From Candidatus Brocadia sinica JPN1 (GTDB lineage Bacteria; Planctomycetota; Brocadiia; Brocadiales; Brocadiaceae), in contig NZ_BAFN01000001.1 of NCBI RefSeq assembly GCF_000949635.1, forward strand, positions 2,779,673-2,843,672: DNA of 64,000 bases, read 5' to 3'. This document shows, piece after piece, positions 1-64,000 of this stretch (position 1 is the first letter of the stretch; the number at the start of each line of letters is the position of its first letter). The notes beneath the pieces are model-generated. The model was not told where the DNA came from. It ran no database searches and saw only the letters and a list, made by a program, of their open reading frames with translations. The position numbers were made by a program, and so were the translations under genes.

Positions 1-967
1 TTATGCTTTTAGTAAGGGTACATTGGTTTTTATGGCGGGGGGGAATGAGGCGGATGCTAAAACGCATTATTCAGGAACGGTTGCCGCCCGCAAAAAGACG
101 AAGTTTATTCAGATCAAGGTGCGCAGGGGGATGGCAATACTCTATTTTTACCTCGATTGGTTTGATGGTAAGGGGGTAAATAATGATCTGGATTTAATTT
201 TATATGATGCGAAAAAGAGGAAAATACCTTCAAAGAAAATTACGAAGTATCAGGAAGGAGAAAGTCCAAGGGGTACTGAGGCTAAGCTGGTTTTCTACAA
301 TTTTTACGTCTCCGGACCTGCACAGTATTATGCGAAGGTGAAGAATAATTCAGGCAATGAGCAGGTTTTTCATATTTATTCTTTTGACTATAATACGACC
401 TTTAAAAAGGCAGACCCGAACTACACCGTTATAACACCTGCAACAGCAGACAACGCCATAGCCGTTGCATCGTATGTGACCCGGCCAAGCTGGACTAATT
501 ACAAAGGGCAAACGTACGGTTATAGTAAAGATACAACTCCTGGTGAAATTTCCTCATTTAGTAGTCGTGGGCCTAGAATTGATGGGATTATAAAACCTGA
601 TATTGCAACACCGGGACAGGGAATCATTTCTGCAAGGGATAAGATTATTACCTGGCCGGGCGAATATGATGCCCTTGTAATTGACAACGATGGGCTGAAT
701 AACGGTAACGGGCATGCGGATTATCTGTTACTTCAGGGAACAAGCATGGCTGCTCCCATTGCGGCAGGAGCAGCGGCATTATTGATGCAGGCTCAACCTT
801 TCTTAAAGGGGGATCCGGATAGTATCCGAAATGCCTTATTTCAAACTGCAAGCAATGAAGGATACCAGTTTAATACCGATGGTTATGGTAAAATGAATGT
901 ATTATCGGCATTGAACTACCTGGCGAGTATATCTCATCCCCCAGTGCCTGTTACTGAGAACAAATAA
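1..967 (+). CDS. S8 family serine peptidase (subtilase), C-terminal part, cut by window edge
   Basis: The frame is open to base 2, so the gene begins outside the window and only about 321 residues are visible. The motif AGGNE near the left edge fits the oxyanion-hole Asn region of subtilases. GTSMAAP at about 740-765 carries the catalytic Ser; Asp and His must lie upstream. Between Asn and Ser there is an extra segment of roughly 120 residues, rich in beta-strand-like Tyr, Phe and Val, that resembles an inserted pre-peptidase or PA-like domain. The protein ends in a Pro-rich tail. It is probably secreted, but the signal region is not visible. It converges on the radical SAM gene. The family is sure; the substrate is unknown. 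Confidence 0.85.
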   Translation, partial: YAFSKGTLVFMAGGNEADAKTHYSGTVAARKKTKFIQIKVRRGMAILYFYLDWFDGKGVNNDLDLILYDAKKRKIPSKKITKYQEGESPRGTEAKLVFYNFYVSGPAQYYAKVKNNSGNEQVFHIYSFDYNTTFKKADPNYTVITPATADNAIAVASYVTRPSWTNYKGQTYGYSKDTTPGEISSFSSRGPRIDGIIKPDIATPGQGIISARDKIITWPGEYDALVIDNDGLNNGNGHADYLLLQGTSMAAPIAAGAAALLMQAQPFLKGDPDSIRNALFQTASNEGYQFNTDGYGKMNVLSALNYLASISHPPVPVTENK

Positions 968-1135
968 CAAACATGATTGATTTTCCCACTCGGTGTTGCT
1001 ACCACATTATGGCAGGTTTGAACAATGAATATGAAGGAGGAAAAAGTGGGGATTTGGGGATACGCTTACTTCATAATCTTTCAACCACCCATCCTCTCCT
1101 GTTTTTTCTGTATTTTAATAAGTAAAATTGGTTTG

Positions 1136-2353
1136 CTATTCTTTGCCAACGCGACTGAGTTTTGGTTGATAGATACAATAAGGTTCTTCAGCCAGATAGT
1201 TACCCGTGTCGTAAAAAGCCCGTGCCCTGCAGCCCTCACAGACCTTTTTGTACTCACACGCACCGCACTTCCCTTCCAATAAATCGGGGTCGCGCAACTT
1301 CTGAAAGACGGGAGAATCATTCCAGATGTCTGCAAATTTTTGTTTTTTCACATGACCTGCCTCGACCGGTAAATAACCGCAAGGGAAGACTTCTCCCTTG
1401 TGGGAAACAAAGCACACACCTGTTCCGGCCAGACAGCCCTTCGTCATGGCTGCCATACCGTGGGTTTTCGGTGAAATGGTAACCCCTTCTTCCTTCGCGC
1501 GTTCCCTCATAATACGGAAATAGTGGGGAGCGCAGGTAGCCTTTGTTTGAATCTTGGCCTCTTTGGAAAGGTCGTAGAAATGATTGAGTACCTCTTCATA
1601 TTTTTTGGGATGAAGCATCTGGTCGTCGGCAATCTGAACACCGCATCCCACGGGTACCAACATAAAGATATGGAGCGCTTCGGCGCCCAGTTTTACAGCC
1701 ATGTTATAAAGGTCATCGATCTGATGAACGTTGTGTTTTGCAATAGTGCAGTTGATTTGCATACTCATACCCAGATCTCTGAGCCTTTTAAAACCAGCAA
1801 TAGACCGTTCAAATGATCCTGGTATCTTTCTGAATTCATCATGGGTTTTGGCATCAGCGCCGTCAAAACTGATTGAAACCCTGGCAATACCTGCATCAGC
1901 GATTTTTTTTGCTGTCTTGTCATCAACTAATGTTCCGTTCGTTGCCAGTGCAACGCTTAATCCTTTACTTACGGCGTACTTCGCAATCTCAAAAATATCG
2001 GGTCTGAAGAGTGGTTCCCCTCCGCTGAGGACAAGGATCGGTCTGCCTGCCTCGGTAATTGCGTCAACGAATGCAAATGCCTCCTGGGTGGTCATGTCGT
2101 CCTTGGCAAGAGTCATACTTACATCGAGTCTGCGACAATGGATACACTCCAGATTACATCCAACGGTCGTTTCCCAGAAAACCAGACGCAATTGGTTTTT
2201 CATGTTCTTCATGTATTCGGCAGCAGATTTTCCGGATGTGTCTTCTTTGATACGTGTATACGTTTCTCTTATCGTTTCAGGATGGCCACTGTGTCCCTGG
2301 GGCATAGGGTGACCCACCGGGTGTTGACCATGCGGATGATGTGGATGCGGCAT
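1136..2353 (-). CDS. ahbD: Heme b synthase, radical SAM/SPASM protein AhbD
   Basis: This is a 405-residue radical SAM protein. The cluster motif CNLECIHC lies near residue 65, followed by the GGEP motif. The C-terminal SPASM region has many cysteines (CGACEYKKVCEGC and others) for auxiliary Fe-S clusters. This layout matches AhbD, which decarboxylates Fe-coproporphyrin III to heme b in the siroheme-dependent pathway; the relatives NirJ and AhbC are less likely. The first 25 residues are rich in His, Pro and Gly, which is unusual and may bind metal. It is transcribed divergently from cimA. A high heme demand, as in anammox cells, fits. The family is sure; AhbD versus close paralogues is a fair inference. 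Confidence 0.8.
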   Translation of the reverse strand: MPHPHHPHGQHPVGHPMPQGHSGHPETIRETYTRIKEDTSGKSAAEYMKNMKNQLRLVFWETTVGCNLECIHCRRLDVSMTLAKDDMTTQEAFAFVDAITEAGRPILVLSGGEPLFRPDIFEIAKYAVSKGLSVALATNGTLVDDKTAKKIADAGIARVSISFDGADAKTHDEFRKIPGSFERSIAGFKRLRDLGMSMQINCTIAKHNVHQIDDLYNMAVKLGAEALHIFMLVPVGCGVQIADDQMLHPKKYEEVLNHFYDLSKEAKIQTKATCAPHYFRIMRERAKEEGVTISPKTHGMAAMTKGCLAGTGVCFVSHKGEVFPCGYLPVEAGHVKKQKFADIWNDSPVFQKLRDPDLLEGKCGACEYKKVCEGCRARAFYDTGNYLAEEPYCIYQPKLSRVGKE

Positions 2354-2544
2354 GTTGTCCTCCGATTGTAATAAATTGAAAATGACTTTAGTGAATATTT
2401 CTGATAGAAATGTAAACAGAAAAAAGTTTCGATTAATTATAAAGAAAAATTCATTCTTTGGTCAACGAATAAATCAAGAAAAAGAGAGAAAAGATAAACT
2501 TCTAAATTCTTTTGCATATTATATGGTTTGTGCTTCTTTTAAAC

Positions 2545-2573
2545 TTGACAATGTATTACACCATTGATACCAT
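2545..2573 (+). promoter_or_regulatory. Candidate sigma-70 promoter for cimA
   Basis: TTGACA at 2545-2550, a 17-base spacer, then TACCAT at 2568-2573, about 47 bases before the cimA start. The rest of the 2354-2619 divergent gap is AT-rich and shows nothing else I can support. Confidence 0.45.
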
Positions 2574-2619
2574 TTGAAAAATCTTTTTCTGAGAATATTT
2601 TAGATTTTAGCTTTGAAAT

Positions 2620-4182
2620 ATGGACAAAATATTCATCTACGATACTACATTGCGGGACGGTAGCCAGGGAGAGGGGATATCTTTTTCACTGCAAGACAAA
2701 CTGGCCATTACTTTAAAGCTGGATGACCTCGGGGTAGACTATATAGAAGGTGGCTATCCGATGGCGAATCCTAAGGATGAATCTTACTTTAAGGAAGTAA
2801 AATCCCTGAAACTCCGGCACGCCCAAATTGCCTCTTTTGGAAGTACACGGAGGGCGAATACACGTGTTGAAGATGATAAAAACATAAGAGCGCTACTCAT
2901 GGCGGATACGCCTGTGGTGACCATTGTTGGGAAAAGTTGGGATTTTCAGGTAAAAAACGTATTAAAGGTCTCACTTGACGAAAATCTGAAAATGGTTTCG
3001 GATACTATTGCATATCTTAAATCAAAAGGCAAAGTAGTCTTTTTTGATGCCGAGCATTTTTTTGACGGATATAAGAAAAATCGGGAATATTCTTTAAAGG
3101 TATTACACGAGTCTCAGTTATCAGGTGCCGATGCCATTGTATTATGCGATACAAATGGGGGCAGTTTACCTGCGGAAATAGCTGAGATTGTCGGAGATGT
3201 CAGGGAAAATATTCAGGGCATGCTCAGTATCCATGTCCACAACGATGGTGACCTTGCTGTAGCGAATACTCTCGCTGCCGTGGGGCGAGGAGTAAGGCAA
3301 GTGCAGGGCACGATTAACGGGATAGGTGAGCGTTGCGGGAATGCAGACCTGTGTTCTATTATTCCCAATCTTGTCTTGAAGATGGGGTATCATTGTTTGG
3401 AAGATGGAGGACTGAGAAAACTGACTGAGGTGTCAAGGTATGTTTACGAGACTGCTAACTTACTCTTGCGCTCTAATCAGCCCTTTGTAGGGGTCAGTGC
3501 CTTTGCCCATAAGGGTGGATTACACGTAAATGCCATTCAGAAAGATAAAGGTACGTATGAACATATACCGCCAGAATCGGTAGGGAATGAAAGAAAGATA
3601 CTGATCTCTGAACTTTCCGGCAGTTCTACGATCCTTGTCAAGGTAGAAAAATTTAATCTGGCACATGATGGTAAACTTATGAGAACTATTCTTGAAGAGG
3701 TACAGAATCTGGAGAATGAAGGGTATCAGTTCGAATCTGCAGAGGCATCCTTTGAATTACTCGTGAGAAAGAAGATCGGTCGGTACAAGACATTCTTCGA
3801 TTTGGAAGGGTTTCGCGTGATTGTTGAGAAAAGGGAAAACGGATTGCCCCTAACAGAGGCTACGGTAAAGGTCAAGGTAAATAATATTCAGGAACTTTCT
3901 GCAAGTGAGGGGGCAGGCCCCGTAAATGCCCTTGACGCTGCATTGCGAAAGGCGCTGGAGCGATTCTACCCCTCATTGAAAAACATGAAACTTGTGGATT
4001 ATAAAGTACGGGTAATTAATCCACGTTCAGGAACTGCGGCCAAGGTTCGGGTGATTATTGAGTCCCAGGACAAGGAAGATATCTGGAATACTGTTGGGGT
4101 ATCGGAAAACCTCATTGAGGCAAGCTGGCATGCCCTTGTCGATAGTATTGAGTATAAATTGTTAAAGGAGCAGGAATTCTGA
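2620..4182 (+). CDS. cimA: (R)-citramalate synthase (CimA-type)
   Basis: This 520-residue protein belongs to the HMGL-like/LeuA dimer family. The TIM-barrel start YDTTLRDGSQGEGI carries the catalytic Arg-Asp pair. HVHNDGDLAVANT and the later NGIGERCGNADL are the metal-binding and Claisen-condensation motifs. The C-terminal 110 residues form the LeuA regulatory domain. CimA condenses pyruvate and acetyl-CoA to citramalate, which gives isoleucine without threonine deaminase. The HND motif and length fit CimA better than 2-isopropylmalate synthase. It appears to be a single gene. Confidence 0.88.
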   Translation: MDKIFIYDTTLRDGSQGEGISFSLQDKLAITLKLDDLGVDYIEGGYPMANPKDESYFKEVKSLKLRHAQIASFGSTRRANTRVEDDKNIRALLMADTPVVTIVGKSWDFQVKNVLKVSLDENLKMVSDTIAYLKSKGKVVFFDAEHFFDGYKKNREYSLKVLHESQLSGADAIVLCDTNGGSLPAEIAEIVGDVRENIQGMLSIHVHNDGDLAVANTLAAVGRGVRQVQGTINGIGERCGNADLCSIIPNLVLKMGYHCLEDGGLRKLTEVSRYVYETANLLLRSNQPFVGVSAFAHKGGLHVNAIQKDKGTYEHIPPESVGNERKILISELSGSSTILVKVEKFNLAHDGKLMRTILEEVQNLENEGYQFESAEASFELLVRKKIGRYKTFFDLEGFRVIVEKRENGLPLTEATVKVKVNNIQELSASEGAGPVNALDAALRKALERFYPSLKNMKLVDYKVRVINPRSGTAAKVRVIIESQDKEDIWNTVGVSENLIEASWHALVDSIEYKLLKEQEF

Positions 4183-4282
4183 TGTTATAGAGAAAGTTCT
4201 TGACCTGAGAAACAATTTTATTAAATGTTTTGTTCTAAATGTTAGAAATAAATATCTTGCGATAATTTAAGGAGATGGTAAG

Positions 4283-4603
4283 ATGGGTAAGGTAAAATGC
4301 CCGGGTAGTATACGAAATGCGACGCCCACACCAATAGAACGTAAATGTCATAATTGTGGTGTCCTTGTAGAGATGTGGAGCGATGAAGAAAAGGCAGAAT
4401 GCCATAAATGTGGCACGACGATTTTCAAGGATAAAGTGCCTACCTGTGTCGAGTGGTGCAAGTCAGCGGAAGAGTGCATGGGAGACATACTTGATGTTAA
4501 AAAGATTCAGGCAGAGGCAAAAAAGCGGGCTGCAGCCGATGGGAATCCAAAATTCTTTGAAAATGTTACCGAGCTAATTAAAAAGAAGAGAGAAGGGCAG
4601 TAA
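4283..4603 (+). CDS. Conserved small Cys-rich (zinc-ribbon-like) protein
   Basis: 106 residues, preceded by a good ribosome site (AAGGAGATG). CHNCG (about residue 22) and CHKCG (about 40) form a four-cysteine zinc-ribbon pattern. A second cysteine motif, CVEWCKSAEEC, follows near residue 55. The tail is basic and helical. There is no signal peptide or membrane segment. I do not recognise a defined function; the second motif occurs in small proteins sometimes labelled phosphohydrolase-like, but no HD motif is present. It probably binds zinc. Confidence 0.7.
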   Translation: MGKVKCPGSIRNATPTPIERKCHNCGVLVEMWSDEEKAECHKCGTTIFKDKVPTCVEWCKSAEECMGDILDVKKIQAEAKKRAAADGNPKFFENVTELIKKKREGQ

Positions 4604-4702
4604 TATCACACTTTCGTTTCATACAGAATAAGCCTCCAAACACAGAATCCCAATTCAACTATTCGACAATCGCTTCGTAGTTTTAAAACATTAAAGCACA
4701 TC

Positions 4703-5683
4703 TTGATTATTCGCCCCGGAGCTATTGGTGACATAATTGTTACCCTGCCTGCCCTTGGTACCATTCGCGATCATTTCCCAGATGCTAAAATTGAAGTTAT
4801 GGGCTATCCACCACTTCTGGAGATTATCAAAGGACGGTTCTATGCCGATACCATTAGTCGGTTTGACCAATCGGATATTGCCTATTTATTCATGAAAGAT
4901 ACGAAAATTCCTGAGTCCTTAATGAAAAGATTCGGCGGTATGGATTTGATTATTTCGTTTATTTCTGACAAGGACCGGATTTTATCTGGTAATCTTGAAG
5001 CTACTGGGGCACGCTGCGTTATTCATTATGACCCTTTTCCGTCTGGTGATGAATGTGTTCACATTGTTGATCACTTATTAAAATCTCTGGATACATTGGG
5101 TATATCTTACGCTAACAAGATTCCAAAGGTGTTTTTGCACGAAGAGGATATACATTTTAGTGATGATTTTATAAGGGATAGAATTATTGTTTCCAAAAAG
5201 ATCCTGGTTGCTATTCATCCCGGAAGTGGCGGCAGGCAGAAGTGTTGGTCTGTAGAAAGATTTGCTGCATTAATGAACTGGTTAAATAGGGAGATCGAGT
5301 CTCATATCTTTGTTGTTTCAGGTCCTGCGGATGGAGAGATCATTAAAAAATTAACGGCGAAAGTTAAGGACAATTTTACCCTGGTTGATCATCTTTCTTT
5401 ACCAAAACTGGCTGCTGTAATAAGACGGTGCAATCTTTTTTTAGGAAACGATTCGGGCATTACACATTTGGCTGCTGCCATGGGCGTCCACACGCTAGCA
5501 ATCTTTGGTCCTACTGATCCAAACGTTTGGGGGCCTCAGGGGGAGCAGGTAAAAATCCTTTATAAAAAGGCACATTGCAGTCCGTGTTTGGCAGACATAC
5601 GAAAAAATTGTTCTACACAAATTTGTTTAGAAAGTATAAAAATTGCCGATGTTATGCATGAAATAAGATCAAGGTTATTATAA
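4703..5683 (+). CDS. Glycosyltransferase family 9 (heptosyltransferase-like)
   Basis: About 326 residues with the GT9 hallmarks. IIRPGAIGD lies at the very start, HPGSGG at the head of the second Rossmann domain, GNDSGITHLAAAMG binds the nucleotide sugar, and FGPTDPNVWGP follows. These enzymes transfer heptose or related sugars in lipopolysaccharide core synthesis. The start is doubtful. The listed start is TTG, and the frame upstream (LKHI at about 4691-4702) reads like the missing first beta strand. There is no in-frame ATG, GTG or TTG just upstream and no clear ribosome site, so an ATT start near 4661 or a sequencing error is possible. Confidence 0.8.
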   Translation: MIIRPGAIGDIIVTLPALGTIRDHFPDAKIEVMGYPPLLEIIKGRFYADTISRFDQSDIAYLFMKDTKIPESLMKRFGGMDLIISFISDKDRILSGNLEATGARCVIHYDPFPSGDECVHIVDHLLKSLDTLGISYANKIPKVFLHEEDIHFSDDFIRDRIIVSKKILVAIHPGSGGRQKCWSVERFAALMNWLNREIESHIFVVSGPADGEIIKKLTAKVKDNFTLVDHLSLPKLAAVIRRCNLFLGNDSGITHLAAAMGVHTLAIFGPTDPNVWGPQGEQVKILYKKAHCSPCLADIRKNCSTQICLESIKIADVMHEIRSRLL

Positions 5684-5816
5684 AGACAACTTCGTATTTC
5701 CGGTAACATTATTCTTTTTCAATTGACTAGGTTATAAGAGTTTTATATACTTCCCCCTCTTTTTGCCAGATTTAAAAATATCGAATTTACGCGTAATTAT
5801 TTTAAGGAAAGAACAA

Positions 5817-6905
5817 ATGTCTATGTCTAAGAAATCTAAACAGTGTCAGTTACAGCATAAGTATTTATGTAAACCACAAATATCCCCTCAGGTTTTAAAA
5901 AAGGATATGAAGATCAAGGATCTTGTTAATGAATACAGCCGTTCCGGGGCATTTAATGCGGGGAGATTGGCAGAAGCATGCAAGTTGTATTGTCACATGA
6001 TTGATGAGAACGCCACTATTGGTCTTACCCTCTCTGGTGCTATGACACCAACGGGTATGGGCGGGATACTTATCACCCTTATTGAAAACGGATTTGTAGA
6101 TTTTATTATTTCTACGGGGGCTAATCTCTATCATGACTTACATTTCGCACTGAATCTCCCGATACATCAGGGGGATTTCAGGGTTGATGATACAGAACTT
6201 TATGAGGCGGGGATCGAACGTATCTACGATATCTTTATAACAGACGATTTGCTGCTTAAGACCGATAAATTTATTCAAGATGTGGCAAAAAAAATTTCCG
6301 CTACCAAGCCTCTTTCCACTGCCGACTTTCATTATATTTTAGGCAAGGCGGTTCTTGAGGATACACCGTCACCTCACCTGAGTTTTGTGGCCCGGGCAGC
6401 AAGACACGGTGTACCCGTTTTTGTCTCTTCCCCCGGTGATTCATCAATCGGAATGAACTTGTCTTATCTCAAAATTCAGGATAAAGGGATTACTATTGAT
6501 ACCGACCTGGATGTCCTTCAAACGACGGCTATTGTTTTCAACAGCGAAAAAAACGGTGTAGTTAGTATTGGCGGTGGTTCTCCAAAAAATTTCTATATGC
6601 AGACACAGCCTACTCTGGCACAGATACTGGATATCAATAAAGGTGGGCATGATTACTTCATTCAGATTACTACGGATGCACCTCAGTGGGGTGGGCTCTC
6701 TGGGGCAACACCAACGGAAGCCATATCGTGGGGTAAGATACGCAGGGAAGAGGTAAAAAATCACGTGGTTGTTTATAGCGATGCTACGATTGCCATGCCG
6801 ATCCTTGCAGGATATGTGGTATCAGAAAGAAAGCCACGGAAAAAAAGATATCTGTACCGAGATCTCCCTGCACAGATATTAGAGTTAAAGAAACAGGTGA
6901 AGTAA
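5817..6905 (+). CDS. Deoxyhypusine synthase-like protein (homospermidine-synthase-like)
   Basis: 362 residues from the ATG at 5817, chosen because AAGGAAAG precedes it; the longer frame would need a TTG start. The deoxyhypusine synthase fold is recognisable: GLTLSGAMTPTGMGG near the N terminus, STGANLYHD for NAD binding, and SWGKIRRE near the end with the Lys that forms the covalent imine intermediate. Bacterial members of this family mostly make polyamines such as homospermidine, because eIF5A is absent. The exact substrate cannot be read from the sequence. Confidence 0.8.
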   Translation: MSMSKKSKQCQLQHKYLCKPQISPQVLKKDMKIKDLVNEYSRSGAFNAGRLAEACKLYCHMIDENATIGLTLSGAMTPTGMGGILITLIENGFVDFIISTGANLYHDLHFALNLPIHQGDFRVDDTELYEAGIERIYDIFITDDLLLKTDKFIQDVAKKISATKPLSTADFHYILGKAVLEDTPSPHLSFVARAARHGVPVFVSSPGDSSIGMNLSYLKIQDKGITIDTDLDVLQTTAIVFNSEKNGVVSIGGGSPKNFYMQTQPTLAQILDINKGGHDYFIQITTDAPQWGGLSGATPTEAISWGKIRREEVKNHVVVYSDATIAMPILAGYVVSERKPRKKRYLYRDLPAQILELKKQVK

Positions 6906-7686
6906 ATTATTGTTGCCTTTAAATAACATTGTGACCGACTAAACCAGGTAAGAGGCATACAATCAGTTTTACGATTGTCGGGTGATAGTTATTGATGTAT
7001 ATTGCTTGGTTCTATTTAATTGTTAGAACTGGTTACAAAACGTCCGTGGATTTTCCTATCTACCGACCTTAAAATGCTCAGCTCAGAAAGTTCATTTCTC
7101 TAAATATCTTCCGCTGAAAACAAAAAAGCGGAGGTGACTCCATATATTGAATAAGCGATGGTGCAAGCACGTTATTAACATAAATGAATACTAAATAAAA
7201 TTAGGTGAGCATTGCTGTAAGTTGAATATAATAAAGTGTTAGATGTTAATTTATTTTTGGTTATTAACTGCTGATCCACATGTTATCCACAATTTATTTT
7301 TTCTGGCATAACAAAATTTATGAAGAGGATGTTTTAATTAAGTAGTATAAATTAATGTGATTTTGTAGCTGGGGAAAATTATCTGCTTCTAAGTTTCAAT
7401 TTAATATGAAATTACAGATATAATATTTTTCATAATAAAAATTAATGGCTCTAAATATTTTTTACAGAAATTTATTTATTATTCTGCTGCAAGGTTTTAA
7501 ATTTTTTTAATTATATTATCCATTGAAGTGTTACGAACAACAGGGATGTGTGCCAAAAATGTTTTATTAATGCGAATATCTTTTTGTTTTGACACATATA
7601 AATCCTTCTGCTAATATCGCCCTCCTTCAAATAGAAATCTTAATCCATTTCCAAAACAACCTTCTTTTTACTTATAGGGGATAGTA
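6906..7686. other. Candidate replication origin region (oriC) upstream of dnaA
   Basis: A 781-base gap without genes. It contains a perfect DnaA box, TTATCCACA, at 7283-7291 and a one-mismatch box, TGATCCACA, at 7272-7280. A very AT-rich stretch (about 7300-7610) that could unwind follows. A short hairpin (TCCGCT with AGCGGA) lies near 7110-7135. Position next to dnaA supports an origin, but only two boxes are clear. GC skew was not computed. Confidence 0.5.
7272..7291 (+). promoter_or_regulatory. Two adjacent DnaA boxes
   Basis: TGATCCACA (7272-7280) and TTATCCACA (7283-7291) lie in the same direction two bases apart. The second is the perfect consensus. They sit about 400 bases before dnaA and may serve replication start, dnaA autoregulation or both. 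Confidence 0.6.
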
Positions 7687-9036
7687 ATGGAGTTATACAC
7701 AAAGGTCTGGGATGACGTTCTTCAAAATATTCGGGAAAAGGTAGGCCCCTTACGATTTAACCTATGGTTTAAGAATACCCGACTGGAATCATTCGATGAT
7801 AATAATGCAAATATCTTAGTGCCGAATGTTTTTACTCAGGTGTGGTTACAAGAAAATTTTTCAAACGTATTACGAGAAGGTATTGGGAAATTAGTTAATA
7901 AAGATTTGAATATAAAATTTTCTGTCTCAAAAAATGGTGAGGATGAAAATGTCCCAACCATGAGTATTCCTTTGTCCGAGAAAAAAACAAATGGGAACAA
8001 AAACTACGCACAATTAAATAGAAACCTGCGGTTAGAAGATTTTGTAGTTGGTACCAATAACCGGCTTGCTTATACAGCAGCCCTTGAAATGATTAAGGAC
8101 AAATATCCCGCTTTCAATCCTCTTTTTATTCATGGTCCTGTTGGTGTTGGGAAAACTCATATCTTGCAGGGAGTTTGGAATCGTGTCAAAGAAGAACAAA
8201 ACGTGAATGCCATATACATGCCGGCTGAGAAATGGACAAATGAATTTATCTATTCATTACAAAAAGGGAAGATGGAGGCATTCCGGCAAAAATTTAGGAA
8301 TGCGGACATATTTCTCATCGATGATGTCCATTTTCTTTCCAATAAGCAAGGTGTGCAAGAGGAATTTTTGCATACTTTTAATGCATTATTCGAACTGTCG
8401 AAGCGGATTATATTGGCTAGTGATGCGCATCCAAAAATGATTGGACAGTTAAAAGAAAACCTTGCAAGTCGGTTTATGTCTGGTATGGTCACAAAAATAG
8501 ATAAACCTGAATATGCGACGAGGCTTTTAATTTTGAGATCAAAGGCTGCAAAATTTGATGTACATTTTCCGGAAGAAGTTTTGGAGTTTGTTGCAGAAAA
8601 ATTTGATGGTAATGTACGAGAAGTTGAAAGTGCGCTGACCACGCTCTCTGCTCATGCCAAATTCAATGAGAAAAAAATGGACCTCCACTTGGCAAGTGAT
8701 GCTTTGGGAGAATTTTTCTGTGCTGAAGGAAAAATTATCAAAATTAATGAGATTGAAGCGACAGTCTTGAATTATTTTAACATATCGCGCAATGAACTTC
8801 ACTCGAATAAAAAAATGAAATCTATTTCGTTTCCAAGACAAATATGCATGTATTTGATTAAAACGTTGCTAAATTGGTCATATCAGCAAATTGGGAATTA
8901 CTTTACCAGTAAGAAACACACGACTGTTATGTTTGCCATAAAAAAAGTGAAAGAACAGATCGACAGTGATAAACAATTTAAGTTGTTTATAGAATCATTA
9001 ATAGAAAAATTAAAAAGAAAGAAAATAGTTGTCTAA
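7687..9036 (+). CDS. dnaA: Chromosomal replication initiator DnaA
   Basis: 449 residues in the usual DnaA order. An N-terminal DnaB-interaction domain (about 1-85) and a short linker are followed by the AAA+ domain, with Walker A GPVGVGKTH and Walker B IFLIDDVHFL. The C-terminal DNA-binding domain starts near 350. Start: GGGGATAGT precedes the ATG. Odd: the helix-turn-helix signature usually reads GGRDHTTV, but here residues 407-414 read TSKKHTTV, so the Arg-Asp pair is lost while HTTV is kept. It could be the main DnaA with altered box contacts or a divergent paralogue. The upstream gap has DnaA boxes. Confidence 0.9.
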   Translation: MELYTKVWDDVLQNIREKVGPLRFNLWFKNTRLESFDDNNANILVPNVFTQVWLQENFSNVLREGIGKLVNKDLNIKFSVSKNGEDENVPTMSIPLSEKKTNGNKNYAQLNRNLRLEDFVVGTNNRLAYTAALEMIKDKYPAFNPLFIHGPVGVGKTHILQGVWNRVKEEQNVNAIYMPAEKWTNEFIYSLQKGKMEAFRQKFRNADIFLIDDVHFLSNKQGVQEEFLHTFNALFELSKRIILASDAHPKMIGQLKENLASRFMSGMVTKIDKPEYATRLLILRSKAAKFDVHFPEEVLEFVAEKFDGNVREVESALTTLSAHAKFNEKKMDLHLASDALGEFFCAEGKIIKINEIEATVLNYFNISRNELHSNKKMKSISFPRQICMYLIKTLLNWSYQQIGNYFTSKKHTTVMFAIKKVKEQIDSDKQFKLFIESLIEKLKRKKIVV

Positions 9037-9120
9037 TTTGGTGTTTGGATAGATAAGACGGCCTAAAATAAGGCAGCAAAGAGACTTTTTGTTGCAAATT
9101 TAGTTACAGCGTACACGAAT

Positions 9121-10191
9121 ATGCATTGTTTAAGCAAGCTGAAAGAAGAATTAAAAGGAGAAAAGGTAGATGGGTTTTTAGTCACCAATGAAGTCAATGT
9201 TCGTTATGTGACAAATTTTACCGGTTCTGAAAGTATTCTTTTAATTACACCAGATCATGATTATTTATTTACCGATTTTAGATATGTTGAGCAAGCCCGG
9301 CTGGATATTCCCTGGATTAAGATTGTAGAAAGAAAAGTTTCTTTAATAAAAACAATCTGTGGGAAATTAAAACGTCTTAATATCAAAAGTCTCTATGTTG
9401 AATCTTTGCATCTCACACTCGATCAGTATAATGAAATTATAAGTAATGTAAAAGGAATTCAGATTATTCCAACAAAAGGTATCATTGAAAAATATCGAAA
9501 ATGCAAAACGCGGGAAGAATTAGAAAAGATACGAACGGCCATTGATATAGCTGAAAGGGCGTATTATAGTATCCTAGAGGAGATTAAAATAGGTGTGTCA
9601 GAAAAAAGAATAGCAGATCTTTTGGAATTTGAAATCAGAAATTGTGGTGGTGGAAAAGGTTCTTTCGAAACAATTTGTGCTACAGGCCCCCGTGCTTCAC
9701 AGCCACATGCACGTACATCAGATCGAGAGATCCAAGAGAGGGATGCAATTTTAATAGACTGGGGTGTAAGCTTTCAGTTTTATAATTCCGACTTGACAAG
9801 GATTCGTTTCATGGATAAAATATCAGCCGAATTCAAGAAAATATATCAGATAGTGTTAGATGCACAACATTTTGCCATTGATAGTGTAAGGCCGGGTCAA
9901 ATGGCAAAAGATATTGATGGTGCTGCAAGGAACTATATTAAGAAAAAGGGATTTGGAAAATGCTTTGGCCATGGCGTAGGGCACGGCATCGGACTTGAAG
10001 TTCATGAGGGTCCCACGATAAATAGCAGAAGTAAAGAGATATTAGAAGAGGATATGATATTTACAATTGAACCTGGAATTTATATCCCAGGATGGGGAGG
10101 GGTGCGTATAGAAGATATGGTATTGGTAACTTCCGACGGTTGTGATGTTTTAAGTCGGGTACCAAAAAAGTTAACAGAAATAGTAATATAA
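9121..10191 (+). CDS. M24 metallopeptidase, Xaa-Pro aminopeptidase type
   Basis: 356 residues with the N-terminal creatinase-like domain (about 1-125) and the C-terminal pita-bread domain. Metal ligands are visible: DWG, the Asp in NSDLTRI, the His in GHGVGHGIGLEVHEGP, and the Glu residues in FTIEPGIYIPGWGGVRIED. It removes N-terminal residues before proline. It sits directly before accBC, as pepP-type genes often do in other bacteria. It is cytoplasmic; no signal peptide is seen. Confidence 0.88.
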   Translation: MHCLSKLKEELKGEKVDGFLVTNEVNVRYVTNFTGSESILLITPDHDYLFTDFRYVEQARLDIPWIKIVERKVSLIKTICGKLKRLNIKSLYVESLHLTLDQYNEIISNVKGIQIIPTKGIIEKYRKCKTREELEKIRTAIDIAERAYYSILEEIKIGVSEKRIADLLEFEIRNCGGGKGSFETICATGPRASQPHARTSDREIQERDAILIDWGVSFQFYNSDLTRIRFMDKISAEFKKIYQIVLDAQHFAIDSVRPGQMAKDIDGAARNYIKKKGFGKCFGHGVGHGIGLEVHEGPTINSRSKEILEEDMIFTIEPGIYIPGWGGVRIEDMVLVTSDGCDVLSRVPKKLTEIVI

Positions 10192-10405
10192 ACTAAAAAC
10201 CTCTAGAATACCTTTGCACAAATTACAAATTATTAAAAAACGTATCAGCATAATCCTTTTCTTTATTCCATCCCTTTTTCGTTTCATATTTCTCCACTCG
10301 GTTTTCTCCACTCGGTACATAACAAAGGTGTCCCGCTTACGCCGTAATAAATGATTTTGTTGGCTTTCCTGCTTAATGATTAAAATAAACTCCACAAAGG
10401 AATAA

Positions 10406-10876
10406 ATGATGAGCATTATAGACAAGGTAAAGCAGTTAATTTCAATTATGAATGAAAATGATTTATCTGAGATTGAAATTCAAGAAGATGTCACCAAAAT
10501 AAGGATTAAAAAAAGTGAGGTTGGATATACCCATACGATTTCACCGGTAACTGTTCCATCATTGCTTCATCCAAAACTCGAACAAGCGCACCCTTCACAG
10601 GCATTGCCAAAGGAAAGTGAAAATTTTGTAGAGATTATTTCACCTATGGTGGGCACATTCTATCGAGCTAGTGCACCAGGTGCAGACCCTTGTGTGAATG
10701 TAGGGGATTTTGTAAACGAAGAAACAGTTGTTTGTATTATTGAAGCAATGAAAATAATGAATGAAGTGAAAGCCGAGACTGTGGGTGAAATCATAGATGT
10801 GTATGTGAATGATGGGGAGGCAGTAGAATTTGGTCAGCCGTTATTTCGTGTTAAACCTTCTACAAAGGCGACATGA
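10406..10876 (+). CDS. accB: Biotin carboxyl carrier protein of acetyl-CoA carboxylase
   Basis: 156 residues. A helical N-terminal part and a Pro/Ser-rich linker are followed by the biotinyl domain, with EAMKIMNEV around residue 113; its Lys is biotinylated by BirA. The thumb region (SPMVGTFYRAS) is conserved. It carries biotin between AccC and the carboxyltransferase in the first step of fatty acid synthesis. accC follows 55 bases later. Two ATG codons lie in a row at 10406 and 10409; either may start. Confidence 0.93.
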   Translation: MMSIIDKVKQLISIMNENDLSEIEIQEDVTKIRIKKSEVGYTHTISPVTVPSLLHPKLEQAHPSQALPKESENFVEIISPMVGTFYRASAPGADPCVNVGDFVNEETVVCIIEAMKIMNEVKAETVGEIIDVYVNDGEAVEFGQPLFRVKPSTKAT

Positions 10877-10931
10877 GAGAATGGTCTTTTTTGTATGAAA
10901 ACCAATGAATGACTGAGGGATACCGAGTATT

Positions 10932-12284
10932 ATGTTTTCCAGGATAATGATTGCAAATCGAGGTGAGATTGCTTTAAGAATTATTAGGGCATGTCGCGAG
11001 ATGGGTATTGAAACGGTGGTAATCTGTTCGAAGTCGGATGAAAATGCCATGTACTTAAAGCAAGCCGACATTACCGTATGTGTCGGTCCGCCTGAAGCGG
11101 AGGGAAGTTATTTAAACATTCCGAGTATTATTAGTGCTGCTGAGATAACCGACATTGAGGCTATTCATCCAGGATATGGTTTTTTATCAGAGGTTGGGCA
11201 TTTTGCCGAAGTGTGTGAATCTTCCAAGATAGTATTTATTGGCCCCCGATCAGAAACTTTGAAAAAACTTGGAAATAAGACCGAGGCAAGAAAAATTGCC
11301 ATTGCTAATAAAGTACCCGTAGTTCCCGGTAGTGAGTCAGTTATAAAAAGTCAGCAACAAGCGCTGGATGTGGCACATAAGATCGGGTATCCTGTAATTA
11401 TTAAAGCTTCTTCGGGTGGCGGTGGACGTGGGATGCGTGTTGCACATAATGATATAAGCCTTGTAAATTCACTGGCAGTTGCACAACGGGAAGCCGAAGC
11501 GGCTTTTAAGGACCCATCCATTTATATAGAAAAATACATAGAGGATACGCGCCATATAGAAGTGCAAATATTTGGAGATAATTATGGTAATATTGTTCAT
11601 CTGGGTGAGCGGGATTGTACATTACAGCGCAGACATCAAAAACTTGTCGAAGAATCCCCTTCTCCTAATATTACTGAGCGCTTGCGTGAGGAAATATGCA
11701 AGGCTGCAATTAAGATTGCGAGAGCTGTACATTACACAAATGCGGGTACAGTTGAGTTTCTCGTCGACAAGCAGGGGAATTTCTATTTTATAGAAGTAAA
11801 TACCCGCTTACAAGTTGAACATCCTGTTACCGAGATGGTTACCGGCATCGATTTAGTCAAGCAGCAAATAAGGATTGCTTATGGTGAACGGTTAAATATA
11901 AAACAGAAAAAGGTAAGACCCCGTGGTGTTTCGATAGAATGCCGTATCAATGCCGAAGACCCACAAAATGGGTTTAGACCTCAACCGGGAAAGATTAGAA
12001 TATATAATCCTCCTGGTGGGCGGGGAGTTCGGGTTGATTCTCATGTGCACGCTGGCTACGAGATTCCTCCTTACTATGATTCTTTGATTTCAAAATTAAT
12101 TGTTCATCAAAAGACGAGAGAAGAAGCCATTGCTTGTATGAAACGGGCGTTGAGTGAATATGTAATTGAAGGTGTTAAAACAACCATTCCATTAGATTTG
12201 GAGCTCATTTCACATCCTCAATTTGCGAGCGGAGCTATAAATACTCTTTTTGTGGAAAATCTCTTGTCAAAAGGCCAGCATTAG
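10932..12284 (+). CDS. accC: Biotin carboxylase subunit of acetyl-CoA carboxylase
   Basis: 450 residues, the standard AccC length. The N-terminal domain ([17 protein letters not shown]), the ATP-grasp glycine loop ([12 protein letters not shown]) and the biotin-carboxylase signature ([14 protein letters not shown]) are all intact. It carboxylates the biotin on AccB using ATP and bicarbonate. It is in an operon with accB. No carboxyltransferase genes are in the window. Confidence 0.95.
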
Positions 12285-12307
12285 TTTCACGGTAAATGAA
12301 TTTTTTC

Positions 12308-12336
12308 TTGACACTATTAAAAAAGCATGCTAATTT
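12308..12336 (+). promoter_or_regulatory. Candidate sigma-70 promoter in the gap before the anammox cytochrome operon
   Basis: TTGACA (12308-12313), a 17-base spacer, then TAATTT (12331-12336). It would give a leader of about 300 bases before the gene at 12643. The remaining part of the 12285-12642 gap holds two copies of CATGCGGTTT (near 12402 and 12460) but no gene. Confidence 0.4.
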
Positions 12337-12642
12337 ATTCTTCCTTTTGTGTGTGCTACATTATATTTTCAGAGACAGGGCGATTAGACTAATCTTAACT
12401 CATGCGGTTTGGCCAAGGAAATAATTTCTGAAAATACCAATTGTTTTAACTTCAACTGTCATGCGGTTTCTATACTACGAATAATCAATAATTTAGAAAA
12501 GAATGCCGATAACTCGAATGCTATGCGTGATGTATAAAATTCGAGGTTTGAATGTTATTATGACATAAGAGAGCGAAAATGTTGTAGCTTGCATAGTGGT
12601 GTTTGTTATTTATTTTCTTTGGTACAGGAAAGGAGATTGGAA

Positions 12643-13353
12643 ATGTTGGGCAGTAGGAAAGCCGTATATTTTTTGGGGGGTATTGTAGTTTCTGTTTTTT
12701 CATTAACTTTTTCACTACCTGCTATGTTAACTGGCGCAGAATATGTTAGCAATAGTGGATGTAAATGCCATATGGGAAAAGGTTGTTATGAGGGTGAAGA
12801 ATATAAAGAAAGATTGCACTCCAATACTTGGGAAAAGAGGTTGAAGGGAACACCCGATGCTGAAAATCCAGATTGCTTGAAATGCCATGCAACCGCATAT
12901 GGTGAGAAGATTGCGGAGGCTGGCAAAAAGTATTTGCCCAATGTGCAATGCGAGGCCTGTCATGGTGCTGGTTCTGAGTATAAAAAGGTAAAAGAGAATT
13001 ACGAAGGTAAGGGAAAGGATGCTTTCAAAGAATTATTAAAAAAGGATCCTCTTATGGCCAGGAAAGTGCAATACGATGCTGGCCTGATTGTGGCTGGTAT
13101 TAACGGTCCTGCCACTGTTAAAGAACAATGCTTGAAATGCCACTGGGAAACAAAAGACGATAAGAATAAGTGCCCCAAAACGGATAAGGTTATGGACTAT
13201 AAAGATTACTTTAAGAAAGATGATCATCGTGACAATGATGAAATCGATGATGTAATAAAAAAGATGTCCCCTGAGGATAAGAAAAAATGGGCGGCATTAT
13301 TGCCAAAGGATGAGATTCTTAATACACCATTAAAACCAAAGAAAAAGGAATAA
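12643..13353 (+). CDS. Tetraheme cytochrome c with contracted CKCH heme site, likely electron donor to hydrazine synthase
   Basis: 236 residues, secreted (signal peptide about 1-31). Four heme sites: CKCH at residues 40-43, CLKCH at 78-82, CEACH at 103-107 and CLKCH at 163-167. The first has only one residue between the cysteines. This matches the Kuenenia tetraheme protein of the hydrazine synthase cluster (kuste2854, KsTH), shown to hold heme on a CKCH motif and to exchange electrons with hydrazine synthase. The ATG at 12643 is preceded by AAAGGAG; the longer frame is rejected because it would bury the signal peptide. The C-terminal third is Lys/Asp-rich without hemes. It is first in a cytochrome operon. 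Confidence 0.9.
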   Translation: MLGSRKAVYFLGGIVVSVFSLTFSLPAMLTGAEYVSNSGCKCHMGKGCYEGEEYKERLHSNTWEKRLKGTPDAENPDCLKCHATAYGEKIAEAGKKYLPNVQCEACHGAGSEYKKVKENYEGKGKDAFKELLKKDPLMARKVQYDAGLIVAGINGPATVKEQCLKCHWETKDDKNKCPKTDKVMDYKDYFKKDDHRDNDEIDDVIKKMSPEDKKKWAALLPKDEILNTPLKPKKKE

Positions 13354-13374
13354 CTCTTTAAGCTTAAGAGTTAT
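13350..13374 (+). other. Near-palindromic hairpin between the first two cytochrome genes
   Basis: ATAACTCTT (13350-13358) pairs with AAGAGTTAT (13366-13374) around a 7-base loop and includes the stop codon of the tetraheme gene. No T-run follows. It may stabilise or process the mRNA and set different protein levels rather than terminate. Confidence 0.5.
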
Positions 13375-13394
13375 GGCTGGGGAGGATTCCGTAG

Positions 13395-14447
13395 ATGGGT
13401 TATAAGTCAGAAAAAAAATTGATATTGGGAACTTTATCAGTTTTTATGAAATGTAGATTATCTGTATTTTTGGTTGTAAGTATAGCCATTATTGGCCTAT
13501 CGCCTGCGGTATCGACTGCAGGCGATAATGGGCCATGTCTCGAATGTCACACGAATCTGGATAAATTAAAGGTCGCAGAAAAGGCAAAAATAGAGCCTAT
13601 CACAGGGGAAATTAAAGTTGTTTCTTTGCTTATTGATGAAACGATTTTTAAGACGACAGCGCATGGGGGAGAAGATTTTTTCTGCACTGATTGTCATCAA
13701 GACCTAGATGGCGCAGATTTATCGGAAGGCCATAAGCCCAATTTAAAGCCGGTTGACTGTATAACTTTTTGTCACGATGATCCGGCAGATGAGTATCTGC
13801 AAAGCAGTCATGTCAAGTTGATGAAAGAGAACACCAAGGATGTACCTACTTGTAAAGATTGTCATTTTGGTTTAACATATCGTTTCACTCCAGTTGGAGA
13901 GAAATCCCCAATGTATGTGCCTAGGGGTACAGATCCGTTGCATAGAAAATTAACAATCCAATCTTGTGGCTCATGCCACCAAGATTATCTTGATAGCTAT
14001 AAAAATAACGCACATGGTCAAGTTACTGCATTAGGGCATACGACGACAGATGTGCCTGTATGTTTTGATTGTCATGGAAAGCATAAAATATTAAACTCGT
14101 CTGAACCCGAATCCAAAGTTGGAAAAGAAAAGATTTTAGAAACATGTGGAAGCTGCCATGCTAATGCAAATGCAAGTTTTGTTAAACACATTGAACATCC
14201 TCAGATAAAGAACATCAAATATTATAAAACTCTGCTTACTGCATTAAAAAATGCGCGTAACGATCCGGAAAACCTTAAAAAAGTTCTTAAAAACCCACAG
14301 ACAATTTTATGTATAGTGTTTGTGATGTACATTGGAATACTGGGATTCACATTTTCGTCTTTCGGACTCCATTCATTGCTAACTTGGTTCGCGACAGCAC
14401 GAGACGAGCATAAGAGAAAGGGGCATGCTAATGAGGAGCACCACTAA
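13395..14447 (+). CDS. Seven-heme cytochrome c with C-terminal membrane anchor (electron-transfer module)
   Basis: 350 residues. A signal peptide lies around 18-42. Heme motifs are CLECH (48), CTDCH (97), CITFCH (122-127), CKDCH (153), CGSCH (191), CFDCH (223) and CGSCH (251). The third has three residues between the cysteines (CX3CH), so I count seven hemes if it is functional. A hydrophobic helix at about 304-327 should anchor the C terminus, with a His-rich tail inside. It overlaps the next gene, a cytochrome b. By position it corresponds to the middle gene of the Kuenenia kuste2854-2856 module, thought to carry electrons from quinol toward hydrazine synthase. Confidence 0.85.
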   Translation: MGYKSEKKLILGTLSVFMKCRLSVFLVVSIAIIGLSPAVSTAGDNGPCLECHTNLDKLKVAEKAKIEPITGEIKVVSLLIDETIFKTTAHGGEDFFCTDCHQDLDGADLSEGHKPNLKPVDCITFCHDDPADEYLQSSHVKLMKENTKDVPTCKDCHFGLTYRFTPVGEKSPMYVPRGTDPLHRKLTIQSCGSCHQDYLDSYKNNAHGQVTALGHTTTDVPVCFDCHGKHKILNSSEPESKVGKEKILETCGSCHANANASFVKHIEHPQIKNIKYYKTLLTALKNARNDPENLKKVLKNPQTILCIVFVMYIGILGFTFSSFGLHSLLTWFATARDEHKRKGHANEEHH

Positions 14448-15276
14448 CTATTTAAGATTTAGTTTTTTTCATAGATTTTGCCATTTTTTGATCATTATCA
14501 GTTTTTTTGGTCTTGTCTTAACCGGGATGCCATTGGCTTTTCGGGGCTACGATTGGTCGAAATGGTTATATGAATTATTTGGAGGATACCCAACAGCGGG
14601 GTTTATCCATCGTATTTGCGCCTTAATAACTTTTTTTGCTGCGTTTATTCATTTTTTGTTTTTATTCGTCAGTATATCAGTTAAGAAGAAAAAAGGGTTT
14701 TTCTGGGGGCCGAATTCGTTGCTCATACAGCCCAGAGACATATTTGATATCGTGGGCGATCTCAAATGGTTCCTTGGTATTGGAAAGCGTCCCGATTTTG
14801 ATCGGTGGATTTACTGGGAAAAGTTTGAGTATTTGTCGCTGATGTGGGGAACATTGGTGATGGCTCTAACTGGACTGATTCTCTGGTTTCCAGTACAGTT
14901 CACAAAAATTATACCGGTTTCAATTGCAAGCATTGTAGATCTTCCCAGCATAGCATTGATCATCCATAGGTATGAGGCAATCCTTGCCGCTGGTTTTATC
15001 TTTACTATCCATTTTTTCCATACTCATCTACTTCCTGAAAAAATGCCTGTTGATGAAGCAATCTTCACGGGGAGTATAACGGAGGAGGAATTTAGACACG
15101 AACGTCTAAATCAATTCAAAAGGTTGGAAAATCAAAGACAGTTGCATGATTTTAAAGTTGCCCCTCCGTCTCTTTTTGTAAGTTTTCTAACCAGGCTTTT
15201 TGCTGTGCCTATTTTGATCACAGGTCTCATCATGGTAGGTTTTATGTTTACAGCACTCATCGTTTGGGCTATCTAA
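14431..15276 (+). CDS. Membrane cytochrome b subunit of the electron-transfer module
   Basis: 281 residues with about five membrane helices (near 10-30, 55-80, 140-160, 185-205 and 255-280). Conserved His residues lie in the first four (FFHRFCHF, FIHRICAL, LIIHRYEA, IHFFHTH) and suit two b hemes, as in NarI/FdnI-type cytochrome b. It probably takes electrons from quinol and hands them to the seven-heme cytochrome. The ATG at 14431 is preferred to 14425 because AAAGGGG lies seven bases before it. It overlaps the end of the upstream gene by 17 bases, so translation is likely coupled. Confidence 0.85.
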   Translation: MRSTTNYLRFSFFHRFCHFLIIISFFGLVLTGMPLAFRGYDWSKWLYELFGGYPTAGFIHRICALITFFAAFIHFLFLFVSISVKKKKGFFWGPNSLLIQPRDIFDIVGDLKWFLGIGKRPDFDRWIYWEKFEYLSLMWGTLVMALTGLILWFPVQFTKIIPVSIASIVDLPSIALIIHRYEAILAAGFIFTIHFFHTHLLPEKMPVDEAIFTGSITEEEFRHERLNQFKRLENQRQLHDFKVAPPSLFVSFLTRLFAVPILITGLIMVGFMFTALIVWAI

Positions 15277-15371
15277 AATTTGGTTGTTGACAATTCTATA
15301 GGCAAGCAAATTATAATTGTTGCGTCTTTGCAGGTTCTGAAAGTCAAATAGTGCTTTTGTAAAGGTTGAAT

Positions 15372-16763
15372 ATGGCCTACAGAGTTCTAATTGCGGATGA
15401 TGAAGAACGTATGCGCCGTGTGCTTGCTATGGTTTTTGAAGAAATGGATGATGTTAAGGTCATTACCGCAAGTAACAGTTCGACAACCTTAGATTACTTG
15501 GACAAAGAGCGTTTTCATCTTCTTATTACGGATTTAAAAGTACAAGAAATGGGAAGGCTTGAGTTCCTGCGAGCAATTAAAAATAAAGCCCCAGATCTCC
15601 CAATTATAGTTCTAACCGCATACGGTTCAGTTGTGTCCGCTATCGACGCTATGAAAGAAGGTGTTTTTGATTATTTAACCACGCCTTTCGAAAAAGATAT
15701 TCTTAAATTAGCCGTAAAGAGAGCTCTGAAAATAAGCTCTTTGACAATTGAAAATAAATATCTGCGTCAGGAGCTTGAATCTCAGTATAATTTTGGAAAT
15801 ATCATAGGTAATGCTCCCCAGGTACTTGAGGCATTACGATTGGTAGGGGAGGTATCAAAAACTGATTCAACCGTGTTGATATCAGGAGAAAGTGGTACTG
15901 GAAAAGAGCTGATTGCTCGCGCCATTCATTACAACAGCGATCGGGCGTGCGGCCCTTTGATTGCGCTGAACTGCGCTGCAATACCAGAAAATTTATTGGA
16001 AAGCGAGTTGTTTGGCTATGAAAAAGGCGCTTTTACTAGCGCAGAAAAAACAAAAAAGGGACGTTTTGAGTTAGCTGTTGGTGGTACTTTTTTCATGGAC
16101 GAGATATCAGAAATGAGTCTGGCAGTTCAAGCAAAAGTTTTACGTGTTATTGAAGCTAAAGAACTGGAACGTTTAGGGGGGACCGAAACGGTAAAGGTTG
16201 ATTTAAGGATTATTTGCGCTACCAACAAAAATCTGGAGGATTTAGTAAAATCTGGGAAATTTAGAGAAGATTTGTATTATAGGATAAGTGTCTTCCCGAT
16301 TACATTAACACCGCTTAGAGAACGAAGAGAAGATATCATTCCTTTAAGCAAACATTTCTTAAAACGCTTTTCAACTAAAATGGGAAAAGCACCCATTTCA
16401 TTGAGCAAAGAGGTGGAAAGATTGTTTATGATGCATAAATGGGAAGGTAACATAAGGGAATTGCAAAATGTTATAGAACGTGCGGTAATATTATGCAAGG
16501 GTAATGCAATAACCTCAGAACACTTGCCAATATCAATAATGAAGGGCACGCCTTTTATCGAAAAGGATAGATTGGATACTTCAGAAAAATCAGTCTCATT
16601 TGATATACCACCGCATGGTTTATCCCTTGATGCCTTGGAGAAACAACTGGTTACTCAAGCGCTGGAAAAAAGCAAAAACAATAAGACAAAAGCTGCTAAG
16701 TTATTGGGGTTAACAAGGGGCACATTTCGTTATAGATTACAAAAATATGGTTTGACAAATTAA
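15372..16763 (+). CDS. NtrC-family sigma-54-dependent response regulator with atypical motifs
   Basis: 463 residues from the ATG at 15372: receiver (1-120), AAA+ (about 143-380) and a C-terminal Fis-type helix-turn-helix (NNKTKAAKLLGLTRGTFRYRL). Walker A is GESGTGKE (172-179) and Walker B is FMDE (241-244). The receiver has the Asp pair (9-10), the phosphorylation site Asp54 and Thr82. The invariant Lys before Pro105 is replaced by Thr104. The sigma-54 contact loop reads GAFTSA instead of GAFTGA. No sensor kinase gene is nearby. Lying between the electron-transfer genes and hydrazine synthase, it may regulate that cluster, but I see no convincing -24/-12 promoter. Confidence 0.88.
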   Translation: MAYRVLIADDEERMRRVLAMVFEEMDDVKVITASNSSTTLDYLDKERFHLLITDLKVQEMGRLEFLRAIKNKAPDLPIIVLTAYGSVVSAIDAMKEGVFDYLTTPFEKDILKLAVKRALKISSLTIENKYLRQELESQYNFGNIIGNAPQVLEALRLVGEVSKTDSTVLISGESGTGKELIARAIHYNSDRACGPLIALNCAAIPENLLESELFGYEKGAFTSAEKTKKGRFELAVGGTFFMDEISEMSLAVQAKVLRVIEAKELERLGGTETVKVDLRIICATNKNLEDLVKSGKFREDLYYRISVFPITLTPLRERREDIIPLSKHFLKRFSTKMGKAPISLSKEVERLFMMHKWEGNIRELQNVIERAVILCKGNAITSEHLPISIMKGTPFIEKDRLDTSEKSVSFDIPPHGLSLDALEKQLVTQALEKSKNNKTKAAKLLGLTRGTFRYRLQKYGLTN

Positions 16764-16952
16764 CGAAGATAAATTTCTGCCTTTGTCGATGAGTTCTGAG
16801 ACTGATTTCAGAAAATCAATGTGTTGTAGTCAAAAATTTAGCGAAGGGACATGTTTTTTGGCTGATTACAACCGTTCCTTGCAAACGATGGATTTTGAAG
16901 TTAGAGATGCTGAGGTTTGTTAAGTTATTTTGTGCTAATACATTGCGTGAAT

Positions 16953-16982
16953 TTGTGTTACCTATGTAATATTTGGTATAGT
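16953..16982 (+). promoter_or_regulatory. Candidate sigma-70 promoter for the hydrazine synthase operon
   Basis: TTGTGT (16953-16958), an 18-base spacer ending in TGG, and TATAGT (16977-16982), about 84 bases before the Cys-rich gene. The element TTGTGCTAA occurs twice nearby (16929 and 16983). The rest of 16764-16952 shows nothing I can name. Confidence 0.4.
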
Positions 16983-17065
16983 TTGTGCTAACTTAGAGTA
17001 GGTTTTTCACGAGGTACTTTACGAGATTAGAAGATAACCAACTATGAAAGGGGGTGAGAAGAGTT

Positions 17066-17608
17066 ATGAAGAGGAGCATTTTATTAGCAGCCGGTATTTT
17101 TAGTATTTTTATTTCAGGGGCACAGTCTGTTTTTGCAGCTTGGGATAAACCCTGTGATAAAAGACAGATTTTAGAGGCGTATTGGTGTGATGCTTGCAAA
17201 GAAGTTAGAGAATTTAACGAATGTTCTGAGATAGGGTATATCTGGGACTTTGCAAAACATCGAGCTGCGGGTGACAAAACACATACTGATTTACCTACCT
17301 GTTGGGCCTGTCAGAAGATTGCTTATAGTTGTGTAAACACTAACTGTAAGAAATATGGCGTGTGTATGCCAGCTCCTGGGGCTTGTGATGAGTGCGGTGA
17401 TGACATTACAAGTAAAAAAATTTGGGCAAGGGCATTATTCAAATGTCCAAAGTGTGGCAAGGAGGTTCCAGAGGCGGGTAAGGGTTTTACAACTATAAAG
17501 GGGCGATATGCGCCGCAAATCGAAAAGGCCGGTGATTGTGAGACGTGCGGAGTACCCTTAGAGGTCATTTGCACAAAATCAGGCACATGTCCGCATGTGA
17601 CTAAATAG
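17066..17608 (+). CDS. Exported Cys-rich protein encoded just before hydrazine synthase
   Basis: About 180 residues from the ATG at 17066, which follows a strong AAAGGGGGTG. A signal peptide (about 1-24, ending SVFA/A) is followed by some 20 cysteines arranged largely as CxxC pairs: CDAC, CWAC, CDECG, CPKCG and CETCG. There is no CXXCH, so it is not a c-type cytochrome; zinc or Fe-S binding, or a thiol-redox or heme-delivery role, is possible. I do not recognise a named family. It ends only 57 bases before the first hydrazine synthase gene, so co-expression and an assembly role are reasonable guesses. Confidence 0.75.
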   Translation: MKRSILLAAGIFSIFISGAQSVFAAWDKPCDKRQILEAYWCDACKEVREFNECSEIGYIWDFAKHRAAGDKTHTDLPTCWACQKIAYSCVNTNCKKYGVCMPAPGACDECGDDITSKKIWARALFKCPKCGKEVPEAGKGFTTIKGRYAPQIEKAGDCETCGVPLEVICTKSGTCPHVTK

Positions 17609-17665
17609 TTGTGTTTTATATCATAGAAGTTATTGATTATACGATTTAGGAGGGAAGGAAGAGCG

Positions 17666-18796
17666 ATGAAAGAGAGAGGATGGATAGGAGCGTTGGTATT
17701 GGGGGCGGTGATGGTGGGAGGAGGGGTAGCGAATGCTGGATTTATCCAGGGGACGCATGTGAAGACGGACATGCCATCGCCGTTTTTTGTTACGACATCG
17801 CCGGATGGAGGGATGTTGTACATTTGCAATCAGTCTGGTCACAGTGTGACGTTTGTGGATGCGAAGACACAGAAGGTGGTAGGTGAGGTGGCAGTGCAGG
17901 TGCAGCCGGAGGCAGCGGCGCCCACGCCTGATAATGCATTTTTGTATGTATGCAATGCCGAGAGTGACAGTGTGTCGGTGATAGATATAGCGAGGAAGCA
18001 GGCGATAAAGGAGATCAAGGTAGGAGACTGGCCAAGCGGGATCAAGATTTCCAAGGATGGGAAGACCGCGTATGTTGCATGTTCTGGGAACTTGTGGAAC
18101 ACGATCGATGTGATTGATACAGGGAGGATGGAGAAGATCAGGTCGATCTACACGAGTGATTACGGTCCAAGGACGTTGGATATATCGCCGGACGGGAAGA
18201 CGATAGCAGTGGTGAATGACACGTGTGGTTCCATCAACAGGAGTGTAAACTTTATTGATCTTGCGACGGGGAAGGTGACGGAGAAGAGGGTTATCAGGGA
18301 GAGTTCCAACCTGAGGGACATTGTGTACACGCCGGATGGTCAGTATGTGGTGGTGACCTATGAGACGCCGAAGAACTGGTTACCGGTATGCGAGGCGGAG
18401 AATGGCGAGGTATTTACGAACAACATAGCGGTGTTAGAGACCAAGCCAGGCGGGAAGGTAGCGAGGATGCCGCTGGACGAGCTCAACAACTATGACGGGA
18501 ATCCTTATGGGTTGGCGATGGATCCGAAGGGCCGGTATTTGTACATTGGGGTAAGGGGGATGCACCGCGTAACGATATTGGATATGGGCAAGTTATTGAA
18601 TATCGTGAGGGGAAATTCCCAGGCTGAGCTTGATTATATGAGGGATGACCTTGGATTGGTGAGGGATTATCTCGTGGCCAGGGTGCCAACGGGGCTAGGG
18701 CCTAGCTCGGTATGCTTGTCGCCGGACGGGAAGCTCTGCTACGCAGCCAACTATTTTTCCAACAATGTGACGGTGATAAGGACGCCAGTGGATTAA
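17666..18796 (+). CDS. hzsC: Hydrazine synthase, beta-propeller subunit (structural beta subunit)
   Basis: 376 residues from the ATG at 17666, preceded by AGGAGGGAAGG. A signal peptide is followed by about seven YVTN/NHL-type repeats such as TSPDGGMLYICNQ, DISPDGKTIAVVN and LSPDGKLCYAANY, which make a seven-bladed propeller without hemes. In Kuenenia this position is kuste2859, the beta subunit of the hydrazine synthase structure. The gene cluster is often written hzsCBA, so gene letters and subunit letters conflict. The enzyme makes hydrazine from NO and ammonium in the anammoxosome. Arginine is mostly AGG and the coding strand is G-rich, unlike neighbouring genes. Confidence 0.92.
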   Translation: MKERGWIGALVLGAVMVGGGVANAGFIQGTHVKTDMPSPFFVTTSPDGGMLYICNQSGHSVTFVDAKTQKVVGEVAVQVQPEAAAPTPDNAFLYVCNAESDSVSVIDIARKQAIKEIKVGDWPSGIKISKDGKTAYVACSGNLWNTIDVIDTGRMEKIRSIYTSDYGPRTLDISPDGKTIAVVNDTCGSINRSVNFIDLATGKVTEKRVIRESSNLRDIVYTPDGQYVVVTYETPKNWLPVCEAENGEVFTNNIAVLETKPGGKVARMPLDELNNYDGNPYGLAMDPKGRYLYIGVRGMHRVTILDMGKLLNIVRGNSQAELDYMRDDLGLVRDYLVARVPTGLGPSSVCLSPDGKLCYAANYFSNNVTVIRTPVD

Positions 18797-18884
18797 TAGG
18801 GGAAGGTCGTTGAGAGAAGCAGGACAGGAATTGAGCATGTTTGTAACATTGGAGTATATCTCGATTATAGGAGGATAGAGAAAG

Positions 18885-19907
18885 ATGAAGAGTAGTCTAA
18901 AGATTGGTTTAATTGCGGCCCTTGGTATAGCAGGGGTGATGACAACTGGAGAGTTGATGGCGGGTACGCCGCAGGTAGTAGCAACGATCCAGACGGGGCC
19001 GGAGTGGGAGCCTCTTCCAAGGGGTGAGCCATTGACGGTGCCTGAGGTGCATTATCGGGTAAAACACTCACCATTTAAGAGTGAGCTGGTGAGGTACGGG
19101 CAGTTCATATTCAATGATGCATCATGGGGGTTGCAGGGTGAGTATGCATGCGCCAGCTGCCATTACGAGAGGGGACAGACGACGGGTTTGATCTGGGACC
19201 TTGGAGATGAAGGATGGGGAAGCTGGAAGAACGTGAAGTATATCCGTGGCGGAAGGTATCTGCCTCCGTTCAGGCATGAAGGGTTTACGGGTCATCCGGA
19301 TGAAATCGTAGGTGCAACAAGTTCTCTGGACAGGGTGTGTGGAAGAGACCCTGGGTTTGTGTTCAGGAGCGAGAACTTTTCGCCGGAGAGGTTAGAATCT
19401 TTGATTTGTTACATCAGGGCATTGGAGTTTACGGGAAGTCCGTTCAGGAATGCGGATGGCAGTTTGACAGAGGCGGCAAAGAGGGGTGAGAAGTTATTTA
19501 ACGACCCTGCTGTGGGATGTGCAGAGTGTCATCCGGGGGATGCAATGGATCCGAAAGCCTTGTTTAGCGATGCACAGACCCATGATGTGGGAACCGGTCG
19601 TGTAGGAGTGAAGGGTTTCAGGTCAACGCCGGGTAAGGTATTTAACATGCAGGCATTGAATGCCGGTGAGGATCCCTATGGCGAGGAGAGCGATACGCCG
19701 ATCATTGGGTTGGACCTGGTAAAGGAATTTGATACTCCGACGCTAAGGGATATCTATGCATCAGGCACGTATTTCCATGACGGGAGCGCCAGGACGTTGA
19801 TTGATACGATCAACAACACGGTAAATGATAAGGACATGCATGGAAGGACGTCACACCTGAGCGCTCAGGATTTGCAGGATTTGGTGGAGTTCCTGAAGGC
19901 GCTATAA
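18885..19907 (+). CDS. hzsB: Hydrazine synthase, diheme MauG/peroxidase-like subunit (structural gamma subunit)
   Basis: 340 residues with a signal peptide (about 1-27). Two heme motifs, CASCH at 89-93 and CAECH at 212-216, lie in a fold resembling diheme cytochrome c peroxidase/MauG. This matches kuste2860, the gamma subunit in the Kuenenia structure, where the first step from NO to hydroxylamine is placed. Gene naming differs between papers (hzsB in the hzsCBA order). It starts 88 bases after the propeller gene with AGGAGG before it. It is a separate gene; it is not fused to the propeller, as I recall for Scalindua. Confidence 0.92.
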   Translation: MKSSLKIGLIAALGIAGVMTTGELMAGTPQVVATIQTGPEWEPLPRGEPLTVPEVHYRVKHSPFKSELVRYGQFIFNDASWGLQGEYACASCHYERGQTTGLIWDLGDEGWGSWKNVKYIRGGRYLPPFRHEGFTGHPDEIVGATSSLDRVCGRDPGFVFRSENFSPERLESLICYIRALEFTGSPFRNADGSLTEAAKRGEKLFNDPAVGCAECHPGDAMDPKALFSDAQTHDVGTGRVGVKGFRSTPGKVFNMQALNAGEDPYGEESDTPIIGLDLVKEFDTPTLRDIYASGTYFHDGSARTLIDTINNTVNDKDMHGRTSHLSAQDLQDLVEFLKAL

Positions 19908-19983
19908 GTAGTGGAAGTATTGGAAGAGAAAGTAATTGGTTCAAGTGGAATATTTTAAGAAAGTGAAAGGAGAAGGCCAACAG

Positions 19984-22413
19984 ATGAGTAAGAGGATAAT
20001 AGGAGGGGTAATGGCATCGGCGTTGGTAGTCGGTGCGTTGGTCTGTGGGGATATCTTTGCATCGAATCAGGTAATGACGGGTGGTTCGAAGCAGGGAAAG
20101 GCCTTATGGACGGATTATAGCGGGATGTCGAAAGAGGTACAGGGTCCTGTGGACGTGATATTGTTTACCCAGTCACCCAGGACGGCAAAGGGTGATCCGT
20201 ATCAGAACTATCCGCACTATGTGTCAGAGGGCAGCCGGATTGTAAGCTACAATTTAAAGACAAAGGAATTGAAGGTATTGACCAATGATTTTGCGTCAGC
20301 TTTTGATCCCTGCACGTACTGGGATGGTAAGAAGTTTGCGTTTGCCGGGATCCACAAGAAGGGCGGCGGATGTCAGATATGGGAGATGAATGTAGATGGC
20401 AGCGGGATAAGGCAGATGACTGATTATAAAGGTACTTGTCGTAGCCCGATCTATTATGCGGCAGGTAGTATTGAAGAGGGTCAGGGTCGCGTGATATGGA
20501 GAGACAGGTATTTTGAAGGAGACTGGAAGGAGAGGGGCACGGTAGAGAAGACGGGGTTCATCATCTTCGCAGGTTCTCCGGATGGCGTGAGGGACGAGTT
20601 CCATAATCCGTATGCGTATAATCTTTTCAGGTTGGATACGCAGGGAGGCCATGTGACAGAGAGAATTACCGGTCACGTGCTGTCTGGTATAGAGTTTCCT
20701 CATCTGAATACTTCGATAGATCAGATCACTTACAACGTGAGTTCAAACTATGATCCTGCGCTTACGCCGGATGGAAACATCCTGTTTTCCAGCGTCCAGG
20801 CCAATGGTAGCAGGGCAGAAGGCAAAGGCAGGGTGTTGCTGGAAGTAGACAACTGGGATGGCGCGTATCCAAGGGCGATTTATGGTAACTGCCCGGATGA
20901 GATTGGTGGCGCATGTGGCAGATCTCAGGCCAAGATCACCTTTGGAGACAGAAAGCTGGTATATGTAGAGTCACCCTATATGAACTGGGGTGTTGGTCAA
21001 TTGGCAGCAGTCAGTTGGGATGCTCCCTATAACAAGACCTACGAGAGGCTGACGAAGGATGATGGTGGATTGTACAGGAGCCCATACCCACTTCCAGATG
21101 ACAGGATGTTGGTGTCCTATGCAGAGAGAGGTGATTTTGGAATCTATTGGTTTGACTGCAAGAATGGCAAGGCAGGGGAATTAGTATACAATGATCCGGA
21201 GTGGAACGATCATCAACCAGCGCCTGTGTATATTAAGTACAAGCCAAGGTGGATCAATACCTTTACCGCAGGGAAGAACTTTGGTGTAACGACAGTGACG
21301 TATCAGCCATTTGACCAGGTGAAGGTGGAGGGATATCCACATTCCTGGGGCACATGGATTTGTTTTGACACGACACTGACAGACACGAAGGTTGGCCCGT
21401 ATCCATCCGAGAGGGCGAAGGTAATGAAGCCGGGCGATGTGAAGGCAGTGAGGATAGTACAGGGTGTGCAGTGTGTGGAGCCTGAGGCAAGCAGGTTCAA
21501 GGCTGGAGTTGGAAGCCACCTTTTGGGTGGAGAGAGGTCAAGCAGCAACTCAGGGACTGCATTCCAGCAGAGAAGGATAATCGGGTATCAGTATGTAGAG
21601 GATGACGGGTCGGTGGTTACGTCACAGACGGCAGACACCCCTTATTACATTCAGATATTGGATGACAAGGGGATGGCAGTGCAGAGCGGGTTATCATGGG
21701 CATATCTGAGGCCATATCATGGCAGGATTTGCAGTGGATGTCATGATGGTTCCTACAGGGGCAGGGCATTCCAGAACCAGCACACGAAGGCGTTGTACAA
21801 CTGGTGGTATGATGACAGGAGTCACTATGATTCACCATTTGCATTTGCATACCTGAAGCTTGATAAGAATGGTAACTATCAGGGGGTAAAACATGGTGAG
21901 GATGTGGTGGTGCCATCGGACGTGTACTATGGAGGACCATCAGGTACGACATCACAGCCAGTGGAAGGTCTAACAGATGAGAAGAGGAGGACGGTGGATT
22001 TCCGCAGGGATATTCAGCCGATCATCGATGCAAAGTGTTCGGGTTGTCACAATGCGAACAATCCTCCGGACTTGAGTGGTGGTGGAGAGCTGGCGAGTGT
22101 TGATGGTGTTGCAGCATTCAGCCGTTCATACAATAGTTTGCTTGAACCACAGAGGGGTAAGGATCCCAACCTTGGCGGCAAGTATGTTCATCCATCATCA
22201 GCCATCAACAGCTTGTTGATCTGGAGGCTGTATGAAGAGGCTTTGAGTCAGTTTGCGCCGAGAGAGAATGTATTCCCGATTGAAGGAAGGGTAATGCACG
22301 ACAAATTCCTCACGCAGGATGAGAGGTATTTGTTTGTCGAGTGGATAGACATCGGGGCGCAGTGGGATAACATCCAGGGTCCTGATTTTTACCCTGGCTA
22401 TCTGGCAAGATAA
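19984..22413 (+). CDS. hzsA: Hydrazine synthase alpha subunit
   Basis: 809 residues from the ATG at 19984. A signal peptide (to about 28) is followed by a propeller-like region and a C-terminal diheme part. Heme motif CSGCH is at 583-587 with Tyr591 four residues on, the numbers reported for Kuenenia heme alpha-I, where Tyr591 binds the iron and His587 binds zinc. A second CSGCH is at 685-689. The active site for joining hydroxylamine and ammonia is thought to be at heme alpha-I, so catalytic residues appear intact. The gene ends the operon and a strong terminator follows. Codon use shares the AGG bias of the two preceding genes. Confidence 0.96.
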   Translation: MSKRIIGGVMASALVVGALVCGDIFASNQVMTGGSKQGKALWTDYSGMSKEVQGPVDVILFTQSPRTAKGDPYQNYPHYVSEGSRIVSYNLKTKELKVLTNDFASAFDPCTYWDGKKFAFAGIHKKGGGCQIWEMNVDGSGIRQMTDYKGTCRSPIYYAAGSIEEGQGRVIWRDRYFEGDWKERGTVEKTGFIIFAGSPDGVRDEFHNPYAYNLFRLDTQGGHVTERITGHVLSGIEFPHLNTSIDQITYNVSSNYDPALTPDGNILFSSVQANGSRAEGKGRVLLEVDNWDGAYPRAIYGNCPDEIGGACGRSQAKITFGDRKLVYVESPYMNWGVGQLAAVSWDAPYNKTYERLTKDDGGLYRSPYPLPDDRMLVSYAERGDFGIYWFDCKNGKAGELVYNDPEWNDHQPAPVYIKYKPRWINTFTAGKNFGVTTVTYQPFDQVKVEGYPHSWGTWICFDTTLTDTKVGPYPSERAKVMKPGDVKAVRIVQGVQCVEPEASRFKAGVGSHLLGGERSSSNSGTAFQQRRIIGYQYVEDDGSVVTSQTADTPYYIQILDDKGMAVQSGLSWAYLRPYHGRICSGCHDGSYRGRAFQNQHTKALYNWWYDDRSHYDSPFAFAYLKLDKNGNYQGVKHGEDVVVPSDVYYGGPSGTTSQPVEGLTDEKRRTVDFRRDIQPIIDAKCSGCHNANNPPDLSGGGELASVDGVAAFSRSYNSLLEPQRGKDPNLGGKYVHPSSAINSLLIWRLYEEALSQFAPRENVFPIEGRVMHDKFLTQDERYLFVEWIDIGAQWDNIQGPDFYPGYLAR

Positions 22414-22474
22414 TGCCTGAAGGAAATCCCTGAGCTTGTCTTCATGAAGGCCGGGAACCGGAAGTAAGACAACT

Positions 22475-22526
22475 GAAGAGCTGGGTTAGGCGGGTTTCTC
22501 CCCTCCTCCCAGCTCTTCGTGTTTTT
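22475..22526 (+). terminator. Intrinsic terminator after the hydrazine synthase genes
   Basis: GAAGAGCTGGG (22475-22485) pairs perfectly with CCCAGCTCTTC (22508-22518), then GTGTTTTT. It ends the hzs transcript, so hox needs its own promoter. Confidence 0.85.
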
Positions 22527-22592
22527 AACTTTGCAGAGGTGTCAAAAAAGGAAAAAGTGATCAAAAAGAGGCGCTAATTTCTCAAAAATCGC

Positions 22593-22620
22593 TTGACAAG
22601 ATTCATTGTAAATGTATAAT
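22593..22620 (+). promoter_or_regulatory. Sigma-70 promoter for the HOX-type octaheme gene
   Basis: Perfect TTGACA (22593-22598) and perfect TATAAT (22615-22620) with a 16-base spacer. It implies a leader of about 190 bases before the start at 22818. Confidence 0.75.
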
Positions 22621-22693
22621 GTAAAAGCTTTGTGTTGTATTTGTTTTGTGTCCTATCTGCAACAATACATCAGTAAAGGAAGTTGTGTGGGAA

Positions 22694-22745
22694 GGGGGTG
22701 GTTTGGCCAGGCAGGAGAAATTTATTGTGTCAACTGTTACCAAAA
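22694..22745 (+). promoter_or_regulatory. Leader segment shared with the HDH gene (copy 1)
   Basis: In the 5' leader, GGGGGTGGTT is followed by a GCAGGAGA motif and a TTGTGTC-like motif. The same order occurs before the hydrazine dehydrogenase gene at 26907-26955. A TTG-initiated frame beginning at 22704 stays open for 40 codons and overlaps the hox start. It could be a leader peptide or an RNA regulatory element. Confidence 0.35.
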
Positions 22746-22817
22746 GGAATGTGCTGATATCTTTGGTAATACAATGTAGTGAAAAGGTTCGGGATATGAA
22801 AGAAAGGAGAAGTTGTA

Positions 22818-24431
22818 ATGCTTGATATTTTGAAGAAGCCATTATCCAGTGTGATGGGAGCAACTCTTGCTATTGCAGGGGTAACATTGATGGCGTGTAC
22901 TATGGGAAATGGTAAAGCGCTGGCGGAAGGGCCTACGTTTCAGGATGTAGCATCACAGGTATTTGGTCAGGCGGTTGGTCCTGATAACGATGGTACGCTC
23001 TATATTTTTGGATTAACTGCAAAATATACTCAGCCTGAGTATGTTGAGGGAAGAGGTCCATATAAATCATTTTTGAAATTTTTACCTTCGATCCGTTGGT
23101 ATGATCCAGAGCATTATTGGACGCCTGGAAGTCAGAATGAAGGGGTTTTTAAGAATGAAGAATGTGTTCTTTGTCATACCGTTCAGACTCCTACCATCGT
23201 AAAGGATTGGAAGAAGAGCGCTCATGGTAATTTGGAACTCAGGAGGGGGCTTGGTGTAAAAGGGAAAGATGGAAAGCCGGTTGAAGGCACTGTTGGCTGT
23301 GATGTATGTCATGGCAACGATCACCAGAAGCTTTTCATGCCTACCTATAAAAATTGCGGTGAGTGTCATCCAAAGGAGACATCGGAGCACAGGTCGGGTG
23401 GTTTGGGTTCACACACCCATGCGTTTACGGTAAACGTATTGGAATTTTCATGGCATGTAGGGAAACCAGCTGAAGAGGTTGCTGGTTGTGCAGAATGTCA
23501 TGCAATTGCAGAAAACAGGTGTGACGGATGTCATACAAGGCATGTATTTAGCCCTGCAGAAGCGAGGAAACCAACTGCCTGCAGATTCTGTCATATGGGT
23601 ATCGATCATGATGAATGGGCAATGTATAATACTTCCATTCATGGTTGCCTGTATGAGGCTGAATCTGCCACTATGGACTGGAGCAAGCCTTCGAAGAAAG
23701 GAAACTACAGGGTTCCCACATGCGCATATTGCCATATGCAGGATGGAAATCACAACCCGCAACAGTTTGGTACAATTTACAGCGATATGGGTATGTTCCA
23801 GGTTGATCGTGGAGCGCCAAAGCACAAAGCAAAAAGAGATGCATGGATAAAGAAATGCCAGGATTGCCATTCTCCAAGGTTTGCTGCTGACAAGCTGAAA
23901 GAAATGGATGCAGGTGTGAATTTGAGCTTCACAAAATGGAGGGAAGCGGCAGCCGTCATCGTTGGTTGCTTCCTGGACGGTGTTGTCGACCCGATGCCGG
24001 AAGGTTCACCTCCAGACTGGTATGGTCACTATACCTTCAGCCTGCTGCCAGGCGGAGATCCGAGATTTTATGCGACTTCGAATTTGGAACGTTTAGGTTT
24101 GGAAATGATTTGTTATCTGACCGGCAATGTTTACAAGGCCTACGCTCATATGTCGATGTATAACCAGACATATGGAAACGGTAGCGCCTTCGAACAGGAT
24201 AGAAAGCTGATCGAAATCAAGACAGAGGCTGCTAAGTTGAGAAGGTTTGCTGCTATTGAGAAGAAGATTGGCTTAGAGCACAAATCCGAAGCGTTCTGGC
24301 AACATGGTGAGTATCTGGATCTGCTTCCTGGCTGGAAAAGAAAGCCTGGAGATGTAGATGTTGAGTGGTTTAAGAGAACAGATATACCTCATCGTGCTAA
24401 TGCAGATGCTGGTGTTGAAATACATCACTAA
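22818..24431 (+). CDS. hox: Octaheme hydroxylamine oxidoreductase, HOX-type (NO-forming)
   Basis: 537 residues, secreted. Eight CXXCH motifs start with CVLCH at 116-120 and end with CQDCH. The paired motif CAECH...CDGCH is typical of the P460 region. Tyr452 in NQTYGNGS aligns with the Tyr that crosslinks to heme P460 (Tyr451 in Kuenenia kustc1061 as I recall), so the enzyme should run in the oxidative direction, turning hydroxylamine into NO. The whole sequence closely resembles kustc1061 from memory. It has its own promoter and terminator. Confidence 0.92.
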   Translation: MLDILKKPLSSVMGATLAIAGVTLMACTMGNGKALAEGPTFQDVASQVFGQAVGPDNDGTLYIFGLTAKYTQPEYVEGRGPYKSFLKFLPSIRWYDPEHYWTPGSQNEGVFKNEECVLCHTVQTPTIVKDWKKSAHGNLELRRGLGVKGKDGKPVEGTVGCDVCHGNDHQKLFMPTYKNCGECHPKETSEHRSGGLGSHTHAFTVNVLEFSWHVGKPAEEVAGCAECHAIAENRCDGCHTRHVFSPAEARKPTACRFCHMGIDHDEWAMYNTSIHGCLYEAESATMDWSKPSKKGNYRVPTCAYCHMQDGNHNPQQFGTIYSDMGMFQVDRGAPKHKAKRDAWIKKCQDCHSPRFAADKLKEMDAGVNLSFTKWREAAAVIVGCFLDGVVDPMPEGSPPDWYGHYTFSLLPGGDPRFYATSNLERLGLEMICYLTGNVYKAYAHMSMYNQTYGNGSAFEQDRKLIEIKTEAAKLRRFAAIEKKIGLEHKSEAFWQHGEYLDLLPGWKRKPGDVDVEWFKRTDIPHRANADAGVEIHH

Positions 24432-24492
24432 GCTGTAAATCTGGTATAAATGTCCAGATTTAGTTTGATGGTAAATTAAAGTGGTTTAAACG

Positions 24493-24535
24493 ATGAGGGT
24501 AGCAGAAAAAAAGTTTGCTACCCTCATTGTATTTA
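24493..24535 (+). terminator. Hairpin terminator after hox
   Basis: ATGAGGGTAGCA (24493-24504) pairs with TGCTACCCTCAT (24516-24527), 12 perfect base pairs, then a weak T-rich tail. Confidence 0.7.
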
Positions 24536-24594
24536 TAAGTATTTTTTATCAGAGCAGAAAGAATGGGATTTACTAAAAAAGGCGGTGTTAAATT

Positions 24595-25842
24595 ATGGTA
24601 ACTACAACAGTGAAATCTAAAATACAGGGATACGAGACTCCGTCTGTGGGAACTAGCTTGCCAGACAAGATGGGTCATTTTGGGCGTTTTGGTGGAAAGT
24701 TTGTTCCAGAGACAATAATGCCAGCATTGGATCAATTAGAAAAGGCCTATTTAAAAGCAAAGGATGACCCATCTTTTAATGCTGAATTAGAGTATTATTT
24801 AACAGAGTATGTGGGGCGTCCTTCGACACTATATTATGCAGAGAGACTGACAAAGAAGCTGGGCGGCGCTAAGATATATTTCAAGAGAGAAGATCTGAAC
24901 CATACCGGCGCGCACAAGATAAATAACACAATTGGGCAGATATTGCTTGCAATGAGGATGGGGAAAAAAAGGATTATTGCCGAAACGGGAGCTGGTCAGC
25001 ATGGGGTAGCCACTGCGACAGCTGCTGCCATGTTTGGAGTGGAGTGTGATGTGTATATGGGGGAGGAAGATATGAGGCGTCAGGCGCTAAATGTCTTTAG
25101 AATGAAGCTTATGGGGACAAGGGTAATACCGGTAACAAGTGGTTCGAAAACCCTGAAAGACGCTACAAATGAGGCATTTAGAGACTGGATGGCATCAGTA
25201 AGGTATACCCACTACATCCTGGGGTCGGTTGTTGGCCCTCATCCGTATCCTATGATGGTTCGGGATTTCCAGACGGTAATTGGCAGAGAGGCGAAGAAAC
25301 AGATTCTGGAAAAGGAAAACAGATTGCCGCACTATCTGATAGCCTGTGTAGGTGGTGGCAGCAATTCGATGGGGCTATTCCATCCTTTTATCGGGGATAA
25401 GGAAGTGGAAATGATTGGTGTTGAGGCAGGAGGTTATGGCCCCGAAGTTGGTCAGCACGCATCTACGCTTACTAGCGGGAAGATAGGTATTTTGCACGGA
25501 AGTGCAAGCTATGTGTTGCAGGATGATGATGGCCAGACATTGCCGGTGCATTCGATTTCTGCCGGATTGGATTATCCTGGTGTCGGCCCAGAGCATAGTT
25601 ATTTAAAGGACATGGGAAGGGCCAGATATGTTTCTGTTACGGACGATGAGGCTGTAAACGCATATCAGGAGTGCGCGCGGTTGGAAGGAATTATTCCCGC
25701 TCTGGAGGCGGCACATGCAATTGCCTATACAATGAAATTTGCGCCGACGCTGAGCAAAGATAATTTAATCATTTTATGTTTATCGGGAAGTGGTGACAAA
25801 GATTCATTTGAGGTTGCTAAAAAACTTGGATACAAGATTTAA
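24595..25842 (+). CDS. trpB: Tryptophan synthase beta chain
   Basis: 415 residues. The PLP lysine is in HTGAHKINN, and the glycine loop GGGSNSMG binds the PLP phosphate. [10 protein letters not shown] at the N terminus and the length are those of classical TrpB (TrpB1), which works with TrpA to make tryptophan from indole and serine. About 20 extra residues lie before the usual start. It is followed by trpA. Its place between two anammox octaheme genes is odd: no metabolic link is obvious. Confidence 0.95.
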
Positions 25843-25911
25843 TCTTTGTAGAGAACATAGTTTTGCAAATAATTTTCCCGGAGACGCATTTTAAGCTACT
25901 TATGGAGTCAG

Positions 25912-26715
25912 ATGAACAGAATCGATAAAAAGTTTCAGGAATTAAAAGCCAGGAATAAAGCCGCATTTATACCCTTTGTTACTGCCGGTGATCCGAATCT
26001 GCAAACGACAAAGGAATTAATCTTAGAGTTTGAAAAAAGAGGTGCCGACATTATTGAACTCGGCATCCCTTTTTCTGACCCCATTGCTGATGGGCCGATT
26101 ATTCAGGCATCGTACTATAGGGCCTTGGTTAATGGCGTAAAAGTTGCACATATCCTGAATATGGTTTCGGAATTGCGAAATAAATCTGAAATACCCATTG
26201 TTTCGATGGTATCGTATAGTACGGTCTATAAGGGAGGATGTCATGCATTTATTGAAAAGGCGTTAAAGGCGGGGCTTGATGGCTTGACCATCCCTGACTT
26301 GCCAGTGGAAGAAGATGCCAAGATGTTTAACGTGGCAAAGATGAACGATTTTAAGATTGTATGCTTTGTTGCGCCGACGACAACGGATGAGCGTATGGCC
26401 CTGATTACGCAAAAGACACAAGGATTTTTATATTATATTGCTGTAGTCGGGATAACGGGAGTAAGAGATAGATTGCCGGAGGATGTCGTTCTGAATATCA
26501 ATAAACTCAAAAAGATCACGAATACACCTGTTGCTGTAGGTTTTGGTGTTTCTACAGCAGAACACGCAAAAATGGTCGGGAAGATTGCCGATGGGGTTAT
26601 TGTAGGGAGTGCAATTATGAGGGAAATTGAAAAGTATTCAAAGGAACCTTCCGAAAAATTAGTAAAGCATGTTGGTGAGTTTGTAGGACAATTGGTTCTT
26701 GGAGCAAAAGAGTAA
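25912..26715 (+). CDS. trpA: Tryptophan synthase alpha chain
   Basis: 267 residues, standard length. The catalytic Glu (in ADIIELGIPFSDPIADGP) and Asp (in DGLTIPDLPVEE) are present, as is the phosphate-binding GFGVSTAEH. It splits indole-3-glycerol phosphate and passes indole to TrpB. It lies 69 bases after trpB in one operon. Confidence 0.95.
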   Translation: MNRIDKKFQELKARNKAAFIPFVTAGDPNLQTTKELILEFEKRGADIIELGIPFSDPIADGPIIQASYYRALVNGVKVAHILNMVSELRNKSEIPIVSMVSYSTVYKGGCHAFIEKALKAGLDGLTIPDLPVEEDAKMFNVAKMNDFKIVCFVAPTTTDERMALITQKTQGFLYYIAVVGITGVRDRLPEDVVLNINKLKKITNTPVAVGFGVSTAEHAKMVGKIADGVIVGSAIMREIEKYSKEPSEKLVKHVGEFVGQLVLGAKE

Positions 26716-26790
26716 TTTTTATTGACAAATTATAAAGTTTTTCAGATGAAGATGTTGGTTCTGTTTGGTTGAAAAATATCAACTTTTATA

Positions 26791-26818
26791 TTGACTTCAA
26801 CACTAGATTAAGTATAAT
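26791..26818 (+). promoter_or_regulatory. Sigma-70 promoter for the hydrazine dehydrogenase gene
   Basis: TTGACT (26791-26796), a 16-base spacer, and TATAAT (26813-26818). The spacer matches that of the hox promoter. The leader to the start at 27014 is about 190 bases, also like hox. Confidence 0.7.
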
Positions 26819-26906
26819 GGCTGTCCTTTTATATTGGGACATATATATCCGCAAAGGCAGTGATTTGCACAAGTATGATGGGCATTAATAATAAATGACT
26901 CTTGAA

Positions 26907-26955
26907 AGGAGGTGGTTGGGAATAGCAAGCAGGAGAGCTGTTTTGTTGAGTAACG
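26907..26955 (+). promoter_or_regulatory. Leader segment shared with the HOX gene (copy 2)
   Basis: AAAGGAGGTGGTTGGG, then AGCAGGAGAG, then TTGTTGAG, resembles the leader before hox. A TTG frame after the Shine-Dalgarno-like AAAGGAGGTG would encode about 16 codons ending at TGA near 26966. A second ribosome site, AAAGGAGGAG, lies just before hdh itself. Confidence 0.35.
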
Positions 26956-27013
26956 CAATCGAATGACGATTGTGGCGTATGGATAACGTGAAAGGAGGAG
27001 AATTTAAAGAATC

Positions 27014-28759
27014 ATGCATAAATTATTAAAAGTAACATTAGCGTCAGCATTAATTAGTTGTGGGACGATGGGTGTAGTAGCCAATCTGATGACAAAAGAA
27101 GCAAAGGCCGTAGAAATCATCACCCACTGGGTGCCTCATGAAGTGTATGGTGTGCCCGGTGAGCCTGATAACAACGGTAAGGTGTTCTTTTCTGGTTTAG
27201 GTGCAAAATACATGGGATATCCGAAGCATGAGAATGCTCCGCCTTATCCTGGAAAATACAGCAAGTTCTGGAAGACATTACCTGCATATCGTTATTACAT
27301 TCCTGATTATATGTACAACAGGGATGAGGTAAGGCCTTCAAACCCAATCAAAGGTACGTTTCAGTTAGAGCAGTGTATTGCATGCCACTCGGTTATGACT
27401 CCGGGAATTGTAAGGGATTATAAGAAGAGCGCTCATTCGAGGGCAGAACCGAGCCCAACGGGTTGTGACACCTGTCATGGCAATAACCACCAGAAGCTGA
27501 CCATGCCGTCATCCAAGGCTTGCGGCACCAGTGAATGCCACGAGACGCAGTACAGCGAGTCTGGCCAGGGTGGTATTGGTTCGCATGCTTCCTGTTCGAG
27601 CTTTGCCCAGGTGGAATGCGCATGGTCAATTGAGAGACCGCCAGGGGATACGGCAGGTTGCACATTTTGTCACACCAGCTCAGAAGAAAGGTGCAGCACC
27701 TGCCACCAGAGGCATCAGTTTGATCCGAAGGTTGCAAGGAAGGCAGAGCAATGCAAGACATGCCACTGGGGTAAGGATCACAGGGACTGGGAGGCTTATG
27801 ATATTGGTCTCCATGGTACCGTATATCAGGTGAACAAGTGGGATCCAAAGCAGTTCGACTTCTCAAAGAAGTTGGCTGATGCAGATTATGTTGGTCCAAC
27901 CTGCCAGTATTGCCATATGAGGGGTGGTCACCACAACGTACAGAGATTCAGCACGGTATATACCAGTATGGGTATGTCCATGGCTGACCGTGGCGCTCCG
28001 ATCTGGAAAGAGAAGAGGGATCGTTGGGCATCAGTGTGCGACGATTGTCACTCACCCAGGTTTGCAAAGGAAAACTTACAGGCCTTGGATGAATCCGTTA
28101 AGGATGCAGGTTTAAAGTATCGTGAGACATTCAAGGTAGCTGAAGACCTTGTCAAGGATGGTGTTGCTGATCCAATGCCAAAAGATCTGTGTCCTGACTG
28201 GTCAGGTCAGCATATCTGGAGTTTGAAGATCGGCGCATATCATGATGGTCCTGAATACGGTGGAAAGACTGGTGAGTCAGGTGAGTTCAGGATGTCGAAC
28301 TGCTCAGATATTGAAAGGCTGTGCTTTGAAAGTGTAGGATACTTCCAGACATACATCTACAAGGGTATGGCACACGGTTCATGGAACGATGCTACGTACT
28401 CGGATGGTTCGTTCGGTATGGATCGTTGGTTGGTCAATGTGAAGCAGGATGCTTCTCAGGCAAGGAGACTTGCAGCCATCGAGAAGAAGGTTGGCATTAC
28501 CTGGGTTCCGGAGAGTTTCTGGAAGACGGGCGAATGGCTTGATCAGTTGACAGGTCCTTACATTGTGAAGAATCACCCTGGAAAGACGATCTTCGATCTG
28601 TGTCCGGATCCAGGTTGGTTAGATACGCACCATGCGCCTGCTGAGGAAGTTGAGTACATCAACAGAAAATTGCTGGAGTTAGGCATGAAGGATGGTAAAC
28701 CTCATCATGGTGAAGGAAAAATTGACGAAGGCGCAAGATCAATGGGGAAGACGCATTAA
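27014..28759 (+). CDS. hdh: Hydrazine dehydrogenase (octaheme, HDH-type)
   Basis: 581 residues with an N-terminal signal peptide. Eight heme sites: CIACH (121), CDTCH (151), CGTSECH (170-176, four residues between the cysteines), CTFCH, CSTCH, CKTCH, CQYCH and CDDCH. Tyr462, in DATYSDGS, falls exactly at the number known for the P460-crosslinking Tyr of Kuenenia HDH. The sequence resembles kustc0694/kustd1340 almost throughout from memory. HDH oxidises hydrazine to N2, releasing four low-potential electrons. The C terminus is His-rich. It is a single-gene unit with its own promoter and terminator. Confidence 0.94.
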   Translation: MHKLLKVTLASALISCGTMGVVANLMTKEAKAVEIITHWVPHEVYGVPGEPDNNGKVFFSGLGAKYMGYPKHENAPPYPGKYSKFWKTLPAYRYYIPDYMYNRDEVRPSNPIKGTFQLEQCIACHSVMTPGIVRDYKKSAHSRAEPSPTGCDTCHGNNHQKLTMPSSKACGTSECHETQYSESGQGGIGSHASCSSFAQVECAWSIERPPGDTAGCTFCHTSSEERCSTCHQRHQFDPKVARKAEQCKTCHWGKDHRDWEAYDIGLHGTVYQVNKWDPKQFDFSKKLADADYVGPTCQYCHMRGGHHNVQRFSTVYTSMGMSMADRGAPIWKEKRDRWASVCDDCHSPRFAKENLQALDESVKDAGLKYRETFKVAEDLVKDGVADPMPKDLCPDWSGQHIWSLKIGAYHDGPEYGGKTGESGEFRMSNCSDIERLCFESVGYFQTYIYKGMAHGSWNDATYSDGSFGMDRWLVNVKQDASQARRLAAIEKKVGITWVPESFWKTGEWLDQLTGPYIVKNHPGKTIFDLCPDPGWLDTHHAPAEEVEYINRKLLELGMKDGKPHHGEGKIDEGARSMGKTH

Positions 28760-28802
28760 TTTGTAATATCCGTTTTCCCGTATGTAGTGATGAATGAAAG
28801 GG

Positions 28803-28835
28803 AGCTGTGCAATGTTTGCACAGCTTCTTTTTTTT
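28803..28835 (+). terminator. Intrinsic terminator after hdh
   Basis: AGCTGTGCAA (28803-28812) pairs with TTGCACAGCT (28816-28825) around a 3-base loop, followed by a long T-run. Confidence 0.9.
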
Positions 28836-28930
28836 TATGTAAAAAAGTTGAAATCAGAGAATTTTCAAATATACTTAATACGCTACATTTTCGTGTATGG
28901 TGCATTTATTAATGGTATTACGGAGAGTCT

Positions 28931-30145
28931 ATGAAGATATATAAACCTTTATTGTTTTTACTTGTTGTGGCTCTTCTTTGCCTGCCAATTGCTTGTGAGA
29001 AGGCGAAGAATCATATTGAGATTGCCCATGATTTCGTGGTGGAAGAAAAGCTAGATGAGGCAGTGGCCGAATACACAAAAGCTATTGAGGCAAATACCAA
29101 TCTTGTTGATGCATTTTGTGGAAGAGGCGATGTTTATTTAAAGCAGGGAAAACTGGAAGATGCGGCGATCGATTTCCGGAAAGCGATTGATATTAATCCG
29201 AATCATATCGATGCCCATAAGAAGCTTGCGGAGACTTTTATTCAAATTGGAGCCCCGGATGATGAATTTCAAAAGCGTTTTAAGGCGATTGAAAAGGAAC
29301 CTGATAATCCGCTTTCCTATGTAGATCTGGGTGTATTTTATCATAAGCTGGAACAGGATATAGACGCCATTGATCAATACAAAAAGGCGTTGGAACTTGA
29401 CCCGGAAAATCCTTATATCATGTTTAACCTCGGCGTGGGATATTTAGATATGGGCTTATATGAGGACGCAGAAGGTATATTTCAAAAGGCTATAGAAATT
29501 GATCCGGCATATGATAATGCGCATTATAACCTTGCCGTGTCTATGCACAAGCAGGGAAAGATTGATGAGGCTATAAAAGAACTGAATAAGACACTCGAGG
29601 TTAATCCCAAATATTCTGATGCCTATGTCGTGTTCGGTTTAATTAAACTGAAAGAAAAGAAGTTTGAGGAGGCCATTGCAGAATATAACAAGGCCATGGA
29701 GATAAACCCAGACAACCTTGAGGCCCGCTATCAAAGGGCGATTGTCTTTGCCTTACAGGAAAGATATGAAGATGCATTAGCTGAAAACATGAAAGTGTTG
29801 GAAAAAAACCCAAAGCATGCCAATGCGGCATATAATATTGGTGTGATCTATCACAGGACGGACCGACTCGACAAAGCTATGGAGTGGTATGATAAAATAG
29901 CCAAAAAAATTGATCCACTTTATGAAGATGCCTATTACAACAGGGGTCAAATCTATTCTATGAAAGGGGATCACAGCAAGGCATATAGTGATTTTATCAC
30001 GTATTCGTATATTACAAAGTGGAGAACGGGAAAAGACCCTGCGGTAGTCTATAAGCAGGATGAGATTAAGGAAATGTTCTTGTCTTCAGTGCCAGCCTTA
30101 AAAGGTCAGGTAAAGGATCAGGAATTGGAATTGAAATCAAATTAA
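28931..30145 (+). CDS. TPR-repeat lipoprotein
   Basis: 404 residues. The N terminus ends in LPIAC, a lipobox, so it is probably a lipoprotein. About ten tetratricopeptide repeats follow (for example AVAEYTKAIEANTNLVDAF and AIDQYKKALELDPENPYIM). TPRs serve as protein-binding scaffolds. It forms a pair with the next gene, which starts one base after its stop. It follows the hdh terminator. The binding partner is unknown. Confidence 0.85.
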   Translation: MKIYKPLLFLLVVALLCLPIACEKAKNHIEIAHDFVVEEKLDEAVAEYTKAIEANTNLVDAFCGRGDVYLKQGKLEDAAIDFRKAIDINPNHIDAHKKLAETFIQIGAPDDEFQKRFKAIEKEPDNPLSYVDLGVFYHKLEQDIDAIDQYKKALELDPENPYIMFNLGVGYLDMGLYEDAEGIFQKAIEIDPAYDNAHYNLAVSMHKQGKIDEAIKELNKTLEVNPKYSDAYVVFGLIKLKEKKFEEAIAEYNKAMEINPDNLEARYQRAIVFALQERYEDALAENMKVLEKNPKHANAAYNIGVIYHRTDRLDKAMEWYDKIAKKIDPLYEDAYYNRGQIYSMKGDHSKAYSDFITYSYITKWRTGKDPAVVYKQDEIKEMFLSSVPALKGQVKDQELELKSN

Positions 30146-30146
30146 C

Positions 30147-31292
30147 ATGGTAAAACGATTATTAATTGCTGGAATTATTATGCTGTTGATTTCCCTACCT
30201 TGTGGAATCGCAAAAGAAGTCACATCGTCAGGTGACAGATATTTTGATGATGGACGATTGGACGAGGCCATTCGTGAGTATGAGAAGTTGCTTGGAAAAA
30301 ATAAGAAACAGCCTGAGATTTATTTTAAGCTGGGAAATGCCTATTGCAAAAAAGGGAATCTGGAAAAGGCATTAGAAGCATTTAATCTGGCTACCCAATT
30401 CAAGCCGGATTATGCAGATGCGTATCAAAGGTTGTCTGAAGTAAGTATGCAGATCGGAGTACCCGAGGATGAGCTTAGGGTTTGCTTGAAAAAAGTGCAA
30501 AAAGACCCTAATAATGCAGATTCACATCTTCAGTTGGGTTTGATTTATTATAAGCGCAATCTTTTTGATGAGGCCAGGAGAGAATACGAAACGGCGATAG
30601 GACTCGATCCCAGGAAGGCAGAGGCATATTTTAATCTCGGTGTTTTGTACCAGGATTTTAATACCCACGATAAGGCGGCTGAAATGTATAAAAAAGCGAT
30701 TGAGGTATCTCCGAACTATGATAAGGCGCATTTTAATCTGGGAATTTCTTACTATCAGATGGGGCGTGTGGAGGAGGCTGTTTCTGCTTATAAACGAGTT
30801 ATTGAAATAAATCCGAAATATGCAGAAGCGTATGTGAATTTGGGGATTGCTTGTTTTGTAAAAGGATTGTATAGCGATGCCCTTGAAGCCTTAAAGAAGG
30901 CTTTGTCGCAATGCTCAAACATTGCCAAGATTCACTATTATCTTGGCAATGTTTATCATAAGATGCACAAAACGGACGAGGCAATAGTTGAATACAAAAA
31001 GGCTGTAGAATTCAATCCAAGATTGGTTGCACCACACTTTAATTTAGGTGTTATTTATCTGAAGGAGAAGATGGTGGATCAGGCCATCAAAGAATTTACA
31101 AATGTAATTGTGCTTGATCATGATTATGCCGATGCCTATCAAAAACGCAGCAAAGCCTATGAATTGAAGGGTGACAGGGTAAATGCACAGAGCGATTACA
31201 ATTCCTACCAGCATGCCAAATCGGCCTTTGCAAGGATTTACAAGGAAGAGAACGTATCCTCTTATTATGAAGGTTCAAGTCCTGATAAATAA
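30147..31292 (+). CDS. TPR-repeat exported protein, paralogue of the preceding gene
   Basis: 381 residues with a signal peptide (about 1-22) and about nine TPRs. It resembles its neighbour in sequence around the segment QIGVPEDELRVCLKKVQKDP (versus QIGAPDDEFQKRFKAIEKEP), so the pair arose by tandem duplication. It is translationally coupled to the gene before. It converges with the FGE-like gene. Function unknown. Confidence 0.83.
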   Translation: MVKRLLIAGIIMLLISLPCGIAKEVTSSGDRYFDDGRLDEAIREYEKLLGKNKKQPEIYFKLGNAYCKKGNLEKALEAFNLATQFKPDYADAYQRLSEVSMQIGVPEDELRVCLKKVQKDPNNADSHLQLGLIYYKRNLFDEARREYETAIGLDPRKAEAYFNLGVLYQDFNTHDKAAEMYKKAIEVSPNYDKAHFNLGISYYQMGRVEEAVSAYKRVIEINPKYAEAYVNLGIACFVKGLYSDALEALKKALSQCSNIAKIHYYLGNVYHKMHKTDEAIVEYKKAVEFNPRLVAPHFNLGVIYLKEKMVDQAIKEFTNVIVLDHDYADAYQKRSKAYELKGDRVNAQSDYNSYQHAKSAFARIYKEENVSSYYEGSSPDK

Positions 31293-31320
31293 GTATGGAA
31301 AGCACAAAATAGGGTAACTA

Positions 31321-32913
31321 TTAGTGCACTTCTTTGCCTTTATCTTCCTTTTTACTAGCTTCTTTGACAGTTTTTCCGGTTTCTGGTTCATGATCTTTTA
31401 CACATCGGAAGCCAATGCTCTTGTTTCTGTCCTCTGGTTTTCCAAATATCCTTACGGCACATCGCATTTTATATGCATAGGGGGCAAATAATGATCCCCC
31501 TTTGATTACTCGCATGCCAGTGCTGGTTTCTGGTCCTTTTGGATTTACGCTTGGGCTGGTTTGGTAATAATCCGGGTGATACCAATCGTTGCACCATTCC
31601 GAAACACTGCCGATTAAATCCAGGCATCCATATAGGCTCGCTCCATATTCAAAACTACCTACAGACAACGGCGCATCAGGGCCGACATTGCTTCGTTTGG
31701 CGTCCCACACATTGCCCCAGGGAAATCTGCGCCCGTCAGTTCCCCTGGCGGCCTTCTCCCACTCGGCTTCCGTGGGTAAGCGTTTCCCTGCCCATGCGGC
31801 ATAAGCATATGCATCATACCAGTCGACACGAGTTACAGGATAATCCGGGTAATCATAATAGGGATAATCCCATCCTGTGTGAGGTGTTCCAGGAGTATGG
31901 TCTTTGCCTTTTGGTTCACCCGGGAAACATTTACTGTGGTCGCCGGTGCTTTTTATATATTGCAAAAATTCCCAATATTGGGCATTGGTGACCTCGTATT
32001 TATCAATAGAGTATGTATCTAAATATACTTCATGTTGGGGGGTTTCTTCAGGAATAAATTCGTCTTCCAGTGTACCCATAATAAACTTTCCAGCAGGGAC
32101 TAACGCCATTTCATTCCATTTTTCCCGATTTTCAGCCAAGGCTTTTTTCATCCTTTCATCCCGTTCAGCCAGGGTTAGCTCCTTGCGTTGACCCTTTTCG
32201 GATGGTTTTAGCCCTTTTTCTAATTTATTTATGTAAATTTTAACATCCTGCAATGTCTTTTGGTGATTTTCACTTAACTTTGTTTCAGATGGTTGTGCTT
32301 CCAATAATGCTTTACATTTGTCGAGATGGGCTAAGGCTTCCTTTTGATTTCCAAGCTTCCAATAAACACCTCCCATATGAAAATGGAGAGAAGGAAGTTC
32401 TGGTTTTAATGTTTCAGCCTTTTTGTATTCTTCTAAAGCGCCCTCAAAATCGTTCAGTTCTTCGCGCAGTCGATTCCCTTCCATAATGTGATACATGGCT
32501 GCTTTCATCTTTTCTTCTGGTGTAGCATCTGGAGAAAGGTTAATTTCTATTTTTTTGTCAGGAACAGAAGTCTTTTTCCCGGCTGAAGATTTGGAAAGAA
32601 GTTGCGTCCCGTCTTTTCTGCAAAATTTTTCTCCAGGATTTGCCTTTTCCTTACAGGTTGGACATATGAAATCTTCCTCGGTGAATTCAGCAAGTTCTTT
32701 GCCGTCCACACTGCAGAAATTGACATCTCCCGGGTATATTCTGTTACATTCCGGGCAAAGTTTATTCTTGAGAACATTTTCCTTTGTTTTTAATGAAGAT
32801 TCTCTTTTGGGGAGTGGATTTTGTGCTTCATTATTGACCGTATCGGCCAGAACAATATTGTATTGTGATGCAGTGAACATAACAAACAGAATAAGCAAAT
32901 ATACAAAATTCAC
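31321..32913 (-). CDS. Exported double-zinc-ribbon, TPR and FGE-sulfatase (SUMF1)-like protein
   Basis: 530 residues. The start is GTG at 32913, chosen because AAAGGAGG lies seven bases before it. Signal peptide (1-23), two zinc ribbons ([15 protein letters not shown] at 53-67 and [15 protein letters not shown] at 84-98), a short TPR region (about 130-240), then a formylglycine-generating-enzyme-like domain from about 285 ([15 protein letters not shown] and [14 protein letters not shown]). Most proteins with this domain are not true sulfatase activators, so the role is open. No sulfatase gene is nearby. Confidence 0.85.
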
Positions 32914-33022
32914 GAAAACGACCTCCTTTAAACCTATAGTATAAACGGACTGGATATATATAAAAAAGAGATACGTTAAAGTACCTCTTTTTGCGTGTTA
33001 GTTATAAACAATTTTGTTGGTC

Positions 33023-33586
33023 CTAAGGTTTCTTTTCTGCCATCTCAATGCCGTGAGCTTCTTTTTCGAGTTTCCAGTTTGACCATTCTCCCCATTCAAC
33101 ATATTTTTTGCCATCGGACAGCCAATATTGCGTTCCTTCTCTTTCCCGCGAACAGGTGAGGTTTTCTACCGCGCGTGCTTGTGTCTGCTTTATAACTTTG
33201 AAGAAAAGGCAATCGACCTGATGGAAGTTAATTTCAGAATTGTTCTTTACTTCCTTCATCTCAAGATCTTCAAATGTCAGTTTTTTCTCATTAAATTTTT
33301 TTTCATCTACGGGAATTTCATAGGTGGTTATTTCGGTTACTTTAATTGAGACAGGGTTAGGTTTTTCATCGATCCAGGGTATTTGTACCGTACCCTCATA
33401 AGGTGCAAACGACTGGTGAAAACTCGGTGACTCCTTACCGGGTTGTTTGGTAGTATCTATAATTCCCCCTCCTGCGTGTTGTGCTTGAACGGTATTTCCC
33501 TTTATAATAAAGGTACTTAATAGTATTGATATACCGAGCGCAAGGGAAAAGACCGAAACAGTACATTTCTTAAAATGGATATTCAT
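33023..33586 (-). CDS. Exported protein of unknown function
   Basis: 187 residues from the ATG at 33586, which follows AGAAGGA and opens a clear signal peptide (about 1-34). The longer frame to 33760 would place 58 residues before the signal and is rejected. The mature part is hydrophilic, has Trp-rich C-terminal text (YWLSDGKKYVEWGEWSNW) and one Cys pair. I do not recognise it. It is divergent from the eleven-heme cytochrome gene. Confidence 0.65.
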   Translation of the reverse strand: MNIHFKKCTVSVFSLALGISILLSTFIIKGNTVQAQHAGGGIIDTTKQPGKESPSFHQSFAPYEGTVQIPWIDEKPNPVSIKVTEITTYEIPVDEKKFNEKKLTFEDLEMKEVKNNSEINFHQVDCLFFKVIKQTQARAVENLTCSREREGTQYWLSDGKKYVEWGEWSNWKLEKEAHGIEMAEKKP

Positions 33587-33746
33587 TTTTTTTCCTTCTG
33601 TAAAAGTTCGTGTGAAAATATTTAAGTAGCGAAATTCTAACATGAAAATAGCTTGTTTGTCAATTGTTATAGAAGCGGCTAATTTTGCGGGAAATTTTAA
33701 AAAAGTGTACCTGAAAGGGCTGATCTCACAGCTTTTAAAAAATGAC

Positions 33747-33775
33747 TTGAACAACGACAAACTTTGTGGTAGAAT
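33747..33775 (+). promoter_or_regulatory. Sigma-70 promoter for the eleven-heme cytochrome
   Basis: TTGAAC (33747-33752), 17-base spacer, TAGAAT (33770-33775), about 150 bases before the start at 33924. Confidence 0.55.
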
Positions 33776-33923
33776 CCCCGAACTTTGGTTTTGTTCAATT
33801 TTCTCCTATATACAAAATAAACTTTGAAGTATTTTATCCCTAAATTACATTTATAAATAACGAAGATTTATAGATATACTAAAAACAAAGGCACTCATTC
33901 AAAAAGATCTTTAGGAGGTATTT

Positions 33924-35150
33924 ATGGAGCGGTTGAAGCAGTTGTTGGGATTTATTCAGAGAAGAAAAAAGCTGGTAGGCTTCTTCACCATAATAGTGTT
34001 GGTTGTCTTTTTTGTTACCATAAGAAAAGTTTACCACTATTCAGAGACGAGCGAGTTTTGCGCTAGTTGTCATGAAATGAAAATTCATTATGATTCATTC
34101 AAGGCATCAAAGCATCATAATGAACATGTTGAGAATTGTCACGCCTGTCATGTTGGCCCAGGACTCAAAGGGTATGCTCATGCAAAACTCAGCGATGGAA
34201 CGCACGATTCTTTAATGCATTCATTTCAGGCCTATACTGATGGCGCATTTATCGAGATTGCTGAAGATAGTCTTGAGATACTGAATGGGAATTGTGTCCG
34301 CTGTCATTCAGAAGGTTTTACAAAAGATAAATCCCATATTGAATTTGTTTTAAAAAGTACCAAGCACCGTACAGAAGGTACCCATGGGATATCACTTAAA
34401 AAGCTGACATGTACAGATTGCCATTTGGGAGTAGTTCATCCGCACATGCCCGGTGATTTGTTCAAGGCTTATGCGGCAAAGAAGATTAAACCATACGGTA
34501 CATACGAAGAAACGGATTGCCTGGCTTGTCATAAAATGGCCACACCGGAGGTTGTGAAAGAATGGACAAAAGGTGCACATGCTGCGAAGGGCGTTACTTG
34601 TATAAATTGTCATGGAAACGATCATCGCAATATCGCAAAGAAACGAGGTCATGTTTCTGCAACTACCTGCGGCGAATGCCATCAGAACCAATATGTTGAC
34701 TTCCGCGAAAGTAAACACCTTCAGGGTCATCCTGTAGCAGTTCCAAGTAAATTTGATGTGATTAGTACAAGATTGTTGAATATTGAAGGTTGCAAAGATT
34801 GTCATAAGTTAAGTTTGACTTATGAGTTCGATAGGATTGGCGGAAGTTGCGATGCCTGTCATCCAAGTCACAAATTCTCGTTGGAAGAAGCGAAGGCATA
34901 TGATGCCTGTGAAAAGTGCCATATCGGTGGACCTGAACATTCACAGTTAAATACTGGCAAAGGATCTATCTTTGGTAAGGTCTTGGAGTTACGTCACCAA
35001 GGTTTGATTACGAAGGATTTGGTCAAATGTCAATCTTGCCATGGTCCAAACAAATCGCATAATTTTAGTAAATCTTTTATACCAAAAGAAATTGATGTGT
35101 TGCTTTTTGGAGGCTATGGATATTTGAAGCCACGTACAACACATCAGTAG
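33924..35150 (+). CDS. Eleven-heme membrane cytochrome: NapC/NrfH-like domain fused to HAO-like heptaheme domain
   Basis: 408 residues. A basic N terminus and one membrane helix (about 18-35) precede four hemes in NapC/NrfH style (46-50, 72-76, 124-128, 163-167). Seven more CXXCH follow: 199, 226, 249, 290, 309, 329 and 369. Their spacing copies hemes 1-7 of the HAO family (CLACHKMATPEVVKEWTKGAH, CINCHGNDH, and a close pair at 290/309). Heme 8 and the C-terminal Tyr region are missing, so P460 chemistry is not expected. It probably moves electrons between quinol and periplasmic or anammoxosomal partners. Own promoter and terminator; AGGAGG precedes the start. Confidence 0.88.
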   Translation: MERLKQLLGFIQRRKKLVGFFTIIVLVVFFVTIRKVYHYSETSEFCASCHEMKIHYDSFKASKHHNEHVENCHACHVGPGLKGYAHAKLSDGTHDSLMHSFQAYTDGAFIEIAEDSLEILNGNCVRCHSEGFTKDKSHIEFVLKSTKHRTEGTHGISLKKLTCTDCHLGVVHPHMPGDLFKAYAAKKIKPYGTYEETDCLACHKMATPEVVKEWTKGAHAAKGVTCINCHGNDHRNIAKKRGHVSATTCGECHQNQYVDFRESKHLQGHPVAVPSKFDVISTRLLNIEGCKDCHKLSLTYEFDRIGGSCDACHPSHKFSLEEAKAYDACEKCHIGGPEHSQLNTGKGSIFGKVLELRHQGLITKDLVKCQSCHGPNKSHNFSKSFIPKEIDVLLFGGYGYLKPRTTHQ

Positions 35151-35192
35151 TGCCAAATTAACTTGAAATAATCCTGTGATTGACTTAACATT

Positions 35193-35226
35193 AATCCCAC
35201 CGTCGAAAAACGGTGGGATTTTTTTT
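35193..35226 (+). terminator. Intrinsic terminator after the eleven-heme cytochrome
   Basis: AATCCCACCG (35193-35202) pairs with CGGTGGGATT (35211-35220) and runs into eight T. Confidence 0.9.
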
Positions 35227-35316
35227 ATCAGCACAGAATATTTGTTTTTCATAAGCTGTATCGCATGTGTCTATTTCTTGCACATGGGTACTTAATTTAC
35301 GAATGAAAGGGCAAAG

Positions 35317-37245
35317 ATGGGAAAGAATCTGGTACAGAAAATTTTAGATTCGCATCTTGTATCTGGCAAACGAAAAGGCGGTGAAGAGATTGCTATTTCT
35401 ATCGATCAGACTCTTACACAAGATGCTACCGGCACCATGGCGTATCTCCAGTTTGAAGCCATGGGTATACCTAAAGTGAAGACGAAACTTTCGGTAAGTT
35501 ACGTTGATCATAATATGCTCCAGACCGGTTTTGAAAACTTTGACGACCATTTATTCCTCCAAAGCATTGCTAAAAAATATGGTGTTTATTTTTCCAAACC
35601 TGGAAATGGTATCTGTCATCAGGTACATTTAGAGCGTTTTGGCGTACCCGGAGAAACCTTACTGGGTTCTGACAGCCATACACCCACATGTGGCGGGCTG
35701 GGTATGATCGCTATTGGTGCAGGTGGGCTGGATGTGGCCATTGCAATGGCCGGTGGATCATTTTATATCACGATGCCAAAGGTGGTATTGGTAAAACTGA
35801 GTGGTACATTGCAACCATGGGTTACGGCAAAAGATGTCATATTGGAATTATTGAGAAGGTTAACGGTCAAGGGCGGTGTAGGCAAAATATTTGAATATGG
35901 AGGTGAAGGAGTAAAGACTCTTTCCGTCACAGAACGCGCCACAATTACGAATATGGGTGCAGAACTTGGGGCGCTTACCTCTCTGTTCCCAAGCGATGCA
36001 CAAACGAAAAAATATTTAAAGATGCAGGGAAGAGAGGCCGTCTGGAAACCATTAAAAGCCGATGCCAGTGCAAAATATGACGACGTTATTGAGATTGACC
36101 TTTCAACCCTGGAACCGTTGATTGCCAGACCACACAGTCCGGATAATGTTTGCAAGGTGAGTGAAATAAAAGGCACAAAAGTTCAACAAGTTTGTATCGG
36201 AAGCTGTACCAACTCATCGTATCATGACCTTATGGTTGCTGCTGCGATGTTAAAGGGACGAAAGGTACATTCGGATGTGAGTCTTACCATTTCTCCAGGT
36301 TCGAAACAGGTGCTGGAGATGATTGCGAAAAATGGCGCATTGGCAGACATGATTGCCGCAGGTGCGCGTGTGATCGAGGTGGCCTGTGGACCTTGCATTG
36401 GGATGGGGCAAGCTCCGCCTTCCGGAGGGGTTTCGGTGAGATCGTTTAACAGGAACTTTGAGGGACGAAGCGGGACGGCAGATGCACAGGTTTTCCTGGT
36501 CAGTCCGGAAACGGCTATAGTGACTGCAATCAATGGTGTTATTAGCGATCCCAGGGAATTTGGTGAACCGATTATTATTAAAGATATCAAAAGGGTTACC
36601 ATTGATGATAGTATGGTTATTCCTCCTTCGGAAAGGCCAGAGGAAGTAACTATCATCAGAGGTCCAAACATAAAACCTTTGCCAAAAAAGGAACCTATGC
36701 CTGATACGCTAACAGGGGACGTCCTCTTAAAGGTGGGGGATAATATTACCACTGATCATATCATGCCGGCAGGGGCAAAGGTTTTGCCACTGCGATCAAA
36801 TATTCCAGCCATTTCTGAATTTGTATTTGAAAAGGTAGATAAGGAGTTTGTGAGCCGGGCAAAAGAAAAAGGTGGTGGATTCCTGATTGGCGGGGTAAAT
36901 TACGGTCAGGGTTCAAGCAGAGAGCATGCCGCCCTGGCGCCTATGTATTTAGGAGTAAAGGCGGTTATTGCCAAGTCCTTTGCCCGAATCCATCGGGCAA
37001 ATCTCGTTAACTTTGGTATCTTACCGTTAACCTTCGAGGATGAGAGTGACTATAATTTATGTGATCAGGGAGACAGTATCGAACTACCTGACATAAAGAA
37101 TAGATTAACGTCCGGGGGCAAGGTCATCATAAATAATTTGACAAAGAATAAGGAAATAAAGGTGAAACACACATTAACCCCTCGTGAGATCGATATCCTT
37201 TGCGTTGGCGGTTTATTGAATTATCAGGCGCAAAGCAGTAAATAA
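35317..37245 (+). CDS. acn: Aconitate hydratase
   Basis: 642 residues, the shorter aconitase class. Cluster cysteines lie in GSCTNSSYHD and ACGPCIGMG. The C-terminal swivel domain holds GSSREHAALAP. It interconverts citrate and isocitrate. The substrate-loop features fit aconitase rather than 3-isopropylmalate dehydratase, whose two subunits are separate. Cytoplasmic. It may be cotranscribed with the flavoprotein 68 bases on. Confidence 0.92.
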   Translation: MGKNLVQKILDSHLVSGKRKGGEEIAISIDQTLTQDATGTMAYLQFEAMGIPKVKTKLSVSYVDHNMLQTGFENFDDHLFLQSIAKKYGVYFSKPGNGICHQVHLERFGVPGETLLGSDSHTPTCGGLGMIAIGAGGLDVAIAMAGGSFYITMPKVVLVKLSGTLQPWVTAKDVILELLRRLTVKGGVGKIFEYGGEGVKTLSVTERATITNMGAELGALTSLFPSDAQTKKYLKMQGREAVWKPLKADASAKYDDVIEIDLSTLEPLIARPHSPDNVCKVSEIKGTKVQQVCIGSCTNSSYHDLMVAAAMLKGRKVHSDVSLTISPGSKQVLEMIAKNGALADMIAAGARVIEVACGPCIGMGQAPPSGGVSVRSFNRNFEGRSGTADAQVFLVSPETAIVTAINGVISDPREFGEPIIIKDIKRVTIDDSMVIPPSERPEEVTIIRGPNIKPLPKKEPMPDTLTGDVLLKVGDNITTDHIMPAGAKVLPLRSNIPAISEFVFEKVDKEFVSRAKEKGGGFLIGGVNYGQGSSREHAALAPMYLGVKAVIAKSFARIHRANLVNFGILPLTFEDESDYNLCDQGDSIELPDIKNRLTSGGKVIINNLTKNKEIKVKHTLTPREIDILCVGGLLNYQAQSSK

Positions 37246-37313
37246 AACAAAATGTGACTATAGATATTGCTGTTTATTTTTATCCCTGAAAAGATATCCT
37301 GTGAGATAAAGCC

Positions 37314-37970
37314 ATGAGAGTCCTTGGCATTTCTGGTTCTCCTATTTATGATAGCAATACAGATAGGGCATTAAAAGTGGCTTTGGAGGCTACTGGCCTG
37401 AAAACGGAATTCATAAAACTGGCAAACTATTCCCTTACTCCATGCAGGGCATGTCTCGGTTGTGTAAAAACAAACAGATGCGTAAATATTCGTGATGATG
37501 GAGTTTTTCTGGCAGAGAAGGCAAAAGAGGCCGATGCGTTAATTGTCGCTTGCTATACGCCGTATAGTACGATAGATTCCCTGACGAAGGCCTTTCTGGA
37601 ACGGCTTTATCCCCTCCGTCATATCCACGGCTTTATGGCAGGCAAACCAGGAGGTGCAATTGTTACCTGTGCAGTCCCTGATAAAAACAAGGCGTTACCT
37701 CCTGCCGGTGATATGGGTGTGAATGCCATCATGTTTTATATGATGGAAGAGGGTATGAACTTTGTGGGTGCCGTTAAGATATCGGGAAACGTCCCCTGTA
37801 TTAAATGCGGGTACGGTAACGAGTGCAAGATGTCCGGTGTGAAGATGATGTTTGGTTCTGATGCAACCGTAGAATCTGTTGGGATAAATAAGTTTGAAAA
37901 TCAGCAGGATGCCCTGAATGCGGCTAGAGAGCTAGGCAGAAAAATCGCAAAGGTTCTTCGGGATAAATAA
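37314..37970 (+). CDS. Flavodoxin-fold NAD(P)H-dependent FMN reductase / iron-sulfur flavoprotein-like
   Basis: 218 residues. GISGSPIYDSNTDRAL is the FMN phosphate loop. A cysteine group CRACLGCVKTNRC near residues 43-55 resembles the cluster motif of iron-sulfur flavoproteins. A second set (CIKCGYGNEC) lies near 162. It could reduce quinones or metals or act in electron transfer. The exact reaction cannot be set. Confidence 0.75.
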   Translation: MRVLGISGSPIYDSNTDRALKVALEATGLKTEFIKLANYSLTPCRACLGCVKTNRCVNIRDDGVFLAEKAKEADALIVACYTPYSTIDSLTKAFLERLYPLRHIHGFMAGKPGGAIVTCAVPDKNKALPPAGDMGVNAIMFYMMEEGMNFVGAVKISGNVPCIKCGYGNECKMSGVKMMFGSDATVESVGINKFENQQDALNAARELGRKIAKVLRDK

Positions 37971-38164
37971 TTCATAAACAAGTTAAAGGAAAAGAATGGG
38001 CAAATTCAGAATGTTTGTGTTTTTGGAGGATATCGTTACCTGACAGTTTACTAAGGAAACTTTGGCCATCAGGTTTTTGTAATTGCCTCTTGAGGGATAT
38101 CTGTTATTATTATCCATAGCTAATTTATCAGATAAGCACATTTTTTTATAAAAGGAGATAATGT

Positions 38165-38455
38165 ATGAAGCGTATTGGATATCTTGCAGGTGTTGCTATG
38201 GTAGCCTTACTTTCAATGGCCTCTTATACTGTCACTAAGGCTTTTGCCGGTGCTGATTGTTGTGGTGCAAAGCAAGCTTCGGCTGCGGAAAAGGCGGAAA
38301 CGAAATGCGTGGCTTGTGGAAAGGCGATCAGTAATAAAGACAAGGCGGTAAAGGTCGAACACGAGGGGAAAACTGTTTATCTCTGCTGCGAAGGTTGTGC
38401 TGAAAAATTTAAAAAGAACCCGGGCGAATGTATGAGAGATAAAGAACAAAAATAA
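38165..38455 (+). CDS. Exported TRASH/YHS-like metal-binding protein
   Basis: 96 residues. A signal peptide (about 1-28) is followed by CCGAK and then a compact metal-binding domain, CVACGKAI...YLCCEGCAEKF. This is typical of TRASH/YHS-type domains that bind copper or other soft metals. AAAGGAG precedes the start. It is probably periplasmic; the partner is unknown. Confidence 0.8.
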   Translation: MKRIGYLAGVAMVALLSMASYTVTKAFAGADCCGAKQASAAEKAETKCVACGKAISNKDKAVKVEHEGKTVYLCCEGCAEKFKKNPGECMRDKEQK

Positions 38456-38591
38456 GGATTACACATCCCTCTTGATAGAGGGGAAATGGAATTCTTTATA
38501 ACTTTTTGCTCCTCATTTCAACGTTTTTGCGAAATTTTGCAGTTAACAATAAAAGGCAGTAAAAGAACAAAACATCAGACAATATTTTGCG

Positions 38592-38635
38592 AAAAAGGCG
38601 TTCCTGTGCTTATAAGGTACATGAACGCCTTTTTT
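38592..38635 (+). terminator. Terminator-like hairpin at the peroxiredoxin start
   Basis: AAAAAGGCGTTC (38592-38603) pairs perfectly with GAACGCCTTTTT (38623-38634), followed by more T. It most likely ends transcription from the TRASH gene. It also covers a possible upstream start codon (38621) of the peroxiredoxin. Confidence 0.7.
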
Positions 38636-38692
38636 GTTTTCATTGTGATTTTCTTATTCTTTTTCATGGGAATTGTAAAGGGAGAAGATGCT

Positions 38693-39154
38693 ATGCCAGT
38701 AAGAGTAGGTGATCCTGCACCTGATTTTCAAGTAAAGGATGATGCAGGGAAGATGCGTACGCTCTCTGAATTTCGCGGTAAAAAGGTAGTGCTCTATTTT
38801 TATCCAAAGGATAACACTCCCGGATGTACCAAAGAGGCCTGCAGTTTTCGTGATGGATACAGCACCTTGCTGGAGGCTGGAATTATTATTCTGGGTGTCA
38901 GTTTTGATTCACCAGAGTCACACTGGAAATTTAAAGAGAAACAGAATCTACCCTTTATTTTATTGAGTGACGAGAAAAAAGAAGTGGCAGAGGCTTATGG
39001 TGCTTCGGGTGGCCTTTTAGGTTCTCTCATGGCAAAACGATACACGTATCTGATTGACGAACATGGTAAGATTGTTCATATCTTTAAGAAGGTAGACGTA
39101 AAAAACCATGCAGCGGAAGTCCTACAAGCATTTTCCGAACATTCCAAAAAATAA
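38693..39154 (+). CDS. bcp: Peroxiredoxin, Bcp/thiol-peroxidase type
   Basis: 153 residues from the ATG at 38693 (ribosome site GGGAGAAG), the usual Bcp length. The peroxidatic Cys is in NTPGCTKEACSFRD, and a second Cys five residues on can resolve. It reduces hydroperoxides. The frame stays open upstream to an ATG at 38621, which would add a hydrophobic, signal-like stretch of 24 residues. That stretch coincides with the T-rich tail of a terminator hairpin and lacks basic residues at its start, so I prefer the short form. An exported form cannot be excluded. Confidence 0.82.
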   Translation: MPVRVGDPAPDFQVKDDAGKMRTLSEFRGKKVVLYFYPKDNTPGCTKEACSFRDGYSTLLEAGIIILGVSFDSPESHWKFKEKQNLPFILLSDEKKEVAEAYGASGGLLGSLMAKRYTYLIDEHGKIVHIFKKVDVKNHAAEVLQAFSEHSKK

Positions 39155-39210
39155 CCTAGTGCTGCACAGCCGCAACCAAATCAACCTGTTCAATGTAGCT
39201 GGAAAACATT

Positions 39211-39232
39211 AAAGATCTTCCGATCTTTTTTG
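39211..39232 (+). terminator. Short intrinsic terminator after the peroxiredoxin
   Basis: AAAGATC (39211-39217), loop TTCC, GATCTTT (39222-39228), then T-run. Stem of seven base pairs. Confidence 0.6.
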
Positions 39233-39252
39233 TTTTACGGTAATTCTTATGG

Positions 39253-39370
39253 AAAAAGCAATTCCCTATCATTTGTTCTGGAAACATTTTTCTGCTATTC
39301 TTTGTTTTCTCAAGACAAAAGCAATTCTCTATTATTTATTTTGGAAACATTTTTCTATCCTTCTTTGTTT
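39253..39370 (+). repeat. Imperfect tandem repeat, two copies, 63-base period
   Basis: The unit with AAAAGCAATTC, then CTGGAAACATTTTTCT-like text and TTCTTTGTTT occurs at about 39253-39306 and again at 39316-39370. The period is a multiple of three, so a 64-codon frame here shows the repeat, but it has no ribosome site and I do not call it a gene. Confidence 0.6.
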
Positions 39371-39429
39371 ACCTTTGTTCTTAAAGAAACAATAATTTCC
39401 TATCACCTTTTTTATTATGAATGATCTCT

Positions 39430-40572
39430 ATGAATAAGAAATTCATGTATTTGAGTGTTTGGGCTGCTTTATTTATAAGTGCGTGCTCATCAGATAAAAA
39501 AAGTAGCGTTAATCAGGAAAAATACCCTGTAACAAATCCTATCGTGATGGATACGACATATACGCATGATTATGTAGTAAATATACATTCATTACAACAC
39601 GTAGAGCTAAGAGCCAGGGTTAAAGGATATATCGAAAAAATCCATGTTGACGAAGGTGAAATCGTAAAAGCCGGACAAATTCTTTTTAGCATAAGCCGCC
39701 AGGAATATGAAGTGGATTTATTAAAAGCGAAAGCAATGCTGAAAAGCGCCATTGCAGATGTAAAAGCTGCTAAACTGGATTTGCAAAATGTAAAAATACT
39801 GGTAGAAAAGAACATAGTCTCAAAAACAGAGCTGGAAATGGCTCAGGCTAAACTGGATGCACTTCAGGCGAAAGTTGATGAGGCTCAATCCCATGAAGCA
39901 AGTGCTGAATTGAATCTGTCTTATACAGTAATAAAAGCGCCATTTGATGGAATAATTGACAGAATTCCCAATAAAGTCGGAAGTTTAGTCGATGAAGGAA
40001 CTCTGTTAACTACTCTTTCAGATAATAAAAAGGTTTTTGCCTATTTCAATGTATCCGAAAAAGAGTATTTAGATTTTACCACACTCTTAGACTCAGGAAA
40101 GAAGAATGATGTGGTACTCGTTTTAGCCAACAATCAAATTCACAAGTATAAAGGATGTATCGATACCGTTGCAGGAAAAATTGACAAAAACACAGGAAAT
40201 ATAGCTTTCAGGGCATGTTTTCCTAACCCTGATCTTCTTTTAAGACAGGGTTCCAGTGGTGAAGTCAGGATAATAAAAGAAGAAAAAAACGCTTTAATAA
40301 TTCCGCAAAAAGCAACTTTTGAAATTCAGGACAAAATATATGTATATACGGTAGAATCCGACAACACAGTAAACATGCGAAGCATTGTTCCAAAGCTTCG
40401 CATTCCTCATTTCTATGTAATTGAATCTGGATTATCTTCTCATGATAGAATTATTTATGAAGGCATTCAACTGGTGAAAGAGGGAGATAAGATAATTCCT
40501 GAATTTATTCCTATGAAACAAATCCTGGCAGAACAACCAAAAGCTCAAACCTTGTTTATGGCTCAAAATTAA
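39430..40572 (+). CDS. RND efflux periplasmic adaptor (membrane fusion protein), lipoprotein
   Basis: About 380 residues. The N terminus ends in a lipobox (FISAC). The HlyD-like order is visible: first half of the lipoyl domain, a coiled-coil hairpin (about 90-160), second half (APFDGIIDRIPNKVGSLV), then beta-barrel and membrane-proximal domains. It links the RND pump to an outer-membrane channel. The next gene, the pump, starts 15 bases later. Two ATG codons (39421 and 39430) are possible starts and no clear ribosome site is seen. Confidence 0.88.
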   Translation: MNKKFMYLSVWAALFISACSSDKKSSVNQEKYPVTNPIVMDTTYTHDYVVNIHSLQHVELRARVKGYIEKIHVDEGEIVKAGQILFSISRQEYEVDLLKAKAMLKSAIADVKAAKLDLQNVKILVEKNIVSKTELEMAQAKLDALQAKVDEAQSHEASAELNLSYTVIKAPFDGIIDRIPNKVGSLVDEGTLLTTLSDNKKVFAYFNVSEKEYLDFTTLLDSGKKNDVVLVLANNQIHKYKGCIDTVAGKIDKNTGNIAFRACFPNPDLLLRQGSSGEVRIIKEEKNALIIPQKATFEIQDKIYVYTVESDNTVNMRSIVPKLRIPHFYVIESGLSSHDRIIYEGIQLVKEGDKIIPEFIPMKQILAEQPKAQTLFMAQN

Positions 40573-40587
40573 AGAGAAAATAAAATA

Positions 40588-43500
40588 ATGAGTTCGAAAT
40601 TTATCCATAGACCCATTTTATCCATAGTGCTGTCTTTAATCATCACCCTGTTAGGGGCATTGGCTTTAACCAAATTGCCAATGGAGCAATTCCCCAGTAT
40701 AGCTCCACCAGTGGTAAATGTTACCATAGAGTTTACCGGTGCCAACGCAGAAACCGTTACAAAAGCGGTCATTGTGCCTCTGGAACGTGCTATCAATGGT
40801 GTTCCGGGAATGAAGTATATGTCGTCTATTGCGGGAAATGATGGCATGGGTATAGTACAAGTTATTTTTGAAGTAGGTACCGACCCTGATATTGCCGCGG
40901 TAAATGTTCAAAACAGAGTGGGTACCGTAGTGGACGAACTTCCTGCGGAGGTAATAAAAAACGGAGTAAAAATTGCCAAGGAAGAGAGAGCTATGCTGAT
41001 GTATTTAGACATTTTCAGCACGGATACATCTTTAGAAGAAAAATTCCTGTACAATTTTGCGGATATTAACATACTGCCAGAATTAAAAAGAATTGATGGG
41101 GTTAGTTATGTAGATATATTGGGAGCTAAGGAATATGCTATGCGTATCTGGTTAAAACCCGATAAAATGCTTACCTATAATATTTCTACCGATGATGTAT
41201 TGAATGCATTACGGGAACAAAATGTAGAAGCTGCACCAGGTACCGTAGGGGAAAGTTCGGATAAGTCAGCACAAGCATTGCAATACGTAATAAAATACAC
41301 GGGAAGGTATAATACTGAAGAACAGTATGAAAATATTCCTGTAAAATCGGACGCTGACGGAGGGATACTTCGCATAAAAGATATTGCTGATGTGGAATTT
41401 GGTACAATTTATTTTGATGTTGAATCTAAACTGAATGGCAGACCTGCCGCTTCCATTATGCTGAAGCAGCTGCCAGGTTCTAATGCCAGTGAAGTAATCA
41501 ATAAGGTGAAAAAACGTATAGCTGAGATTAAAGAATCCACCTTCGTTGAGGGTATGGATTATGCGGTTAGTTATGATGTATCACGTTTTTTAGATGCTTC
41601 TGTTCATAAGGTGTTAAAAACTCTGATTGAGGCGTTTTTACTGGTATCATTGGTGGTATTTATTTTTCTGCAAGATTGGCGTTCGACACTCATTCCTGCT
41701 TTGGCCGTACCTGTTTCATTGATTGGCACGCTCTTTTTCATGCAGTTATTGGGTTTCTCTTTAAACCTTATTACACTTTTTGCATTAGTTCTTGCCATAG
41801 GCATTGTAGTGGATAATGCCATCGTGGTGGTGGAAGCAGTGCATGCAAAAATGGAACACTCAAATATTGGGGCAAAGAAAGCTACCGAAAAAGCGATGAG
41901 AGAAATAAGTGGCGCTATCATTGCAATTACCCTGGTAATGTCTGCAGTTTTTATTCCAACTTCCTTTATGACAGGCCCTGTTGGCGTTTTTTATAAGCAG
42001 TTTTCCATCACAATAGCTATAGCCATTGTTCTTTCAGGTATTAGCGCATTAACGCTTACTCCTGCGCTTTGTGCCTTGTTTTTAAAAAATACCCACAGCA
42101 AGCACAAAAAGGAAAATTTTTTACATTACTTTTTCCACGGCTTTAATAGTTGGTACGGAAGTCTTTCGGCAAGGTATCAAAAGCTCCTGGGCCTTATTAT
42201 CAACCGCAAGGTCGTCACATTCTCCATACTGTTGCTCTTTTGCGCGGGAACGGGTATTTTCGGAAAACTCCTGCCTTCAGGGTTTATTCCCAACGAAGAC
42301 CAGGGGACATTTTATGCCAGTATCACTACTCCTCCCGGATCAACTTTAGAAAGAACCAAAGAGGTAGTAAATGAAGTGCAAAAAACATGCGAAGATGTTG
42401 AAGCTATAGAGTCGGTTTCTTCCTTGGCAGGAGCAAATATCTTATCTGATGGAACAGGCGCCACTTACGGTACTTGCTTAATTAACTTAAAAGATTGGCA
42501 CGACCGGAAGGAATCTGTTAATGATATTATCGGACTTGTTGCCGAAAAGACCAAACACATTAAAGACGCGGAAATTGAGTTCTTCCCTCCCCCAGCCGTG
42601 CCAGGCTATGGAAATGCCAGTGGTTTTGAATTACGATTGTTGGATAAAACCGGCAGCGGGGATTTTAAAAAAATGGAAACGGTAGTCAACCAGTTTATCA
42701 AAGACTTAAAAGACCGACCTGAGATATCAAGAGCTTTCACCATTTTTGATGCAAGCTACCCGCAATATATGGTTCATATTGATAACGATAAAGCTGCTCA
42801 AAAAGGGGTAACGGTGAATGATGCGATGAGCACATTACAAACCTTATTAGGAAGTGAGTATGCCACAAATTTCATCCGCTTTGGTCAAATGTACAAAGTG
42901 ATGGTGCAAGCATTACCTGAATACCGGGCCAAGCCTGAGGATATCCTTAAGTTGTATGTAAAAAATAATGAAAATAAAATGGTGCCTCTATCGGCCTTTA
43001 TGACTATGGAGCGCATCTATGGCATGGATCAGATTACCCGTTACAATATGTATCAATCCGCCGAGCTGAATGGAGAAGCTGCCAGCGGTTTCAGCAGCGG
43101 AAGCGCTATCGCAGCCATCCAGGAGGTAGCCAAAGAAAAATTACCGAAAGGTTACGGCATAGATTGGGCAGGTATAACGCGTGATGAAATACTATCAGGC
43201 AATGAGGCAATCTATATTTTTCTTATTTGTTTGGTATTTGTCTATTTGTTATTATCTGCACAGTATGAAAGCTTTCTCCTGCCCATGCCCGTTATTCTCT
43301 CTTTACCGACTGGAATATTCGGAGCATTTTTACTCTTGATGCTCATGGGTTTAGAAAACAATGTTTATGCCCAGGTAGCCATGATTATGCTTATCGGTTT
43401 GCTCGGTAAAAATGCCATCCTGATTGTTGAATTTGCCTCATTAAAACACAGGGAAGGACGAACACCCGTGCAAGCTGCCATTGAAGGGGCCACGGCGAGG

Positions 43501-43743
43501 TTGCGGCCAATTCTCATGACCTCATTTGCCTTTATCGCCGGGTTGATTCCTTTGGTGCTTGCATCTGGCGCAGGCGCTGTGGGCAACAGAACCATTGGCA
43601 CAGCGGCAGCAGGAGGCATGCTGTTCGGAACAATATTCGGAGTGATTATTATTCCTGGGCTGTATGTCGTTTTCGCAACCCTTGCAGAAGGGTTCGTGAA
43701 GAAAGGGGTCAGAGAAGAAATAGCCTTCACGGAAGTAATTTAA
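40588..43743 (+). CDS. RND multidrug efflux permease (AcrB/HAE1 family)
   Basis: 1051 residues with twelve expected membrane helices and two large periplasmic loops. TM4 reads GIVVDNAIVVVEA: the first Asp of the proton-relay pair is kept, the second is Asn. The C-terminal half has GLLGKNAILIVEFA. It exports hydrophobic drugs or bile-like compounds using the proton gradient. The adaptor lies upstream and the outer-membrane factor downstream, with an unknown gene between. A terminator follows directly. Confidence 0.93.
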   Translation: MSSKFIHRPILSIVLSLIITLLGALALTKLPMEQFPSIAPPVVNVTIEFTGANAETVTKAVIVPLERAINGVPGMKYMSSIAGNDGMGIVQVIFEVGTDPDIAAVNVQNRVGTVVDELPAEVIKNGVKIAKEERAMLMYLDIFSTDTSLEEKFLYNFADINILPELKRIDGVSYVDILGAKEYAMRIWLKPDKMLTYNISTDDVLNALREQNVEAAPGTVGESSDKSAQALQYVIKYTGRYNTEEQYENIPVKSDADGGILRIKDIADVEFGTIYFDVESKLNGRPAASIMLKQLPGSNASEVINKVKKRIAEIKESTFVEGMDYAVSYDVSRFLDASVHKVLKTLIEAFLLVSLVVFIFLQDWRSTLIPALAVPVSLIGTLFFMQLLGFSLNLITLFALVLAIGIVVDNAIVVVEAVHAKMEHSNIGAKKATEKAMREISGAIIAITLVMSAVFIPTSFMTGPVGVFYKQFSITIAIAIVLSGISALTLTPALCALFLKNTHSKHKKENFLHYFFHGFNSWYGSLSARYQKLLGLIINRKVVTFSILLLFCAGTGIFGKLLPSGFIPNEDQGTFYASITTPPGSTLERTKEVVNEVQKTCEDVEAIESVSSLAGANILSDGTGATYGTCLINLKDWHDRKESVNDIIGLVAEKTKHIKDAEIEFFPPPAVPGYGNASGFELRLLDKTGSGDFKKMETVVNQFIKDLKDRPEISRAFTIFDASYPQYMVHIDNDKAAQKGVTVNDAMSTLQTLLGSEYATNFIRFGQMYKVMVQALPEYRAKPEDILKLYVKNNENKMVPLSAFMTMERIYGMDQITRYNMYQSAELNGEAASGFSSGSAIAAIQEVAKEKLPKGYGIDWAGITRDEILSGNEAIYIFLICLVFVYLLLSAQYESFLLPMPVILSLPTGIFGAFLLLMLMGLENNVYAQVAMIMLIGLLGKNAILIVEFASLKHREGRTPVQAAIEGATARLRPILMTSFAFIAGLIPLVLASGAGAVGNRTIGTAAAGGMLFGTIFGVIIIPGLYVVFATLAEGFVKKGVREEIAFTEVI

Positions 43744-43785
43744 TTGTATAGGATCTTCATTTTATTTAAGCGGTTTTCAGGGTGG

Positions 43786-43814
43786 CACTGACAAACTTTG
43801 TTTGTCAGTGTTTT
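43786..43814 (+). terminator. Intrinsic terminator after the RND permease
   Basis: CACTGACAAAC (43786-43796) pairs with GTTTGTCAGTG (43800-43810) over a TTT loop, then TTTT. Confidence 0.85.
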
Positions 43815-43847
43815 CAGCCACTTGGTAAATTCTCATAACCATTAAGA

Positions 43848-44657
43848 ATGATCAATTCATCGGTAAGAAAATTACAGATAAGTGCATTATTAATATTCAT
43901 AGGGATTAATTTAAGATTTCTTTCTGAAAATGTTTTTAATGCCCTTATTTTTTTTAATATTCTCCAGATTGGAAATTCTGGTAATAAGTATGATATCCAC
44001 ACACCAGGTGTACCGGATGTGTATGGGGATGCAGCGGTTGTTGTTGTGTTTGCTGCTGCATATTTACTCCATAAGTCTGCAAGTGAAAATATTATCTCAC
44101 ATATTATGGATTATCTGTATGAGAGACGCAGGCAGCGTTTCAAAACCATCAGATATCTAAAGAACTGTATTGTCTGGTCAAAAAAGAACTTTTTTCTAGT
44201 TATTACAGGTTTCGGTCTATATATGGTATCCAAGTATCCTTTATCGATAGGATTAGAGATTATTTTCATTGAGGATATTACGATATTATCTTTTATCCTG
44301 AATGTTTTTAGAGGCATAACACTATTGTATTCCTCTCTTATTTTTTGCAGTGTTTATTGCAAGTATCTATTCATAAGTAAATCTGTTACTTTAATGATGT
44401 ATACGTTTTTTGTTATAAGGAATCTTTTTGATACAAATGTGTACTGGTTAATTACATCCTATGACTTGCATGTAGGCGCACCTTTATTAGATTTTTTCTC
44501 GCCTATTATTATTGTTTATTCAGTGATTTACACCATAGTTAACGGTGGTATACAAAGTCGAATTTTTCATTCTTTAAAAAATGATAAACATGAATTTGCG
44601 CGCATGAAAAAGGACACCTCTCTTAACGTAGAAGACCTATCTTTAATTCCTAGATAA
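43848..44657 (+). CDS. Integral membrane protein of unknown function
   Basis: 269 residues with about six hydrophobic segments (near 10-30, 60-75, 110-130, 140-165, 170-205, 215-235) and a basic cytoplasmic loop (YERRRQRFKTIRYLK). No motif I recognise. It sits between the pump and the outer-membrane channel genes but is separated from the pump by a terminator and from the channel by a repeat, so a role in efflux is unproven. Confidence 0.65.
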   Translation: MINSSVRKLQISALLIFIGINLRFLSENVFNALIFFNILQIGNSGNKYDIHTPGVPDVYGDAAVVVVFAAAYLLHKSASENIISHIMDYLYERRRQRFKTIRYLKNCIVWSKKNFFLVITGFGLYMVSKYPLSIGLEIIFIEDITILSFILNVFRGITLLYSSLIFCSVYCKYLFISKSVTLMMYTFFVIRNLFDTNVYWLITSYDLHVGAPLLDFFSPIIIVYSVIYTIVNGGIQSRIFHSLKNDKHEFARMKKDTSLNVEDLSLIPR

Positions 44658-44688
44658 ATCAATAAAATGGGTATCAGAAACAAAGTAG

Positions 44689-44868
44689 GTTGGGTTTCGC
44701 TCCCAGACTGGGTCAAATAAACATTCTTATCTTAAAAGTGGGGAGTAAACTTTATAAATTGCCCAATTTATTCCAAATTTAGTGTTTTTTCTCCGTTTAA
44801 GTGGGGAATGAATATCGCAAAATAGAGAAAAATTGTTCATTTGACCCAGTCTGGGAGCGAAACCCAAC
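44689..44868. repeat. Element with perfect 30-base inverted repeats (MITE/REP-like)
   Basis: Arms at 44689-44718 and 44839-44868 are perfect reverse complements and begin GTTGGGTTTCGCTCCC. The interior of 120 bases has no gene. Just outside, ACCCAACCTAC at about 44922 repeats the outer end GTAGGTTGGGT in reverse, so a further nested copy lies at 44900-44933. No transposase is present. The 44658-45060 gap holds nothing else clear. Confidence 0.75.
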
Positions 44869-45060
44869 TGGAAATGTCCGAAACGTTTCCAAATGTTTTC
44901 GTTGGGTTTTTCGTGCCTCAACCCAACCTACTACCCATGATACATTGATAAAGTTGCCGAAGGCCTCATTTACGTTAAGGAATTTCAAATAACCAGGGTA
45001 ATGGCAAGGTGCGTCTTGCCACTACGCCGTTGTTAGTCGGCGAAGATCTAATTTAAAACA

Positions 45061-46494
45061 ATGGGAAAATTTAAAAATACAATAGTTTTTGGACTTGTGG
45101 TTGTATGCTTACTTGTGGCAGGTTGTCAGGCAACAAAAAATATTGAAAGCAGTGCCATAAAACCAATGCCTGAGTCATTTGCAAACACGAAAGATTCAAC
45201 AAATTCAGCAACGATTGACTGGCGACAGTTTTTCTCTGATAGTGCATTAATTGATTTGATTGATATTGCCTTGAAAAATAACCTGGATGTGTTGATGACC
45301 TTGCAAAAAATCGAAATTGCACGGGCAGATTTAAGGTTGCGCAAAGGGGCTTTGTTGCCAGAAATTTCCGGTGGTGGTTCTGTTTCTCAAAGAAGATTCG
45401 GGCGTTACACAATGGATGGAGCCGGAAACAGGGCAACTGAGATTACCCCCGGGCGCATGGTGCCTGACGATCTTCCCGATTATTATATCGGTTTGCAAAC
45501 AACATGGGAAATGGATATTTGGGGCAAACTCCGCAACAAGAAGAAAGCTGCATTTGCCCGTTATCTTGGGAGCATTGAAGGGAAAAACATCGTGCTTACC
45601 AATTTAATTTCAGAGATAGCAATTACCTATTACGAATTATTAAGTTTAGATACCGAATTAGAAATTATCAGAGAAACCATCAAGCTACAGGAAAACGCGC
45701 TTTCCATTGTTACCATTCAAAAACAAGCTGCCGCGGCCAATGAGTTGGCGGTACAGCAGTTTGATGCGCAATTGCTGAATTCAAGGGCTTTGGAAGTAGA
45801 AGTTCTCCAGAGAATTACCGTGAGTGAAAACAGAATAAATTATTTATTGGGTAGATTTCCACAACCGATTATCCGTAAAAAATCAATCCTTCCAAAAGAA
45901 ATTCCTGCTCAGGTAAAGGTCGGTATTCCATCAGATTTGCTAGAAAACAGGCCCGATATAAAACAAGCTGAGTTTGAATTGATGGCCACAAAAGCGGATG
46001 TAAAATCGGCAAAGAAGGCATTTTACCCTTCCTTTAACATTACGGGGGCAATGGGGTTTCAGGCTTTTAATACCTCGTATTTGTTTAGATCACCCGAATC
46101 CATTGCATATACAGCAATTGGTAGTTTAACCGTCCCGCTAATTAACCGGAGTGCAATTCAGGCGCAATTTAAGACTGCACAGGCCAAACAGATAGAGGCG
46201 TTGTACAATTATCAAAAAACAATTATTAATGGTTACATAGAAGTATATAATGAAATGAATAATATTAAGAATTTGGAACGGGCATACAACCTTACAACCA
46301 AAAAAGTGACTGCGTTAACTCAATCAATAGAAATATCGTCGGAACTATTCAAAACTGGCAGGGCAAATTACCTAGAGGTATTAATAACACAACAAAATGC
46401 CCTTCAATCGAAATTAGAATTAGTAAGCACCAAACAGCAGCAATTTAATGCCAGTGTAAATATTTATAAGGCACTTGGTGGCGGCTGGAGATAG
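45061..46494 (+). CDS. Outer-membrane efflux channel lipoprotein (TolC/OprM/NodT family)
   Basis: 477 residues. A lipobox (LLVAGC) ends the signal peptide. Two OEP repeats are visible (about 70-260 and 290-470), with long helical heptads and the typical GIPSDLLENRPDIKQAEFEL turn that opens the second half. It is the third part of the RND system upstream. The start ATG has no strong ribosome site. Confidence 0.9.
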   Translation: MGKFKNTIVFGLVVVCLLVAGCQATKNIESSAIKPMPESFANTKDSTNSATIDWRQFFSDSALIDLIDIALKNNLDVLMTLQKIEIARADLRLRKGALLPEISGGGSVSQRRFGRYTMDGAGNRATEITPGRMVPDDLPDYYIGLQTTWEMDIWGKLRNKKKAAFARYLGSIEGKNIVLTNLISEIAITYYELLSLDTELEIIRETIKLQENALSIVTIQKQAAAANELAVQQFDAQLLNSRALEVEVLQRITVSENRINYLLGRFPQPIIRKKSILPKEIPAQVKVGIPSDLLENRPDIKQAEFELMATKADVKSAKKAFYPSFNITGAMGFQAFNTSYLFRSPESIAYTAIGSLTVPLINRSAIQAQFKTAQAKQIEALYNYQKTIINGYIEVYNEMNNIKNLERAYNLTTKKVTALTQSIEISSELFKTGRANYLEVLITQQNALQSKLELVSTKQQQFNASVNIYKALGGGWR

Positions 46495-46559
46495 GGTTTT
46501 AGCAATCGTAAGACCGCCCGAATGCTTTTCAGAAAAGGGTGTTTTCGTTCAGACACGAA

Positions 46560-46919
46560 TTACTTCTCTGCCTCACCTTCTGGTACATAGATTACCTTTC
46601 CATCTTTTAGTCGATAAGCTGTCCCCAGTCGAGTGCCTTCTCCCTGTAAATTCTTATCGGTAACTTTTTCAATTCTTATCTGTTTGCCCTTTTTGGTAAC
46701 AATCTCTACCTGACCAGTGTCGTTTTTCCTGACCATGGTAATTTCTGTTTTTGGTGAGAGGAAGTCAAGCAGGCTGTAGGCGCTAATTAATGCGCCAATA
46801 AGACCCACAATAAAGACTACTCCTACATCAAAAAGATTGGCTACACCCGACATAGGATCTTCCTGATGGAGATCGGCTTCCTTTCCGATTACCCGTCGTC
46901 TTTTCTTAAGATATCTCAT
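46560..46919 (-). CDS. DUF2149-like membrane protein of the corrinoid locus
   Basis: 119 residues from the ATG at 46919. One membrane helix (about 25-48: NLFDVGVVFIVGLIGALISA) is followed by a small extracytoplasmic domain. The pattern DPMSGVANLFDVG fits DUF2149, small proteins found beside MotA/TolQ-like and CobN-like genes. By analogy with ExbD it may pair with the channel protein encoded just upstream. The longer frame to 47021 runs into a repeat and is rejected. Last gene of the corrinoid operon. Confidence 0.72.
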   Translation of the reverse strand: MRYLKKRRRVIGKEADLHQEDPMSGVANLFDVGVVFIVGLIGALISAYSLLDFLSPKTEITMVRKNDTGQVEIVTKKGKQIRIEKVTDKNLQGEGTRLGTAYRLKDGKVIYVPEGEAEK

Positions 46920-46928
46920 TTCAGTTTT

Positions 46929-47025
46929 CTTCACCGCAGAGTACGCAGAGGTCGCAGAGAAAAGGAGGCTGAGGAGTTCTGAAGTTTGTCTTCTCAACTT
47001 TTCGTCTTCCCAATTTCTCAACGTC
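46929..47025. repeat. Dispersed repeat (CGCAGAG type) inside the operon
   Basis: TTCACCGCAGAGTACGCAG opens a segment rich in CGCAGAG and CTTCTCAAC-like words. It is related to the segment inserted in a riboswitch at 54532-54669. It fills most of the gap between the channel gene and the DUF2149 gene. Confidence 0.5.
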
Positions 47026-47027
47026 TG

Positions 47028-47696
47028 CTAATCCCTCGGCGCGCTGCGGTAAACTATTCCTCCCTTTTCCATAATACATTCCGTAAAATACTCAAGATTC
47101 TTTATATCCTCATGAATCCACCTGTTTTTTATCATAGAAAGAAAATAGGCAATGATTCCAATCGCCAATCCTACGACCGTTGTTGTAAAGGCAATGATGA
47201 TATTGCTCGACAGCTTTTCAAGATCTCCTTGAGATAATGCCGACAATGCCGGACCCATCGGGATTATCGTCCCCATCAACCCAAGAGTAGGGCCTACACG
47301 GATCAGGAGCCGGAGGTTATCCAGATCTTTAACCATTTTTTGTTCCATACTTTGCAATAGATATTCTATGCGAACCTCTCTGCTGCAATTATTCTTTTTT
47401 AGTTCGTTGACAAGTTCTCTAAAGTATTCCCTAAAATAAAATGGCATCTCCTGGGTTTCCCGAAATGTTCCATGCAGGATATATTCATTATTCTGTTCCT
47501 GTTCCAGAAGAGATTCTACGAATTCCTTTGGTTCCTGCCTGCGGGTTTGTTTCTTCCGTTCCCAATATTCTGAGACAAATCCTCCCATGGTTATCATCAT
47601 CAAAAAGAAAAAAACTACCAATAAAATTATGACGGGATAAAGCATCGCTGATGAAAGGACAGAAAGAATGGTTTGTAATAGAGTGAGAAGATTCAT
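47028..47696 (-). CDS. MotA/TolQ/ExbB-type proton channel protein of the corrinoid locus
   Basis: 222 residues. An N-terminal membrane helix (about 15-38), a long cytoplasmic loop, and two C-terminal helices (about 135-155 and 165-190) with the family text GPTLGLMGTIIPMGPALSAL. Such proteins form ion channels that energise outer-membrane processes. A full exbB-exbD-tonB set lies at 55279-57061, so this is a second, distinct channel that most likely works with DUF2149 and the CobN-like protein. It starts 19 bases after cobN. Confidence 0.83.
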   Translation of the reverse strand: MNLLTLLQTILSVLSSAMLYPVIILLVVFFFLMMITMGGFVSEYWERKKQTRRQEPKEFVESLLEQEQNNEYILHGTFRETQEMPFYFREYFRELVNELKKNNCSREVRIEYLLQSMEQKMVKDLDNLRLLIRVGPTLGLMGTIIPMGPALSALSQGDLEKLSSNIIIAFTTTVVGLAIGIIAYFLSMIKNRWIHEDIKNLEYFTECIMEKGGIVYRSAPRD

Positions 47697-47715
47697 GATT
47701 TCCTCTTTTAAAATT

Positions 47716-50700
47716 TTAATTTCGAAGGCCTTTTCCTATCCATCCGTAAACGAAAAAACAGATACAGCCCACCACGACGACAATGACAATCCATGGTTTA
47801 TCAAATTTAGTAACGCTTAGGTTCCTTTCATTCGTTTTTATCTCTTTCATCTCCAATCCTTTGACTATTTCGGCCTTTCCAGCATCTTCATCCTCTGATT
47901 TCCACTCATCGGCCTTTTCAATCTTCTCTTTATCCTGTGTTTGTCCGGTATCCTTTCTCTGTTCAATACTTCCCGGGTCAGGTTTTGACATAGACGCCTG
48001 AACTTGAACGATCCTGTCCATCTCTGTCTTTCGTTCGTTTAGCAACTTACCGGTAGCTGTTTTTAAGACCTCTGCATACTGAATCAAGGTATCTGGAGTT
48101 ACGAGACCAGGGGTATTCAAAATATCCGTTGCATAGTGCTGGAAGGCTGGGTTGTTGCAGGTTTGCACACAGCAGGCTACACCGTGTTCTATTACCGTTG
48201 TCATGTATTCCTTCGCCAGGGTTTGTTTGATTTTTTCCGTAGGCTGCCAGTAACCTTTTCGTATCGTCTCCAGCATTCTGGCCGTAACGGCTTGATACGC
48301 ATAAGGGTTTTTCTTACTGAAAAATTCCTTCAAATCCATTCCGTATTTATCCTCGACATAAACTTCAAACGTCTCTTCCCAACGGGCAGAGTCCATTGTC
48401 TCTGGTACAGTGACCTGCCAGCCCCACATGTTTTCAACAAATTCAGCCATCTTATTTGCCCCTTCAAAACCTTCCTTCTTCATCCCTTCAATCCATTCCG
48501 GATTCCAATAGCGTGACCGTAGTTCCATACCCATCATCCTGTCGATCGGGGTCATTTCCGGCCTGGCTGGATTCATCATGTTAGTAATTACCAATTCAGG
48601 TGACTTTCCATCCAATTTCCTGATTGCAGCCGCCGGCCCCCCTGCGTACATGAAAAAGTCATCATTATCAACAGTCCCGTACAGGTTGGTAGAACAGCTA
48701 TGAACAACCATTCTGGTTCCGCTTAGCACCATTTTATAGACATCCTCCATGGGTTCTCCCCACAAACCGTTCCCATACCCATAACTCATCCGTTTCAGAT
48801 ATTCATCCGCTACGACAGAATCGTCTTCCCAACTTCCACTTGCGCTTACGATGCGTGAGACATTCAGATCATAACGCCCAGGGGCTTCATCAAAGATTCT
48901 AACCGCTGCGTATTGTTCGGCCTTCTTTTGCGGCCAGCCTTTTTGAATCAGCCTCCCGGTTACTTCCTTGATATGTTGTTGAATCTGGTTGTCTTTTTCA
49001 TCAAGTCCTTTTACCATTTGAACGGCCTGGTCGATGTATTGGGTCAACTGTCCAAACATCTCTTCTGCCGCCGAAGAAACGACGATGTCAATTCTTGGAC
49101 GGCCCAACTTCTCTTTCGGTATGATCTTAATCCCCGTTACCTTCCCCCATTCATTCCAAATGGGCTCAACCCCCAATAAATAAAGGATCTGGGATTCCAG
49201 TACCCCTTCGTGGTGTATCGTTTCGGTACCCCATATAACAAAGGACAATTTCTCAGGATATTTCTCGTTATTTTTCGCCCGATAATCATCGAGTAGTTCT
49301 TGAGTCAATTTGACGCCCACCTGCCAGGCCTCTTTTTTGGGTATCTTATCCGGATTAAAGGCATAAAAGTTTTTCCCCGTAGGCAGTGAATTTGGATTTC
49401 TTACGGGGTCATTTCCGGTTCCCGTTGGTATATATTGTCCATTCATGGCCTTAACCAAATTGGACAATTCCCGCTTTGCCCCTTCCTGGATGTTTTTGTC
49501 CAATTCATGGGCAGGGATATCTTTGATAACCTCTTTTATCGCCTGAATGGTGGATGTACGAAGCAATTCATCCGGTGCATTACCGAATGTATGCAATCCG
49601 TAAGGCATATTAAGCTGCTTCAATTCCTGAAGATACTCTCCTATTTTATGAATGACTTCGTGACCAAACCTATGCTGGTCATCGCTTTGAGTATCAATAT
49701 TCAAATACTCGCTAATTTCTATATCTTTCTCAAGTCCCAAATCTTTTACCTTTTTTATAATATTTTCCATGTATTGCCTTGCAAGTGCGGCATCCTGTTC
49801 CAGTGCCCGGTCATGGTCACCGATCAGCTCTTCAAGTTCGGCATACTCGTGATAAAGTCCACCCTTTTTTAAAGGAGGAATCATGTGATCTATAACGACG
49901 GCTGCTCCCCGCCGTTTTGCGACAAGCCCTTCACCAACATCGTCTACGATGTAAGGATACATGACCGGCAAATCCTGAATCAACGCCTCCGGTGGATCAT
50001 CACCAGAAAGACCGTTGCTTTTCCCTGGCAGCCATTCATGTGTGCCATGTGTGCCGAAATGAATTACCGCATCTGCGCCAAAGCCATGCTTCAGCCATAA
50101 ATATGCCCCTACATATTGATGGTGAGGGGACAGGTCTTTACTATGGTACAAGGCTTCTTTATCCTGCAGCCAGCCCCTTACCGGCTGGGGAAGGATAACA
50201 ACGTTTCCCCGCCTTATTGCGGGAATAACCATATATTTCTTCTTTTGCTTCGGGTCAGTCCACATCATCACATTGGATTCTTCAACCGTTCCCCAATCCT
50301 TATGAACGTCTTTCATAAAATTTGCCGGTAAACTCCTCGCCCACCTTTGATACTCTTCCAGAGGCAGCAATACACATTTCCCGTTCCTTACCATCCCGTC
50401 AAGTTCGCCTGGTGCCCAATTCCCAACGTTTTTCCCGTATCTTAGGGAATTTTCAAGCAGTATCTCTTTATCCATGGTTTCATTGCCAACGTCATATCCA
50501 TTTCCCTTCATCATCTTTAACACATTCTCAATACTGGCGAAGACATTCAGGTAACTGGCGCCGATATGTTGCTTCCCTGGTGGATAATTCCAATACAACA
50601 GGGCTACCTTTTTCTCCAGGTTGTTTTTTCTCTGTAAATTGATCCAGGCCCTTATACGGTCGACAGCCCGATCAATACGCTCAGGTATGGGTTTTCGTTG

Positions 50701-51801
50701 TTCGACAAAAAAGCCTGTTTCATCATCTTTTTCACGAATTCGATATGAAACGACCGTAGGTTGTATAAGACCGGCAATTTCTGGAATAGCCAACTGCCAG
50801 CTTACCTCCAAAGAACTCAAACCTTCGGGATCGTTCTCCCACGTCTTTCCATCCTTTCCGTAAACGGTAATCAAATTAACCACAGGTATCCCGCATTTTT
50901 CCAGGGAGTCTGGAGCTTTGAAATCTGAAAAACGAAAGAGAAAAGACAGTATGCCAGAAACTCGTGAACCCCCTTTGGAATCGACTAATAATTTCTCAAT
51001 AACAGCATCCTCAGGATAGCCAAATGCTACAAAGGCATTGAATCCCTTTTCTTCAATGGTACGGATCAGTTCATCTTCAACAGATGCCTGTCCTTGCTCA
51101 TAAAATGATGAGTATGTCAGGATTGCTACCCATTCTGCATTTTCTTTCACGTAGCCTGCATCTCGATACCAATTCTGATATTCCTCGAATGTCTCAAAGA
51201 GTTTTTCATCCCGTTGGTAATGATAATAGGCCATCTTTAATCCTTCTTTGGGCGGATTGGCAGTAAGTTCCGGGAAAGGTAAATATTTCTTTAATGAAAG
51301 CAGGATCATATTCTTAAAATTCCCGGTGCTTGAATACCGTAAATATGAGCGGATTTCTTTATCGTATGTTAATCCTATGGCTGCATATTGTGAATCCAAC
51401 CCGGCTGTTTCACCAACGGCAAGAACTGTTGCGCCACGGTCAATTACCTCCTTTAATACTTCAAAATCAAAGCCTGATTGAGTAGGTGTGGAGATACGGA
51501 TACCGTGCACATCAAATAAAATAAGATTTGAATCCAGAATCTCGTTCGGATTAAATCCCGATTCAAGATCGGTTTTGCTGATGATTTCAAACGTGACCCG
51601 GTCTTTAAGAAAGGGGTAATCTTGCCAGATCGCTTTCATTGTCTTGACAACACTTGAGGTCATATAGTCCCCTACAATACAGGTGTATTTCACACCATGT
51701 TCGTGATGATGCTCTTCGTGAAGGTGCCCTTCGTGGGCAAAGGAAATGTGTTGAAAAGAAAAGAGCAAGGCAAGCAGGATTGTCAACATATGTCTTTTCA
51801 T
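47716..51801 (-). CDS. cobN: Exported, membrane-anchored CobN-like cobaltochelatase homologue
   Basis: 1361 residues. The CobN/BchH-type body is clear: GTHGTHEWLPGKSNGLSGDD in the middle and YGNGLWGEPMEDVYKMVLSG later. CobN normally works in the cytoplasm. Here the N terminus is a signal peptide (about 1-22) followed by a His-rich stretch (about 23-36), and a single membrane helix lies near the C terminus (about 1333-1355). That places the body outside the cytoplasmic membrane. No CobS/CobT ATPase subunits are nearby. The gene overlaps the DUF4430 gene by four bases (ATGA), downstream of a cobalamin-regulated receptor. Metal insertion, corrinoid remodelling or corrinoid transport are all possible. 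Confidence 0.87.
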   Translation of the reverse strand: MKRHMLTILLALLFSFQHISFAHEGHLHEEHHHEHGVKYTCIVGDYMTSSVVKTMKAIWQDYPFLKDRVTFEIISKTDLESGFNPNEILDSNLILFDVHGIRISTPTQSGFDFEVLKEVIDRGATVLAVGETAGLDSQYAAIGLTYDKEIRSYLRYSSTGNFKNMILLSLKKYLPFPELTANPPKEGLKMAYYHYQRDEKLFETFEEYQNWYRDAGYVKENAEWVAILTYSSFYEQGQASVEDELIRTIEEKGFNAFVAFGYPEDAVIEKLLVDSKGGSRVSGILSFLFRFSDFKAPDSLEKCGIPVVNLITVYGKDGKTWENDPEGLSSLEVSWQLAIPEIAGLIQPTVVSYRIREKDDETGFFVEQRKPIPERIDRAVDRIRAWINLQRKNNLEKKVALLYWNYPPGKQHIGASYLNVFASIENVLKMMKGNGYDVGNETMDKEILLENSLRYGKNVGNWAPGELDGMVRNGKCVLLPLEEYQRWARSLPANFMKDVHKDWGTVEESNVMMWTDPKQKKKYMVIPAIRRGNVVILPQPVRGWLQDKEALYHSKDLSPHHQYVGAYLWLKHGFGADAVIHFGTHGTHEWLPGKSNGLSGDDPPEALIQDLPVMYPYIVDDVGEGLVAKRRGAAVVIDHMIPPLKKGGLYHEYAELEELIGDHDRALEQDAALARQYMENIIKKVKDLGLEKDIEISEYLNIDTQSDDQHRFGHEVIHKIGEYLQELKQLNMPYGLHTFGNAPDELLRTSTIQAIKEVIKDIPAHELDKNIQEGAKRELSNLVKAMNGQYIPTGTGNDPVRNPNSLPTGKNFYAFNPDKIPKKEAWQVGVKLTQELLDDYRAKNNEKYPEKLSFVIWGTETIHHEGVLESQILYLLGVEPIWNEWGKVTGIKIIPKEKLGRPRIDIVVSSAAEEMFGQLTQYIDQAVQMVKGLDEKDNQIQQHIKEVTGRLIQKGWPQKKAEQYAAVRIFDEAPGRYDLNVSRIVSASGSWEDDSVVADEYLKRMSYGYGNGLWGEPMEDVYKMVLSGTRMVVHSCSTNLYGTVDNDDFFMYAGGPAAAIRKLDGKSPELVITNMMNPARPEMTPIDRMMGMELRSRYWNPEWIEGMKKEGFEGANKMAEFVENMWGWQVTVPETMDSARWEETFEVYVEDKYGMDLKEFFSKKNPYAYQAVTARMLETIRKGYWQPTEKIKQTLAKEYMTTVIEHGVACCVQTCNNPAFQHYATDILNTPGLVTPDTLIQYAEVLKTATGKLLNERKTEMDRIVQVQASMSKPDPGSIEQRKDTGQTQDKEKIEKADEWKSEDEDAGKAEIVKGLEMKEIKTNERNLSVTKFDKPWIVIVVVVGCICFFVYGWIGKGLRN

Positions 51802-52187
51802 TTTTGCTCTTCCTTATTATGGGTACAAACATCCTTTGTGTATTCCCACCTCATAGAGTCACCCTCACTGAGAATACATTGATTGGCAAAGGATGTTGCA
51901 CGTTTACCGTTGATGTTGTAATACCACGCCCTGTTTCCAATTTTCATAATTATATTATCAATAGATATAACCAAAAAATATTCCTCATGCTTTTGCGTTT
52001 CGATCTTTGCAACAGATTGAAGCGCCTCCAGGGCAGTAATACCCTGTTTCCATGGTATCTCCACTTTACGACTCTGTTGCAGCCCTCCGTAGTCAATTTC
52101 TACGGTTACAAGCTGGCTGGCACCGTATGTAGCCGGCAAAAGCACAAAAACAATAAATATTCCTAATATTCTTTTTACGTGGTTCAT
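51798..52187 (-). CDS. Small exported DUF4430 (transcobalamin-like fold) protein
   Basis: 129 residues: signal peptide (about 1-22), then one small domain with the pattern GITALEALQSVA, then YYNINGKRATSFANQCILSEGD and WEY. This fits DUF4430, the beta-grasp domain seen in transcobalamin/intrinsic-factor C-terminal regions that binds cobalamin. It is a good candidate for a periplasmic or surface corrinoid-binding protein. GGAGGAAAAAA precedes the ATG. The stop overlaps the cobN start, so the two are made together. Confidence 0.75.
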   Translation of the reverse strand: MNHVKRILGIFIVFVLLPATYGASQLVTVEIDYGGLQQSRKVEIPWKQGITALEALQSVAKIETQKHEEYFLVISIDNIIMKIGNRAWYYNINGKRATSFANQCILSEGDSMRWEYTKDVCTHNKEEQK

Positions 52188-52294
52188 TTTTTTCCTCCTT
52201 ACCGATTGCGGAATAACGTCACGGGTTTCAATATGTTACATAAAGTTATTTGTCTCTTTTCATCACCTCCTGATTCTTCTGTTTTATTTTGCTT

Positions 52295-54412
52295 TTAAAA
52301 CTTAAATTCCATTCCGCCGTACGCTGTAAAACCAAGGGAACCAAAACCTGTTACCTCTTCGTACCCGTAATCAAAAAGGTTTTCAAACCTGACATACGCG
52401 GTCATTACCTTTGTGATGTCATACCGAGTTGCCAGATCAGTGGTCCAGTAGTTGTCCATTTCCTTACCATCACTGTCTATCCTGCCTCTCACCATAATGC
52501 CGGTTACATTAATAGTTAATTTCTCAAGGGGTTGGGCATTCATCCCGAGGGTTCCTCTGTTTCTTGGTCTGCGCGGTAGTTGTTGCTCTTTCTCTCTATC
52601 CTTTGTATCGGTATACGTATAGGTTCCCGTTAATGAAAGTTTGTTGTAAGGTTTATAGGTTAAGCGGGTTTCAATTCCTTCTGACTCTGCCCTGGCGACG
52701 TTTTCTGCCAAAAAACTTCCGTCAGATTGTATCGCGGCCGTAATCAAATCAGTAAAATCATTCTTAAAATACGTAACATCCATGGTAAGTTTCTCTTTGA
52801 GGATTTCTTTCTCCACCCCAAAGTCCCAGCCCTTACTCTCTTCCGGATTGAGATTTGGATTACCAAAGAAGGGGAAAAAAAGTTCATTTAAACTCGGCGC
52901 ACGAAAACCCTTTCCCCACGATCCATGAAGCCGGGTACTAATCTTCTCCATGTTATATGATGCCGTTGTTCTATACGTAAGATTGTTTCCAAAGGTGCTG
53001 TAATCATCGTAACGGAATCCTGCGGTCCAATGTAACGATTCAAATAATTTGATTTGATTCTGGAAGAACACAGAGTTGTTCCAAAACTGCTTATCAAAGT
53101 TACCGGCATTTTCACCCTCCTGTACCTCATATTCATAGCCTATGGTTACCGTATCGACGTCAAACAGAGTAAAGTCGGATTGATGCTCCAGCCTCCATAC
53201 TCGCGTAAGGATACGAAACTCGCCCAATTCGTCAGTAGGGTCAAAGCCTTCCAGTTCTGTATCGTTGACTGAGACGAGAAATGAAGGTGTCCACAGGTCA
53301 AAAAACGTTTTCCTAACCTTCGTCGAAAAAAGAATCTCATCTGTTGTCTGGCGCCGGTCAGTGTCGTCTACCGGACCAATTCCATATTCAAATGCATCGT
53401 ATTCAAAATCTGAGTGAGACCCCCGTATCGTTGTATCAACCCTTCCGTTGTCCAGGAAATTCCACCCAAGACGTGAGGAACCGGTAAAATTATCGTAACC
53501 GTCCTCTTCGCTTCCACTGCTGGCAGCGGATATTCCATGGGTTTTCAGATAGGAAGCACCTGCTGAATAATCAAATTTTTCCTTTCCACCGGAAATATGA
53601 ATCGTTTCTCTAAAGGAATCGTGCATTCCGTATTCTGTCCCCACAGTAACTTTGGTATCACCTGAGCCTTTTTTTGTAATAATGTTAATGACGCCGCCGA
53701 TGGCTTCCGAGCCGTACAAGGTACTTTGAGGGCCACGCAGGACTTCAACCCGTTCAATGTTATCAGTTGTAAGGTTTGCAAAGTCAAACGCCCCGGTTGT
53801 AGGGCTATTCATCTGAACACCATCGACAAAGACGAGTGTCTGGGCAGCGGATGCCCCCCGTATGAACAAACTGGTAGTTCCTCCAATTCCCTGTGTTCTT
53901 GTGACTTCAAGTCCTGGTAGTTGGCGCAGGACATCGATTAATAGTGGTGCTTTGCTATTCTCAATCTCTTTTTGTGTAACGACAGACAGAGAACTGCCGA
54001 CATTTTTTAATAACTGTTTCGTTCTTGTCGGAGTAATCACCGTCTCTTCTTTATCCTTATTTTGTTCATCCGGTGATAGATCGTCTTTGGGTATTTCCGG
54101 TGAAGGTGTTTGATCCTGAGATAACGGCTCATTTTCAGCAACTGGTGGTAATGGTTCTCTTTTAGTCTCTTCCGGACTGTTTTTTTCTTCTTCTGGCTGT
54201 GGATGCATTGCCTCTTTTAGTTCTATCTCTTCTTCAGATTTTGTTTCCTTCACAAATGCGGGTATTTCTTCCTTGTCCGGTATACGAATAATAAACCTTT
54301 CTTCCAAAAGAGGTTTCCTTGGAACAGGTTCTGATATTTCTCCAGCTAAAGCAGTTTTACAATAAAAGTTATGCGCTAAAATAATCATCAGCATGATAAA
54401 TACATATTTCAT
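52295..54412 (-). CDS. btuB: TonB-dependent cobalamin receptor (BtuB-like)
   Basis: 705 residues from the ATG at 54412 (AGAGAGGA before it). Signal peptide (about 1-24), then an unusual acidic, Pro-rich linker of about 100 residues, then the TonB box region EETVITPTRTKQLL, the plug (LRQLPGLEVTRTQGIGG, VEVLRGPQSTLYGSEAIGG) and a 22-strand barrel ending in F-K-F. BtuB-like receptors import cobalamin. The proximal riboswitch ends about 45 bases before the start, which supports the substrate. It is first gene of btuB-DUF4430-cobN-motA-DUF2149. An in-frame ATG at 54463 falls in the riboswitch and is rejected. Confidence 0.88.
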   Translation of the reverse strand: MKYVFIMLMIILAHNFYCKTALAGEISEPVPRKPLLEERFIIRIPDKEEIPAFVKETKSEEEIELKEAMHPQPEEEKNSPEETKREPLPPVAENEPLSQDQTPSPEIPKDDLSPDEQNKDKEETVITPTRTKQLLKNVGSSLSVVTQKEIENSKAPLLIDVLRQLPGLEVTRTQGIGGTTSLFIRGASAAQTLVFVDGVQMNSPTTGAFDFANLTTDNIERVEVLRGPQSTLYGSEAIGGVINIITKKGSGDTKVTVGTEYGMHDSFRETIHISGGKEKFDYSAGASYLKTHGISAASSGSEEDGYDNFTGSSRLGWNFLDNGRVDTTIRGSHSDFEYDAFEYGIGPVDDTDRRQTTDEILFSTKVRKTFFDLWTPSFLVSVNDTELEGFDPTDELGEFRILTRVWRLEHQSDFTLFDVDTVTIGYEYEVQEGENAGNFDKQFWNNSVFFQNQIKLFESLHWTAGFRYDDYSTFGNNLTYRTTASYNMEKISTRLHGSWGKGFRAPSLNELFFPFFGNPNLNPEESKGWDFGVEKEILKEKLTMDVTYFKNDFTDLITAAIQSDGSFLAENVARAESEGIETRLTYKPYNKLSLTGTYTYTDTKDREKEQQLPRRPRNRGTLGMNAQPLEKLTINVTGIMVRGRIDSDGKEMDNYWTTDLATRYDITKVMTAYVRFENLFDYGYEEVTGFGSLGFTAYGGMEFKF

Positions 54413-54457
54413 TTGTATCCTCTCTTTCCCCTCGGAAATAAGAATTGATAAAATCGT

Positions 54458-54766
54458 GTTCAAGCAGGTCTCCTGGCTGCCGGATCATCCTACGTCCTGC
54501 GCCTTCCCATCCTGTTTTTGTAATTGCTTAGTTCATCGCAGAGAACGCAGAGGAAAAGAACAGAATATGAGAAATTGTGAAGATCGGAAGTTGAGAAATG
54601 CAATCTCACAACCTCTTAATTTTTCAACATCCTGTTTTTCTCTGCAACCTTTGCGTCTCTGTGGTGAGCCCTTCCCCAATCAGGACCGTGGCATCGTGCA
54701 GCGTTCGTCACCGGTTACAGTTGCGGGGCAGCTCCCGTTTCTACGGGATTCCCTGGATATTTGAAC
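54458..54766 (-). promoter_or_regulatory. Cobalamin riboswitch A, proximal to btuB, with insertion
   Basis: Read on the minus strand, it begins at TTGAAC pairing with GTTCAA (54761-54766 with 54458-54463). It contains the GGGAATCCCG arm, CCCGCAACTGTAACCGGTGACGA-type core, the B12-box region around GCCACGG and ends GGATGATCCGG...CAGGAGACCTGC. The core is normal, but about 140 bases replace the variable arm hairpin seen in copy C. No terminator lies between it and the btuB ribosome site, so control is probably on translation start. Confidence 0.85.
54532..54669. repeat. Dispersed repeat inserted in the variable arm of riboswitch A
   Basis: Begins TTCATCGCAGAGAACGCAG and ends CTCTGTGGTGAGC; the ends are imperfect inverted repeats. 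A related copy is at 46929-47025. ATCCTGTTTTT occurs on its left side (54509) and again inside (54629). The segment occupies the place of a 40-base hairpin in riboswitch C. Confidence 0.65.
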
Positions 54767-54795
54767 AATGATAAATCTCAGAACATTCAGCTAGA

Positions 54796-54820
54796 CACGG
54801 ATAAACACAGTTTATCCGTG
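54796..54820. other. Hairpin between terminator 1 and riboswitch A
   Basis: CACGGATAAAC (54796-54806) pairs with GTTTATCCGTG (54810-54820), 11 base pairs with a 3-base loop. No T-run on the minus strand. It is perhaps a small repeat. Confidence 0.5.
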
Positions 54821-54850
54821 CCACCCTTTTTACGAGTAAAATTCCTCTGT

Positions 54851-54899
54851 GATTAAATAAAAAAGCCCGTTCCTTCGCATAAAGAAGAAACGGGCTTTT
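54851..54899 (-). terminator. Intrinsic terminator 1, controlled by riboswitch B
   Basis: Arms 54861-54876 and 54884-54899 pair over 16 positions (one G-U on the RNA) with loop GCATAAA, and a T-run follows on the minus strand. It is nearly identical to terminator 2 at 59756-59794. It lies 58 bases after riboswitch B, which likely decides whether it forms. Confidence 0.88.
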
Positions 54900-54930
54900 A
54901 CAGCATCATTATCAACGCTTCACCTCCTTT
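54898..54930 (-). other. Five-codon leader frame with strong ribosome site, module 1
   Basis: On the minus strand AAAGGAGG (54923-54930) is followed seven bases later by TTG ATA ATG ATG CTG TAA (54915-54898). The stop overlaps the first bases of terminator 1. A matching frame exists in module 2. It may be real coupling of translation to termination, or a remnant. Confidence 0.35.
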
Positions 54931-54957
54931 ACTCCGAAGAAGTATTTTCAGCATACA

Positions 54958-55206
54958 TTACAGGCAGGTCTTCTGACTTGCGGATCACCCTACTGGTTGC
55001 ACCTTCCCGGAAAACCGTTCAATCAGTTTAAACCGTTGAAACGGCTTTCCAGTGGCTCTTGCAACGTTCGTCACCGGATACAGCGGCGGTACCGTTCCCT
55101 TTCCTTCTCATTTCTGACGGTAAGGAATAACGCATTCATTACCATCAGAAATTCGTTGAAGTTGGGATTTCCTTTTTATCCCGATAGATATATCGGAATA
55201 CCTGTA
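54958..55206 (-). promoter_or_regulatory. Cobalamin riboswitch B, distal
   Basis: On the minus strand the ends TACAGGTA and TGCCTGTA pair. The core contains CCGCTGTATCCGGTGACGAACG, the B12 box GCCACTG, a hairpin built on CCGTTGAAACGG-like text, GGGAAGG and CCGCAAGTCAGAAGACCTGCC, the hallmark of the cobalamin class. It is followed by terminator 1 and then by riboswitch A, making a tandem pair before btuB. Confidence 0.92.
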
Positions 55207-55278
55207 TGTGAAATCTCTTGTTTAATATTGAGCTACTCAGTTACATAGTATGTTCCCCCTATATTCAAGGATAGTCCG

Positions 55279-56037
55279 TCAGTGAGATCTTCTTTCTGAA
55301 TCTTCCAGGCGAAATCTAACAGGGATTGCCACCACGGATTTAACAGGTGAGTCTCCTATCCGTTCAGGTTGAAATCTCCAACGCTTAACTGCCTTTAAAG
55401 CCGCCTGATCAAGGAGTGGATAGCCACTACTCTGTTCAACTTCAACCTGAACCGGTATACCTTTTTTATCTATCTCCACCCTGAGTATCACGAGCCCTTC
55501 CTGACTCATTTGCTTTGCAAGTTGGGGATATTCCGGTGGTTGATTCCGGAAATAACCGGGTTTGCTTTTCGTTCTGATCGTTCCTAAAGAAGGACGCGGC
55601 ATAGCGTTAGCTGTTTCTTGCTGTTTTTGTATTGTTGAAGTAATGGATTTAGCTGTATCTATATTTGATTGAGGCAGTGTCACCTGCTCTTCCTGCGGCA
55701 TAATTTTAACTGGTTCCTGCTGTTTTTCTGTTGTGGGCGTAGAGGATTGCACCGTAACTACACTTGGCTGTGCCGGTGCCTCCGGTTTTTCCTGAGGTTT
55801 TTTCCTTGCAGATGTAATGGATTGGGCTGACTCCGTGTCTGATTGTGACACGGCAGTCAACAGATCTACGTCAATGCTCCCATAGTCTGATTGAACGCTA
55901 TACTGAACAGGCGTAACAAAATACTTCCCGCCAATAAAAAATAAGATACCATGAATGAATAGTGCAAGGATAAATCCTTTAATCATACCGTGGTTGCAGG
56001 ATTTGATTTTGTGGTAGCTGAATCTATCAGTTATCAT
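55279..56037 (-). CDS. tonB: TonB energy-transducing protein
   Basis: 252 residues. One N-terminal membrane helix (about 18-36), a long Gln/Pro/Thr linker, and the C-terminal TonB domain (PPEYPQLAKQMSQEGLVILRVEID to WRFQPERIGDSPV). The linker holds three loose repeats around SITS...QKQQE...MP. It passes proton-motive energy from ExbBD to the receptors. Its start overlaps the exbD stop (ATGA). Confidence 0.9.
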   Translation of the reverse strand: MITDRFSYHKIKSCNHGMIKGFILALFIHGILFFIGGKYFVTPVQYSVQSDYGSIDVDLLTAVSQSDTESAQSITSARKKPQEKPEAPAQPSVVTVQSSTPTTEKQQEPVKIMPQEEQVTLPQSNIDTAKSITSTIQKQQETANAMPRPSLGTIRTKSKPGYFRNQPPEYPQLAKQMSQEGLVILRVEIDKKGIPVQVEVEQSSGYPLLDQAALKAVKRWRFQPERIGDSPVKSVVAIPVRFRLEDSERRSH

Positions 56038-56456
56038 TTTTGCAAAGGGTCTCCCTGCTTTGTCTGAATGGCGACTTTCGTGATTCCAGAAGACCTTACC
56101 TCGTCAAGTATTTGAATTGCATTGCCAAAATAGGCTTCTTTGTCCCCATTGATAAAAACCCTCATGTCGGGATTTTCCGTCTTTAACTGTTTCAAGCGCA
56201 GGAGTAATAGACCTGGAGCCAGTTTTTCTTGATTGAGGTATACATCTCCTGACTTTGTGACGGTGATGGTTACTGCTGTCTCGCGCTCTTGAGGGGTACC
56301 TGTAGCGGCGGAGGGCAAATTCACACTGATGCCCTGATTCTTGACCATTGAAAGAGAAACCATTACAAAGGTTGCCAAAAGAAAAAATATAACATCAATA
56401 AGCGGAATGATTTCTATCCTTGCCTTCCGTCTGGTTGTTGGTAGTGGTATCTTCAT
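56034..56456 (-). CDS. exbD: ExbD biopolymer transport protein
   Basis: 140 residues. One N-terminal membrane helix with the essential Asp (IPLIDVIFFLLATFVMVS), then a periplasmic domain (KSGDVYLNQEKLAPG...VFINGDKEAYFG). It forms the proton channel with ExbB. Four-base overlaps join it to exbB before and tonB after. Confidence 0.92.
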   Translation of the reverse strand: MKIPLPTTRRKARIEIIPLIDVIFFLLATFVMVSLSMVKNQGISVNLPSAATGTPQERETAVTITVTKSGDVYLNQEKLAPGLLLLRLKQLKTENPDMRVFINGDKEAYFGNAIQILDEVRSSGITKVAIQTKQGDPLQK

Positions 56457-57061
56457 AGATTTTTGTCCTGCTTTAATAGCAAAAGTTCGAGATGCGTGGT
56501 GGCATCCTCAATTTTATGCCTGGCTTCTTCAAGGCGTGCATTGAGATAATTAAAAGGAATAAGCGCGACAATAGCAGTGATTAGGCCGTATGCAGTGGCA
56601 ATTAAGGCCTCGGCAATGCCACCGGTGATAACCGTGGGAGACTCAAGCTCCCTGCCGCCCAAAAGACCAAAGGCTTGTATCATGCCGGTCACCGTACCAA
56701 AAAGACCAAGGAGCGGCGCAAGGGTAATAATGGTGTCAAGCACCGGAAGCCCCCGGTTAAAACGCTTAAGTTCCTTATTTGCAGCCTGCAAAAGGGCGTT
56801 TGAAAATGCCTTGTGACGGTGGCGAAGTCCGTAAACAAGAGTGACGGCAACAAAATCATTGCATCCTTCTCCTGCCTGAATCGCTTCTTCAATTTTTCCT
56901 CTCTCAACTTCAGAAAATATCTTTCCTACCGTTTCCGGATACCTTGATTTTTTTTCACGGATAAGAAATGCAATCCGCTCTATAATTACGGTTAGGGCTG
57001 CCAAAGACGCAACGAGGATAGGCCACATGACAGGTCCTCCTCGTAAAAATAAATAAAACAT
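56453..57061 (-). CDS. exbB: ExbB biopolymer transport protein (MotA/TolQ family)
   Basis: 202 residues with three membrane helices. The family text LDTIITLAPLLGLFGTVTGMIQAF lies in the second, and the third is near 155-178. It makes the channel body with ExbD. It starts 18 bases after the receptor gene. The set exbB-exbD-tonB probably serves both receptors here. Confidence 0.92.
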   Translation of the reverse strand: MFYLFLRGGPVMWPILVASLAALTVIIERIAFLIREKKSRYPETVGKIFSEVERGKIEEAIQAGEGCNDFVAVTLVYGLRHRHKAFSNALLQAANKELKRFNRGLPVLDTIITLAPLLGLFGTVTGMIQAFGLLGGRELESPTVITGGIAEALIATAYGLITAIVALIPFNYLNARLEEARHKIEDATTHLELLLLKQDKNL

Positions 57062-57079
57062 ATTTTCCTCCTTTTTAAA

Positions 57080-59419
57080 TTAAAACCGGAAAGTCAGCGC
57101 GGCACGTACCGCAATGGGTTCAACCGGTTTAAAGTGAATGTCATTATGAGGAGCGTCCTCCTCTTTCAAGCGCGATGGATAATAATAATCAATCTCGTGA
57201 TCCCTGTTGTCAAGGAGGTTGAAACCCTCGACACTGATAGTCCAATTTTCGTTGAAATTATAGCCCACCTTCGCGCTCAACAGACTGGTTGATCCGGAAC
57301 GGACGCTATTGTCTTCCGTAAGAGGACGGGGGCCAAAAAAACGCAACCGTAGTTCACTGAAGAGGCCACGTTCGCCTGGCTGATAGAACGCAATTCCCGT
57401 GGATATAACGCTGTCAATTGCGCCGGGTATGTGCCTACCCTGCACTCCTTCACCCTCAACAGTTTCACGAAACTCAGCGTGCGAAAACGAGAAATCGGCA
57501 TCCAGGGAGAGCCATTTGGTGGGTGTGTAGTAATTTGTCCACTCGACACCATAACGCCTGGTCGGAGCGCTGGCTTCGGTGCTACCAGCGTCTCCGGAAA
57601 AAACCAGCTCAGAATCAATATCCAGCAACCACAGCGCTAACGTGCTTTGCAACCCCTTAACAATAGTTGTGCGTACACCGATTTCCACCCCTTTTGTACG
57701 CACCAAAGGATCTGCGGATTCCACAGGATCTCCTGTCTTTGGATCAACATGTTGTGTCACACCGCGTCCAGAATTGCTGTGGAAACCGAAGCCACCGCTC
57801 AGGTAGTACTCCGTTTTGGCCCACGGACCGAAGATAAGCGACCCTTTTGGACTAACGAGCGCATCATCTCGTGTGCCTGAGTTGGCGGACAAATCACCGT
57901 CTACATCAAAGTAGTAATAATCCATTCGCAATCCAAAAACCGTGCGGAATTTGTCCGCCCATTGAACCTTATTCTCGACATAGGGGGAAAGACTCGCCTC
58001 CCACACATCATCCTCACGGGTTGTGCCGGAAATCGTTTCACCGTCATAATCAACCTTATCCGTGCGATGACGGTTGACGGTTTGGAACAGGCCATTTTTA
58101 ATCGAATCGCTGCGTATTTGCAGGCCAACGGTGTTTTCCATATCACGGCTAAAGATATCGCCATACCATGTATGACTGGCCTTTAGCCCTCCGACTCCCC
58201 GCTTGTCTTCTTGCTCAAACTGATCACCCTGAGGACTATCAAGAAAATAGGTGAAATTGGAAAATAGATCAAGGTCATAGTAGAATCCGTATAACAATAC
58301 TTTCGTGGAAGAATCTGTATCAGCACGGTGCCATTCCGCGGAAAGACTGTGACGTTGCGAGTCGCCGCCGTCGTTTGAACCCAGAGAATCGAAACGGTCA
58401 AAACCAGGAATTACATCCAGGGCGCGTTGGGCAATTTGGTCGGTTGCGTTCCAGTTCCCGGCGTATGACATGGATGTTATGCTATAGCCCCACTCTGGTG
58501 TGCCCCGACTGTAGCGCAATACACCATTTATCCTCTTGTAATCGTCCGGCTCGGTCCAGGGGCCGTCATTATGGAATAATTCAACGGCAGAAAGGATATT
58601 TCCACTTCCGACAAGATGTGATGAGGCATACAGGCTACGCGCATATCCGAAACTGCCGCCTTCCACCTGCGCTATACTTTGCGGAAGAAAACTAACATAG
58701 TGGATGTCTGCGGCGCCTGCGGAGGAAAAATCACCGAGGTCTGCATAATAAGGTCCTTTTCGGAAATCCACACGCTCGATCAGTTCAGGGATCATGAAAT
58801 TCAAATCAGTATAGCCCTGGCCATGTCCATGGGTGGGCAGATTTACCGGAACGCCGTTGACCGATGTGGCAAAGTCTGTTCCGTGGTCAAGATTAAAGCC
58901 GCGCAGAAAGAACTGATTCGCTTTACCGGCGCCACTGTGCTGGGTGACGATAACGCCGGGAACCGCCTCCAGCACTTCGCCGGGGCGCGACAGGGTGCGC
59001 CATTCCAACTCGTCCTTCCCTCTAGTACCTTGAGATGCCGCGCCTGCGATACCGAGCAGACTGTCCGCTTGTCCAAAGACTAATACTTCCGGCAAAAGAA
59101 ATGCATCTGCTGCAGAAGACGTTGCATTTGTGGGCTGTTGAACGGTGTCTGTTGAATTACCGGTATTGTTGTCACTTTCTTCTGGTTGGTGAGAAAAATC
59201 TATATCTCCTAAATATGACGTCGAAGAACCGGCTTTACCTTGTTCTCCTGTTGCCTTCTGCCATGCTGATTGCTTTGGCATTTCCTCGCCGCCCTCTGCT
59301 TCCTTTTCTTCCGAAAGATATTTTGTTGGAGCAGATTCTGATGTTTCCCCAGGTGAAGCGGTTTTACAATAAAAGTTAGGCGCCAAAGTAATTACCAACA
59401 AAATTAAAAGATACCTCAT
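57080..59419 (-). CDS. TonB-dependent receptor under cobalamin riboswitch control
   Basis: 779 residues. The signal peptide is similar to that of the BtuB-like receptor (NFYCKTA in both). A hydrophilic Ser/Gln-rich linker of about 85 residues precedes the TonB box (LPEVLVFGQ), the plug (LEAVPGVIVTQHSGAGKANQ, FLRGFNLDHGTDFATSVNG) and a barrel ending L-T-F-R-F. The barrel is not close to BtuB. Riboswitches C and D suggest a corrinoid, cobinamide or cobalt complex as cargo; which one is not visible. First gene of receptor-exbB-exbD-tonB. Confidence 0.88.
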   Translation of the reverse strand: MRYLLILLVITLAPNFYCKTASPGETSESAPTKYLSEEKEAEGGEEMPKQSAWQKATGEQGKAGSSTSYLGDIDFSHQPEESDNNTGNSTDTVQQPTNATSSAADAFLLPEVLVFGQADSLLGIAGAASQGTRGKDELEWRTLSRPGEVLEAVPGVIVTQHSGAGKANQFFLRGFNLDHGTDFATSVNGVPVNLPTHGHGQGYTDLNFMIPELIERVDFRKGPYYADLGDFSSAGAADIHYVSFLPQSIAQVEGGSFGYARSLYASSHLVGSGNILSAVELFHNDGPWTEPDDYKRINGVLRYSRGTPEWGYSITSMSYAGNWNATDQIAQRALDVIPGFDRFDSLGSNDGGDSQRHSLSAEWHRADTDSSTKVLLYGFYYDLDLFSNFTYFLDSPQGDQFEQEDKRGVGGLKASHTWYGDIFSRDMENTVGLQIRSDSIKNGLFQTVNRHRTDKVDYDGETISGTTREDDVWEASLSPYVENKVQWADKFRTVFGLRMDYYYFDVDGDLSANSGTRDDALVSPKGSLIFGPWAKTEYYLSGGFGFHSNSGRGVTQHVDPKTGDPVESADPLVRTKGVEIGVRTTIVKGLQSTLALWLLDIDSELVFSGDAGSTEASAPTRRYGVEWTNYYTPTKWLSLDADFSFSHAEFRETVEGEGVQGRHIPGAIDSVISTGIAFYQPGERGLFSELRLRFFGPRPLTEDNSVRSGSTSLLSAKVGYNFNENWTISVEGFNLLDNRDHEIDYYYPSRLKEEDAPHNDIHFKPVEPIAVRAALTFRF

Positions 59420-59464
59420 TTACATCCATCCTTTCCCCTCGGAAATAAGAATTGACAAATTCAT

Positions 59465-59637
59465 GTTCAAACAGGTCTCCTGGCTTCCGGGTCTTCCTAC
59501 TTTCTGCGCCTTCCCGGAAAGCCGTTTCAACGGTTTCAACCGTTGAAACGGCTTTCCCGTGGCATTGTGCAGCGTTTGTCGCCGGTTACAGTTGCGGGGC
59601 AGCTCCCGTTTCTACGGGATTCCCTGAACATTTGAAC
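59465..59637 (-). promoter_or_regulatory. Cobalamin riboswitch C, proximal to the second receptor
   Basis: On the minus strand GTTCAA/TTGAAC ends pair. The element carries the GGGAATCCCGTAGAAACGGG arm, CCCGCAACTGTAACCGGCGACAAACG, GCCACGG, a perfect hairpin GAAAGCCGTTTCAACGGTTG-type arm, GGGAAGG and the GGAGACCTG end. It lies about 45 bases before the receptor start with no terminator between, as for riboswitch A, to which it is homologous; it lacks the repeat insertion. Confidence 0.9.
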
Positions 59638-59658
59638 AACAAAATAAAATCCACACGG

Positions 59659-59736
59659 GTAGGAGCCGTCTCCTGACGGCGACCGGCACTCACAACGGTA
59701 TGTTACATACGGTCGCCAACAGGAGTTGATTCCTAC
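59659..59736. repeat. REP-like imperfect inverted repeat between terminator 2 and riboswitch C
   Basis: GTAGGAGCCGTCTCCTGACG starts the left arm (59659-59684), and the right arm (59711-59736) reads GGTCGCCAACAGGAG and ends in CCTAC. Arms pair at GTAGGA, CTCCTG and GGCGACC with two unpaired patches. Confidence 0.65.
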
Positions 59737-59750
59737 CACACACATACTGA

Positions 59751-59794
59751 AATAAAAAAGCCCGTTTCTTCGCATAAAGAAGAAACGGGCTTTT
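59751..59794 (-). terminator. Intrinsic terminator 2, controlled by riboswitch D
   Basis: Arms 59756-59771 and 59779-59794 pair perfectly over 16 bases with loop GCATAAA and a T-run on the minus strand. It lies 56 bases after riboswitch D. Upstream TTCTTCG (minus strand) can pair with CGAAGAA in the stem, a candidate antiterminator. Confidence 0.9.
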
Positions 59795-59826
59795 ACGTTA
59801 TGAATATCAACGCTTCACATCCTTTA
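59793..59826 (-). other. Five-codon leader frame, module 2
   Basis: On the minus strand AAAGGATGTGAAGCG precedes TTG ATA TTC ATA ACG TAA (59810-59793). Same length and same stop position against the terminator as in module 1, with different last codons. Confidence 0.3.
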
Positions 59827-59850
59827 CTCGAAGAAGTTTTTTCAGCAATC

Positions 59851-60111
59851 ATTACAGGCAGGTCTTCTGACTAGCGGATCATCCTACTGGTTGCACCTTC
59901 CCGAGAAGCCGTTTAAACCGTTTGAGCTGTTCAAGCCGTTTAAATGACTTTCCAGTGGTTTCTGCAACGTTCGTCACCAACTACAGCGGCGGTACCGTTC
60001 CCTTTTCTCCGAATTTCTGATATAAGGAATTAAGTATTAATTATTGTCAGAAATTCGTTGGAGTTGGGATTCCCTTTTTCGTCCCAATGAATATATTGGA
60101 ACACCTGTAAT
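59851..60111 (-). promoter_or_regulatory. Cobalamin riboswitch D, distal
   Basis: On the minus strand ATTACAGGT pairs with GCCTGTAAT at the ends. The core has CCGCTGTAGTTGGTGACGAACG, the B12 box near CCACTGG, GGGAAGG, and CGCTAGTCAGAAGACCTGCC. It is homologous to riboswitch B over its whole length and is followed by terminator 2, so it should act on transcription. Confidence 0.9.
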
Positions 60112-60177
60112 GGGTAATTTATTTTTCCCTAAGCAAATGTTACATATACACTCCTTCACCAGAAAATTCCCTTAACC

Positions 60178-60244
60178 TGTCATGCTGAACTTGTATCAGC
60201 ATCTTCCCACGCACAGGAGACCCTGAAACAAGTTCAGGGTGACA
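60178..60244. repeat. Inverted repeat of the TGTCATGCTGAACTTG type
   Basis: TGTCATGCTGAACTTGTATC at the left and GAAACAAGTTCAGGGTGACA at the right form an imperfect hairpin. Related words occur at 61974-62000 and 62377-62404. The 60112-60333 gap has no gene. Confidence 0.6.
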
Positions 60245-60333
60245 AATGGAACAAATTTTATCCCACTGTGTACTGATCAACAGTCGCATGGATGCTTTAT
60301 AGAGTCAGTGTATTTGTCTTTTTTCGGTAAATT

Positions 60334-61875
60334 TTACAAAATATTCTTGCGCCCTATTCTTAACATTATTTCATGAAAAATATCTGGATGGTTCAACTCA
60401 TTCCAATTTTTGTGTATATTGTTGTTAAGACCAAAGGTGTCTTTTTCTCGTGGAAAAACCCACAATCCTTCTTTAGAAGCTAGTACCATCATTTTTGCCT
60501 GTAATCTCAGGGCATATGATTTTGCTTGATAGTATGCACCACTAAATTCCCGATGTGTGCTTAATTGAAATTTTGATTCTAAAATCATTTTGGCGAACTC
60601 CTCACCTCTTTTTGGATTAGCACCAAATGCATAGTCGGGATAATTTCGTTCTCCCCGCCCCATTTTTATGGGCATCTGCCTAATCCAATCATTCCCACGA
60701 TAGCCAAGTTTTTTTAAGAAAGGCTCGATAAGATTAATTTCAACAGAACGTTCGTCCTCCAGTTCTACTGATGGCAGATAATCTATAACGTCAATCTTAG
60801 GCAATAGAGAGATATCTTGTCCCTTGCGTTTCATTATGTCATGTATCGCTTGATATTCTTCTACCGAAAAAGGCTTTCCGCTAGGACCTTGTAAATGTCC
60901 TTTAATTGCCGCTTTTTTTGATAAAAGTGGATGTTCTTTCATTTCTTTGAAAGTAACAGGAACTGTCCTAATTGGAGAACATATCCAGACAGTTCCATGC
61001 CAATGAAAAAATGGATCAATAAAACCATCCGAACTCGCTCGCCAAATAGTTTGAATACAGCTTCTTGGTGAAACTTCATACATAAGTAAAATATCGCCAC
61101 GCCGGGTTGCAATATTGCCACCCCATTGATTGGTTGACGTTTGTGTAGCTTTATCTAAAAAATCAAAATCCCATGTCCCCGCTAAGATTAACCATACTTT
61201 TGAAGGATCGGGAAGTTCTTCATTCTGTGCATCTTTAATAAAATTCGATGCAAAATCATATAAAAAAGCACACATTTCATATGGACTAAGACCATACATT
61301 GTACGAAACTCATACAAAGACTGGTTTATCTTGGTATAGTACAAACTTCTTTCATTCTTATCATATTTCCCAGGAATAGCGGGAATTGGGATATTGAATT
61401 CCTGACAAATTTCTTGAAAGATATGAAACCGGGTGCGAAATCTATATGGAATAAAATATTCAGGGTGAGCAAAGAATAGTCCAAAAGAGACATACTCAAC
61501 ACAATTATAGAAATCATTCGGGCTTTCTTGTCCACCAAAATCACAAAGTTTAACCAGTTTTCCTTTTCTATTTTTCTCAATAAGAGGTATCCCTTTATTG
61601 ACAATTGATTCATAGAAATTGGCTGCTTTCTCAAAATTTTTAAACTTATACTTCGAGGCATAATCCTTAACTACCGTAGTAATATGAAAAGGGATTGTTT
61701 CGGCCCCGATTTCCTTGACATACTTTTCGTGGATTTCGACATTATATTCTTCAAAGTCATCAGTTGCTAATTCTCTTAGAAATCTTCTCGTCCCGAGATT
61801 TTTAAAGCGGTTAATTGCTTCTTGTCCTTGTTTTGACTTCTTGTAAATATTCCAAACGTAGTTATTGAATTTCAT
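60334..61875 (-). CDS. EVE-like domain plus PD-(D/E)XK nuclease protein, candidate modification-dependent restriction enzyme
   Basis: 513 residues. The N-terminal part (1-220) is alpha-helical and unknown. Residues about 246-345 look like an EVE/PUA-type base-reading domain (NQWGGNIATRRGDILLMYEV, IWRA, DPFFHWHGTVWI). The C-terminal part resembles the nuclease domain of type I restriction HsdR N-terminal proteins: PDYAFG (413-418) and ESK (433-435) make a PD-(D/E)XK pattern, followed by a Gln-containing helix. The combination suggests cutting of DNA with modified bases, or another defence role. No methylase lies beside it. GAGGTAG precedes the ATG. Confidence 0.72.
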   Translation of the reverse strand: MKFNNYVWNIYKKSKQGQEAINRFKNLGTRRFLRELATDDFEEYNVEIHEKYVKEIGAETIPFHITTVVKDYASKYKFKNFEKAANFYESIVNKGIPLIEKNRKGKLVKLCDFGGQESPNDFYNCVEYVSFGLFFAHPEYFIPYRFRTRFHIFQEICQEFNIPIPAIPGKYDKNERSLYYTKINQSLYEFRTMYGLSPYEMCAFLYDFASNFIKDAQNEELPDPSKVWLILAGTWDFDFLDKATQTSTNQWGGNIATRRGDILLMYEVSPRSCIQTIWRASSDGFIDPFFHWHGTVWICSPIRTVPVTFKEMKEHPLLSKKAAIKGHLQGPSGKPFSVEEYQAIHDIMKRKGQDISLLPKIDVIDYLPSVELEDERSVEINLIEPFLKKLGYRGNDWIRQMPIKMGRGERNYPDYAFGANPKRGEEFAKMILESKFQLSTHREFSGAYYQAKSYALRLQAKMMVLASKEGLWVFPREKDTFGLNNNIHKNWNELNHPDIFHEIMLRIGRKNIL

Positions 61876-61973
61876 TTTTTGTATCTACCTCGTTTGTTTC
61901 AGTCTTTAAAGAGACGTAAAACCAGATAGCCTGAATCAATTTCAAGAATTAACTTGGAATGAGATTGTGAACT

Positions 61974-62000
61974 TGTCATGCTGAATTTATTTCAGCATCT
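61974..62000. repeat. Half-copy of the TGTCATGCTGAA repeat
   Basis: TTGTCATGCTGAATTTATTT followed by CAGCATCT, matching the left half of the repeat at 60178. Confidence 0.5.
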
Positions 62001-62025
62001 CCAACTTATTCCAATTAAAACAAGT

Positions 62026-62328
62026 TCAACACTCACTCAAATCTCTCCAACCTGGATTAAAGGTATTTATCAAATTTATTTTCCAATCTCTATGCCAATT
62101 CTTTAATTGTTTTTCTCTTTTTATAGCACTGTAAATATCATTCGTTACTTCAAAATATACTAATTTCGCAATGTTGTATTTCTTTGTAAATCCAGCTACC
62201 AATTTATTTCTATGTTCGTACATTCTGCGCTTAAGATTATTTGTAACCCCGATGTAAAAAACTTCATTCGATTTGTTTGTAAGAATGTAAACAAAATACT
62301 CCCTCGATTCTCTGGTAAAATTGGACAT
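62026..62328 (-). CDS. GIY-YIG nuclease-domain protein
   Basis: 100 residues. YFVYILTNK and FYIGVTNNLKRRMYEHRN form the GIY-YIG core with the catalytic Arg, and a Glu/Lys helix follows (AIKREKQLKNWHRDWK). This is the widespread YhbQ/UPF0213-like single-domain group, often found near repeats; its role is uncertain (DNA repair or mobile-element remnant). Flanked on both sides by TGTCATGCTGAA-type repeats. Confidence 0.85.
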   Translation of the reverse strand: MSNFTRESREYFVYILTNKSNEVFYIGVTNNLKRRMYEHRNKLVAGFTKKYNIAKLVYFEVTNDIYSAIKREKQLKNWHRDWKINLINTFNPGWRDLSEC

Positions 62329-62376
62329 TGTGCTATTCCAGAAAATAGGTTTAGCCGGAATTTATCAAAAACTCCA

Positions 62377-62404
62377 GATTCCGAAACAAGTTCGGAATGA
62401 CACA
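62377..62404. repeat. Half-copy of the repeat (GAAACAAGTTCGGAATGACA)
   Basis: AGATTCCGAAACAAGTTCGG followed by AATGACAC resembles the right half of the repeat at 60178 and closes the GIY-YIG segment. Confidence 0.5.
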
Positions 62405-62473
62405 GCAAAAAATGCAGAAATGTTAAATCAAATATGCCTCGTTGTCATTTTTTTAATTTTCTAAATGTTAAAT

Positions 62474-64000
62474 TCAGGATAATTTCAATATATTATAGAC
62501 TGTATTCATGTCCATATTCTCACGAACAATGTCGGCCAATTTATTGTATCTTTGCTCCTTTATGCTTTTAAAACCCACATGACATTCACGAGACGGTTCC
62601 AATCCCTTTTTTGACCTGAGACAATTCATGAGCTTTAACCGGAATTCGTCGTTATCAAAGATACCGTGTATATAGGTACCCAGCACCTTGCCATCGGCAG
62701 AAACACAGCCATCCAGTATGTTCACTGTTTTTCCAGCCCGTTCGGTAATCCTTGCAAAAGGCTTAAGAGCCTTATGTCCGTTAAATATCGTATCTCCCAT
62801 GTGAATTTCATAGCCCGCTAACTCATCATTGACATGAAACAAATTTTCATGATCAAGCAGGGACGCCTTTACCTGATAGGTCTGTTTTTCCCTGGCAAAG
62901 GTAGTTACGGTGTTTAGTAAACCCATGCCCTGAATACTGTCCGTTGCCGATTCGACATGATACGGGTCATTGATCTGCTTTCCTAACATCTGGTATCCGC
63001 CACAAATACCCATAATCATCGTTCCGCACATTGATAGATTTTTGATTTCTTCAGAAATATCCCTTTCTTCCAAAAAGATTAAATCCCCTATAGTATTTTT
63101 TGTACCCGGGATAATTAGCAAGTCCGGCTTGCCAATATTTTCAGCCTTATCCACAAATCTCACTCTGACATCTTTTCCATGGGTAAATATATTGAAATCG
63201 GTAAAATTTGATATACGGGGTAATTTGATTACAACAATATCGATGAAAGAAGCCGGGAGTCGGGAGTCGGGGGTCAAGGCCTTGTCTCCTGTATTCTGAC
63301 CCCTGACCCCTGATCCCTGATCCCTATCATTGTTGCCCGAATACTCAAGTGAAACGGAATCTTCGTCATCGATGCTGAGATTGTGAATGTAAGGAATGAT
63401 ACCGAGAACAGGTTTATTGATACGGTTTTCCAGCATATCCAATCCTGGCTGTAATATGCCTTTGTCTCCCCGGAATTTATTAAACACAATCCCCTTTACC
63501 CTGTCTCTCTCAGTTGCTGTTAACAATTCTAATGTCCCGACAATCCATGCAAAGGCACCGCCACGGTCAATATCTGTTACCAACAATACAGGGGCCGATG
63601 CCATTTTTGCCATACCCATATTGACGATATCGTCATCTTTCAGGTTTATCTCAGCCGGGCTGCCTGCCCCTTCAATAACAATAATGTCGAACCGGTTTCT
63701 TAACGTATCATAAGCGCCTTTTATGATCGAAATAAATTCACCCTTCTTCTGATAATACTCCCTGGCAGTCATATTCCCTATTGGCTTACCCATGATAACA
63801 ACCTGTGAACCACAGTCACCTGTGGGTTTAAGGAGTATGGGGTTCATCTCGACCATAGGCTCAATTCCCGCTGCCTCCGCTTGCGCCACCTGCGCCCTTC
63901 CCATTTCCTTTCCGTCTTTCGTCACAAAGGAATTCAAGGCCATATTCTGCGCTTTAAACGGTGCAACCCTATAACCGTCCTGTTTCAAGATACGGCACAG
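62474..64000 (-). CDS. cobQ: Cobyric acid synthase, cut by window edge at the N terminus
   Basis: The frame runs off the right edge: the last bases read L-C-R-I-L-K-Q-D-G-Y, so about 20-25 residues with the ATP loop are outside. Visible: APFKAQNMALNS, VEMNPILLKPTGD, VIEGAGSPAEINL, and the glutaminase half with GICGGYQMLG (catalytic Cys) and YIHGIFDN (His). It amidates adenosylcobyrinic acid diamide. About 27 residues around 63250-63328 are not normal for CobQ and come from an in-frame repeat. Same strand and theme as the corrinoid uptake genes. Confidence 0.92.
   Translation of the reverse strand: MCRILKQDGYRVAPFKAQNMALNSFVTKDGKEMGRAQVAQAEAAGIEPMVEMNPILLKPTGDCGSQVVIMGKPIGNMTAREYYQKKGEFISIIKGAYDTLRNRFDIIVIEGAGSPAEINLKDDDIVNMGMAKMASAPVLLVTDIDRGGAFAWIVGTLELLTATERDRVKGIVFNKFRGDKGILQPGLDMLENRINKPVLGIIPYIHNLSIDDEDSVSLEYSGNNDRDQGSGVRGQNTGDKALTPDSRLPASFIDIVVIKLPRISNFTDFNIFTHGKDVRVRFVDKAENIGKPDLLIIPGTKNTIGDLIFLEERDISEEIKNLSMCGTMIMGICGGYQMLGKQINDPYHVESATDSIQGMGLLNTVTTFAREKQTYQVKASLLDHENLFHVNDELAGYEIHMGDTIFNGHKALKPFARITERAGKTVNILDGCVSADGKVLGTYIHGIFDNDEFRLKLMNCLRSKKGLEPSRECHVGFKSIKEQRYNKLADIVRENMDMNTVYNILKLS
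63250..63328. repeat. In-frame repeat insertion within cobQ
   Basis: Left side GGGAGTCGGGAGTCGGGGGT and right side GACCCCTGACCCCTGATCCC are imperfect inverted repeats about 79 bases in total. On the coding strand it reads as a Gly/Arg/Asp-rich segment (DRDQGSGVRGQNTGDKA) between the two halves of CobQ without a stop. Confidence 0.7.

Follow-up and report, generated by a model that had tools for sequence, protein, structure and literature searches.

An operon in the window, as we call the 64,000-nucleotide stretch of Candidatus Brocadia sinica JPN1 (Brocadiaceae) DNA analysed here, encodes a CobN-like protein that is almost certainly an exported chelatase relative of the BtuS/HmuS type. We read the locus as an envelope corrinoid-acquisition system, a complex driven by the proton-motive force and serving B12 acquisition, and consider the case for this reading to be evenly balanced. 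The gene set, riboswitches, export signals, family placement, catalytic residues and co-occurrence with a channel pair are direct observations, and corrinoid binding by these proteins is proposed from gene context, residues and a predicted fold. Counted in favour of the acquisition reading are the tandem riboswitches, the CobN-like cleft, the DUF4430 fold, the channel pair, the scarcity of BtuC and the B12-binding domains of the carrier genomes.

A five-gene operon downstream of tandem cobalamin riboswitches

Pfam and RF00174 searches confirmed the five minus-strand genes that an earlier note on this DNA had placed under riboswitch control (btuB, DUF4430, cobN-like, MotA/ExbB and DUF2149), all of which lie downstream of two tandem cobalamin riboswitches. 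The region given for the operon ends at the btuB ATG; DUF4430 and cobN overlap by 4 bp, and 19 bp separate cobN from motA. The features of the locus and its flank are as follows.

46560..46916, minus strand: DUF2149 protein (PF09919, 101.5 bits)
47028..47696, minus strand: MotA/TolQ/ExbB-type channel subunit (PF01618, 54.9 bits; cut-off 22.9)
47716..51801, minus strand: exported CobN-like protein with C-terminal anchor, BtuS branch (PF02514 CobN-Mg_chel, 1039.8 bits)
51798..52187, minus strand: exported DUF4430 protein (PF14478, 38.1 bits)
52295..54412, minus strand: btuB-like TonB-dependent receptor, ATG at 54412 (PF00593 barrel, 159.1 bits; PF07715 plug, 100.6 bits)
54446..54809, minus strand: cobalamin riboswitch, second of the tandem pair (RF00174, 64.7 bits)
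54946..55220, minus strand: cobalamin riboswitch, first of the tandem pair 5' of btuB (RF00174, 81.0 bits)
55279..57061, minus strand: separate complete exbB-exbD-tonB, just upstream of the btuB operon (Pfam)
57080..59419, minus strand: second TonB-dependent receptor of the same B12 regulon (Pfam; riboswitches at 59453-59650 and 59840-60123)
62474..64000, minus strand: cobyric acid synthase (CobQ/CbiP type), the end of a cbiM-cbiQ-cbiO-cobD-cobQ run

The second riboswitch of the tandem pair is enlarged by a dispersed repeat (54529-54667) that matches 46931-47056. All five RF00174 matches of the genome fall inside 14 kb, the fifth lying upstream of the cbiM-cbiQ-cbiO-cobD-cobQ run, which begins outside the window. 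Against TIGR01779 (TonB-B12) the btuB product scored 311 bits, under the model cut-off of 599.7. A riboswitch accompanies the BtuS locus in 11 of the 13 anammox loci scanned, as well as in a family-f2 genome (L102), two gammaproteobacteria and the Trichlorobacter lovleyi plasmid pGLOV01. The HmuS and third branches had none at the seven loci scanned, nor was one found at the four acidobacterial loci scanned, the latter result being counted against the corrinoid-acquisition reading.

An exported chelatase relative with a CobN-like cleft

The CobN-like protein begins with MKRHMLTILLALLFSFQHISFA followed by HEGHLHEEHHHEHG and ends in a hydrophobic C-terminal anchor. Hydropathy and conservation across orthologues, on which our export call is based, uphold the earlier claim that a signal peptide and a membrane anchor place this protein outside the cytoplasm: the signal-peptide-like start and the anchor are conserved among orthologues, the His-rich start is found in some only, and export was not refuted by this check of the N terminus. 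The best PDB match is HmuS (9d26). In an IQ-TREE quick LG+G4 tree, which has SH-aLRT support only, represents HmuS by HMMER-printed fragments and covers BtuS sequences other than those of Bacteroidota and archaea, the protein falls within a 47-row clade that includes HmuS 9d26 (SH-aLRT 100) and stands apart from cytoplasmic CobN and ChlH; the BtuS sub-branch that contains it has SH-aLRT 96. By alignment and tree, the locus belongs to the HmuS/BtuS family, a relationship that the earlier note did not recognise.

Alignment shows that HmuS His538, His506, His514 and Glu542 are kept in BtuS as H585, H553, H561 and E589, so the catalytic His/Glu set, whose retention had been singled out for checking, is in place. 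The position of HmuS His1209 is Asp1048 (D1048) in the window protein, and W590, H1034 and C1210-C1215 are further residues of note. Trp stands at 590 in 41 of 42 BtuS rows and Asp at 1048 in 40 of 42, the same pair as in all eight true CobN rows, whereas the nine ChlH/BchH-like and HmuS-branch rows all carry Phe and His in these columns. The column of the HmuS site-1 haem ligand His254 holds Phe in 31 of 42 BtuS rows and His in one; it holds His in all three HmuS-branch rows. The methionine-rich insert of HmuS is absent from BtuS in this alignment, with 86 residues between positions 690 and 776 of the CobN-like protein, as compared to 84 in CobN 9uk9 (partly padding between fragments) and about 240 between two aligned blocks in HmuS. 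The printed HmuS alignments cover residues from 121 on and start beyond its other site-1 haem ligand, Met79.

A private channel pair tracks the exported chelatase

The MotA-type subunit conserves the motifs P-x-LGL-x-GT-x-IPMG and AFTTT..GLA. The DUF2149 protein is a probable ExbD/MotB-like partner of this subunit: in the alignment its Asp30 is invariant and stands at the start of the transmembrane helix, and a weak match to the ExbD profile falls on this residue (p 0.022, probability 2%). Its structure model was poor (pTM 0.27) and was left out of the fold search. The weakness of the ExbD match and the poor model both count against the acquisition reading. Judging by its relatives, which share the start MRYLKKRRRV, translation probably begins at the ATG at 46916, not the TTG at 47021.

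The MotA-DUF2149 pair adjoins every exported cobN with intact flanks (47 loci, the window and 46 others), and wherever an exported cobN is without the pair, the contig breaks off next to the gene, while none of the seven cytoplasmic cobN in the phylum has the pair. A search for exported cobN without the channel returned no instance with intact flanks and did not refute the earlier note. The private pair is present despite the full exbB-exbD-tonB at 55279-57061, as had been claimed, and the supposition that CobT is missing as a partner also held, since a family search of this genome gave no TIGR01651 match (a control search was positive in Caulobacter). Given the export of CobN, the absence of CobT and a channel pair that tracks exported CobN, it is natural to suppose that a private motor stands in for CobS/CobT, and it is likely that a MotA-type/DUF2149 motor acts on BtuS.

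Predicted fold of the DUF4430 protein

The AF2 model of the DUF4430 protein (pLDDT 77.7) has the predicted beta-grasp fold of the beta-domain of transcobalamin, intrinsic factor and haptocorrin. Foldseek placed the model with B12 carriers at E values of 1e-5 to 2e-4, and VIA gave these carriers Z scores of 12.6-14.1 against 7.7 for the next rows; the top 15 VIA rows are all B12 carriers or the DUF4430-like structure 3u7z. A profile search against PDB sequences found no relative, but the fold comparison did. A fold shared by a model with B12 carriers is no proof of B12 binding. Bacterial stand-alone and planctomycete members of the SLBB superfamily, to which these carriers belong, were recognised in 2007 (PMC1796856). 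The DUF4430 protein differs from transcobalamin and its relatives in having no alpha/alpha toroid domain and in being encoded between btuB and an exported chelatase. Outside Brocadia, Jettenia and their close kin no DUF4430 gene accompanies BtuS, so it is not essential to the system.

Corrin metabolism and proposed role

The genome encodes CbiX with an anaerobic corrin pathway, including a CbiX-CbiC fusion; because of this and the failure to find CobT, the CobN-like protein is almost certainly not biosynthetic. Family searches, the basis for the absence of CobT, BtuC and DUF2162 from this genome, found no DUF2162 permease and a sole FecCD match (26.9 bits), which is a Znu-like permease beside its own binding protein and ATPase. 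Only two of 15 Brocadiaceae gave a strong FecCD match, and anammox genomes are mostly without BtuC. The general rule that BtuS is a straight replacement for BtuCDF was nonetheless rejected: BtuC is also missing from Brocadiaceae that have no BtuS, which counts against the acquisition reading too. Each of the 19 genomes examined for B12-binding domains has them, even where CbiC is lacking. CbiC and CbiM are present in Brocadiaceae, and several anammox genomes, like the T. lovleyi plasmid, carry cbiM-cbiQ-cbiO next to the locus. There are also BtuS-type loci in genomes that have no CbiC and, for the most part, no CbiM; both are missing, among others, from a genome of 94% completeness with a riboswitch-controlled locus (G195) and from four gammaproteobacterial BtuS genomes.

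In the mechanism that we propose, BtuB, energised by the separate ExbB-ExbD-TonB, would carry a corrinoid through the outer membrane, the DUF4430 protein, as a free-standing transcobalamin-beta-like domain, would hold it in the periplasm, and the membrane-anchored, exported BtuS would take it into its CobN-type cleft. The cycling of BtuS would be powered by MotA and DUF2149 as a stator-like proton motor, a task that falls to the ATPases CobS/CobT or ChlI/ChlD in cytoplasmic class I chelatases. A corrinoid is quite probably the substrate, and another tetrapyrrole would be surprising. The outcome that we prefer, tentatively and at slightly below an even chance, would be that the system takes up or conditions the corrinoid (by releasing it, handing it over or correcting its metal state) and does not harvest cobalt. 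Retention of the chelatase residues points to metal chemistry over mere hand-over, and it speaks against acquisition that neither MotA nor DUF2149 shows a route by which a corrinoid could cross the membrane.

Other possible reactions of BtuS

Cobalt removal is an unlikely outcome. BtuS would act as a periplasmic dechelatase that strips cobalt from corrinoids, with Co2+ entering via the co-regulated CbiMQO for de novo synthesis by CbiX. The corrin ring binds cobalt very firmly, which speaks against this. The carriers without CbiC and CbiM (such as G195 and the four gammaproteobacteria) would lose the vitamin, so cobalt harvesting is weakened as a general role, and with it the earlier suggestion that metal is pulled from corrinoids as a cobalt supply. 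In its favour are the adjoining cbiM-cbiQ-cbiO, the CbiC and CbiM of Brocadiaceae with the fusion in this genome, the retained catalytic His/Glu, and the de-chelatase activity of HmuS, which is the closest characterised relative as well as the top PDB match (PMC12583661). The opposite reaction, insertion of cobalt or metal exchange in imported corrinoids that are metal-free or wrongly metalated, with the proton-motive force standing in for ATP, is still less probable. The Trp/Asp pair of the cobaltochelatase CobN in the cleft is consistent with it, as is the energy input that CobN-type insertion is thought to require (PMC7689651). It would be of use to auxotrophs too, and the His-rich N terminus of part of the orthologues could hold metal; against this, no CobW-like or other cobalt donor was seen in the locus, CobT was not found in the genome, and we know of no abundant source of metal-free corrinoids. 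As a step of biosynthesis, the pulling of metal into corrinoids that the earlier note had considered is unlikely, since CbiX, which this genome encodes, is an early-insertion enzyme.

Haem proteins abound in anammox bacteria. A dechelatase for haem or another porphyrin, merely under B12 control, would fit a family whose nearest characterised member works on haem (PMC12583661). This is distinctly improbable: the HmuS-defining His254 and insert are missing, the cleft residues are CobN-like rather than porphyrin-type, and the B12 riboswitches, the predicted B12-carrier-like fold and the cobalamin gene neighbours point elsewhere. Least credible by far is an ordinary biosynthetic CobN of the late-insertion pathway. 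The Pfam CobN-Mg_chel and NCBIfam CobN models do match, but the protein scores below every NCBIfam CobN cut-off, is exported and anchored, comes from a genome with CbiX, the anaerobic pathway and no CobT found, and stands apart from true CobN, which forms a separate clade in the tree.

Relation to known systems

The locus looks like a relative of a gut bacterial haem-stripping system, retuned for B12. With hmuYRSTUV of Bacteroidota, whose HmuS removes iron from haem (PMC12583661) and whose HmuU/HmuV are described as ExbB/ExbD-like (PMC10100974), it shares an exported, anchored class I chelatase, an ExbB-like subunit with a probable ExbD-like partner and a TonB-dependent receptor, and the two chelatases share their clade, the catalytic His/Glu and a C-terminal Cys pair. 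It differs in that no HmuY or DUF2162 permease was seen and that B12 riboswitches and a transcobalamin-like protein are added, as well as in the BtuS features given above (His254 and the large insert lacking, Trp/Asp of the CobN type in the cleft).

Earlier work had already noted BtuS, hmu-like operons linked to riboswitches and the T. lovleyi plasmid CobN, and the anammox locus is a further variant. The parts of the literature covering Bacteroides fragilis describe hmu-like operons with a cobalamin riboswitch and the BtuS family, and propose salvage of cobalamin or metalloporphyrins (PMC10100974; PMC6460266 citing Rodionov 2003). These resemble the anammox locus, by description rather than sequence, in that a B12 riboswitch precedes an exported CobN-like chelatase and its hmu-type partners; they differ in phylum, and the anammox locus adds tandem riboswitches, DUF4430 and an adjoining cobalt importer and cobQ. 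An odd CobN cluster was also noted earlier on plasmid pSZ77 (pGLOV01) of Trichlorobacter (Geobacter) lovleyi, with CobS/CobT missing according to the authors (PMC3403914). It too has a TonB-dependent receptor, MotA, DUF2149, a BtuS-branch CobN, ExbB-ExbD-TonB and a further receptor among cobalamin genes and riboswitches, but it is plasmid-borne, has DUF2162, lacks DUF4430 and carries the channel genes ahead of cobN. CobNST and ChlHID share a homologous, motor-driven large subunit and common cleft residues; unlike the present system they are cytoplasmic, powered with ATP by AAA+ partners, and have neither signal peptide, anchor nor channel pair.

The ExbB/ExbD-like pair of hmu operons has so far been assigned to TonB, and its role is unsettled. 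Here the private pair is accompanied by a full ExbB-ExbD-TonB and goes with chelatase export across phyla, so the idea of stator-powered periplasmic chelatases becomes directly testable. It is conceivable, though somewhat doubtful, that the locus encodes a periplasmic chelatase-type B12 machine driven by the proton-motive force, with a stator in place of AAA+ ATPases, and so the first extracytoplasmic corrinoid metal chemistry or a BtuCDF-free uptake step. It may offer a B12 route to anammox bacteria, which mostly lack BtuC. The cleft signature, Trp/Asp versus Phe/His, gives a simple means of sorting corrin-type from porphyrin-type proteins among uncertainly annotated 'CobN' genes.

Organization of the cobalamin regulon

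All five cobalamin riboswitch (RF00174) matches in the B. sinica genome (4,077,002 bases, three contigs) fall inside one 14 kb stretch, and the locus is therefore the genome's riboswitch-controlled B12 regulon. Two of them, in tandem, are followed on the minus strand by btuB, a DUF4430 gene, a cobN-like gene, a MotA/ExbB gene and a DUF2149 gene. Immediately upstream of this pair lie tonB, exbD, exbB and a further TonB-dependent receptor gene with two riboswitches of its own; downstream of the fifth are cbiM, cbiQ, cbiO, cobD (threonine-phosphate decarboxylase-like) and cobQ (cobyric acid synthase).

54412 (start ATG), minus strand: btuB, preceded by two tandem cobalamin riboswitches
L086 (the genome's own locus) 9346-9577, G000:C1:2847845-2848076: fifth cobalamin riboswitch of the genome, just outside the window

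A dispersed repeat of ~130 bp is present in two copies of opposite orientation that are 67% identical, one inside the second riboswitch aptamer (54529-54667) and one between motA and DUF2149 (46931-47056). At the locus of a close relative (L040 7402-14076), both cobN and btuB are broken across two reading frames, through what may be either an assembly error or decay.

An exported CobN-like protein related to HmuS

The CobN-like protein, whose nearest named relative is from Candidatus Brocadia pituitae (92% identity), has an N-terminal signal-peptide-like stretch and a C-terminal hydrophobic anchor, both kept in orthologues, in agreement with the exported, anchored CobN of the earlier note. It is the only CobN in the genome, in which a family search found no CobT. 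The same genome encodes the anaerobic pathway to corrins, including a CbiX-CbiC fusion, CbiD, CbiE and CbiL-like genes (CbiC identified by family search, the others named from their sequences), and with such a pathway cobalt insertion would be expected early, by cytoplasmic CbiX. Judged from sequence, this CobN is thus a predicted exported, not a biosynthetic, protein.

Its best solved relative is the haem dechelatase HmuS (9d26). In a tree of 64 sequences (quick method, SH-aLRT support, ChlH as outgroup), the exported proteins formed a single clade (47 rows, SH-aLRT 100) comprising HmuS, a third planctomycete branch and the BtuS branch (34 rows, SH-aLRT 96), which includes the window's protein; true CobN formed a clade apart (SH-aLRT 99). 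As to the active-site residues, a check raised in the earlier note, the HmuS cleft residues His506, His514, His538 and Glu542 (PMC12583661) are kept and align with H553, H561, H585 and E589. Positions 590 and 1048 sort the families, being Trp (41/42) and Asp (40/42) in the BtuS branch and likewise in 8/8 true CobN, versus Phe and His in 6/6 ChlH/BchH-like and 3/3 HmuS-branch proteins. These residue-family correlations would suggest a corrin-type cleft in BtuS. A C-terminal Cys pair occurs in 39/42 BtuS and 3/3 HmuS-branch proteins, and in none of the aligned CobN and ChlH.

The window's protein is not itself HmuS, because another residue stands in place of the haem ligand His254 (His in 1/42 of the BtuS branch) and there is no methionine-rich insertion. 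In the third branch (L094, L097, L098, L107-L111, L113 and L114), the His254 position is kept in 10/10, cleft residues are changed and the Cys pair is absent; these cobN genes usually lie downstream of a TonB-dependent receptor gene.

A channel pair linked to export

MotA and DUF2149 genes were found near exported cobN at every locus with intact flanks (47 loci, from anammox and other planctomycetes, Acidobacteriota, Gammaproteobacteria, Azospirillum and Trichlorobacter). Exported cobN without a visible pair, a case the earlier note had considered, occurs only where a contig end lies beside cobN, and no such pair accompanies the seven cobN/chlH-type genes in the phylum that lack export signals. 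The channel pair is tied to exported CobN. DUF2149 carries an invariant Asp where its transmembrane helix begins, in a position like that of ExbD, although its match to the ExbD profile is weak and its model poor. In the literature, the Bacteroides HmuU/HmuV proteins are treated as ExbB-/ExbD-like and assigned to TonB (PMC10100974). Since a complete ExbB-ExbD-TonB already adjoins the pair both in the window and on the Trichlorobacter lovleyi plasmid, the pair is more likely to work for the chelatase than for TonB, and we infer that pair and chelatase are coupled. In a genome without CobN, a short DUF2149 remnant (44 bits, G248:C1:1307353-1307490) lies 10 kb from cbiM and may be what is left of a decayed copy of the locus.

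A partner with a predicted transcobalamin-like fold

The AlphaFold model of the DUF4430 protein (mean pLDDT 77.7) matched the beta domains of transcobalamin, intrinsic factor and haptocorrin, together with structure 3u7z, at Z 12.6-14.1; the next-ranking structures reached Z 7.7. Stand-alone bacterial members of this superfamily, planctomycetes among them, were recognised in 2007 (PMC1796856). Among the loci read, a DUF4430 gene next to BtuS is confined to Brocadia, Jettenia and their close relatives.

Role of the locus

Cobalamin riboswitches were detected at 11/13 scanned anammox loci, and also at L102 (from a family-f2 genome), in T. lovleyi and at two gammaproteobacterial loci; none was found at seven scanned HmuS-branch or third-branch loci or at four scanned acidobacterial loci. 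On the T. lovleyi plasmid the BtuS gene set sits among cobalamin genes, and Wagner et al. noted there a CobN without CobS/CobT and of unknown role (PMC3403914).

Removal of cobalt from corrinoids, so as to harvest the metal, would fit the cbiMQO genes that adjoin the locus in anammox. However, a riboswitch-controlled BtuS genome that is 94% complete (G195) and the gammaproteobacterial BtuS genomes lack CbiC and CbiM, and these genomes still encode B12-binding proteins. Acidobacterial genomes have no CbiC and mostly no CbiM; genomes reached through their loci were of unstated completeness. Most Brocadiaceae have no BtuC, but this holds for members without BtuS too, so BtuS is no straightforward replacement for it. 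We therefore favour a role in corrinoid acquisition, whatever the type of reaction, and consider cobalt removal, cobalt insertion or porphyrin chemistry less likely.

Prior art covers a third CobN-like type, BtuS (Rodionov 2003, in the form cited by PMC6460266), hmu-like operons of B. fragilis that carry a riboswitch (PMC10100974) and, in T. lovleyi, the pSZ77 cluster (PMC3403914). As far as the literature searched shows, the new elements are an anammox variant that has a transcobalamin-like partner, the signature of the cleft, the strict link between channel and export in different phyla, and the evidence that speaks against cobalt harvesting as a general role.

Related loci

Kuenenia hertensis (L089, G182:C49) encodes a second, non-exported CobN-like protein, whose gene adjoins a strong FecCD permease, a BtuB-like receptor and ExbB-ExbD-TonB. 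Next to BtuS, T. lovleyi and some anammox genomes encode a DUF2162 protein (L122 12161-12862) whose membrane segment contains a PCPVC motif, reminiscent of thiol-redox conduits; the window's genome lacks DUF2162. Downstream of the gammaproteobacterial BtuS gene lies a ~400-residue protein with no Pfam match (L060 7662-8870, L061 13854-15035). In Kuenenia, a further cobalamin riboswitch (L044 17817-18042) is followed by a small ORF and a protein of 1406 residues that carries CarboxypepD_reg domains (18603-22820).
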